Source: Abditibacteriota bacterium (lineage in GTDB: Bacteria > Armatimonadota > UBA5829). From it: a stretch of 33,084 nt of DNA. The stretch is from the NCBI GenBank assembly GCA_017552965.1, contig JAFZNQ010000087.1:1-33084 (forward strand), read 5' to 3'. Every line of letters starts with the position of its first letter. Within the stretch, counting starts at the first letter, position 1. Under the pieces are notes generated by a model, which worked only from the letters and a program-made list of their open reading frames with translations, was not told the DNA's origin and did not search any database. Shown in pieces: positions 1 through 33,084 of this stretch. The position numbers and the translations under genes are program-made.

Positions 1-1
1 C

Positions 2-292
2 GGCGCCGGCCACGAAAAATGGGTGAAGGAGCACTTTACCCCCAAAGCCCTGGAAGCGAGAAACGCTTATCTGAAGGGCGAAGGCAGCGAACGCACCCGG
101 CTGGGGCGGAAGCTGGACGCAAAGGCTGCGAGGCTGATGGGCGTGCCGGTGGAGCCCGAAAACCTGCTGGAGATAGACAGAGACACCGGAAAATACAAGA
201 TCATCAGGACCATAGAGACCGGCGACACTCCCGACACCTACAAGTTTGATACAGAGGTGCTGGAAGAGGGGACCCTGAAAAAGAAGGACTGA
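2..292 (+). CDS. 3' end of an unrecognised gene (5' end outside window)
   Basis: The frame is open from base 2 to a TGA at 290-292, giving the last 96 residues of a protein whose start lies upstream. The fragment is highly charged, rich in K, E, R and D. It has an N-terminal helical-looking part (HEKWVKEHFTPKALEARN), then a probable strand-rich part (ENLLEIDRDTGKYKIIRTIE), and ends in a lysine tail (TLKKKD). There is no membrane segment or cysteine motif. GTG at 23 is only an internal codon, because the frame continues upstream without a stop. I do not recognise the family and propose no function. A strong hairpin at 379-413 probably ends its transcript. Confidence 0.6.
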   Translation, partial: GAGHEKWVKEHFTPKALEARNAYLKGEGSERTRLGRKLDAKAARLMGVPVEPENLLEIDRDTGKYKIIRTIETGDTPDTYKFDTEVLEEGTLKKKD

Positions 293-378
293 GCGGGCCA
301 GAGCCCGGGCCGCGGACCAGCCGCACGGGGGAGGCAGTCAATAAGGCTTTTGTTCTGCCGCGAATGGCTTGATAAAAT

Positions 379-413
379 ATGCGCTTCGGCAGGCCTTGCC
401 TGCCGCAGCGCAT
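379..413. terminator. Bidirectional rho-independent-type terminator
   Basis: Bases 379-394 pair with 398-413 (ATGCGC..TCGGCAGGC against GCCTGCCG..GCGCAT) with one T-C mismatch and a 3-base loop. The stem is flanked by AAAA at 374-377 and TTTT at 413-416. The A/T flanks let it work both for the plus-strand gene ending at 292 and for the minus-strand LRR gene ending at 452. Confidence 0.8.
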
Positions 414-451
414 TTTCATCGCGCCGGACCCGCCGCCGGAGGATGGCCGTG

Positions 452-2362
452 TTATCCCAGCGGTCTGACCGGTATGCCGCGCTCCGCGGCGTATTCTATG
501 GCGGCGGGGGCGTCGGTGACGAAAGTCAGAGCCCCGCACTCCACAAAGGCGCCGTCTTCTATACAGGTCACGGAGCCGGGGATGACGGCCTCTTTCAGAG
601 CCTCGCAGCCCGAAAAGGCAAAGTCTTCTATGGTGGTCACTCCGTCGGGAATGGATATCCCGGTGAGGGAGCCGCACCCGCGAAAAGCCGAGCCTTCTAT
701 CGCGGTCAATCCCCGGGGCAGGGCTATCTTCCGGAGTGACCGGCAGCCCTCAAAGGCGGAGGCTTCTATGGATGTCACACTGTCGGGAACGGACGCCTCT
801 GCGAGGCTCTCGCAGCCCTCAAAGGCGAAGGCTTCTATGGCGGTCACGCCTTCGGGGATGACGATCTCCGTGAGGGACCTGCAGCCCGAAAAGGCGTCGA
901 AGCCTATGGTCCTCACAGTCGGCGGAATGGTCACTTTTTCCGGGCAGACGCCGCTGTAATACGCCAGCTCGTCATCTTCGATACACAGCGAAAACGGGAC
1001 GCCCGGGACGTCGGCAAAAGTGTGATGACCCATGGTTATTCCGTCGGGAATGCGTATGTCGGTGAGAGCGCTGCACCCGCGAAAGGCGCGGTTGTCTATT
1101 TCGGCTGCGCCGCCGCAGATGTCGATCCTTTTCAGAGACCTGCAGCCCGAAAAGGCGTCGGCTCCTATCAGTTCCACAGAGCCCGGTATGGTGATCCGGG
1201 CCAGAGATGCGCACTCCTCAAAGGCGCTCTCTCCTATGGACTTCACCCCGTCGCACAGGATGAGCTCCTCCAGGGTCTTGCAGCCGGCAAAGGCGCCGTC
1301 TCCAATTTTCGTCACGATCGATGACACCATGAGCTGCTCCGGACAGACGCCGTTGTAGGACATCAGCACGCCTTGTTCGATGCACAGGGAAAAAGGTATG
1401 CCCGGCGCGTCGGCAAAAGCGCCGGCGCCGATCTTTGTGTCGTCGGGCAGAGAGACGTCCTCCAGTGACTCGCAGCCGGCAAAAGCGCCGTCTCCTATTA
1501 CGGGCTCGCTGAATACGTCAAGGAAGAACTGTGACAGGGAGCTGCAGCCGGCAAAGGCGTTTTGTCCTATGCTCGTAACCGTGTCGAGGCAGAAGGTGCC
1601 TGCGAGGGAGCTGCAGCCGGCAAAGGCCCGGTCTCCTATTTTCGTCACTCCGTCCGGCATGGTGACCCAGGCCAGAGAGCTGCAGTCCTCAAAGGCGCTG
1701 TCGCTTATTTCGGTCACGCCCTCGGGTATGTCGATCTCTCTCAGGGACTCGCAGCGCTCAAAGGCTCCGATGCCGATTTTTTTCACGGCGCCCGGGAGGG
1801 AGACCGTGTCCAGAGAGACGCAGCCCTCAAAAGCGGCGCAGCCTATCGCGGTCACGCCTTCGGGGATGATAACAGACTCAAGTGACTCGCAACGCTTAAA
1901 GGCGCTGCTGCCGATCGTGGTCACGCCTTCGGGTATGACGATCTCTTTCAGGGAACAGCACCCGCAAAAGGCGCCGTCTCTGATCGCTGTCACGCCTTCG
2001 GGGATGATAACAGACTCAAGTGACTCGCACCACTTAAAGGCGCTGCTGCCTATCGTGGTCACGCCTTCTGGTATGACGATCTCTCTCAGGGAACTGCACC
2101 CGCAAAAGGCGCCGTCTCCTATTTCGGTCACGCTGTCGGGGATGATAACAGACTCAAGTGACTCGCACCACTTAAAGGCGCTGCTGCCTATCGTGGTCAC
2201 ACCTTCGGGTATGACGATCTCTCTCAGGGACTTATGCCCCTCAAAGGCGCCGTCGCCTATGACGGTGATGTCTGAGGGGATCGCGGGGCAGCAGGGATCT
2301 CCGGCGCAGCCGGATAAGACCTTGATGGTCCTGATGTCGTATTCGTTGTCACGGATGCTCAT
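452..2362 (-). CDS. BspA-type leucine-rich repeat (LRR_5) protein, 636 aa
   Basis: Nearly the whole protein is built from 23-residue repeats of the BspA/Treponema pallidum type, with a consensus like SLREIVIPEGVTTIGDGAF.GC and more than twenty units. Such solenoids mediate protein-protein or cell-surface binding in BspA-like proteins. The start ATG (2362-2360) has AAAGGAG 11 bases upstream. The repeats begin about 30 residues after the start, and the N terminus (MSIRDNEYDIRTIKVLSG) has no hydrophobic signal. There is also no C-terminal anchor or sorting domain, the protein ending soon after the last repeat (AAERGIPVRPLG). This is unusual, since the best-known relatives are secreted. Two units carry a variant insert (PFSLCIE....GVCPE). 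The first repeats form a higher-order 46-residue unit copied almost exactly. It is monocistronic, with promoter at 2416-2444 and terminator at 379-413. Confidence 0.9.
   Translation of the reverse strand: MSIRDNEYDIRTIKVLSGCAGDPCCPAIPSDITVIGDGAFEGHKSLREIVIPEGVTTIGSSAFKWCESLESVIIPDSVTEIGDGAFCGCSSLREIVIPEGVTTIGSSAFKWCESLESVIIPEGVTAIRDGAFCGCCSLKEIVIPEGVTTIGSSAFKRCESLESVIIPEGVTAIGCAAFEGCVSLDTVSLPGAVKKIGIGAFERCESLREIDIPEGVTEISDSAFEDCSSLAWVTMPDGVTKIGDRAFAGCSSLAGTFCLDTVTSIGQNAFAGCSSLSQFFLDVFSEPVIGDGAFAGCESLEDVSLPDDTKIGAGAFADAPGIPFSLCIEQGVLMSYNGVCPEQLMVSSIVTKIGDGAFAGCKTLEELILCDGVKSIGESAFEECASLARITIPGSVELIGADAFSGCRSLKRIDICGGAAEIDNRAFRGCSALTDIRIPDGITMGHHTFADVPGVPFSLCIEDDELAYYSGVCPEKVTIPPTVRTIGFDAFSGCRSLTEIVIPEGVTAIEAFAFEGCESLAEASVPDSVTSIEASAFEGCRSLRKIALPRGLTAIEGSAFRGCGSLTGISIPDGVTTIEDFAFSGCEALKEAVIPGSVTCIEDGAFVECGALTFVTDAPAAIEYAAERGIPVRPLG
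1837..2250 (-). repeat. Higher-order 138-bp tandem repeat inside the LRR gene (3 copies)
   Basis: The string cagactcaag recurs at 1873, 2011 and 2149, spaced exactly 138 bases apart, and the surrounding sequence is nearly identical in each period. One period encodes two 23-residue LRR units (about EIVIPEGVTTIGSSAFKWCE plus SLESVIIPEGVTAIGDGAF). Elsewhere in the gene the repeats match only at protein level. Outer limits are approximate. Confidence 0.85.
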
Positions 2363-2415
2363 GGCAGAATATTCTCCTTTATAAAATTGAGCCGTTGTCT
2401 GATTCGGCCACTACT

Positions 2416-2444
2416 ATTATATACCATATAAAAACAAATCGCAA
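2416..2444 (-). promoter_or_regulatory. Promoter of the LRR gene
   Basis: On the minus strand TTGCGA (2444-2439) lies 17 bases from TATAAT (2421-2416). The 5' leader runs about 45 bases to the ribosome binding site and ATG at 2362. A sigma70-type promoter with a moderate -35 box. Confidence 0.7.
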
Positions 2445-2553
2445 CACTGTTTCGGGGCTTGCGCGCAATAATTTTCGTTATTTTTTCTGGCCGGTCCCTT
2501 CTGCGGTCCCGTCCCCTTTGTCCCGTTGGTCCTGTCAGGTGCCGGGGCCGGCA

Positions 2554-2612
2554 TTTCTTTCGAAGGGGATCTCTTACCCTCCGTGTCCGGTGACACGGAC
2601 GGCGAGATGACG
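2554..2612 (+). repeat. Intergenic stem-loop repeat, copy A
   Basis: The left arm reads TTTCTTTCGAAGGGGATCTC and the right arm ends GGCGAGATGACG. They flank a variable core with a perfect 7-bp hairpin (CCGTGTC/GACACGG). The arm segment ATCTC (2569-2573) can pair with GAGAT (2604-2608). Copy B has the same layout. Confidence 0.8.
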
Positions 2613-2721
2613 AAGAGAGCTGGCGTTGTTCCCCGCTTGTACGGCCCCCCATCTCTGACCCCAAAAATCTGCGTTTTTTCGGAGACCCCGATATTTTGCC
2701 TGGATGACGCGGGGCTGCTTC

Positions 2722-2782
2722 TTTCTTCCGAAGGAGATATCTTACCGGCGACGGTGCAAGCGCCATCGCCGCCGATATGACG
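2722..2782 (+). repeat. Intergenic stem-loop repeat, copy B
   Basis: The left arm reads TTTCTTCCGAAGGAGATATC and the right arm ends CCGATATGACG, matching copy A at most positions outside the core. Where copy A pairs ATCTC with GAGAT, this copy pairs ATATC (2737-2741) with GATAT (2774-2778). That compensatory change supports a folded structure. The core (GGCGACGG...CATCGCC) is a different hairpin. Confidence 0.8.
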
Positions 2783-2812
2783 TTAAATGCAAGCACAATG
2801 ACGCACCGGCGC

Positions 2813-2844
2813 AAAAAGCAGGTCTGCCAAGCGGCAGACCTGCT
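2813..2844 (-). terminator. Rho-independent terminator of the left DUF6259-like gene
   Basis: A perfect 12-bp stem (2817-2828 with 2833-2844, AGCAGGTCTGCC/GGCAGACCTGCT) has a 4-base loop. On the minus strand it is followed by TTTTT (2817-2813). It lies about 50 bases past the stop codon at 2898. Confidence 0.92.
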
Positions 2845-2897
2845 TATACATTCGGCGCCATGTCCGTCGAGCGTCCGGCGCGCCGGGCATTACCCCG

Positions 2898-4973
2898 TCA
2901 GTTCTTCTTGAAATAATAGACCAGCATGTCGGCGGACTTCAGCTCGGGTGTGGTTACCTTGAACTCCCCGGGGGCGATGGTCTGGGTGTCGATGAGATGC
3001 AGTGTCTCGTCATAGACCTCCATGGTGTAGGAGGCGGCTTCTCCGATCCAGGGGACCAGGTCGTAGTAAAGCTCCAATACTCTGGCATCGTCCCTGTTGT
3101 TCATGACAGGCATCACCACCGAATCGTCGTATATGTAGGCTCCCATGCTCACCCAGCTGGAGGCCCGGGTCTGCAGGCAGTCGGAGATAAAGGTGCCTTC
3201 GGTGAAATAAGGCATCCATTTTTCCTTGATGGCCTTGCAGTGCTTCAGGGCTGCGCCCAGGTCGGGATGGTTTTTTATCCAGTCATTGCCGTTGAAGCCC
3301 GTGGCGTAGATGTCGCCGGTGGGGTGCTCCAGCTTGCGGGGCATGGCGTTCACCAGATTGTTCACTATAAAGGTGTTTTTGGCCTTTTTGGCGTCGCCGG
3401 AGTTGTTCACGTTGATGCGGGGATACTTGAACACGCTGTTGAAGGCGTCGTAGCCGTTGTGGCCGCCCCAGTCCCAGGTGTAGTCCAGCAGATCCACGTC
3501 CAGCTCCATGCTCCACAGCTCTTCTCCGGAGAAAGAGCTGTCGGGGTCCACGGACTTGCTGCGGTCGATGAGGCGCGCAGCCAGATCAAACAGCTGCTTT
3601 TCGGGATTGTCGTTCCAGAACTGGTCCCAGCTCACGTTGGCCAGACCCGCGTCTATATATTTGGACAGGTCCTCATACACGCTTTCCTTCCAGGCGGCGC
3701 TGGCGGGGCCTACGTAAAGGGCTTCGCCCCTGTGGCTGTAGGAGGGCTGGAACTGGGGGATGGTCTCCTGTCCCTGGGTCCAGTTGTCCGGATTGCCGGT
3801 GGCGTTCCACTTTTTGGCCGACTCGGGATTCTGCAGCAGCACGCTGACGAAGGGGGTGAAGTAGCAGCCGTATTTCTCGTAGCAGTCCTTCAGGGCAAAC
3901 ATCTCCTGCTCGGTGCCCACCTGCCTGTTGATCCTCAGGGGGGTCTCAAACCAGTTTTCGGTCCAGCTCCAGGCGTTGATCTCCGTCAGGCCGTATTCGG
4001 CGGACTCCTTGGCCAGGGCGCGCATATCCTTCATGCGCCACTGGGGACTCAGCTCGTCATAGCCCCAGGCGATGGCCATCCAGATGCTGCGGATGCCCAC
4101 TGCCTCGGCGATATGCTTTGACAGGGGATAGCGGCGGTGATGCTTTTTCTGCGCGTATTCGCGGAATACCTCTATGCCCTTTGCCCAGCCGCTGGCGTGG
4201 GGAGTGAATATCCACTCGGCGCTGTCAAAGCGGGCGCCGGGCTCTATGGTCCGGGTGTTCAGCATCAGCAGGCGGGCTTCCTTTTCGGAGTTGGCCAGGT
4301 GCACCCGCACGGGGATCTGCTCGTCCCAGCCCCACAGCTTGGGGAACATGGAGATGCCGCCGCCATAGCCGCCGTAGTCCAGCCACCGGAGAGGGGCGGT
4401 GCGGAACATGCCGCCAAAGCTCATCTGGGTCTGGCCGTTGGCACCGTCCATGCAGTATTGCTGGCACTTGCGGGCTTCGTCCATCTTCAGCTCTATGAAG
4501 GGCCGCAGATAGCCGGCCGTGTGCCTCAGTATGGTGTCAAAGTCGCCCTCAAAGGGCTGCAGGCCGGCAAAGTCGGGGAATATGACCTGCTCCACCGGCT
4601 TTTCGGACTTGTTTTCCACCCTGCATCTGGCGGAAATGCTCCTGCCGTCGGGCAGGGCTTCAAATATGACGGCGGCGCTGACGTCGCCCTCGGGGGCAAA
4701 TTTGGCGCGGCTGGCTCCCAGCCGGTCCCAGCTCACAACTACCTTGTCCGCTTCCACCGAGATCTGGGCCCCCTGGGAAAAACGGGAGGCCAGGCGCAGA
4801 GGCTCGAATTCGGGCACGGGCCAGGCCACGTCTATGATGGACGCGTTGGCCGGGTCCGCCTTCAGCATGGTCTTGCCGGCGTATTCCAGGGAGAGGATGC
4901 TCCCCGTGGCTTTGTCAAAGGTCATATCAAGACCGTTCAGGTTCGCAGTGACTGTGTCTGCTTGCAGTGACAT
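2898..4973 (-). CDS. DUF6259-like glycoside hydrolase-type protein, copy 1 (signal peptide frame broken)
   Basis: This 691-residue protein reads from MSLQADTVTANLNGL and is about nine-tenths identical by eye to its neighbour at 5317-7446. An N-terminal beta-sandwich part (about 1-270) precedes a probable TIM barrel with motifs such as IRSIWMAIAWGYDE, YFTPFVSVLLQNP and SWDQFWNDNP (D450). The C terminus is probably beta-rich. This layout resembles DUF6259 proteins, thought to be related to alpha-galactosidase-type glycosidases; substrate and catalytic residues are not known to me. ATG 4973 has AGGAG 8 bases upstream, so a product starting here would stay in the cytoplasm. The expected start is TTG at 5020 with a perfect AAGGAG, but that frame hits TAA at 4990-4988, one base short in a T run. 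The body is intact, so the gene is not simply dead. It may be a recent loss of export, a slippage switch or a sequencing error. Confidence 0.75.
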   Translation of the reverse strand: MSLQADTVTANLNGLDMTFDKATGSILSLEYAGKTMLKADPANASIIDVAWPVPEFEPLRLASRFSQGAQISVEADKVVVSWDRLGASRAKFAPEGDVSAAVIFEALPDGRSISARCRVENKSEKPVEQVIFPDFAGLQPFEGDFDTILRHTAGYLRPFIELKMDEARKCQQYCMDGANGQTQMSFGGMFRTAPLRWLDYGGYGGGISMFPKLWGWDEQIPVRVHLANSEKEARLLMLNTRTIEPGARFDSAEWIFTPHASGWAKGIEVFREYAQKKHHRRYPLSKHIAEAVGIRSIWMAIAWGYDELSPQWRMKDMRALAKESAEYGLTEINAWSWTENWFETPLRINRQVGTEQEMFALKDCYEKYGCYFTPFVSVLLQNPESAKKWNATGNPDNWTQGQETIPQFQPSYSHRGEALYVGPASAAWKESVYEDLSKYIDAGLANVSWDQFWNDNPEKQLFDLAARLIDRSKSVDPDSSFSGEELWSMELDVDLLDYTWDWGGHNGYDAFNSVFKYPRINVNNSGDAKKAKNTFIVNNLVNAMPRKLEHPTGDIYATGFNGNDWIKNHPDLGAALKHCKAIKEKWMPYFTEGTFISDCLQTRASSWVSMGAYIYDDSVVMPVMNNRDDARVLELYYDLVPWIGEAASYTMEVYDETLHLIDTQTIAPGEFKVTTPELKSADMLVYYFKKN

Positions 4974-5020
4974 GGAAAATACTCCTATTAAAAAATGATG
5001 ATCAAAAGGTTTGGCTTCAA
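4974..5020 (-). other. Frameshifted signal-peptide remnant of DUF6259-like copy 1
   Basis: On the minus strand AAGGAG (5032-5027) is followed at 6 bases by TTG (5020-5018). This frame reads MKPNLLIIIF and then stops at TAA. The homologous leader in copy 2 reads MKPSLLLCIIFIFIGAFS straight into MSLQA. Copy 1 has six Ts (4995-4990). A seventh would join the frames as MKPNLLIIIFLIGVFSMSLQA, a normal signal peptide. Confidence 0.75.
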
Positions 5021-5045
5021 GGCGCGCTCCTTGCTGTATGGATAT

Positions 5046-5075
5046 TGACTCTCGGGTGTCACTATCATTATACCA
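5046..5075 (-). promoter_or_regulatory. Extended -10 promoter and dyad of DUF6259-like copy 1
   Basis: Minus strand TGG-TATAAT (TGG 5075-5073, TATAAT 5072-5067) is an extended -10. No -35 hexamer lies at the right distance. Five bases downstream is an imperfect dyad, TGACAC-CCGA-GAGTCA (5061-5046). It falls around or just after the expected transcript start, at the same offset as in copy 2. It could be an operator or a leader hairpin. Confidence 0.65.
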
Positions 5076-5168
5076 AATCACAGCCGCCTTCGGCCCCGCC
5101 TGCGAAAGATTTGTCCTGTCATTGACAAAAAACTCCCGGTGGTTCCCTGTCAGCTGCGGTCAAAGGCC

Positions 5169-5225
5169 AGGGTCCTCACATTTGCCCTCTCCCGCAAGCG
5201 GGAGCAATGTATGGCCGGGATGACG
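5169..5225 (+). repeat. Intergenic stem-loop repeat, copy C (divergent)
   Basis: An AGGGTCCTCAC left arm and a GGCCGGGATGACG right arm flank a core hairpin (ACATTTGCCCTCTCCCGC against GCGGGAGCAATGT). It shares the ATGACG end and general layout with copies A and B but is clearly more diverged. Confidence 0.5.
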
Positions 5226-5260
5226 ATAGCGGGCCGCGCCTGCTCCGGCGGGCCGGGGTG

Positions 5261-5296
5261 AAAAGAGGGCTCCGCAAAGCGCGCTTTGCGGAGCCC
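5261..5296 (-). terminator. Rho-independent terminator of DUF6259-like copy 2
   Basis: A perfect 13-bp stem (GGGCTCCGCAAAG 5267-5279 with 5284-5296) has loop CGCG. On the minus strand it is followed by TCTTTT (5266-5261). It sits about 20 bases beyond the stop codon at 5317. Confidence 0.9.
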
Positions 5297-5316
5297 TGTG
5301 TGTCCCGGGGGACTCT

Positions 5317-7446
5317 TTAGTTCTTCCTGAAACAGTAGATCAGCATGTCGGCGGACTTCAGCTCGGGTGTGGTCACCTTGAATTCGCCGGGCTGTATGGT
5401 CTGTGTGTCGATGAGATGCAGGGTCTCGTCATAGACCTCCATGGTGTAGGAGTCGGCTTCGCCGATCCAGGGGACCAGGTCATAGTAAAGCTCCAGTATT
5501 CTGGGGTCTTCCCGGTTGTTCATGACGGGCATGACCACGGAGTCGTTGTAGATATAGGCGCCCATGCTCACCCAGCTGGAGGCCCGGGTCTGCAGGCAGT
5601 CGCTTATAAAGGTGCCTTCGGTGAAATAAGGCATCCACTTGTCCTTGATGGCCTTGCAGTGCTTCAGGGCTGCGCCCAGGTCGGGATGGTTTTTCATCCA
5701 GTCGTTGCCGTTGAGGCCGGTGGCGTAGATGTTGCCGGAGGGGTGCTCCAGCTTGCGGGGCATGGCGTTCACCAGGTTGTTCATGATAAAGGTGTTTTTG
5801 GCCTTTTTGGCGTCGCCGGAGTTGTTCACGTTGATGCGGGGATACTTGAACACGCTGTTGAAGGCGTCATAGCCGTTGTGGCCGCCCCAGTCCCAGGTGT
5901 AGTCCAGCAGCTCCACGTCAAACTCCATGGTCCACAGCTCTTCGCCGGAGAAGGAGCTGTCGGGGTCCACGGACTTGCTGCGGTCGATAATGCGCCGGGC
6001 CAGGTCAAACATCTGCTTGTCCGGGTTGTCATTCCAGAACTGGTCCCAGCTCACGTTGGCCAGGCCCGCGTCGATATATTTGGACAGGTCTTCGTACACG
6101 CTGTCCTTCCAGGCGGCGCTGGCGGGGCCTACGTAGAGGGCTTCGCCCGCGTGGCTGTAGGAGGGCTGGAACTGGGGGATAGTCTCCTGTCCCTGGGTCC
6201 AGTTGTCCGGGTTGCCGGTGGCGTTCCACTTTTTGGCCGACTCCGGGTTTTGCAGCAGCACGCTGACGAAGGGGGTGAAGTAGCAGCCGTATTTTTCGTA
6301 GCAGTCCTTCAGGGCAAACATATCCTTCTCGGTGCCCACCTGTCTGTTGATGCGTATGGGAGTTTCGAAGCAGGTCTCGGTCCAGCCCCAGGCGTTGATC
6401 TCGGTCAAGCCGTATTCGGCGGACTCTTTGGCCAGGGCGGGCATATCCTTTATCCGCCACTGGGCGTCCATTTCGTCAAAGCCCCAGCCGGTGGCCATCC
6501 AGATGCTGCGGAAGCCCACGGCCTCGGCGATATGCTTGGCCAGGGGATACTTGCGGTGGTGCTTCTTCTGCGCAAATTCTCTGAATACCTCGATGCCCTT
6601 CGCCCAGCCGCTGGTGTGGGGGGTGAGCACCCACTCGGCGCTGACGAAGCTTGCGCCGGGCTCTATGGTCTGTGTATTCAGCATCAAGAGGCGGGCTTCC
6701 TTTTCCGAGTCGGCCAGATGCACGCGGACGGGGATCTGGGCGTCCCAGCCCCACAGTTTGGGGAACATGGAGATGCCGCCGCCGTAGCCGCCGTAGTCCA
6801 GCCATCTCAGAGGGGCGGTGCGGAACATGCCGCCGAAGCTGAACTGGGTCTGGCTGTTGGCGCCGTCCATGCAGTACTGGGTGGACTTGCGCCCTTCGTC
6901 CATCTTCAGCTCGATAAAGGGCCGCAGATAGCCGGCGGTGTGCTTCAGTATGGTGTCAAAGTCGCCCTCAAAGGGCTGCAGTCCGGCAAAGTCGGGGAAT
7001 ATGACCTGCTCTACGGGCTTTTCGGACTTGTTGTCCACCTTGCACACGGCGGAGATGCTTCTGCCGTCGGGCAGGGCTTCAAAGATGACGGCGGCGCTGA
7101 CGTCGCCCTCGGGGGCAAATTTGGCGCGGCTGGCTCCCAGCCGGTCCCAGCTCACCACCACCTTGCCCTCGGTCACGGAGATCTGGGCTCCCTCGGAAAA
7201 ACGGGAGGCCAGCCTCAGAGGCTCAAACTCGGGTATGGGGTAAGCCACGTCTATGATGGACGCATTGGCGGGGTCTGCCTTCAGGATGGTCTTGCCCGCA
7301 TATTCCATGGCGAGAATGCTGCCGGTGGCCTTGTCAAAGGTCATCTCAAGACCGTTCAGGTTCGCAGTGACTGTGTCTGCTTGCAGTGACATTGAAAATG
7401 CTCCTATAAAAATAAAGATAATACACAACAAAAGGCTTGGTTTCAA
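5317..7446 (-). CDS. Secreted DUF6259-like glycoside hydrolase-type protein, copy 2
   Basis: This is the intact tandem paralogue of the gene at 2898-4973, 709 residues from the chosen TTG start (7446-7444). The first residues, MKPSLLLCIIFIFIGAFS followed by MSLQA, form a textbook signal peptide with probable cleavage after A23. TTG is chosen because GGAG lies 6 bases upstream and the copy-1 equivalent has a perfect AAGGAG there. ATG 7458 and ATG 7392 (with its own AGGAG) are alternatives. After the signal come a beta-sandwich, a probable TIM barrel (FRSIWMATGWGFDE, SWDQFWNDNP with D468) and a C-terminal beta domain, as in DUF6259 families related to alpha-galactosidases. It probably hydrolyses a carbohydrate outside the cytoplasm, but no substrate can be named. 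It is transcribed alone, divergently from the glycosidase at 7619. Confidence 0.8.
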   Translation of the reverse strand: MKPSLLLCIIFIFIGAFSMSLQADTVTANLNGLEMTFDKATGSILAMEYAGKTILKADPANASIIDVAYPIPEFEPLRLASRFSEGAQISVTEGKVVVSWDRLGASRAKFAPEGDVSAAVIFEALPDGRSISAVCKVDNKSEKPVEQVIFPDFAGLQPFEGDFDTILKHTAGYLRPFIELKMDEGRKSTQYCMDGANSQTQFSFGGMFRTAPLRWLDYGGYGGGISMFPKLWGWDAQIPVRVHLADSEKEARLLMLNTQTIEPGASFVSAEWVLTPHTSGWAKGIEVFREFAQKKHHRKYPLAKHIAEAVGFRSIWMATGWGFDEMDAQWRIKDMPALAKESAEYGLTEINAWGWTETCFETPIRINRQVGTEKDMFALKDCYEKYGCYFTPFVSVLLQNPESAKKWNATGNPDNWTQGQETIPQFQPSYSHAGEALYVGPASAAWKDSVYEDLSKYIDAGLANVSWDQFWNDNPDKQMFDLARRIIDRSKSVDPDSSFSGEELWTMEFDVELLDYTWDWGGHNGYDAFNSVFKYPRINVNNSGDAKKAKNTFIMNNLVNAMPRKLEHPSGNIYATGLNGNDWMKNHPDLGAALKHCKAIKDKWMPYFTEGTFISDCLQTRASSWVSMGAYIYNDSVVMPVMNNREDPRILELYYDLVPWIGEADSYTMEVYDETLHLIDTQTIQPGEFKVTTPELKSADMLIYCFRKN

Positions 7447-7471
7447 GTTTTGCTCCATGCTATAAGAATAT

Positions 7472-7501
7472 TGACCCGCGGGGGTCACTTTCATTATAGC
7501 A
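7472..7501 (-). promoter_or_regulatory. Extended -10 promoter and perfect dyad of DUF6259-like copy 2
   Basis: Minus strand TGC-TATAAT (TGC 7501-7499, TATAAT 7498-7493) is an extended -10 without a recognisable -35. Five bases downstream is the perfect inverted repeat TGACCC-CCGC-GGGTCA (7487-7472). The same element with two changed stem bases sits at the same place in copy 1. Confidence 0.7.
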
Positions 7502-7562
7502 AATAAAGGCCGCCGGCGGCCCTTCTTCCGCAAAAAAACACAAAAAATGCTCTCCGGCCTCA

Positions 7563-7591
7563 TTGACAAAAAGCTCCGGATAGGGTATATT
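7563..7591 (+). promoter_or_regulatory. Promoter of the GH42-like operon
   Basis: TTGACA (7563-7568), a 17-base spacer and TATATT (7586-7591). The short leader leads to ATCGGGGAG, 7-8 bases before ATG 7619. Confidence 0.88.
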
Positions 7592-7618
7592 GATGATGAA
7601 TACATCGGGGAGTCCCTT

Positions 7619-9799
7619 ATGAAAGCTATTTTGATCGCGGCGGCCCTGCTGCTGCTGGCCGCCGCCTCCTTCGGACAGGACTTCGTCCCGGAGACCGTGG
7701 ACGAGGACGGCGAATACGTGACGGCGGACAAAGCCGGCCGGCGGGCCGTGGCGCTGGCCGACAAGCCGGGCATGCGGTATCTGTATTACAGACTGACGGA
7801 CAGAAGCGCCGTGCCCGCAGAGCCCGCCCTGGCCATAGAATACTACGCCGACACCCCCTGTGGGGTGGACGTGCAGTACAATTCTTCCAACGGCGACCAT
7901 TTCACCGGAGCCGGCTTTACCTGCCGGGAGGGGGAGTGGACCCGGGTCACGGTGCCCTTGCCCCGCTTTGAGCCCCGCGGCGCCATGCACGAGGGCTGCG
8001 ACGTGAGGCTGGTCATCAACGACTGGCGCTTCGACAGCTTTATGCCCAAAAACCGGGTCTTTATAAGCTCCGTCACTCTCACGGAAAACAAGGGAAAGCC
8101 GGAGCCGGTCCGGCCCCTCTATGAATTCCGCCGGCCTCAGGGCGCGGAATACGTGATGGGCAACGACCTGTCCTATGCCAAGGCTCCCGTTTACAGGCGG
8201 CAGAAGGTGGACGTGGTCCAGAGCTATATCACCTGGGGCGGCATAGAAAAGAGCACCGGCGAATACGACTGGACCTACTGGGACAGGCAGGCGGAGCTCC
8301 TGAGAGAGTGGGGCTTCAAGCTGCAGGCCTTTATAGCGGCCGGCCCTTCCTGCGCCACTCCGGCCTGGTATCTGGCTTCCCCGGAGCACGTGGGGGCTGT
8401 GTGCCTGGAGCACGGCGAGGAGACCAAGATAGAGAGCGTGTGGAACACGGCCATCGACAGCCACATCCGGAGCTTTTTGGAGGCCTTTTACGCGAGATAC
8501 AGGGACATACTCTACAGCGTGGAATTCGGCATCTCGGGAGACTTCGGCGAGACCATCTACCCTTACTGGGGCGTGCCCTGGACCTTCGCCGTCAACGGGG
8601 ACTATCACACCCATCCGGGCTACTGGTGCGGAGACCCTCTGGCCCGCAGGGATTTTGCCGCGTCCATGCAGAAAAAATACGGCTCCGTCTCCCGGCTGAA
8701 CGCCGCCTGGCACACGGACTTTGCCTCCTTTGACGAGGAGCTGATGCCCTTTGAGGACGAGAAGAGCAAGGACGCCTATTTTGACGCCCTCACTCCCGAG
8801 ACCCGGCGCAGATGGTATGACCTGGTGGACTGGTACCGTGACAGTATGGAGCGGCTGGCCTCAAGGTGGCTGGACATATCCGACGGCATATTCACAGACA
8901 CTCCCGTCTATCTGGCGGTGGGAGGCCATTCCTCCCCGGAGCAGGGCTGCCTGTTCTCCCACATAGCCAAGCTGGCGGCGCAGCGCGGAGCCGGGGTGAG
9001 GATCACCAACGAGATGTCCGAATACACCTTCAACGTGACCGGCAACCGCTATATGTCCGACTCGTGCCGTCTCTACGGAGCCCCCTGCGGCTTTGAGCCA
9101 GGGGACAAGGTGGACGTGAACGGCGTGACCGCCAGGGTCTTCGGAGCGGCCACCTGCGGCGTGAAGCAGTACTTTGACTTTGACCACAACGGCCTGGCCT
9201 CGCAGGAGTATATGGACAGGCAGCTGGAGCTGCTGCCCTATCTGAACAAGGGCTACAAGCCCATAAGGAACGTGGCTCTGTGGTATCCCGACAGGGACCT
9301 CTCTCTGTATCTGGACCTGGGCGCCTACATGTCCCGGACCATACCCCTCATGCGCAATATGGCAGACGTCACCATAGCCGATTCGCAGACTGTCTCGGAC
9401 GGCATCCTGGAGGGCATGTCTGTCCTGGTGCTGTGGAACGCCACGGTGTTTGAGGAGGAAGACCTGCGGAACATAGGCCGCTTTGTCCGTGAGGGCGGAC
9501 GGGTGTTCGCTCTGGACTGCAAGTCGCCTGTCACGGTCTCCGGCCGGCCGGCAGAGATACCGGGCCTTACCGTGGTGCCGGACTTTGCCGCCCTGCAACA
9601 GGCGGTAAACCGGGTCCTCGAAGAGCGGGGAGAGTGCAGATACCCCTGCGTGAAGAACGTGTTTGTCAGCCGGGTGGGCCCCCGCAAGGCCCTGGTGTTC
9701 AACCAAAACGGCTTTGAGGCGTCGGTGCAGATCACCATGGAGGGCAAGACCAAGCTCTGCTCCGTGCCCGCCCACGACATGAAGGAATTCGAATTCTAA
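7619..9799 (+). CDS. Secreted GH42/GH14-like glycoside hydrolase
   Basis: The protein has 726 residues from ATG 7619, which has GGGGAG upstream. It opens with a clear signal peptide, MKAILIAAALLLLAAASFG. A beta-sandwich segment (about 25-170) is followed by a TIM barrel beginning PLYEFRRPQGAEYVMGN. VVQSYITWGGIEKSTGEYDW is typical of clan GH-A beta-galactosidase-like enzymes. EFGISGDFGETIYPYWG (E311) resembles the acid/base loop of GH14/GH42 enzymes, and RITNEMSEY (E465) is a plausible nucleophile site. Residues about 550-690 look like the flavodoxin-like trimerisation domain of GH42 (VALWYPDRDLSLYL, VLVLWNATVFEEEDL, VREGGRVFALD). It probably releases sugars from an external oligosaccharide. 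It heads an operon with two sugar-type oxidoreductases (next start 17 bases on). Exact family and substrate are uncertain. Confidence 0.8.
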   Translation: MKAILIAAALLLLAAASFGQDFVPETVDEDGEYVTADKAGRRAVALADKPGMRYLYYRLTDRSAVPAEPALAIEYYADTPCGVDVQYNSSNGDHFTGAGFTCREGEWTRVTVPLPRFEPRGAMHEGCDVRLVINDWRFDSFMPKNRVFISSVTLTENKGKPEPVRPLYEFRRPQGAEYVMGNDLSYAKAPVYRRQKVDVVQSYITWGGIEKSTGEYDWTYWDRQAELLREWGFKLQAFIAAGPSCATPAWYLASPEHVGAVCLEHGEETKIESVWNTAIDSHIRSFLEAFYARYRDILYSVEFGISGDFGETIYPYWGVPWTFAVNGDYHTHPGYWCGDPLARRDFAASMQKKYGSVSRLNAAWHTDFASFDEELMPFEDEKSKDAYFDALTPETRRRWYDLVDWYRDSMERLASRWLDISDGIFTDTPVYLAVGGHSSPEQGCLFSHIAKLAAQRGAGVRITNEMSEYTFNVTGNRYMSDSCRLYGAPCGFEPGDKVDVNGVTARVFGAATCGVKQYFDFDHNGLASQEYMDRQLELLPYLNKGYKPIRNVALWYPDRDLSLYLDLGAYMSRTIPLMRNMADVTIADSQTVSDGILEGMSVLVLWNATVFEEEDLRNIGRFVREGGRVFALDCKSPVTVSGRPAEIPGLTVVPDFAALQQAVNRVLEERGECRYPCVKNVFVSRVGPRKALVFNQNGFEASVQITMEGKTKLCSVPAHDMKEFEF

Positions 9800-9816
9800 A
9801 AGGAACAAGGTATATT

Positions 9817-10842
9817 ATGAGAGTAAACAGTGTGTTTGTCAAAAGCCCGTTCAACTACGAGCTGCGAAACGTGGAGCTGCCCGCCCTCAAGGCGGACGAG
9901 GCTCTGGTGGAGATCATAGCCTGCGGCATATGCGGCTATGACATGGAGATATCGGCCTGCCTGTCCCCCAACGGCTACACCGCCCTGGGCCACGAATACG
10001 TGGGCGTGGTGCGCGAGGTGGGCGGCGCCGTGGACAACGTGAAGCCCGGCGACCGGGTGACGGCGGAGTCCTCCACCTTTTGCGGAGTGTGCGACGACTG
10101 CCGCAACGAGCGCGTGGACCTGTGCCGCAATCTGAAGACCAGCTCCAACGGCTACGCCCAGGGCTTTGCCGAAATGACGGTGGTGCCCGCCAGGAGCCTG
10201 GTGGTGTGCAACGACATAGACCCCCTGACCGCCGTGCTGAGCGAGCCTGCCGGCGTGTCCTTTGACCTGGTAAAGACCGCCGAGGTGCAGATCACCGACG
10301 ACGTGCTGATAGTGGGCATGGGCCCCATCGGCTTTATGGCCCTGCAGATAGCCCGCAAGATCACTGCCGGCCGCGTGGCGGTGGTGGACCGCCACGAAAA
10401 CAGGCGGCAGATGGCCATGGATTCGGGAGCCGACGTGGCCTACGCAAGCATTGACGACATGCCCTCGGAGGAGACCTTTGGCAAGATATTGCTGACGGCT
10501 GTCCCCCAGCTGCTGCCCGCCTGCATCCTCAGGGCCCGCTACGGCGGCTATATAGCCTTTTTGGGCAGCAATTTCAGGGACGGCAACACGGTGCCTCTGG
10601 ACACGGGCATCATACATTTCAACAGGCTGCAGCTCAGGAGCTCCTTTGCTTCGCCGGCCACCTTCTTCCCCTGGGTGCACAAGCTCATGCGGGCGGGGGT
10701 CATAGACGGCAGCAGGATAGTGACGGGCGTGTACAAGCTGAGCAACTACAAGGCGGCCTTTGACAAGCTCAGGAGCGACAAGGACCACGCCATGAAGGTG
10801 GTGGTGGTAAACGACAATTCGGGTATCGAGGAGAAGATATGA
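9817..10842 (+). CDS. Zinc-dependent medium-chain alcohol/polyol dehydrogenase
   Basis: This 341-residue protein belongs to the sorbitol/threonine dehydrogenase branch of the MDR superfamily, which oxidises a secondary alcohol of a sugar or polyol with NAD. The catalytic zinc ligands are visible as C37 (ACGICGYD), H59-E60 (GHEYVG) and probably E143 (SEPAGV). Structural zinc cysteines are C89, C92, C95 and C103. The Rossmann motif is GMGPIG (167-172), and D191 at the end of beta-2 favours NAD over NADP. There is no signal peptide, so it acts in the cytoplasm. AAGGAACAAGG precedes ATG 9817. It lies 17 bases after the secreted glycosidase and overlaps the next gene, suggesting it processes the released sugar. 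The substrate is not predictable from sequence. Confidence 0.88.
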   Translation: MRVNSVFVKSPFNYELRNVELPALKADEALVEIIACGICGYDMEISACLSPNGYTALGHEYVGVVREVGGAVDNVKPGDRVTAESSTFCGVCDDCRNERVDLCRNLKTSSNGYAQGFAEMTVVPARSLVVCNDIDPLTAVLSEPAGVSFDLVKTAEVQITDDVLIVGMGPIGFMALQIARKITAGRVAVVDRHENRRQMAMDSGADVAYASIDDMPSEETFGKILLTAVPQLLPACILRARYGGYIAFLGSNFRDGNTVPLDTGIIHFNRLQLRSSFASPATFFPWVHKLMRAGVIDGSRIVTGVYKLSNYKAAFDKLRSDKDHAMKVVVVNDNSGIEEKI

Positions 10843-11900
10843 TGAAAGCAGGAGTTATTGGCTGCGGGACTATCTCAAAGTTCCACGTTGACGGATTCAG
10901 GGAAGCCGGCTGCGAGCTGGGCTGGTTTTGCGACATAGACCCGGCGAGATCCGGGGCCTATCAGGCCTTGTATCCCGGCTCAAAGACTACCGCGGACTAC
11001 AGAGACGTGCTGGCGGACCCGGAGGTGTCTGTGGTGGCGGTGTGCACCCTCACCAGTCTGCACAACGAGGTGGTGAAGGCAGCCATCGCGGCAGGCAAGG
11101 CCGTGATATGCGAGAAGACCCTGGGCATGAACGCCGCCGACGCTCTGGACATGTGCCTTTTTGCCGAGGAAAAGAAGGCCTTTTTGTCCACGGGCTACAT
11201 GAAGCGCTTTTTCCCGGCCGTGCAAAAGGCGGAGGAGCTGCTGAAGGGCAGAAGGATAGTGTCGGTGTATGCCAAGACCTACCAGCCCTTCCCGGGCCTC
11301 TATCTGGGAGACCCCTCTCAGCAAAAGGCCACCGGTGATTTTCTCCGGGACTATATGGGCGGAGGCGTGGTAGTGTGCGGCGGCAGCCACATCATGGACC
11401 TGCTGCACTTCTTCTGCGGACTGCCCACGGCCTGCGCCGGTCAGCTGGATACGGTCCCCGGCAGCGACGACTTTGACAGAGACGCCAACGCCCTCTTCTG
11501 GTTTGAAAACGGAGCCGTGGCCCACTTCGAAGCCTACTGGCACGAATACGCCAAGGGCGGCTTTGAGCAAAACGGCTGGGATGAGGAGATACGCATCAAC
11601 ACCCCGGACGGCGCCGTGATAGTGAAGACCCCTCTGTGGCACAAGCCGGAAAACAATGCGGCCCGGGTCTCCTGGCTGGACGCCGTGACCGGCGAATACA
11701 CCGAATACAGATACGAGGCGGTGAACTCCTTCACCCTCCACGAGATAGAAGAAGTGAAGCGCGTCGCCGAGGGCAAGGCCCCTGCGGTGGACGGCTGGGA
11801 CGGCTACGTGGCCGACGTGATGATAGACGCGGTCAAGCTGGCTTCCCGCACCGGCGACAAGGTGCAGATCGCCTTTGACAAGGCCATGCCCCGGAAATAG
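10839..11900 (+). CDS. Gfo/Idh/MocA-family oxidoreductase
   Basis: This 353-residue NAD(P)-dependent oxidoreductase belongs to the glucose-fructose oxidoreductase/inositol dehydrogenase family. The Rossmann motif GVIGCGTIS lies at 5-13. The family's EKP motif appears as EKTLG with catalytic-type K93. The second-domain motif is GGSHIMDLLH (H184, D187, H190). Members oxidise or epimerise sugars, inositols or sugar acids in the cytoplasm. The start overlaps the previous stop (ATGATG at 10839-10844, stop 10840-10842), so translation is coupled. Either ATG is possible, with a one-residue difference. With the dehydrogenase at 9817 it suggests a two-step oxidation of the sugar released by the upstream enzyme; that pathway is inference. 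Confidence 0.88.
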   Translation: MMKAGVIGCGTISKFHVDGFREAGCELGWFCDIDPARSGAYQALYPGSKTTADYRDVLADPEVSVVAVCTLTSLHNEVVKAAIAAGKAVICEKTLGMNAADALDMCLFAEEKKAFLSTGYMKRFFPAVQKAEELLKGRRIVSVYAKTYQPFPGLYLGDPSQQKATGDFLRDYMGGGVVVCGGSHIMDLLHFFCGLPTACAGQLDTVPGSDDFDRDANALFWFENGAVAHFEAYWHEYAKGGFEQNGWDEEIRINTPDGAVIVKTPLWHKPENNAARVSWLDAVTGEYTEYRYEAVNSFTLHEIEEVKRVAEGKAPAVDGWDGYVADVMIDAVKLASRTGDKVQIAFDKAMPRK

Positions 11901-11915
11901 GCAGCCGATAACACA

Positions 11916-11951
11916 GCCCCGCAGGCGCTTGCAGCAAAGCGCCTGCGGGGC
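11916..11951 (+). terminator. Hairpin ending the GH42-like operon
   Basis: A perfect 15-bp stem (GCCCCGCAGGCGCTT 11916-11930 with 11937-11951) has loop GCAGCA and lies 15 bases after the stop. Only TT follows, so it is a weak intrinsic terminator or an RNA-stabilising hairpin. Confidence 0.6.
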
Positions 11952-11989
11952 TTGCAGCAATGAGCGCCATTTCGGCGGTCAGTCTGCAA

Positions 11990-12045
11990 GTCATTTCGGC
12001 GGTGAGCGCAAGCGAAACCGGTAAGAGATCCCCTGTAACGGAAGG
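11990..12045 (-). repeat. Intergenic stem-loop repeat, copy D (reverse orientation)
   Basis: Read on the minus strand it has CCTTCCGTTACAGGGGATCTC then TTACC, a variable core (GGTTTCGCTTGCGCTCACC) and GCCGAAATGAC. This matches the arms of copies A and B. A second half copy of the right arm (ATTTCGGCGGT on the plus strand) lies next to it at 11969-11979. Confidence 0.72.
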
Positions 12046-12080
12046 ACAGGCCCTCCGGGGGAGGTCGGGCGGCTGATTTG

Positions 12081-12106
12081 CCCCCGCAGAAGGGCTGCGG
12101 GGGGCC
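12081..12106. other. GC-rich hairpin upstream of the 12.1-kb promoter
   Basis: CCCCCGCAG (12081-12089) can pair with CTGCGGGGG (12095-12103) around an AAGGG loop. It sits about 25 bases before the -10 box and could be a leftover terminator. Its role is unknown. Confidence 0.4.
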
Positions 12107-12123
12107 CAAAGCCCCGGGTTTTG

Positions 12124-12132
12124 TGGTATAAT
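12124..12132 (+). promoter_or_regulatory. Extended -10 promoter of the second glycosidase operon
   Basis: TGG-TATAAT is an extended -10. The region 17 bases upstream (GCCCAA) is not a -35 box. The same TGn-TATAAT style is used by the two DUF6259-like genes. Confidence 0.7.
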
Positions 12133-12167
12133 AAAGAGGAACTCATTTGAATAATATCGGGGGACTT

Positions 12168-15100
12168 ATGAAGGCAGTCTTGATACTTATGCTCCTGCTT
12201 ATGTGCGGGACCTGGTGCCTGGCCGCTCCTGCGGCGCGGGAAGAAAAGGGCAATATCGTGCTGGACAACGGCAAGTGCCGCATCGTGCTGGACCGGCAGG
12301 CCCGGTTCGTCAGAGGCGAAAACGGCCCTCTTGCCGGCTCCTGGTTTGACGTGACTCTGGAGGACCGCAAGGGCTTTTTGCCCTGGGAATACTGGCAGGA
12401 GGGCTCCGTCAGCTCCTTTGCGGGTGACTCTTCCGCCGAGGTCAGGCTCTCTCAGGACAAAACAGCGGCCGCGGCCGAATTCGTCTTCCGGCCGGCGGGC
12501 ATGGAGATCACCGCCCGGGTCAGACTGGACAGCGACGCCGAGGGCGGCCGCTATTCGGTGACAGCCAAGGCTCTGGACGAGACTTCGCTGGTGGACATCA
12601 TCGACTTTACCCTGTCGGACATGACCGTGCCCGAGGGCTGGTTCCTGTTTCCGGAGACGCTGGGCATGCGTATCAGGCCCGGGGTCTTTGAGCCCGGTGA
12701 CCGCAAGACCGCTCCCTATCCCGGCTTTATGTATATGCAGTGGCTGGACCTCTTCAATGACGAGGGCGGCGTGTATATGGGCTGCGAGGACGGCTACGGC
12801 TACACCAAAAAGATGTATGTGGGGAGGAGCGATGAAGGCCGCGAGCTCATGGGCTTTTCCTTCACAGGCTGCTGGGTGGCCGAAAAGGGGGATAGCTGGA
12901 CTACTCCCGACGTATATATAGTGTCCCACAAGGGGGACTGGAGAAAGGGCGCCGACCTCTACCGGCCCTTTGCCCGGCAGGCCTTCGGCAATCTGCAGAC
13001 CCCCAACCATATCCTGGAAATGCCCGCCTCCAACTGCTGGCTGCAGCATCATCTGTCCAATGCCGACGTGTGGAAGCTCTTCGAGATCCACGCCTCCGCG
13101 CCCATACATGCCAGCTACCTGAGCAAGACCGTGAATACCTCCATTCCCGAGGGCTGGGACGGCATTTTCGGCAGCGGTCTGGAATTCAGCGAGACCTTCG
13201 AAAACATCAAGCGGCTGGGAGGCTACACTGCCCTCTTCACCTTTGACAGGGCGCCGCTGATGGGCAAGCCCAACTTTGCCGACTATGCCCAGAAATGGGC
13301 TAACGTCAAGCGCAGCGGCGTGTGGGAGGAGGCCTTCATAGACATGATGCCCTCCGCCTTTGACAAGGATTTCCGCAAGCAGCGCGTGGACGAGGCGGTC
13401 CGCTGGGTAAAGGACTTCGGTCTGGACGAGATACACTACGACACAGAGGGCACCAGCGGCGACAGCCCCACCGTGGGCACCGGTATGGCCGGGGGCCCCT
13501 GCTACCGCAGCGATATAGGCGCCCGTCCCAACGAGACGCCCCACTACTTCAAGCTCCTTTACCGGGAGACCGTGGAGGCCTGCCGCAAGCTGAACCCCGA
13601 CTTCACCATCAGGGCGGAGCACTGCGCCGACTTTTTCTATCCCGAGTTCGGCCATTCCACGGCCCACTTCTATTACAGCTGCAACGATGAGGCCGAGCGG
13701 GCAGGCTGGAAGCCCGGCAAGGATTATTATCTCATGCCCGAGGTTTTCCGCTATACTCTGCCCGAATTCGCCCAGGTGCAGATGCCCTCTGTCTCCAACT
13801 CCGAATACTGGATGTACGCCTACGGCATGGGCCACGGTTTCCACGGAGGGGGCTCCAACTGCACCTTTGACGTGAAGATACGCGACGCCGAGGAGGGCAG
13901 CCTGGGCGGCCGCTACAACTACTACAACACCGACTGGTTCCGCTACTATGACTGGCGCGTGGGCTTCTGGGAAGCCACTCTGGAGTGCCGGCAGATGGAC
14001 ACGGAGGTCTATGCCGATCTGGGCAGGGGCTGGCAGTACGCCGGCCTGGAATGCGACGTGAACGCCGTAAGCCACCTGGGCAAAAACCGGCAGGTGGTGC
14101 TGGGCGAGCTGCGGCCCTATGAGATGTCTTCGAGCCATTATATCAGCTACGTGAAGGAATTCGGCACCGATATGACTCTGCGGCCCTTCCGCATCAAGTT
14201 CCCGGTACGTATTCCCGGCGCGTCCTACTATCTCTACACCCCCACCGGCTCAAAGGAGATCAAGCCGGAGATCCGGGACGGGGAGGCTGTGGTCTCCATA
14301 GAAAACACCCGCCTCTTTGCCATTGAGGCAGTGGCCGGGCCTTCAGTGAGGCTGATAATGCCCCGCAAGGCGGCCATTACCGGCCGGGAAGCGGAGATAA
14401 CCGTGGCCTATGCCAACGCCAAAGCGGGGAGCCTGTCCGTGGTCCTGCCCGAAGGCTGGGAAAAGCCGGGGAAGATATCCATACCCGCCGGAACAGGGGA
14501 GAAAACCTTCAGGGTGAAGGTGCCCGAAGGGCTCTTCGGCCGCAACTATCCCGTGAAGGCCGTATATACCGCCGGCGGCGCAAAGCTCACCTGCGCCGGA
14601 CACCTGGCGGTGGCGGAGCCCTGGAGCGTGGGCTATTATTTCACCGACGCCGACGGCCGGGACGTGCTCACCCAGGGCAAGAGAGCCTATCTGAAGGTGG
14701 TGGTGGTGAACAATCAGCCCGACAGCCACAAGGCGGAGGTCTTCGTCACCGGAGGAGCCGGCGACTTTGACGACTCGGCGGAACTGGAGGGCGTACCCCT
14801 TGACGTTCTTACCGCCGAGAAGTCGGAGCTGAAGGAATGGCTGAACAAGGCAAGGCCCGGCTTTGAGCCCGGCTGCGCCATGGCCTTTGAATGGTCCTTC
14901 GAAGTGAAGGGGCCCCTGGCGGAGCCCGTCCATATCAGCGTCAGGGCCGACGGCAAGGAGATACTGGCCGAGGACTGCTTCCCCCGGGTGCAGGTCATGG
15001 ATCTGAACGGCGAATGGAAGCTCTTCCCCCAGCCCCGCCACCGGTCCAATCACGCCGGCGTGGAGGGAGTGGACGCGCTGGATCTCTTCTACGCCACCGA

Positions 15101-15917
15101 GGACTGCTTTGACGGCAACTGGGAGACCATCGAGACTCCCTTTGTCCCCAAGGAGCGTCCCGACGCATACTGGACCTATTACAGAAAGATGGTGTATATC
15201 CCCGCCGAATGGCAGGGGGCCGACCTGTATCTGAAGGTGGGGGCTCTCGGCGCCCCCTGGCAGCACGGCACTCTCAACCTGTGCTACGTGAACAGCTATC
15301 CCTGCGGCCGCCTGCGCTACAACGGTGAGGTGAAGCTGAATACCTGGCTGAAATACGGCTCCTGGAACCTGATCACTATATGCTCCCTCTCTGCCAACAG
15401 GCTGGAGGATCCCGTTATAGTGTGCAAGCGGGCTCCCGTTCCCGACAGGCTGAAGGAAGCGGCCAATCCCGCCATAGACGGCATGTTCCTGCAGCTGGGC
15501 AGCACCACCTTCGGCTACGGCTTGTCCAGAGGGCCCATCAGGGGCCACGACATGGCTGACGGCCTGCACCTGCTGGCCAAGGATATAGGCGAACAGAACT
15601 ACTGCTACGTGAGCGTAGCCGACGAATACGCCTATGAAGTGGACGGGGACTACGAGGTGACGGTGGAATACCTGGCCCGGGGAGGCGAGTTCACGGTGGA
15701 ATACGACTCCCACGACCCGGAGGGCATACTTGACGGCACCTTTACCATGGCCGGCAAGGTGTCCTTTGCCGATACAGGCAAATGGGAGATCTCCACGGTG
15801 ACGCTGCCCGGGGCCCGCTTTGCCAACCGTATGTTCGGAGCGGACTTCCGCATAGGCCGCACCAAGGGCGACGAGCTGGTCATAAGAAAGGTGAGCATCA
15901 GGAAGAAAGGGGAATAG
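12168..15917 (+). CDS. Large secreted multidomain glycoside hydrolase-type protein, 1249 aa
   Basis: A signal peptide (MKAVLILMLLLMCGTWCLAA) is followed by a beta-sandwich start (GNIVLDNGKCRIVLDRQARF). This resembles the opening of the two DUF6259-like proteins. Next is a probable TIM barrel (about 290-610) with LDEIHYDTEGT (D425, E427), FTIRAEHCADFF and VSNSEYWMYAYGMGHG, where acidic residues could be catalytic. Beta-rich accessory modules follow. An Ig-like stretch (about 720-960) precedes a segment like the sugar-binding domain of GH2 enzymes (YWTYYRKMVYIPAEWQGADL), and a carbohydrate-binding-like sandwich forms the C terminus. ATG 12168 has GGGGG 4 bases upstream. TTG 12147, 21 bases upstream with AGAGGA at 6 bases, is equally credible and adds seven residues. 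It heads an operon with a transporter (6-base gap). The fold is a reasonable guess and the substrate unknown. Confidence 0.75.
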   Translation: MKAVLILMLLLMCGTWCLAAPAAREEKGNIVLDNGKCRIVLDRQARFVRGENGPLAGSWFDVTLEDRKGFLPWEYWQEGSVSSFAGDSSAEVRLSQDKTAAAAEFVFRPAGMEITARVRLDSDAEGGRYSVTAKALDETSLVDIIDFTLSDMTVPEGWFLFPETLGMRIRPGVFEPGDRKTAPYPGFMYMQWLDLFNDEGGVYMGCEDGYGYTKKMYVGRSDEGRELMGFSFTGCWVAEKGDSWTTPDVYIVSHKGDWRKGADLYRPFARQAFGNLQTPNHILEMPASNCWLQHHLSNADVWKLFEIHASAPIHASYLSKTVNTSIPEGWDGIFGSGLEFSETFENIKRLGGYTALFTFDRAPLMGKPNFADYAQKWANVKRSGVWEEAFIDMMPSAFDKDFRKQRVDEAVRWVKDFGLDEIHYDTEGTSGDSPTVGTGMAGGPCYRSDIGARPNETPHYFKLLYRETVEACRKLNPDFTIRAEHCADFFYPEFGHSTAHFYYSCNDEAERAGWKPGKDYYLMPEVFRYTLPEFAQVQMPSVSNSEYWMYAYGMGHGFHGGGSNCTFDVKIRDAEEGSLGGRYNYYNTDWFRYYDWRVGFWEATLECRQMDTEVYADLGRGWQYAGLECDVNAVSHLGKNRQVVLGELRPYEMSSSHYISYVKEFGTDMTLRPFRIKFPVRIPGASYYLYTPTGSKEIKPEIRDGEAVVSIENTRLFAIEAVAGPSVRLIMPRKAAITGREAEITVAYANAKAGSLSVVLPEGWEKPGKISIPAGTGEKTFRVKVPEGLFGRNYPVKAVYTAGGAKLTCAGHLAVAEPWSVGYYFTDADGRDVLTQGKRAYLKVVVVNNQPDSHKAEVFVTGGAGDFDDSAELEGVPLDVLTAEKSELKEWLNKARPGFEPGCAMAFEWSFEVKGPLAEPVHISVRADGKEILAEDCFPRVQVMDLNGEWKLFPQPRHRSNHAGVEGVDALDLFYATEDCFDGNWETIETPFVPKERPDAYWTYYRKMVYIPAEWQGADLYLKVGALGAPWQHGTLNLCYVNSYPCGRLRYNGEVKLNTWLKYGSWNLITICSLSANRLEDPVIVCKRAPVPDRLKEAANPAIDGMFLQLGSTTFGYGLSRGPIRGHDMADGLHLLAKDIGEQNYCYVSVADEYAYEVDGDYEVTVEYLARGGEFTVEYDSHDPEGILDGTFTMAGKVSFADTGKWEISTVTLPGARFANRMFGADFRIGRTKGDELVIRKVSIRKKGE

Positions 15918-15923
15918 ATCCTA

Positions 15924-16823
15924 TTGAGTGAAAACCTGATTAACGGCCTGATACTGACACTGGCCGTGTTCATGGGCTGCGCCTATTACGTGGCCATGAA
16001 GCCCGTGAATATGAGGGTGGCCCACGAGTCCCATATACCCCTGTTCAACGCCCTGTTTTCCGCGGTGGGCGTATTGCTGCTCCTGGCATATTCCCTGTGG
16101 ACGAACACGGGGCTGTATCTGCCCCCTGCCGGCATAGGCGCCGCGGCGGGCTACGGCGTCATCGCCACTCTGGCGGTGTTTGCCCATATGAAGGCCCTGG
16201 AGCGGGGACCCGTGTCCCTCACCTCCCTGTTTGCCAAGTTTTGCCTGGTGCTGCCTCTGGGGTATTCCTTTTTGTTTTTGCATGAGCAGGCGACCCTCTT
16301 CAGGGTGTCGGGCATCCTGCTGATATGCGTGTGCATAGTGATCTTTGCCGATCCCCGCAAAGGGGACAGGGAAAGGCTCTCCCGGGGCTGGCTGGCGGCG
16401 GCTCTGTCGCTGATGGTATGTAATGGCGCGGTGCAGCTCATAGGCAAGATATACGCCATGAGCTCCGCCAACGAATATCAGAATGCCTTTCTCCTGTGGG
16501 CCTTCGGCTTTGAGACCCTGGCGGCGCTGGCCATATTTCTGCGCCTGTCCCGGGGCAAAAGCCGGGAGTGCGCCCGGGCCTTTGTGACCCCGGCAGTGCT
16601 GGGCCTTTCGGTCTTTATAGCCGTGGCGGCCCTCAGCATGAATTTTGCCATAGTGGCCCTGGCCACCCGGATGGACGGCTCGGTGTTTTTCCCCATCTAT
16701 TCGGGAGGGCCCCTCATACTCATAGCCCTGGCGGGCTACCTGATATTCAGAGAGGAAATGACCTTCCGAAAGGTGACGGGCATCCTCCTGGGCATCGGAG
16801 CTATAGTGCTCCTGAATCTGTGA
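15924..16823 (+). CDS. EamA/DMT-superfamily membrane transporter
   Basis: The 299-residue hydrophobic protein has about ten transmembrane segments in two repeated halves, the drug/metabolite transporter (EamA) layout. A short soluble loop (FADPRKGDRERLSR) separates the halves. The second half ends with the typical GYLIFREEMTFRKVTGILLG pattern (acidic residue before the last helix). Members export or import small metabolites, some of them sugars or amino acids, across the cytoplasmic membrane. The start is TTG 15924 with AAGGGGAA upstream at about 9 bases; no ATG or GTG fits better. It lies 6 bases after a secreted glycosidase and 4 before another secreted protein. It may move a product of those enzymes, but substrate and direction are unknown. 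Confidence 0.85.
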   Translation: MSENLINGLILTLAVFMGCAYYVAMKPVNMRVAHESHIPLFNALFSAVGVLLLLAYSLWTNTGLYLPPAGIGAAAGYGVIATLAVFAHMKALERGPVSLTSLFAKFCLVLPLGYSFLFLHEQATLFRVSGILLICVCIVIFADPRKGDRERLSRGWLAAALSLMVCNGAVQLIGKIYAMSSANEYQNAFLLWAFGFETLAALAIFLRLSRGKSRECARAFVTPAVLGLSVFIAVAALSMNFAIVALATRMDGSVFFPIYSGGPLILIALAGYLIFREEMTFRKVTGILLGIGAIVLLNL

Positions 16824-16827
16824 AGCT

Positions 16828-18846
16828 ATGATCAAAAAGACTATTCTTGCATTTTTGCTCCTGGCGGCCCTTATCCCGGCCGCGGCCGACGTGTACGACT
16901 TTGACGGCTCCATGACCGAAGCCTGCCTCCGGGCCTATCTGGCCCGGGCCGCCGGCTGGAACGGCATATGCTGCCTGGGCCAGGAGTTCCCCGAGAAATA
17001 TCACGATGACAGCCTCAGGGCGGTGGCCAACGTCAAGCCCATGTATATCAGCCGGGCAGTGCTGGCCTGGGAGACCCCCAAGGACCCGGAGGCCCATTTC
17101 AAAAGGGCGGCGGACAGCGCCGCCGAGCTCCACGCCATAGACAGCCGCATCCTGCTGGAGGCGGCCATATTCGAAGCGGTGTACAGCCTGGAGGACGGTC
17201 CTGACGTGGACCGGATACCCATACCCGCCCGGGTGTTCGAGGCCTTTGGCCTGCCGGCAGAGGACAGATGCTTCCGCTACGAGGACATGCTGTTTCCCGA
17301 CGGCAGATACAGGGACTACTGGGGCAAGGGCATTTCCGTGCCCGACATTACCCGCACGGAGACCCGGATGTGGGAGTATTACCGGGCCTGCCGGTATATA
17401 GACGCCGGCTATGAAGCCATCAATTTCGGCGCGGTGGAGCTGACGGGAGTGGACGACACGGGCCTGGAAGCCCGGGCCCAGGTGCTCTCCCTGGTGAGAG
17501 CCTACGGCAGGCAGCATGCCCGCCGGCACTGCGTGCTGTGCACCGGCCACCTGAAGGCGGGCTCCGCCCTCAGGGACGGACGGCTGCTATGGGACCTGGC
17601 GGAGTTTCCACTCCGACTGGTGACAGGCACGGAGCCCATCACCGCTTCCATTCAGCCGGGCCACAGAGACGCCACCTACGGTACTCTCCCCGGTGGGCAG
17701 CACCCCATGGGCTGGCAGACGGCGGCTCTGCCCTGCCTCTACGAGTTTGACAACTATCTCTCCGGCATAGACGCCCGGAATATCTACGCCGTGTGGGGCA
17801 CCGACGAGACCAGCTGGTTTGCGAGCTGCAAGCCGGGCTACAGGAACTATTTTCTCAAATACGCGGCGGACCGCATCAGCCGCATCACGGTGAACGGCTT
17901 TCTCATGATGCCCTGCGGCAGGCCCTGCCGGGTGCCTCTCGTGAAGCCGCAGCAATACGTATATCTGTGCAACGAGCCCTCCGAGGCCTGTCCCATAGGA
18001 GGCGGCCAGGAGGACACCATCAAGGCCCTCTTCGAGCGCCGCTACGACCTGGCTCCCGCTCCCGCCCTCAGGGAGCCGGACAAGCGGGAGAGGGGAGAGC
18101 AGCTGGGCTTTGACCCCATGGACGGCGGCATAGGGGAGCGGCTGTTCCGCAAGGCGGAGTCTTACACGGCGCCCAACTATACCAACGGCTATATCAAAGA
18201 CGTGTTTGACGTCTACGGAGTATCGCCCGCCCCCGAGAAGCCCGCCGATTTTGTCCCCGGGCCAAAGCAGGCCGGCATCAGCCCGGCGGGGCTGGCCCTG
18301 GACGGGCCCACTGTGGAGGTCAGGAGCTTTCCGGAGATATCCGGGGGCTCTCTCACGGTGTATGCGGCCTTTATGCTGTCGCCGGAGGTCTGGGAGGATT
18401 CGTTTATGCTGCTGGAAAAGTATTCCTTTATGAAGAGCGGGTGGTACGTGAAGTATTACAAGCCCGAGGACAGCCTGTATGCGGAGATATTTGACGGCAG
18501 CGGCGAGCGCAGGACCGTGGACTTTCCCGTCCCCCGGGACGGCGGGCTCCACCGCATCTGCTTTGTGTGCGACGGCAAGCGCCTGTCCGCCTATCTGGAC
18601 GGGGCCCTCGCGGACAAGACGCCGGCGGGCAGCATAGTCCCCGACGCCACCAACCTGATCCTGTCCGGGGGCCTCGCGGGCACCCTGTCCGATATCAGGA
18701 TATACAACTACGCCCTGTCCCAAAGAGACGCGGAGAGGCTCAGCTCCGGCCTGATGGAGGAGGAGCCCGAGGAGGAGCCGGATCTGGTGATCTTCGGCGA
18801 GATACGCCGCCGGGGCCGGGGCTTCGGCATCAGTATAGGCTTTTAG
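16828..18846 (+). CDS. Secreted protein with unassigned catalytic-like region and C-terminal LamG-like domain
   Basis: The 672-residue protein starts at ATG 16828, four bases after the transporter stop. The signal peptide MIKKTILAFLLLAALIPAAA is clear. Residues about 25-460 form a globular region whose motifs (YEAINFGAVELTGVDDTG, VLCTGHL, NIYAVWGTDETSWFA) suggest a TIM barrel of glycosidase type; I cannot place it in a named family. Residues about 487-637 look like a LamG/concanavalin-type sandwich (SLTVYAAFMLSP, GWYVKYYKPEDSLYAEIFDG, LHRICFVCDGKRLSAYLDG, LSDIRIYNYALS), a common carbohydrate-binding module. A short acidic stretch (LMEEEPEEEPD) and a basic tail follow. As last gene of the operon with the large glycosidase and the transporter, a role in binding or cutting the same glycan is likely but unproven. 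Confidence 0.75.
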   Translation: MIKKTILAFLLLAALIPAAADVYDFDGSMTEACLRAYLARAAGWNGICCLGQEFPEKYHDDSLRAVANVKPMYISRAVLAWETPKDPEAHFKRAADSAAELHAIDSRILLEAAIFEAVYSLEDGPDVDRIPIPARVFEAFGLPAEDRCFRYEDMLFPDGRYRDYWGKGISVPDITRTETRMWEYYRACRYIDAGYEAINFGAVELTGVDDTGLEARAQVLSLVRAYGRQHARRHCVLCTGHLKAGSALRDGRLLWDLAEFPLRLVTGTEPITASIQPGHRDATYGTLPGGQHPMGWQTAALPCLYEFDNYLSGIDARNIYAVWGTDETSWFASCKPGYRNYFLKYAADRISRITVNGFLMMPCGRPCRVPLVKPQQYVYLCNEPSEACPIGGGQEDTIKALFERRYDLAPAPALREPDKRERGEQLGFDPMDGGIGERLFRKAESYTAPNYTNGYIKDVFDVYGVSPAPEKPADFVPGPKQAGISPAGLALDGPTVEVRSFPEISGGSLTVYAAFMLSPEVWEDSFMLLEKYSFMKSGWYVKYYKPEDSLYAEIFDGSGERRTVDFPVPRDGGLHRICFVCDGKRLSAYLDGALADKTPAGSIVPDATNLILSGGLAGTLSDIRIYNYALSQRDAERLSSGLMEEEPEEEPDLVIFGEIRRRGRGFGISIGF

Positions 18847-18883
18847 AAAAAAAAGGCGGCCCTGAGGGGCCGCTTTATTTTAT
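18847..18883. terminator. Bidirectional terminator between the glycosidase and cobalamin operons
   Basis: GCGGCCC (18856-18862) pairs with GGGCCGC (18867-18873) around TGAG. A run of A precedes it and TTTATTTTA follows, so it can end both convergent operons. The minus-strand gene ends inside it, at 18875. Confidence 0.85.
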
Positions 18884-19237
18884 CCTCTGTCCGATGCCGG
18901 CGGTGACCCGGTACACCCGGTCGGCTCTGGCCGCCAGCAGGCAGCAGAGCCTGCCGGTCACGTCCCGCCACAGCCGGTTTTCCGGCTCTGCGGGCACCAC
19001 GCCGCAGCCCAGCTGGTCGCAGACGAACACCGTGTCCGGGTGCCGGTCCGCAAAGGCCAGCAGCTCTGCCTCCGGGTCTCTCTTCTCCGCCAGGGCCTGC
19101 CGGACCCAGCTCTGCAGATTGTATATCACGGGCTTGGGCGTCAGCTCTCCGTCCGCCGCGCTGTCCGGCGTCAGGCCGTGAAGGGTCAGGGCGAACTGCA
19201 GCTTGCCCTGGCTCCTGCCCCCTATGATGAGCTCCAT
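18875..19237 (-). CDS. Short CobU-family protein (second copy in operon)
   Basis: The 120-residue protein begins MELIIGGRSQGK, a P-loop like the CobU GGxxxGK. It ends with the CobU C-terminal signature in recognisable form, VFVCDQLGCGVVPAEP...LWRDVTGRL and VYRVTAGIGQRIK. CobU (adenosylcobinamide kinase and guanylyltransferase) usually has about 170-180 residues. This one lacks the middle, including the HRxRR segment with the guanylylated histidine, so it may keep only part of the activity or be a partner of the full-length CobU at 20024. It is the last gene of the cobalamin operon, ten bases after cobS, with GAGAAGA before the ATG. Similar short versions are, to my recollection, common beside cobS in anaerobes. 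Confidence 0.75.
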   Translation of the reverse strand: MELIIGGRSQGKLQFALTLHGLTPDSAADGELTPKPVIYNLQSWVRQALAEKRDPEAELLAFADRHPDTVFVCDQLGCGVVPAEPENRLWRDVTGRLCCLLAARADRVYRVTAGIGQRIK

Positions 19238-19247
19238 ATTTTTCTTC

Positions 19248-20027
19248 TCACAGACACAGGCCGGCCGCGGCGAAGACCGCTTCGGACACGGTGATGAGCC
19301 AGCCCAGGGTGTCGCCGTTGATGCCTCCGAACTCCTTTTCCGTCATGCGGCGGAAGCCCTTGAGTATCCCCGCGGACAGGAGCAGGCACAACGCCGCCTC
19401 GGGGATGGAGATGTAGGCCAGGGCCGCGTAGCACAATACCGCTATGACTATGAGGCATCTCCGGACATAGCGGGTGTCCGCCGTCTTTTGGAAGGCGGCC
19501 GCCATGCCTTCGTCACGCATAAGAGGGAGACGGAGCAGGGCCGCGGCGGCGAAGCAGCGGCTCAGGACAAAGCCTATGGCGCAGACGTAGAGGCCCTTTT
19601 GGTTCAGGCCGCCCATGACTCCTGCCATGAACACAAGCATGCACACCAGGCCTATGACGGCAAAGGCTCCCAGGCGGGGGTCCTTGAGTATCCTCATGCG
19701 TTCTTCCCTGTCTCTGCAGGCAGCGAGGGCGTCGGTCACGTCGCAAAAGCCGTCCAGGTGTATGCCGCCTGTGACCAGCACGTAAGCTGCGGCAATGAGC
19801 GCGCCCCTGGCGCAGTCCGGCAGATACACCCGGGCCGTCAGGGAGGCTATGACAATGACTATCACTCCCAGCACCGCTCCCGCCAGAGGCATCCAGCACA
19901 GGGACCGGGAGAGGTTTTCCGGTTTCCAGGCCAGCTGCGGAACGGGCAGCCTGGTCCAGACGGACAGGGCTGTCACCATGCTGCGCACGGCCTTTTTCTT
20001 CAATAGTCTGACACACTTTCTGTTCAT
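19248..20027 (-). CDS. cobS: Adenosylcobinamide-GDP ribazoletransferase (cobalamin synthase)
   Basis: The 259-residue membrane protein joins adenosylcobinamide-GDP with alpha-ribazole, the last assembly step of the cobalamin nucleotide loop. The opening VWTRLPVP and the conserved GGIHLDGFCDVTDAL, KDPRLGAFAVIG and GGINGDTLGW motifs are typical and include the acidic metal-binding residues. Several hydrophobic helices are seen. The start ATG 20027 overlaps the cobU stop (ATGA), which indicates translational coupling. Confidence 0.93.
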   Translation of the reverse strand: MNRKCVRLLKKKAVRSMVTALSVWTRLPVPQLAWKPENLSRSLCWMPLAGAVLGVIVIVIASLTARVYLPDCARGALIAAAYVLVTGGIHLDGFCDVTDALAACRDREERMRILKDPRLGAFAVIGLVCMLVFMAGVMGGLNQKGLYVCAIGFVLSRCFAAAALLRLPLMRDEGMAAAFQKTADTRYVRRCLIVIAVLCYAALAYISIPEAALCLLLSAGILKGFRRMTEKEFGGINGDTLGWLITVSEAVFAAAGLCL

Positions 20028-20533
20028 TTGATCTTCACTCCTATGCCGGCTACCGCTTCGGTGACCGTGTCTGCCATCGCGGCGATGGCGCAATTGAGAC
20101 GCCCCAGGGCGTCCATGTATTCCAGCACCGAGGGCGAATAGCTCCCGGCGTCATCAAATATCTCGTTGGTGACTATGACCAGATGAGCGGTCTTTTGTCT
20201 CAGGCGGTCTATGCCCGCCAGTATCCTGTCTGCCGCCCGGTCTCCCGGGGTGGGGACGTCAAACATTTCGTTGGCCAGCAGGTTGGGGAGGCATTCCAGC
20301 AGGCACACGCCCCGCACGTCGGCGCCGCCTATGTCCGTGTAGCGCTCCACCGTGACAAAGCCCAGGCCCCGGCGCCTCTCCCGGTGCAGGCGCACCTTTT
20401 CCTCGCCCTCTCTGTCCCATATCCGCATGGTGGCCAGATAGATGAGGGGACCGCCTCCGGCCAGGCTCACGCACTGAGCCTCCGCCAGGGCCGACTTGCC
20501 GTTGGAGGCGCCTCCGGTCACAAGGGACAGCAT
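20024..20533 (-). CDS. cobU: Adenosylcobinamide kinase / guanylyltransferase
   Basis: The 169-residue protein phosphorylates adenosylcobinamide and then transfers GMP to it. The P-loop GGASNGKS, the YLATM strand, HRERRRGLGFVTVE (the histidine expected to carry GMP) and LLECLPNLLANEMF follow the family order. The C-terminal NEVGxGVVP signature is replaced by NEIFDDAGSYSP, a variant I associate with anaerobic Firmicutes-type CobU; the classical form occurs instead in the short protein at 18875. Its ATG directly follows the cobT stop and its stop overlaps the cobS start. Confidence 0.92.
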   Translation of the reverse strand: MLSLVTGGASNGKSALAEAQCVSLAGGGPLIYLATMRIWDREGEEKVRLHRERRRGLGFVTVERYTDIGGADVRGVCLLECLPNLLANEMFDVPTPGDRAADRILAGIDRLRQKTAHLVIVTNEIFDDAGSYSPSVLEYMDALGRLNCAIAAMADTVTEAVAGIGVKIK

Positions 20534-21556
20534 TCAGCCCTCCTCATAAAACACGGGCAGTTCTTCGAACACCCCTATGGCCATGTCCAGCAGGGGCAGC
20601 AGGGCCGCTGCGCCGGTGCCTTCGCCCAGAGCCATACCGAACCGGAGCCCGGCCTCCATGCCCAGCCTGTCCAGCACCGCTGCCGCGGCGGGCTCCGCCG
20701 AGGCGTGGGAGGGTATGACGTAGTCCCGGGCGGCAGGGCAGAGCATGACCGCCAGCAGGGCGCTGACGGAGGAGATGAGCCCGTCCATGACCACCGGGAC
20801 CCCATAGACGGCCCCCCCGATGAACGCGCCGCACATGGCGCCTATATCAAAGCCCCCCAGCCTGGCCAGCAGGTCCAGAGGGTCCGAGGGGTCGGGTCTG
20901 TTGGCGGCTATGCCTTCCGTGATGACCCGTATCTTGCGTTCAAGGCCCCCTTCGCCGAGGCCGCTGCCGGGGCCGGTGATATCACTCACCGGCAGTCCGG
21001 TGAGGACCGAGGCGATGGCCGTGGAGGTGGAGGTGTTGCCTATGCCTATCTCCCCGGCGCAAAAGAGGCTGTAGTCTTCCCGCCTGTCCCGGACGGCTTC
21101 TATGCCGGTGATCACAGACTGCTCCGCCTGCTCCCGGGTCATGGCGGGCCCCCGGCGAAAGCTCTTGGTGCCCCGGCATATCTTTTTGTCTATGGTCCCC
21201 GCCACGTCGGTGAGCATGCCCACGTCATAGAGCAGCAGATCCGCCCCCGCCTGTTTGGCCATTACGGCCACGGAGGTCTTTCCCTGCAGCATCAGCTCCG
21301 CCAGAAAGGAGGTCACCTCCGATGGGGACTCGGTGATGTTTTCCCGGCAGATGCCGTTGTCCGAGGCAAACACCAGTATGCACCGGCGGCTGAAGTCCAG
21401 GTCCGGCCTGATGGCGCAGAGACGGGCCACCATGGGCTCCAGAAGCCCCAGGGCTCCCCGGGGCTTGGCCAGGGTGTTCCACCGCTTCAGGGCCTGCTCG
21501 TAGAGGGCCGCGTCAAAGGGACGGGCCCGGGATATGTAGTCGCTGAGTGTCGTCAT
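20534..21556 (-). CDS. cobT: Nicotinate-nucleotide:dimethylbenzimidazole phosphoribosyltransferase
   Basis: The 340-residue cytoplasmic enzyme makes alpha-ribazole phosphate from the lower-ligand base and nicotinate mononucleotide. Family motifs are present in order: VFASDNGI, GEIGIGNTSTSTA, GGFDIGAMCGA, and the C-terminal FGMALGEGTGAAALLPLLDMA with the catalytic-type glutamate in GEGTGA. Length matches the family. The start MTTLSDYI at 21556 is 11 bases after the ATPase stop. A longer open frame upstream overlaps the ATPase gene and was not used. Confidence 0.94.
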   Translation of the reverse strand: MTTLSDYISRARPFDAALYEQALKRWNTLAKPRGALGLLEPMVARLCAIRPDLDFSRRCILVFASDNGICRENITESPSEVTSFLAELMLQGKTSVAVMAKQAGADLLLYDVGMLTDVAGTIDKKICRGTKSFRRGPAMTREQAEQSVITGIEAVRDRREDYSLFCAGEIGIGNTSTSTAIASVLTGLPVSDITGPGSGLGEGGLERKIRVITEGIAANRPDPSDPLDLLARLGGFDIGAMCGAFIGGAVYGVPVVMDGLISSVSALLAVMLCPAARDYVIPSHASAEPAAAAVLDRLGMEAGLRFGMALGEGTGAAALLPLLDMAIGVFEELPVFYEEG

Positions 21557-21567
21557 AAGCGTGTCCT

Positions 21568-22317
21568 CTATGCCCACAGCTCTCCCAGCTGCCGGAACCA
21601 CTCCCTCACGTCCATGCCGTAAACCTGCTGCAGGTGGGCGGGGGACAGGGCCTCCTCTATGGGCCCCAGGGCCACGGTCCTGCCCCTGTCCAGGAGCAGG
21701 GCCTCGGTGCCGTAGAGCCGGGCCAGGCTCAGGTCGTGGACCACCGACACCACGGCGCCGCCGGTGTCCCGGAGCCACTTCTGTATCAGGTCAAACACCT
21801 GCTTCTGATATATGAGGTCCAGGTGGTTGGTGGGCTCGTCCAGCAGCATGATGCGGGTGTTCTGACAGAGGAGCTGCGCCAAAAAGCACCGCTGCAGCTC
21901 GCCTCCCGACAGGGTGGTGACGGACTGGTCCTTCAGGGCCGTCAGCCCCGTCTTTTCCAAAGCGTCGTCTATATAGCGCCGGTTGTCCGACCTTCTGAAC
22001 AGCCCCTCGTTCCAGGGATATCTGCCCATGGCCACTATTTCTTCCACCGTGAAGGCGTAGCCCACGCTGTGGTTCTGCATCAGCATGCCCATAAAGCGGG
22101 CCGTCTCCCGGGGCTTCTGGTTTTTCAGGTCCTTGCCGTTGACCCTGATCTGCCCCGTGTAGGGCGCCGAGCCGCTGACGGCGTTGAGCAGGGTGCTTTT
22201 GCCCGCCCCGTTGGGCCCGGCCACCATGAGCCAGGAGCCGGGGTTGACGCGCAGGCTGACGTCGGAGAGTACCTGCAGAGCTCCGTAGGACACGGATACG
22301 TGATCGAGTGACAGCAT
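21568..22317 (-). CDS. btuD: ABC transporter ATP-binding protein, probably corrinoid uptake
   Basis: The 249-residue ATPase of the FecE/BtuD type carries Walker A GPNGAGKST, a Q-loop (MLMQNHSVG), the signature LSGGELQR, Walker B RIMLLDEPTNHLD and the switch histidine in VSVVHDLS. The start ATG 22317 shares one base with the permease stop (TAATG). The family also serves siderophores; the corrinoid role is inferred from fusion into an operon with cobT, cobU and cobS. Confidence 0.9.
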   Translation of the reverse strand: MLSLDHVSVSYGALQVLSDVSLRVNPGSWLMVAGPNGAGKSTLLNAVSGSAPYTGQIRVNGKDLKNQKPRETARFMGMLMQNHSVGYAFTVEEIVAMGRYPWNEGLFRRSDNRRYIDDALEKTGLTALKDQSVTTLSGGELQRCFLAQLLCQNTRIMLLDEPTNHLDLIYQKQVFDLIQKWLRDTGGAVVSVVHDLSLARLYGTEALLLDRGRTVALGPIEEALSPAHLQQVYGMDVREWFRQLGELWA

Positions 22318-23324
22318 TATCTGAGCCTTGACGAATGATAGAATATATACACAAAGACGATAGAGCCCACAAAGGAGGTGATGACTCCTATGGGGAGCTC
22401 CAGAGGCCTCATGATCACTCTGGCCAGCAGGTCCGCCAGCATGAGGAATATGGCGCCGGCAAAGACGCAGGCCGGCAGCAGCCTCTTGTGATTGGCGCCT
22501 ATGACCAGCCGGGTCATATGGGGGATCACCAGTCCGGCAAAGCCGATGGTGCCGCCCACGGATACGGAGGCGCCTATGAGCCCGGACACGCAGATGAGTA
22601 TGATGAGCTTGACCCGGCGCACGTCTATGCCTATGTGGCGGGCGTTTTCCTCTCCGGCGCTGAAGGCGTTCAGCTCCTCGCAGTGCCACAGGATGCCCGC
22701 TCCGAACAGGGCCAGGGACACCAGCAGCAGCAGACAGTCTCCGTAGCCGGAGCCCGCCAGGGAGCCCATGGTCCAGAACATGATGGTCTTGATCCTGTCT
22801 CCCGCAAAGGTGATGAGCAGGCTGGTGATGCTGCCCGCAAACATGGTGAAGATGACGCCTATGAGAATGATGGTGTTGGTGGAGAGGGAGCAGTCTATCT
22901 TGTAGGCCAGGGACATGATGATGAGCAGGGACAAAAAGGCGCAGAGGATGGCGGACATGGCGGTGCCCAGCCCCTCAAACAGGCTGAAGCGGGCTGCTAT
23001 GGCCAATATGGCCCCCAGAGCCGCTCCGCTGCTGACGCCCAGGGTGGAGCCGTCCGCCAGAGGGTTCCGGAGGAGGCCCTGCATGGCGCCGCCGGCCAGA
23101 GCCAAAGCGGCTCCCGTGAGTGCCGTACACAGCACTCGCGGGAGACGTATCTCGGTGATGATGGAATAGTAGGCCGTGTGGGAGTTCCTGCCTGCCAGCA
23201 GGTCTCCGACGGCCTCAAGCACTTTCCCCGCAGGCACGCTGACGCTGCCGGCCGCCGTGCACAGGACAGCGGCGGCTATGAGGCAAATGGTCAGCAGCAG
23301 CCACAGCAGGGAATTATTTTTCAA
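22317..23324 (-). CDS. btuC: FecCD-family ABC transporter permease, probably corrinoid uptake
   Basis: The 335-residue permease has about ten transmembrane helices and the family landmarks RLPRVLCTALTGAALALAGG, QGLLRNPLADGSTLGVSSGA and GTIGFAGLVIPHMTRL. The start is taken as TTG 23324 (MKNNSLLWLLLTICLIAAA). This fits the family length and overlaps the end of the binding-protein gene by 11 bases. No good ribosome binding site precedes it, so coupling to the upstream gene is likely. Confidence 0.9.
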   Translation of the reverse strand: MKNNSLLWLLLTICLIAAAVLCTAAGSVSVPAGKVLEAVGDLLAGRNSHTAYYSIITEIRLPRVLCTALTGAALALAGGAMQGLLRNPLADGSTLGVSSGAALGAILAIAARFSLFEGLGTAMSAILCAFLSLLIIMSLAYKIDCSLSTNTIILIGVIFTMFAGSITSLLITFAGDRIKTIMFWTMGSLAGSGYGDCLLLLVSLALFGAGILWHCEELNAFSAGEENARHIGIDVRRVKLIILICVSGLIGASVSVGGTIGFAGLVIPHMTRLVIGANHKRLLPACVFAGAIFLMLADLLARVIMRPLELPIGVITSFVGSIVFVYIFYHSSRLR

Positions 23325-24252
23325 TGGCGTCAAAGAGGTCCGCGGCCAGCTCGTCGGCTCCGTCTGCCAGAGCCATGCTGGGCTGCGACAGCTTGTCGGA
23401 AGCAACGATGAACACGCGGCCGTCCCGGATAGCCTTGATCTTGTCCCAGCCCTTGCGGGAGCAGATCTCCTTGAGCATGGCGTCCTTGTCGTCCATGTCG
23501 GGGCAGAGAGCCACTATGATCTCCGGGTCGCGGCTGATGACCTGCTCCTCGGAGACCTGTATCCAGCCGGTATATTTCTGGAAGATATTCTTGAGGCCCA
23601 GCAGCTTGCCTATCTCGTTGAGGAAGGTGCTGCCGCCGGAAGCCCACAGGCCCTGGCTGAGGGGAGACACCTCAAAATACACGGTCTTGCCCTCGAAGGG
23701 GGCTCCCTTGCACTTGTTTTTCAGGTCCTCCAGACGGGTCCAGAAGGTGGACACCGCTTCTTCGCCCTCGGACTTTTTGTTGAGGCATTCCGCTATGAGC
23801 GTGATGGTGGTGGGCACGTCGTCCAGCTTGTCCGACTTGACGGTGAGCACGGGGATGCCCGCCTTTTCCAGAGCCTCGGAGTGCTCCTTGGTCTGGGCCA
23901 TGGTGTTCATGATCACCAGATCGGGCTTCAGCATGATGATCTCTTCGGCGTTGGTGTTGGGGCCGGTGCCTACCTTGGGCAGGCTCTTGATGATGGAAGG
24001 ACTGTCGCAAAACTCGCCTCTGCCCACCAGCATATCCAGGCAGCCAAGAGCGATGAGATTGGTGATGTCAGCCGGGTTCATGGCTATCACCCGCTTGGGA
24101 GGCTTGACAAAATGCAGGGTATTGCCCGTCATGTCGGTGACGGTGTAGCTCCCGGTGGCGTTCTTGACAGGCTTTTTCTTCTCGCCTCCGCAGCCGGCCA
24201 TGATACCGGCGGCAATGACGAGGACCAACAGCAATAGAGACAGGCGTTTCAT
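23314..24252 (-). CDS. btuF: Periplasmic/lipoprotein corrinoid-type substrate-binding protein
   Basis: The 312-residue protein has a lipoprotein signal (MKRLSLLLLVLVIAAGIMAGC, lipobox cysteine C21) and a charged linker. The class III (BtuF/FhuD-like) binding fold follows, with the family openings PPKRVIAMNPADITNLIALG and LKPDLVIMNT. It captures the corrinoid outside the membrane and passes it to the permease. It is first in the operon, with AGGAGG 6 bases before ATG 24252. Specificity for cobinamide or cobalamin is inferred from the downstream salvage genes. Iron-siderophore binding is the main alternative. Confidence 0.88.
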   Translation of the reverse strand: MKRLSLLLLVLVIAAGIMAGCGGEKKKPVKNATGSYTVTDMTGNTLHFVKPPKRVIAMNPADITNLIALGCLDMLVGRGEFCDSPSIIKSLPKVGTGPNTNAEEIIMLKPDLVIMNTMAQTKEHSEALEKAGIPVLTVKSDKLDDVPTTITLIAECLNKKSEGEEAVSTFWTRLEDLKNKCKGAPFEGKTVYFEVSPLSQGLWASGGSTFLNEIGKLLGLKNIFQKYTGWIQVSEEQVISRDPEIIVALCPDMDDKDAMLKEICSRKGWDKIKAIRDGRVFIVASDKLSQPSMALADGADELAADLFDAIEK

Positions 24253-24273
24253 GGATCCCTCCTGTATGTGATT

Positions 24274-24295
24274 GCGCCCCTGCGGGGCGGGGCGC
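24274..24295 (-). other. Leader hairpin of the cobalamin operon
   Basis: GCGCCCC (24274-24280) pairs with GGGGCGC (24289-24295). A second, exclusive pairing, GCCCC/GGGGC (24276-24280 with 24284-24288), is possible. It lies about 20 bases before the start codon, just upstream of the ribosome binding site. It might affect translation, but no known riboswitch is recognised here. Confidence 0.4.
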
Positions 24296-24326
24296 GTCTG
24301 GCGCTCAAATATGTATATTCATAAAA

Positions 24327-24355
24327 ATTATAACATTCTGCCGCCCGATAGTCAA
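24327..24355 (-). promoter_or_regulatory. Promoter of the cobalamin operon
   Basis: Minus strand TTGACT (24355-24350), 17-base spacer, TATAAT (24332-24327). The predicted leader is only about 70 bases. Confidence 0.88.
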
Positions 24356-24365
24356 CAAAGAGCAG

Positions 24366-24411
24366 GGCCCGCGGACGCAGCAGCGCGTCCTTCGCGGGGC
24401 CTTGCGGGCCC
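24366..24411. other. Long GC-rich inverted repeat between divergent promoters
   Basis: GGGCCCGC pairs with GCGGGCCC at the outer ends, and GGACGC pairs with GCGTCC inside. It lies between the cobalamin operon promoter and the promoter at 24415. It may be a transcription barrier or a regulator site; nothing identifies it further. Confidence 0.45.
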
Positions 24412-24414
24412 GGC

Positions 24415-24444
24415 TTGACTTGACGGGAGGCCTTGGTCTATAAT
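24415..24444 (+). promoter_or_regulatory. Promoter of the secreted protein and recB
   Basis: TTGACT (24415-24420), 18-base spacer, TATAAT (24439-24444). The leader carries ATCGGGGG (24463-24470) six bases before ATG 24477. Confidence 0.8.
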
Positions 24445-24476
24445 GAAGTTAGAAATCATCCTATCGGGGGCAATAT

Positions 24477-26249
24477 ATGAAGCTTTTGTTGATGGCCGCG
24501 CTGATGGCGGCGCTGTGCTGCGGCGCCGTGTACGGCAGGACCAAAGAGGACGCCAGGGCTCTGCTGACAGACCCTGTGGTGGAGTCCCTGTATGCCCGCA
24601 CCTACGCCAGCATACTGGAACGCAGCGAAAAGGACGGCTTTTTCCTGGAGTCGGTCAACGGCGCCTACACGGGCATGTTTCCCAGGACCGTGGGGGCTCT
24701 GGCCAGCCTGTACGAAGTCACCGGCGAGACCGAAAAGACCCGGCGCCACGTGGATCTGGTGCTGAAGATCGCCCGGGACAACAATATGCGCCGCTGCGCC
24801 CACGTCATCATCCGTCATCCGGTCACCATCAAGCCAGGGGAGGGCGTGATCGCCGGAGCGGACATGGCCGTCTCCCGCCTGGACGCCCCCTATATGGGCT
24901 GCCAGTATTTCAGAGGCGCGGGCAAGCCTGTCAAGGCCGTCTACGTCTATCTGGCAGCCGCCACCGGCTCCGGGACCTATCATATGACCCTGAGTCCGGA
25001 CCTGGAGGAGGAGCCCCTGGCAGTGTGCGACCTCTCCGCCGAGGATGTGAAGGACGGCTGGGTGAGATTTGCCTTTGACAAGCCCTGCAAGACGGAAAAG
25101 GGCCGGCGCTACGTGGTCACCCTGCAGGCCCTGGGCGGCAGCGGGCGGCCCATATGGCACGGCTCCGCTACGGAAGGCCCCGACAGCGAGATATACGCCG
25201 TGGGCTCCGACACGGACGGCGAGATATGGCTCCATCGCCGCGGCATACAGATGGCCTTTGCGGCGGACTACGGCGGCAACGTGAAGTTTGACACCCGGCC
25301 CCGCTACGCCATTCTCAGCCGCGGAGACCAGGTGGACGGCAATCTCCACGTGCTGGCCGCCTGGGCCATGTGCGCTCTGGCAGACGTGGACAAGGCCTGG
25401 GAAAACCGCACCTACAAGCAGGTGGCGGAGCTGGTGGACACGGTGATGGACCTGCCCTATCTCAGCTACAGAGCCCCCAGAGTCTTTCCGGGCCTGGTGA
25501 AAAACCATATGTTTGAGCACTCCCGCCAGGGCCGGTATTGGGACTGCTGGGACATCCTCACCCAGTCCTGGGCCCTGAGGACCCTGGAGCTCATGCAGCA
25601 GGTGGCAGAGCGCCGCGGCGACGACAAGCACCGGGAATTCTGGGCAAAATGCGAGCAGGAGCTGCTGGCCAACGTCCACGAAAACCTTACCTTTGAGGTG
25701 GACGGCAAAAAGGTGTATGCGGAGATGCGCAAGGCCGACTCCTCCGACGGCACCCTGCTGGAGGGCATGAGCTGGGCCAACTTTGGCACCATAGCCTCCC
25801 AGTACACTGGCTTTGACAAGACCATACTCTCGGACACTCTGGAGACCTATGCCAGGAACGCCCGGCGGGACTGGCACGGCCACACCGTGTGGGCCCACGA
25901 GTGGGACTTTGGCCAAAAAATGGAGATATCTGCCGTGGAAGGCCTCCCGGCCGGCGTTGTCCTGCCGGCCTATACCGGCGGCAGAGTCAGCGCCCAGGTC
26001 ATAGGCAAGGGCGTGGGCTGGGACCTGGTCTGGTGCGCCCGGACGGGCAACTATGACAGGATCTGCGACTGGCTGGAATTTATCCGGGACGAAAACTCCA
26101 CCCGCCTCTACGCCGAGGCCTTCAACCTGATCAACGGGGAGACCGTCATCCAGGACGACGGCAACGGCGAGCAGTGCGCCTGGTGGTGCTGGGGCATGGC
26201 CGTGGCCAGAGAGGCCTGCGGACTGGACCCGGTCCCCGACGTCAAATAA
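24477..26249 (+). CDS. Secreted predicted six-hairpin (alpha/alpha) glycosidase-like protein
   Basis: The 590-residue protein has a signal peptide, MKLLLMAALMAALCCGAVYG. Residues about 25-110 are helical (AYTGMFPRTVGALASLYEVT). A beta-rich insert resembling a lectin or CBM sandwich follows (about 115-250: VKAVYVYLAAATGSGTYHMT, GWVRFAFDKPC). The rest is a long helical part with repeated aromatic and acidic motifs (DGNLHVLAAWAMCAL, HSRQGRYWDCWDILTQSWAL, LEGMSWANFGTIASQ, HTVWAHEWDFGQKMEISAVE). That pattern fits an alpha/alpha-barrel carbohydrate-active enzyme, but I cannot name the family or catalytic residues. It sits behind a good promoter and ends 11 bases before the recB-like start, so the two are probably cotranscribed, an odd functional pairing. 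Confidence 0.65.
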   Translation: MKLLLMAALMAALCCGAVYGRTKEDARALLTDPVVESLYARTYASILERSEKDGFFLESVNGAYTGMFPRTVGALASLYEVTGETEKTRRHVDLVLKIARDNNMRRCAHVIIRHPVTIKPGEGVIAGADMAVSRLDAPYMGCQYFRGAGKPVKAVYVYLAAATGSGTYHMTLSPDLEEEPLAVCDLSAEDVKDGWVRFAFDKPCKTEKGRRYVVTLQALGGSGRPIWHGSATEGPDSEIYAVGSDTDGEIWLHRRGIQMAFAADYGGNVKFDTRPRYAILSRGDQVDGNLHVLAAWAMCALADVDKAWENRTYKQVAELVDTVMDLPYLSYRAPRVFPGLVKNHMFEHSRQGRYWDCWDILTQSWALRTLELMQQVAERRGDDKHREFWAKCEQELLANVHENLTFEVDGKKVYAEMRKADSSDGTLLEGMSWANFGTIASQYTGFDKTILSDTLETYARNARRDWHGHTVWAHEWDFGQKMEISAVEGLPAGVVLPAYTGGRVSAQVIGKGVGWDLVWCARTGNYDRICDWLEFIRDENSTRLYAEAFNLINGETVIQDDGNGEQCAWWCWGMAVAREACGLDPVPDVK

Positions 26250-26260
26250 AAGGAGAAACA

Positions 26261-29200
26261 ATGGCTGTTATCTGCAATTACGAGGCTTCTGCCGGTACCG
26301 GCAAGACCTATACCATCAAAGTCAAGTTCGCGGAGCTGGTGCTCCGGGGCATCCCCGTGGACAGTATCCTGGCCATGACCTACACGGAGGCTGCCGCCGC
26401 CGAGATGCGGGACAGGATCCGCAAGACTCTGGAGGAGACTCTCGATAAAGGCATCAAAGACGGAACCCTCACCGATACAGACCGGATCCGCCTTCGCGCC
26501 GCCCTGACCGGGCTGGGGGACGCCTGGATCTGCACCATACACGGCTTTTGCGCCAGAGTGCTGAAGGAATACCCCTTTGAGGCCGGCGTCAACTGCCGCA
26601 TGAAGGTGGACAACACGGGCTTTTCCGACAAGGAGGGCGTGAGCCGTTCCCTGACGGATAATCTTGCGCTGCTGGATATGATCAAAGACGAGCCGGTCTT
26701 TGTTGATGAGCTGAAAAAACATGATTTCAGGCTGGAGAAGATCACCGCCTTAGTCCAGAGGATCCATTTTGAATATGGTGATACTCTGAACGGATATGAT
26801 ATCGATTTTGAGGTCAACACCGGCGGACCCCGCGAAGCGAGGTTCAGGCAGGAAAGCGATGAAGAATATGCCGCCGCTATGGCCAAGGCCTGGGAAACGT
26901 TCCGGAAAACCGTTGAGGAATACAGAGAGAAAAAAGATGAGATCGCTGCTTACAGTGATATTAATATAAAGGCCATTAACTCAATATCAGAGCGGGCAGA
27001 TCTTTGTGAAGAGATAAAAGCCGGCAAACAGCCGCAGCTGAACAAGAGTAATAGCAAGTTAAGTATATCTGATAGCCAAAAAAAGGTACTGGATGCCTAT
27101 GATAAGTATCACCAAGACGATCATATCGGCAAGACGTTCCCGGAAGTAATTGAATGGATCAATAATGAATATCGCAAGGATCATTCTGTACCTATGCCGG
27201 ATGATATCTATCAAAAGGTCTGCAAGATCAGGGATGCTGTGGCTCGTCTGAAATACATTAGGAATGACCTTGTTGCTAATGCGGCGCTAAGGCTCAGAAA
27301 TATTTTCGTCTGGATCCTGACGCGGGACGCGGTGAAAAAGTGCCGGGACATCAGATTATCAAAAGGCGTCATGAACTATGACGACATGATAGAGCTGGTG
27401 GCCCGGGCTCTCGAAGAGCCGGACAACCCGCTGGGAAAAGCCCTGCGGGAGAAATTTGCCGCCGGCATCGTGGACGAGTTTCAGGACACGGACCCTCTGC
27501 AGTGGAGGATCATCGATCGCATTTTTCCCAAGGGTGACGAAGAAGGCGATACGGGAGCCAAAAAACGCCGTCTGATCCTGGCGGGGGACCCCAAGCAGTC
27601 TATCTACGGCTTCCGGGGAGCCAACATCAGTACTTATATTGACGCTGTCTCGCAGGAGGGGACTGACCGTAAGGATCTGCCTGTCAGCAACAGATTTACT
27701 CCCAATCTGTGCCACGCTCTGAACCGCTTTTTTGCGTCTCAGTTTCACGCAGACAGCGAGAGTGAAGGAGAAGGCGGTGAAGATAAACCGCCTGTGGACT
27801 TTTTCGGAGAAGGCATTGCTTTCAAACCGGCGGGCTTTGTGCTGGAAAATGACGCTGTCCTGCCCGAAGGTTTCAAGTGCTTTAATCTGGTACGGCTTCG
27901 GGAGGAAGCGCCTGCCGTCCGGAACGAAACGGCTGATGACGCTGCAGATCCTGAAAACAGCGAGCCGGAAAATGACAAGCCGGATACTGCCAATCCTGAA
28001 GCCGGCGAGACTGATCCCCCGGATGATAAAAAAACCGATGACAAAAAAGAGCTCTCGCGGTATTACGGGTATATCTGCGATGAGATACAGAGGATAGTCG
28101 GCGATGACCGCCTGAAGTTTCACCGGAAGAAGGACGAGGACTCTGACGCCCATCCCCGCTACGGGGACTTTATGGTGCTGGTCAAGGCCAGAAGGGATGC
28201 CGAGCCTCTGGAAAAGCTGTTCAGGGAAAAATGCATCCCCTACACCTTTTACAAAAAAAACGGGCTTTTCACTTCGGAGGAAGCCGTCAGCCTGTATGAG
28301 ACCCTGCTGGCTGTCTATGAGCCCTCGGAGGAGCACTTCAAGGTGGCCCTGTTCGGCGACCTGTTCCGCATGTCTCCGGAGAGCATCGGGAATTGCATAG
28401 ACGGCAAGTCGGCTGCCGAAGAATTGAGGCTGCTGCAGAGCTGGGCGGACAAGCTGGCAGCCAAGTCTCCGGGAGAGGCGGCGGACGCGATACTCTCGGA
28501 GCTGAAGGTGCACACAAAATCCCTGGAGGAGGGGGACACCCGGCGCAGCGCCAATTACAAGCAGCTGGCCGCCGCTATCCGGGCTATGAGTCAAAAGACC
28601 CCTGACCCCCGGCTGCTCCTGGCTGCCCTGAAGACCCGTATGGACGAGGGCGGCAAAGAGAGCGAGGATGAGGACGAGGACCTGATGGCTCTGGACACGG
28701 ACAGAGACGTGGTGAAGATCACCACCATGCACGGCGCCAAGGGCCTGGAGGCCAACGTGGTGTTTTTGCTGGGGAGTTTTATGCCCAAATCTTATGACAA
28801 AACTTACGGCCCCATGTATGACAAAACGATCTACACCATATCTGGCAAGGCTTCTGCCGACTACTATTCAGACGTGGAGCAGCCCACGGTCTATCTCACG
28901 AATGACTATGTTAAGAACGCTCTGACCGAACAGGGCAAACACGAAAATCACCGTCTCCTTTACGTGGCTATGACCAGAGCCCGGGCGCTGCTGTATATGC
29001 TTGATAACCCGTCCTTGTACGAAGGCGTTGTGGTGGCTGATCCGGACAACAGCCCGGACGCGGAAGAGATATTATACACACAGAAGCGCTGCGCAGACGG
29101 CAGAACGGAATACGTGCCATCATCCGAGGGCGAGGAAGGGCGCTCGCCGGAGGAGCTGGTGGCTGAATACAGGCAGAATACACCTCTGCCTTCTGCCGAT

Positions 29201-30226
29201 GCCCAACCTGCTCCCGCAGCGACGCGGGAGCAGCAGGTACTGCCCGAAAAGGCGGAGTCTCTGCCCGAGTATCTCTCCTGCATCTGGCTGCAGTCCTTTT
29301 CGGGCATCAGGTCCAAGGGCGGCAAGGCGGAGACCGAAGACAGCGGGAAGTCCGGCGCTGCCGCCGGAGAGCCTGCCGCAGAGGGACAGGACCCCGAGGC
29401 CGGCCGGGAGACCGCCGACGGGGACGAGGCCCGGAGCGGCGCGGCCGCTGAGGAGGCCGAAGAGATCCGGGGCGGCTCCGACGAGCCCGAGGACACCACG
29501 GAGGACCGGGAGGGCGAGCTGCCCGGCGGCACAGTCACCGGCAACATAGTCCACGAGGCCTTTGACGCCATATTCAGGCATCCTGATGTGAAGAAAAGGG
29601 TTTACTACGACCTGAAGGAGGAAGATATAGACGAAGAGTCGGAGGGCCGCGACGGGAGCCTCTTTGCCAACGAGTGCCTGAGCCGCATACTGGACCGCTA
29701 CTCCGGCATCATAGGCCGCCGGCGCCGGGAATACAGGCGCGGCATTCTGACCATACTGCGCAACACCCTCCGGACGCCCCTTTGGGAGGGCGGGCCGGAG
29801 ATAGGCAAGCTGGACACGAAATATATACTCACGGAGAGGCCCTTTGTTTTCAAGAGAAAGGACGCTGCCCGGGACAAGGTGTTTTACAACGGCGTGGTGG
29901 ACATGATATTCATGCATGAGGGCGCATACTACGTGCTGGACTGGAAGACCAACAGGAGCCCCTCCCGGGAATACGGGCAGGATGACCTGGCCGGCATGAT
30001 GGCCGAAGGCGACTACAAAAAGCAGGCCGGTCTCTACACTTGCTTTGTGGACAAGTGGCTGCAGAACTTCCGGGAGGCGGCCGGGAAAGCCGGCGGCGCC
30101 GTCAGTGTGACCAAGGCCTTTTACGTGTTTGTCCGTCCCGCGGAAAAGCGGGGCGGCGGGGCTGCGGTCTTTGAGGTGAGCCGGGAGGAGCTGGACGCGG
30201 CTATCAAAGGCCTGCTGGGAGAATGA
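26261..30226 (+). CDS. recB: RecB-type superfamily 1 helicase-nuclease, 1321 aa
   Basis: The start ATG 26261 has AAAAGGAG six bases upstream. Helicase motifs are complete: Walker A EASAGTGKT (8-16), Ia AMTYTEAAAAEMRDRI, CTIHGFCARVL, Walker B VDEFQDTDPLQW (D405), III LAGDPKQSIYGFRGAN, V ITTMHGAKGLE, and VI RLLYVAMTRARA (898 onward). The C-terminal nuclease keeps H1098, D1214, D1227, K1229 (YVLDWKTN) and QAGLY (Q1255, Y1259). The 13-residue spacing of the two aspartates equals that of E. coli RecB. The EASAGTGKT and DEFQDTDP forms favour RecB over AddA. It should unwind and degrade DNA ends for recombination repair or foreign DNA destruction. No recC, recD or addB lies nearby. Bases about 26640-27360 are visibly richer in A+T, and two very acidic linkers (about residues 550-600 and 1025-1090) interrupt the fold. 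Confidence 0.87.
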   Translation: MAVICNYEASAGTGKTYTIKVKFAELVLRGIPVDSILAMTYTEAAAAEMRDRIRKTLEETLDKGIKDGTLTDTDRIRLRAALTGLGDAWICTIHGFCARVLKEYPFEAGVNCRMKVDNTGFSDKEGVSRSLTDNLALLDMIKDEPVFVDELKKHDFRLEKITALVQRIHFEYGDTLNGYDIDFEVNTGGPREARFRQESDEEYAAAMAKAWETFRKTVEEYREKKDEIAAYSDINIKAINSISERADLCEEIKAGKQPQLNKSNSKLSISDSQKKVLDAYDKYHQDDHIGKTFPEVIEWINNEYRKDHSVPMPDDIYQKVCKIRDAVARLKYIRNDLVANAALRLRNIFVWILTRDAVKKCRDIRLSKGVMNYDDMIELVARALEEPDNPLGKALREKFAAGIVDEFQDTDPLQWRIIDRIFPKGDEEGDTGAKKRRLILAGDPKQSIYGFRGANISTYIDAVSQEGTDRKDLPVSNRFTPNLCHALNRFFASQFHADSESEGEGGEDKPPVDFFGEGIAFKPAGFVLENDAVLPEGFKCFNLVRLREEAPAVRNETADDAADPENSEPENDKPDTANPEAGETDPPDDKKTDDKKELSRYYGYICDEIQRIVGDDRLKFHRKKDEDSDAHPRYGDFMVLVKARRDAEPLEKLFREKCIPYTFYKKNGLFTSEEAVSLYETLLAVYEPSEEHFKVALFGDLFRMSPESIGNCIDGKSAAEELRLLQSWADKLAAKSPGEAADAILSELKVHTKSLEEGDTRRSANYKQLAAAIRAMSQKTPDPRLLLAALKTRMDEGGKESEDEDEDLMALDTDRDVVKITTMHGAKGLEANVVFLLGSFMPKSYDKTYGPMYDKTIYTISGKASADYYSDVEQPTVYLTNDYVKNALTEQGKHENHRLLYVAMTRARALLYMLDNPSLYEGVVVADPDNSPDAEEILYTQKRCADGRTEYVPSSEGEEGRSPEELVAEYRQNTPLPSADAQPAPAATREQQVLPEKAESLPEYLSCIWLQSFSGIRSKGGKAETEDSGKSGAAAGEPAAEGQDPEAGRETADGDEARSGAAAEEAEEIRGGSDEPEDTTEDREGELPGGTVTGNIVHEAFDAIFRHPDVKKRVYYDLKEEDIDEESEGRDGSLFANECLSRILDRYSGIIGRRRREYRRGILTILRNTLRTPLWEGGPEIGKLDTKYILTERPFVFKRKDAARDKVFYNGVVDMIFMHEGAYYVLDWKTNRSPSREYGQDDLAGMMAEGDYKKQAGLYTCFVDKWLQNFREAAGKAGGAVSVTKAFYVFVRPAEKRGGGAAVFEVSREELDAAIKGLLGE

Positions 30227-30233
30227 CAGGCGG

Positions 30234-30258
30234 ACCGCCCTTGACAAAGGGCGGTTTT
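30234..30258 (+). terminator. Terminator of recB with the next promoter's -35 box in its loop
   Basis: ACCGCCC (30234-30240) pairs with GGGCGGT (30249-30255) and TTTT ends the element at 30258. The 8-base loop is TTGACAAA, which contains the -35 hexamer of the promoter at 30241-30269. Confidence 0.75.
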
Positions 30259-30269
30259 AGGTGTATAAT
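30241..30269 (+). promoter_or_regulatory. Perfect consensus promoter of the 84-aa gene
   Basis: TTGACA (30241-30246), exactly 17 bases, TATAAT (30264-30269). Both hexamers match the sigma70 consensus fully. Confidence 0.93.
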
Positions 30270-30299
30270 AGAAGGGTATTACGAAAAAGGAGAAGAGCT

Positions 30300-30554
30300 A
30301 TGAACGAGAAGACCCGTAAGTTTTGTGAGACTATGCTGACCTACGTTGTGGACAACAACTGGAACAACGTTGACCGCGCCAATTCTGCTCTTCCCGAAAA
30401 GTATGCAGTGCTCATCGCCCTAAGCTTTTCGGCAGTCATCAAGACCGAATATACTCCGAGACCTATTCCCGGGGAGATATGCAGGGTGCCCATTGACGAA
30501 CACACCGACAAACAAAGCCTGCTAAAGGCTTTTTTGGAGGAGATGGAAAAATAG
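30300..30554 (+). CDS. Small conserved-looking protein of unknown function, 84 aa
   Basis: ATG 30300 has AAGGAG 7 bases upstream, a perfect promoter upstream and its own terminator downstream, so a real expressed gene is likely. The product begins MNEKTRKFCETMLTYVVDNN and ends LLKAFLEEMEK. It reads as two amphipathic helices around a short strand-like centre (YAVLIALSFSAVIKTEYTPR). It is soluble, slightly acidic, with two cysteines and no signal peptide. I do not recognise a family. Codons are less GC-biased than in the neighbours. It stands alone between recB and the tRNA terminator, so context does not indicate a role. Confidence 0.8.
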   Translation: MNEKTRKFCETMLTYVVDNNWNNVDRANSALPEKYAVLIALSFSAVIKTEYTPRPIPGEICRVPIDEHTDKQSLLKAFLEEMEK

Positions 30555-30555
30555 A

Positions 30556-30583
30556 GGGCAAGCGGGCTTGCCCTTTTTCTTTT
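30556..30583 (+). terminator. Terminator of the 84-aa gene
   Basis: GGGCAAG (30556-30562) pairs with CTTGCCC (30567-30573) around CGGG and is followed by TTTTTCTTTT. It starts two bases after the stop codon. Confidence 0.93.
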
Positions 30584-30586
30584 GAC

Positions 30587-30610
30587 AAAAAAGCCGGCCC
30601 GCGGCCGGCT
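30587..30610 (-). terminator. Terminator of tRNA-Gln
   Basis: AGCCGGCC (30592-30599) pairs with GGCCGGCT (30603-30610) around CGC. On the minus strand it is followed by TTTTTT (30592-30587). It begins 3 bases past the tRNA 3' end. Confidence 0.9.
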
Positions 30611-30612
30611 GA

Positions 30613-30686
30613 TGGATCTGGGGCAGGGACTCGAACCCCGACTGACTGGACCAAAACCAGTTGTCCTGCCGTTAGACGACCCCAGA
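30613..30686 (-). tRNA. tRNA-Gln (anticodon UUG)
   Basis: The 74-base gene on the minus strand folds as a cloverleaf. The acceptor stem is TCTGGGG/CCCCAGA, the anticodon stem ACTGG/CCAGT has loop TTTTGGT (anticodon TTG, reading CAA), and the T arm contains GGTTCGAGTCC. The 3' CCA is encoded (30615-30613). The U1-A72 pair is the feature GatCAB uses to recognise tRNA-Gln in bacteria that amidate Glu-tRNA-Gln. It has its own consensus promoter and terminator. Confidence 0.95.
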
Positions 30687-30697
30687 CTGTCACTACT

Positions 30698-30726
30698 ATT
30701 ATATTATTGCGCTTGTAAAATGTCAA
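30698..30726 (-). promoter_or_regulatory. Consensus promoter of tRNA-Gln
   Basis: Minus strand TTGACA (30726-30721), 17-base spacer, TATAAT (30703-30698), placing the transcript start about 5 bases before the tRNA. Confidence 0.92.
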
Positions 30727-30752
30727 GCCCGGGGCCTTTGGCCCCGCGGGCT
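30726..30752 (+). other. Hairpin just upstream of argF
   Basis: GGGGCC-TTT-GGCCCC, extended by outer AGCCC/GGGCT pairs with a small bulge, lies 18 bases before ATG 30771. No plus-strand promoter for argF is obvious; a TATATT at 30700-30705 is the only candidate -10. The hairpin could attenuate argF or block read-through into it. Confidence 0.45.
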
Positions 30753-30770
30753 GACCGGAAGGAACGATAT

Positions 30771-31757
30771 ATGGAGCAAACGACCTTTACAGAATACCTG
30801 AAAGCCCATCCGACTGCCGCAGGGCTGGCCGGAAGGCATCTGCTGAGGGTGAACGACCTTTCCACCGAAGAGATAGTCACCCTGCTGGACTTTGCCGTCA
30901 GGATGAAGACCGGCGTCATCAGCCGCGAGGAGCAGCTGAAGGTGCTGCCCGGCTGCACGCTGGCGGAGATCTTTGAAAAGCCGTCCCTGAGGACCAGAGT
31001 GAGCTTTGAGACCGGCATTTACCAGCTGGGCGGACAGGGCATATACATCACCAGCAAGGAGATACAGATAGGCGTGCGGGAGAGCGTGTACGACATCAGC
31101 AACGTGCTGACCCGCATAGTGGATATAGCCATGGCCCGGGTGTTCAAGCATTCCACCGTGGCGGACCTGGCCAAATATGCCAAAAAGCCCGTGATCAACG
31201 GTCTGTGCGACACGGAGCATCCCTGCCAGGCTCTGGCCGACATCCTGACTCTGGTGGAGGAGCGGGGGGACGTGAAGGGCCTGCGCTTTGCCTACGTAGG
31301 CGACGGCAACAACGTGTGCCAGTCCCTCATGATCATCTGCGCCAAGCTGGGCATAGGCTTTGTGTGCGCCTGCCCCAAGGGCTACTATCCCGCAGAGGAC
31401 TACGTCGCCCTGGCTGCGTCTCTGGCAGATGAAAACGGGACCTACTTTGAGCTCACCGAGAGCCCCGCGGCAGCCGCCGCCGGCGCCGACGTGATCTATA
31501 CCGACACCTGGACCAGCATGGGCCAGGAGGAGGAAGCCAAGCAGCGCGCAGAGGCCTTCGCCGGCTACAGGGTGGACTCCGCCCTCATGGCAAAGGCGGG
31601 CCCGAAGTGCATCTTCATGCACTGTCTGCCGGCCCACAGGGGCTGCGAGGTGACGGACGAGGTGATGGATTCGCCTCAGAGCCGCATATTTCAGGAAGCC
31701 GAGAACAGGCTTCACGCCCAAAAGGCCGTCATGGGCCTGCTGGGACAAAAGGTGTGA
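30771..31757 (+). CDS. argF: Ornithine carbamoyltransferase
   Basis: The 328-residue enzyme makes citrulline from ornithine and carbamoyl phosphate, in the arginine pathway. The carbamoyl phosphate site is PSLRTRVSFE (S72, R74, T75, R76), a common variant of STRTR. Other conserved sites are HPCQALAD (H150-Q153), DGNNVCQS, the ornithine-binding DTWTSMGQE and the catalytic FMHCLPAHRG (C285). Length fits the family. GAAGGA lies 7 bases before ATG 30771. argG follows after 21 bases, so the two successive steps form an operon. The biosynthetic form is favoured over catabolic arcB by this pairing and by the absence of arcA or arcC. Confidence 0.94.
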   Translation: MEQTTFTEYLKAHPTAAGLAGRHLLRVNDLSTEEIVTLLDFAVRMKTGVISREEQLKVLPGCTLAEIFEKPSLRTRVSFETGIYQLGGQGIYITSKEIQIGVRESVYDISNVLTRIVDIAMARVFKHSTVADLAKYAKKPVINGLCDTEHPCQALADILTLVEERGDVKGLRFAYVGDGNNVCQSLMIICAKLGIGFVCACPKGYYPAEDYVALAASLADENGTYFELTESPAAAAAGADVIYTDTWTSMGQEEEAKQRAEAFAGYRVDSALMAKAGPKCIFMHCLPAHRGCEVTDEVMDSPQSRIFQEAENRLHAQKAVMGLLGQKV

Positions 31758-31778
31758 TCAAGCCACAAGGAGAGATAT

Positions 31779-32972
31779 ATGTCAAGAAAAGTCATTATTG
31801 TGTATTCGGGCGGATTGGACACGTCGGTGTGCATTCCCATGATGAGAGAGGATTACGGCTTTGACGAGATAGTCACCGTCACCGTAAACGTGGGCCTGCC
31901 CGCCGAAGAGATCAAGCAGGCTGAGGACAAGGCCATAGCCATGGGCTGCAAGCACTACACCAAGGATTGTGTGGACGAGTTTGCCAAGGATTACATCTTC
32001 AAGGCCATCAAGGCCAACGGCGATTATCAGGGCTATCCCCTGTCCACCTCCATCGCCAGACCCCTGGTGTCCCAAAAGGCCGCCGAAGTGGCCGAGATCG
32101 AGGGCGGCGAAGCCTTTTGCCACGGCTGCACCGGCAAGGGCAACGACCAGTTTCGCATCGAGTTTGGCCTGAGGGCCCTGCAGCCCGACATGAAGATCAT
32201 CGCCCCCATGAGAGAGCATACCTGGACCCGCTCCGCCGAGATCGAGTATGCCAGGGAGCGCAATATACCCATCACCGTGTCCGCCGAGAAGATATGGTCC
32301 ATCGACGAGAACCTGTGGGGACGCTCCATCGAGGGCGGCAAGCTGGAGGACCCCTATTACGCTCCTCCCGAAGAGATATTCAAGTGGACCAAGTCCATCG
32401 CCGACGCCAAGAGCGATCCCACCGAAGTGGTGGTCACCTTTGAGAAGGGCGAGCCCGTGGCCATCGACGGCGTGAAGCTGGACCCCGTCAGCCTGGTGAA
32501 AAAGGCTCACCAAATCGCCGGCGACAACGGCGTGGGCCGCATCGACATGATGGAAGACCGCATCCTGGGCCTCAAGGTGAGAGAAAACTACGAGTGCCCT
32601 GCCGCCAAGCTCTTGATCCCCGCCCACAAGGCCCTGGAAGAGCTGGTGCTGACCAAGGAAGAGCGGGAATTCAAGAACGTGGTGGATATGAAGTGGAGCC
32701 GCCTGACCTACGACGGTCTGTGGTGGGATCCCTTCAAGGAAGACCTGGAGAGCTTTATCGACAAGACCCAGCAGAGAGTCACCGGCGACGTGCGGGTGCG
32801 CCTCTTCAAGGGCAGCCTGCAGGTCATCGGCCGCCGGAGCCCCTTCGCTCTCTACAACGAAGACCTGGCCTCCTTTGACTCCAAGACCTGGGATCAGAAC
32901 GAAGCCACCGGCATCGTGAAGAACCACGGCATGCAGTCCATCATGTACCGCAAGGTAATGCAGGGCAAATAA
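31779..32972 (+). CDS. argG: Argininosuccinate synthase
   Basis: The 397-residue enzyme joins citrulline and aspartate with ATP to form argininosuccinate. The PP-loop YSGGLDTSVCI (about 9-19) binds ATP. YPLSTSIARPL, the GCTGKGNDQFRIE citrulline/aspartate loop and SIDENLWGRSIEGG are all canonical. AAGGAG precedes ATG 31779 and the stop is followed by a strong terminator. argH is not in the window. Confidence 0.96.
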   Translation: MSRKVIIVYSGGLDTSVCIPMMREDYGFDEIVTVTVNVGLPAEEIKQAEDKAIAMGCKHYTKDCVDEFAKDYIFKAIKANGDYQGYPLSTSIARPLVSQKAAEVAEIEGGEAFCHGCTGKGNDQFRIEFGLRALQPDMKIIAPMREHTWTRSAEIEYARERNIPITVSAEKIWSIDENLWGRSIEGGKLEDPYYAPPEEIFKWTKSIADAKSDPTEVVVTFEKGEPVAIDGVKLDPVSLVKKAHQIAGDNGVGRIDMMEDRILGLKVRENYECPAAKLLIPAHKALEELVLTKEEREFKNVVDMKWSRLTYDGLWWDPFKEDLESFIDKTQQRVTGDVRVRLFKGSLQVIGRRSPFALYNEDLASFDSKTWDQNEATGIVKNHGMQSIMYRKVMQGK

Positions 32973-32987
32973 GACGCGAAAAGAGAG

Positions 32988-33015
32988 AAAGACGGCTCCC
33001 TCGGGAGCCGTCTTT
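32988..33015 (+). terminator. Terminator of argF-argG
   Basis: A 12-bp perfect stem (AAAGACGGCTCC 32988-32999 with 33004-33015) has loop CTCG. It starts 16 bases past the argG stop and ends in TTT. Confidence 0.88.
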
Positions 33016-33026
33016 GCCTTATATGG

Positions 33027-33084
33027 CGTCATCCCCTGCACCCGGCCCCTTTCGCGGGCGCTGCCGCGCCCGCGAAAGGGATGA
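33027..33084 (-). repeat. Intergenic stem-loop repeat, copy E (cut by window end)
   Basis: Read on the minus strand it shows a perfect core hairpin (CTTTCGCGGGCGC/GCGCCCGCGAAAG) and ends GGGGATGACG, like the right arm of the other copies. The left arm lies beyond the window. Assignment to the family is tentative. Confidence 0.45.

Follow-up and report, generated by a model that had tools for sequence, protein, structure and literature searches.

Uncultured ruminant Abditibacteriota are poorly known, and the question raised by this locus is whether three tightly packed genes, in which an inner-membrane carrier stands between two putative secreted enzymes (P1 and P3), form an undescribed carbohydrate system, as the original prediction had proposed. 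The window, that is, the whole stretch of 33,084 nucleotides that was analysed, contained the three open reading frames (Table 1) with intergenic gaps of 6 bases (P1/EamA) and 4 bases (EamA/P3), just as had been described, and the start codon of the EamA gene was TTG. The trio is predicted to be one transcription unit, because an extended -10 site lies in front of it, the gaps are 6 and 4 bases, and a terminator-like stem lies behind it. The count of TGNTATAAT in the window was 5, against 0.14 expected. Since 8 terminator-like sites were found in the whole stretch against 6.5 expected, the terminator argument rests on the location of the stem and not on the number of such sites.

Table 1. Features of the trio and of its surroundings (positions in the window, or residues of the named protein)
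Feature	Position	Strand	Basis or remark
DUF6259-like protein A, 675 aa from called start	2898-4925	-	tandem copy of protein B
DUF6259-like protein B, 675 aa from called start	5317-7344	-	90% identical to tandem copy
GH14/GH42-like putative secreted glycosidase, neighbour	7547-9799	+	PF01373, PF02449 above cut-off
Zinc-dependent alcohol/polyol dehydrogenase, neighbour	9817-10842	+	PF08240/PF00107
Gfo/Idh/MocA oxidoreductase, neighbour	10839-11900	+	PF01408, E 5e-19
13-bp perfect inverted repeat, between Gfo/Idh gene and trio promoter	11916-11951	.	read directly
Extended -10 promoter element TGGTATAAT	12124-12132	+	exact match; 36 bases 5' of P1
P1, secreted DUF6259-like putative glycosidase, 1249 aa	12168-15917	+	homology; signal peptide by eye
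P1 beta-sandwich and TIM barrel	residues about 26-735		hhalign vs DUF6259 proteins
P1 NEW3-like module	residues 749-799		Pfam per alignment member
P1 GH2-N-like jelly roll	residues about 965-1090		profile matches, PDB GH2 sugar-binding domains, E 1e-5
P1 C-terminal module	residues about 1137-1247		recurs in many phylum proteins
EamA-family (DMT superfamily) inner-membrane carrier, 299 aa	15924-16823	+	PF00892, E 4e-11
P3, secreted, 672 aa	16828-18846	+	predicted fold and Laminin_G_3 match
P3 N-terminal TIM-barrel domain	residues about 21-405		AlphaFold2 pLDDT 89.2, pTM 0.91
P3 LamG domain	residues about 490-645		followed by C-terminal tail
Intrinsic-terminator-like stem after trio	18853-18876	+	

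In the sister species (G002), all three genes were found in the same order on one contig, with gaps of 6 and 5 bases, and the exact extended -10 site was also read directly 5' of P1, at about L040:5905-5913. Because order, tight spacing and the -10 site were all kept, we believed that the arrangement is beyond chance. The protein identities of P1, EamA, and P3 to the sister species were 95%, 80%, and 65%, respectively. The upstream neighbours and the trio of this species lie on two contigs that overlap within P1 (128 of 131 residues and 370 of 393 bases identical), and their joined order is putative; the mismatches could reflect strain variation or the presence of two copies. Outside the genus, no second trio was found in the Armatimonadota searched. 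When the three proteins were compared by tblastn with 36 relative loci, P1 was found in 8, EamA in 2, and P3 in 26 (one of them weak), with at most one trio gene per locus, although several of the contigs span only 3-9 kb and a neighbouring gene could sit past the contig end. A widespread system was rejected on this count. P1 relatives occurred without the other two genes in 6 other genomes. Relatives of P1 and P3 are each found alone in other Armatimonadota, which suggests that the trio was assembled within this lineage. The claim that the genes act together thus held within the genus, where synteny is kept, but not beyond it; orthologues scattered without their neighbours, which had been named as the pattern that would speak against it, were largely what we saw outside the genus and not what we saw in the sister species.

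P1 matched no glycosidase model in Pfam, where only a sub-threshold NPCBM_assoc match appeared, and an NCBIfam search gave no useful match. The Pfam model of DUF6259 (PF19773) did not list P1 at E <= 1; it did list 4 of the 11 members of the P1 alignment (A3), the best of which (2e-27) was a remote protein added deliberately. In hhalign, P1 was aligned with DUF6259 proteins at a probability of 99.0 in local mode (query columns 23-497) and of 99.8 in global mode, and profile homology with the DUF6259-related superfamily extended over both sandwich and barrel. P1 and DUF6259 proteins share a beta-sandwich followed by a TIM barrel, with about 445-650 alignable columns, whereas P1 escapes the Pfam model and carries further modules. 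By profile comparison, P1 is a divergent DUF6259 relative to which NEW3-like, GH2-like, and C-terminal modules have been added. Its residues D425 and E484 align with one Asp and one Glu of the DUF6259 family, which is expanded in the phylum (40 of 61 genomes).

P3 passed the gathering cut-off of Laminin_G_3 (PF13385; 30.4 vs 27.6 bits, residues 529-633), and its N-terminal domain matched no family in Pfam or NCBIfam. Sequence searches of solved structures with P3 or its alignment, with P1 or one DUF6259 protein, and with the carrier gave nothing useful. The N-terminal domain of P3 is confidently predicted by modelling to be a glycosidase-type TIM barrel. Among the 50 Foldseek rows listed, 48 carried titles of glycosidases or of related carbohydrate-active enzymes with a TIM barrel, and the other 2 were chains of one unnamed Planctomycetota protein. 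VIA gave Z values of 15-17 over 255-308 residues against GH13, GH5, GH168, and other GH families. The comparison with known folds that the original prediction had suggested therefore led mostly to glycoside hydrolases, with several families (GH168, GH36, GH27, GH13, and GH5) tied within about 1 Z unit. The domain shares its predicted fold with these hydrolases but differs from them in sequence (6-17% identity, about 4 A rmsd), and because of the low identity and the many tied families we assigned fold kinship only and no GH family. This barrel family without an assigned family, for which a P3-type N-domain was seen in 22 of 291 phylum genomes by our own reading of the search, is what is new here. 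Kinship between P3 and P1 was rejected (hhalign probability 0.1). A toxin was also rejected for P3: the match to clostridial neurotoxin binding domains came from the LamG region (model residues 399-626), which filled the whole-protein search. This region is a common lectin-type jelly roll, and a GH43 arabinanase was matched to it in the same list.

We found no P3-family member of known function and, in the literature search, no published function for DUF6259, a family whose function is unknown. This would suit the idea that P1, P3, or both serve only as binding proteins without catalysis, or are TIM-barrel enzymes of another kind, such as lyases or epimerases. We considered this very improbable, as P3 has carbohydrate-active enzymes as its fold neighbours, the acidic residues E116, D173, E178, E196, D256, E306, and D308 are kept through the P3 family, and P1 keeps D425 and E484.

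The carrier passed the EamA (PF00892) gathering cut-off (43.7 vs 28.2 bits), so both the EamA transporter and the LamG-tailed protein were correctly recognised at the outset. It matched only EamA, Multi_Drug_Res, and PUNUT at E <= 1, and not the RhaT-type model. A DMT-type carrier between two secreted enzymes had been thought an unusual layout, but a DMT carrier beside sugar-catabolic genes has a precedent: the L-rhamnose symporter RhaT, as the consulted part of PMC3870299 describes it, is a DMT-superfamily sugar importer. The L-rhamnose regulons in that part of the source likewise have a sugar-catabolic operon supplied by a DMT-superfamily carrier, whereas the carrier here matches EamA and no rhamnose genes were seen alongside. 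A literature search for EamA with glycoside hydrolases or polysaccharide utilization loci gave nothing useful. Since P1 and P3 relatives are found apart from each other and from EamA, neither needs the carrier. The carrier could thus be a passenger that moves an unrelated metabolite and came to lie between enzyme genes by chance operon assembly in the genus, a reading in keeping with the lack of EamA at every other locus of the P1 and P3 families examined and with the restriction of the close EamA type to this genus among 291 phylum genomes. We thought this unlikely, because the gene order was kept in two species despite the divergence of P3 to 65%, and the one close paralogue of the carrier in the genome (G000:C22) also lies in a putative-glycosidase cluster, directly 3' of a xylose-isomerase-like gene and together with a Gfo/Idh gene and three GxGYxYP putative glycosidases.

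The best reading of the surroundings is that the trio sits within a wider island, at about 2898-18846. The adjoining GH42/GH14-like protein, zinc alcohol dehydrogenase, Gfo/Idh protein, and two tandem DUF6259-like proteins had been overlooked in the original prediction; protein B resembles P1 via the paralogue L093. A Gfo/Idh gene lay within 5 kb at 4 of 6 loci with relatives of P1, P3, or EamA (rough binomial bound 0.0012, post hoc), and the genome had 20 Gfo/Idh and 16 GxGYxYP matches, so that chance neighbours are common. The link to the Gfo and dehydrogenase genes is looser, because the trio is preceded by a promoter of its own and a hairpin lies in between; a hairpin with a T run was present in the corresponding gap of the sister species. 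We did not claim an inositol pathway for these neighbours, as IolG/IolM-like scores were far below cut-off. No Pfam match to a SusC/SusD pair (Bacteroidetes-type polysaccharide utilization locus) appeared in the window ORFs that were scanned, and the sole ABC transporter seen there was of the FecCD/periplasmic-binding type, beside cobalamin genes; the predicted lack of both SusC/SusD and a sugar ABC transporter was therefore confirmed for these ORFs. The part of PMC4071793 consulted describes GxGYxYP-centred putative polysaccharide loci, one with an MFS transporter among the GxGYxYP genes. They resemble the present locus in that one secondary carrier lies close to putative glycosidases, but the carrier here is EamA/DMT and the window has no GxGYxYP gene, the paralogue locus having three. 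A literature search on Abditibacteriota in the rumen or Armatimonad glycoside hydrolases gave nothing useful.

Some SMR/DMT-type carriers move lipid-linked or nucleotide-type sugar outward. The carrier could accordingly serve envelope building, exporting such a sugar while P1 and P3 act on the cell's own surface polysaccharide, trimming or remodelling it. It has weak SMR-like matches beside EamA, P1 and P3 both look exported, the 65% identity of P3 fits a variable surface glycan, and, according to the consulted part of PMC3111387, DMT proteins include nucleotide-sugar transporters. This role appeared improbable to us, however: the scanned ORFs of the window included no glycosyltransferase, polymerase, or lipid-carrier gene, the trio instead adjoins genes for a GH42-like protein, a dehydrogenase, and a Gfo/Idh protein, and the paralogue of EamA shares its locus with putative glycosidases and a xylose-isomerase-like gene.

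There is good support for a carbohydrate-related operon, because a DUF6259-type barrel, a glycosidase-type TIM barrel with LamG, and flanking GH42-like, dehydrogenase, and Gfo genes occur together. We lean towards an operon for the scavenging of a rumen sugar or glycoside, in which extracytoplasmic cleavage is coupled to uptake, and we hold this reading to be somewhat probable. We infer enzyme activity, substrate, transport direction, and the oxidoreductase link as follows: P1, with its binding modules, and P3 would be exported and cut one shared glycan or glycoside outside the cytoplasm, the LamG lectin fold would hold the barrel of P3 on the substrate, the EamA carrier would move the released mono- or disaccharide inward across the inner membrane, and the neighbouring Gfo/Idh and zinc dehydrogenases would then probably oxidise it. 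Several points count against this reading: the DME-family kin of EamA may chiefly be exporters, according to the consulted part of PMC3924187; P1 itself has no Pfam glycosidase match; the tie to the Gfo and dehydrogenase genes is the looser one; relatives of P1 and P3 are found apart from each other and from EamA; and chance Gfo/Idh and GxGYxYP neighbours are common in the genome. By analogy, the trio is to be regarded as a variant and not as a new kind of system, because RhaT is a precedent for a DMT carrier that serves sugar catabolism. What stands of the proposed undescribed system is its carbohydrate-related character and one enzyme family without assignment; the rest shrinks to a lineage-specific variant, because of that precedent and because no trio was found elsewhere. 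We also speculated, with considerable doubt, that the P3 N-domain might found a new GH family, and that the rumen genus might have combined it with an EamA carrier and a DUF6259-type enzyme to give a minimal cut-and-import system with no need of SusCD or an ABC transporter.

DUF6259 proteins are widespread in the phylum, yet no published function was found for them. P3 is a candidate new enzyme family whose conserved acids are suited to mutation, and the trio, being a unit both small and expressible, could allow its substrate, enzyme, and transporter to be identified together.

The three genes, encoding P1 (a DUF6259-like putative glycosidase), EamA (a DMT-superfamily carrier) and P3 (a predicted TIM barrel with LamG), form a real operon, as the original prediction held; the ORFs confirmed its coordinates and the gaps of 6 bases (P1/EamA) and 4 bases (EamA/P3). 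The window is one complete contig (C87) of the 138 in the 2.78-Mb assembly (G000). Signal peptide-like N-termini were read by eye on P1 and P3. The promoter-like TGGTATAAT also lies upstream of P1 in the sister species (G002), where a hairpin with a T run terminates the Gfo/Idh gene upstream of the trio, and the window has a 13-bp inverted repeat in the corresponding gap. Because these signals precede the trio and a terminator-like stem lies 3' of P3, the trio is most likely a separate transcription unit of its own. TGNTATAAT occurs five times in the window (5067, 7493, 12124, 14137 and 24327) against 0.14 expected; four of the five sites are shortly upstream of called genes, the 14137 site is within P1 on the opposite strand, and the sequence is possibly a common promoter form of this genome.

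Features of the window
Feature	Position	Strand	Remark
P1	12168-15917	+	ORF
EamA	15924-16823	+	ORF, TTG start
P3	16828-18846	+	ORF
Promoter-like TGGTATAAT	12124-12132	+	
P1 C-terminal module	about 15576-15908		residues about 1137-1247 (last 110)
P3 C-terminus	about 18760-18843		acidic linker and tail ending GFGI.IGF
BspA-type leucine-rich repeat protein	452-2362	-	LRR_5, E 2e-160
Tandem DUF6259-like genes	2898-4925, 5317-7344	-	90% protein identity; 45% paralogue at G000:C136 (L093)
Cobalamin set	18875-24201	-	CobS, CobU, DBI_PRT, FecCD/periplasmic-binding ABC transporter
Second CobU-like ORF, shorter	18875-19237		

Pfam gave no glycosidase match for P1 itself. Among 11 aligned proteins, one of which is a remote DUF6259 protein added deliberately, the matches at E ≤ 1 were NPCBM_assoc (9), DUF6259 (4) and Glyco_hydro_2_N (2). 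A 10-protein P1-family profile compared by hhalign with frames of 25 DUF6259 loci scored a probability of 99.0 locally (query columns 23-497) and 99.8 globally. D425 (HYDTEG) and E484 (RAEHCADF), invariant across the 11 proteins and aligned with Asp/Glu in the DUF6259 alignment, are a candidate catalytic pair on sequence grounds. GH66 enzymes use an Asp/Glu pair; the sole tie to GH66 here is a sub-threshold score of one remote alignment member. Against the PDB, the profile matched GH2 sugar-binding domains (E 1e-5, profile positions about 942-1063). The C-terminal module of P1 recurs across many Armatimonadota genomes, in proteins that range from about 500 to 2900 aa; Pfam assigned it no family, save one chance-like row at E 0.54, and it may be an as yet uncatalogued module for binding or sorting.

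The full P3 model had a pLDDT of 79.8, with a LamG fold that dominates the fold search. Modelled separately, the N-domain reached pLDDT 89.2 and pTM 0.91. Its best Foldseek matches were GH36 and GH27 galactosidase-type enzymes, GH114, GH168 and others (E 2e-5 to 9e-4, query TM-scores about 0.27-0.47), and VIA placed GH13, GH5, GH168 and more at Z 15-17 (255-308 aligned residues, rmsd about 4 A). Since so many GH families score alike, inside 2 Z units, the predicted fold points clearly to a class but not to one family. Seven acidic residues (E116, D173, E178, E196, D256, E306 and D308, numbered as in P3) are conserved in 23/23 aligned members. The P3 linker and tail also occur in the sister species and are missing from the LamG-bearing paralogues L085 and L091; L084 is cut by a contig end.

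The sister species carries the whole trio in identical order on a single 6-kb contig, with protein identities of 95% for P1 (last 994 residues), 80% for EamA and 65% for P3. Two contigs there, C218 (L088) and C247 (L087), hold overlapping P1 pieces differing at 23/393 bases, which reflect either strain variation within the MAG or a second copy; in L088, the first 255 residues of P1 (195/255 identical to the window) are more divergent than the remainder. The third genome of the genus gave no match to P1, EamA or P3 at E ≤ 0.001, yet it has 14 DUF6259 matches versus 4 in G000, so by these counts the putative glycosidases appear to turn over fast inside one genus. The closest named relative found was Abditibacteriota bacterium RGIG10284, a MAG from yak rumen.

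Across 291 phylum genomes, full-length P1 relatives (>1000 bits) were found in 8, counting the two trio genomes, and the P3 alignment matched in 28, of which 22 cover the N-domain and 6 the LamG part only, judged row by row. The close EamA type (>500 bits) was confined to G000 and G002, with two genes each, the next-best match being 87 bits. None of the 36 relative loci had more than one trio gene, and a P1-only scan for close relatives in 84,980 species genomes gave 4 loci, all Armatimonadetes or Abditibacteriota. Within the searched genomes, the trio is restricted to one genus.

EamA scored above the Pfam cut-off. Its paralogue on C22 (39-40% identity) lies 5 bases downstream of a xylose-isomerase-like gene and is adjoined by one Gfo/Idh gene and three GxGYxYP putative glycosidases. 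Close to the P1 paralogue on C40 are a GxGYxYP protein and two Gfo/Idh genes, and on C36 a P3 paralogue comes after Gfo/Idh. Gfo/Idh lay within 5 kb at 4/6 loci with trio-gene relatives and at neither C51 nor C74 (chance bound 0.0012, post hoc and ignoring contig ends).

Because two putatively exported, probably carbohydrate-active proteins and an inner-membrane carrier share one operon beside a GH42/GH14-like protein, a zinc dehydrogenase and Gfo/Idh, the system is best read as cleavage, uptake and oxidation. From folds and homology, P1 and P3 would cleave a substrate outside the cytoplasm; EamA, judged by its context and by RhaT, a precedent for DMT-superfamily sugar uptake (PMC3870299), would take up the product across the inner membrane; and the gene neighbourhood suggests that the imported product may then be oxidized. 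Import is the weakest link of this mechanism, because the DME-family proteins related to EamA may serve mainly for export (PMC3924187). A carbohydrate role of the operon is likely. The case for an undescribed carbohydrate system stands in reduced form, as a lineage-specific variant together with an unassigned putative enzyme family, the P3 barrel.
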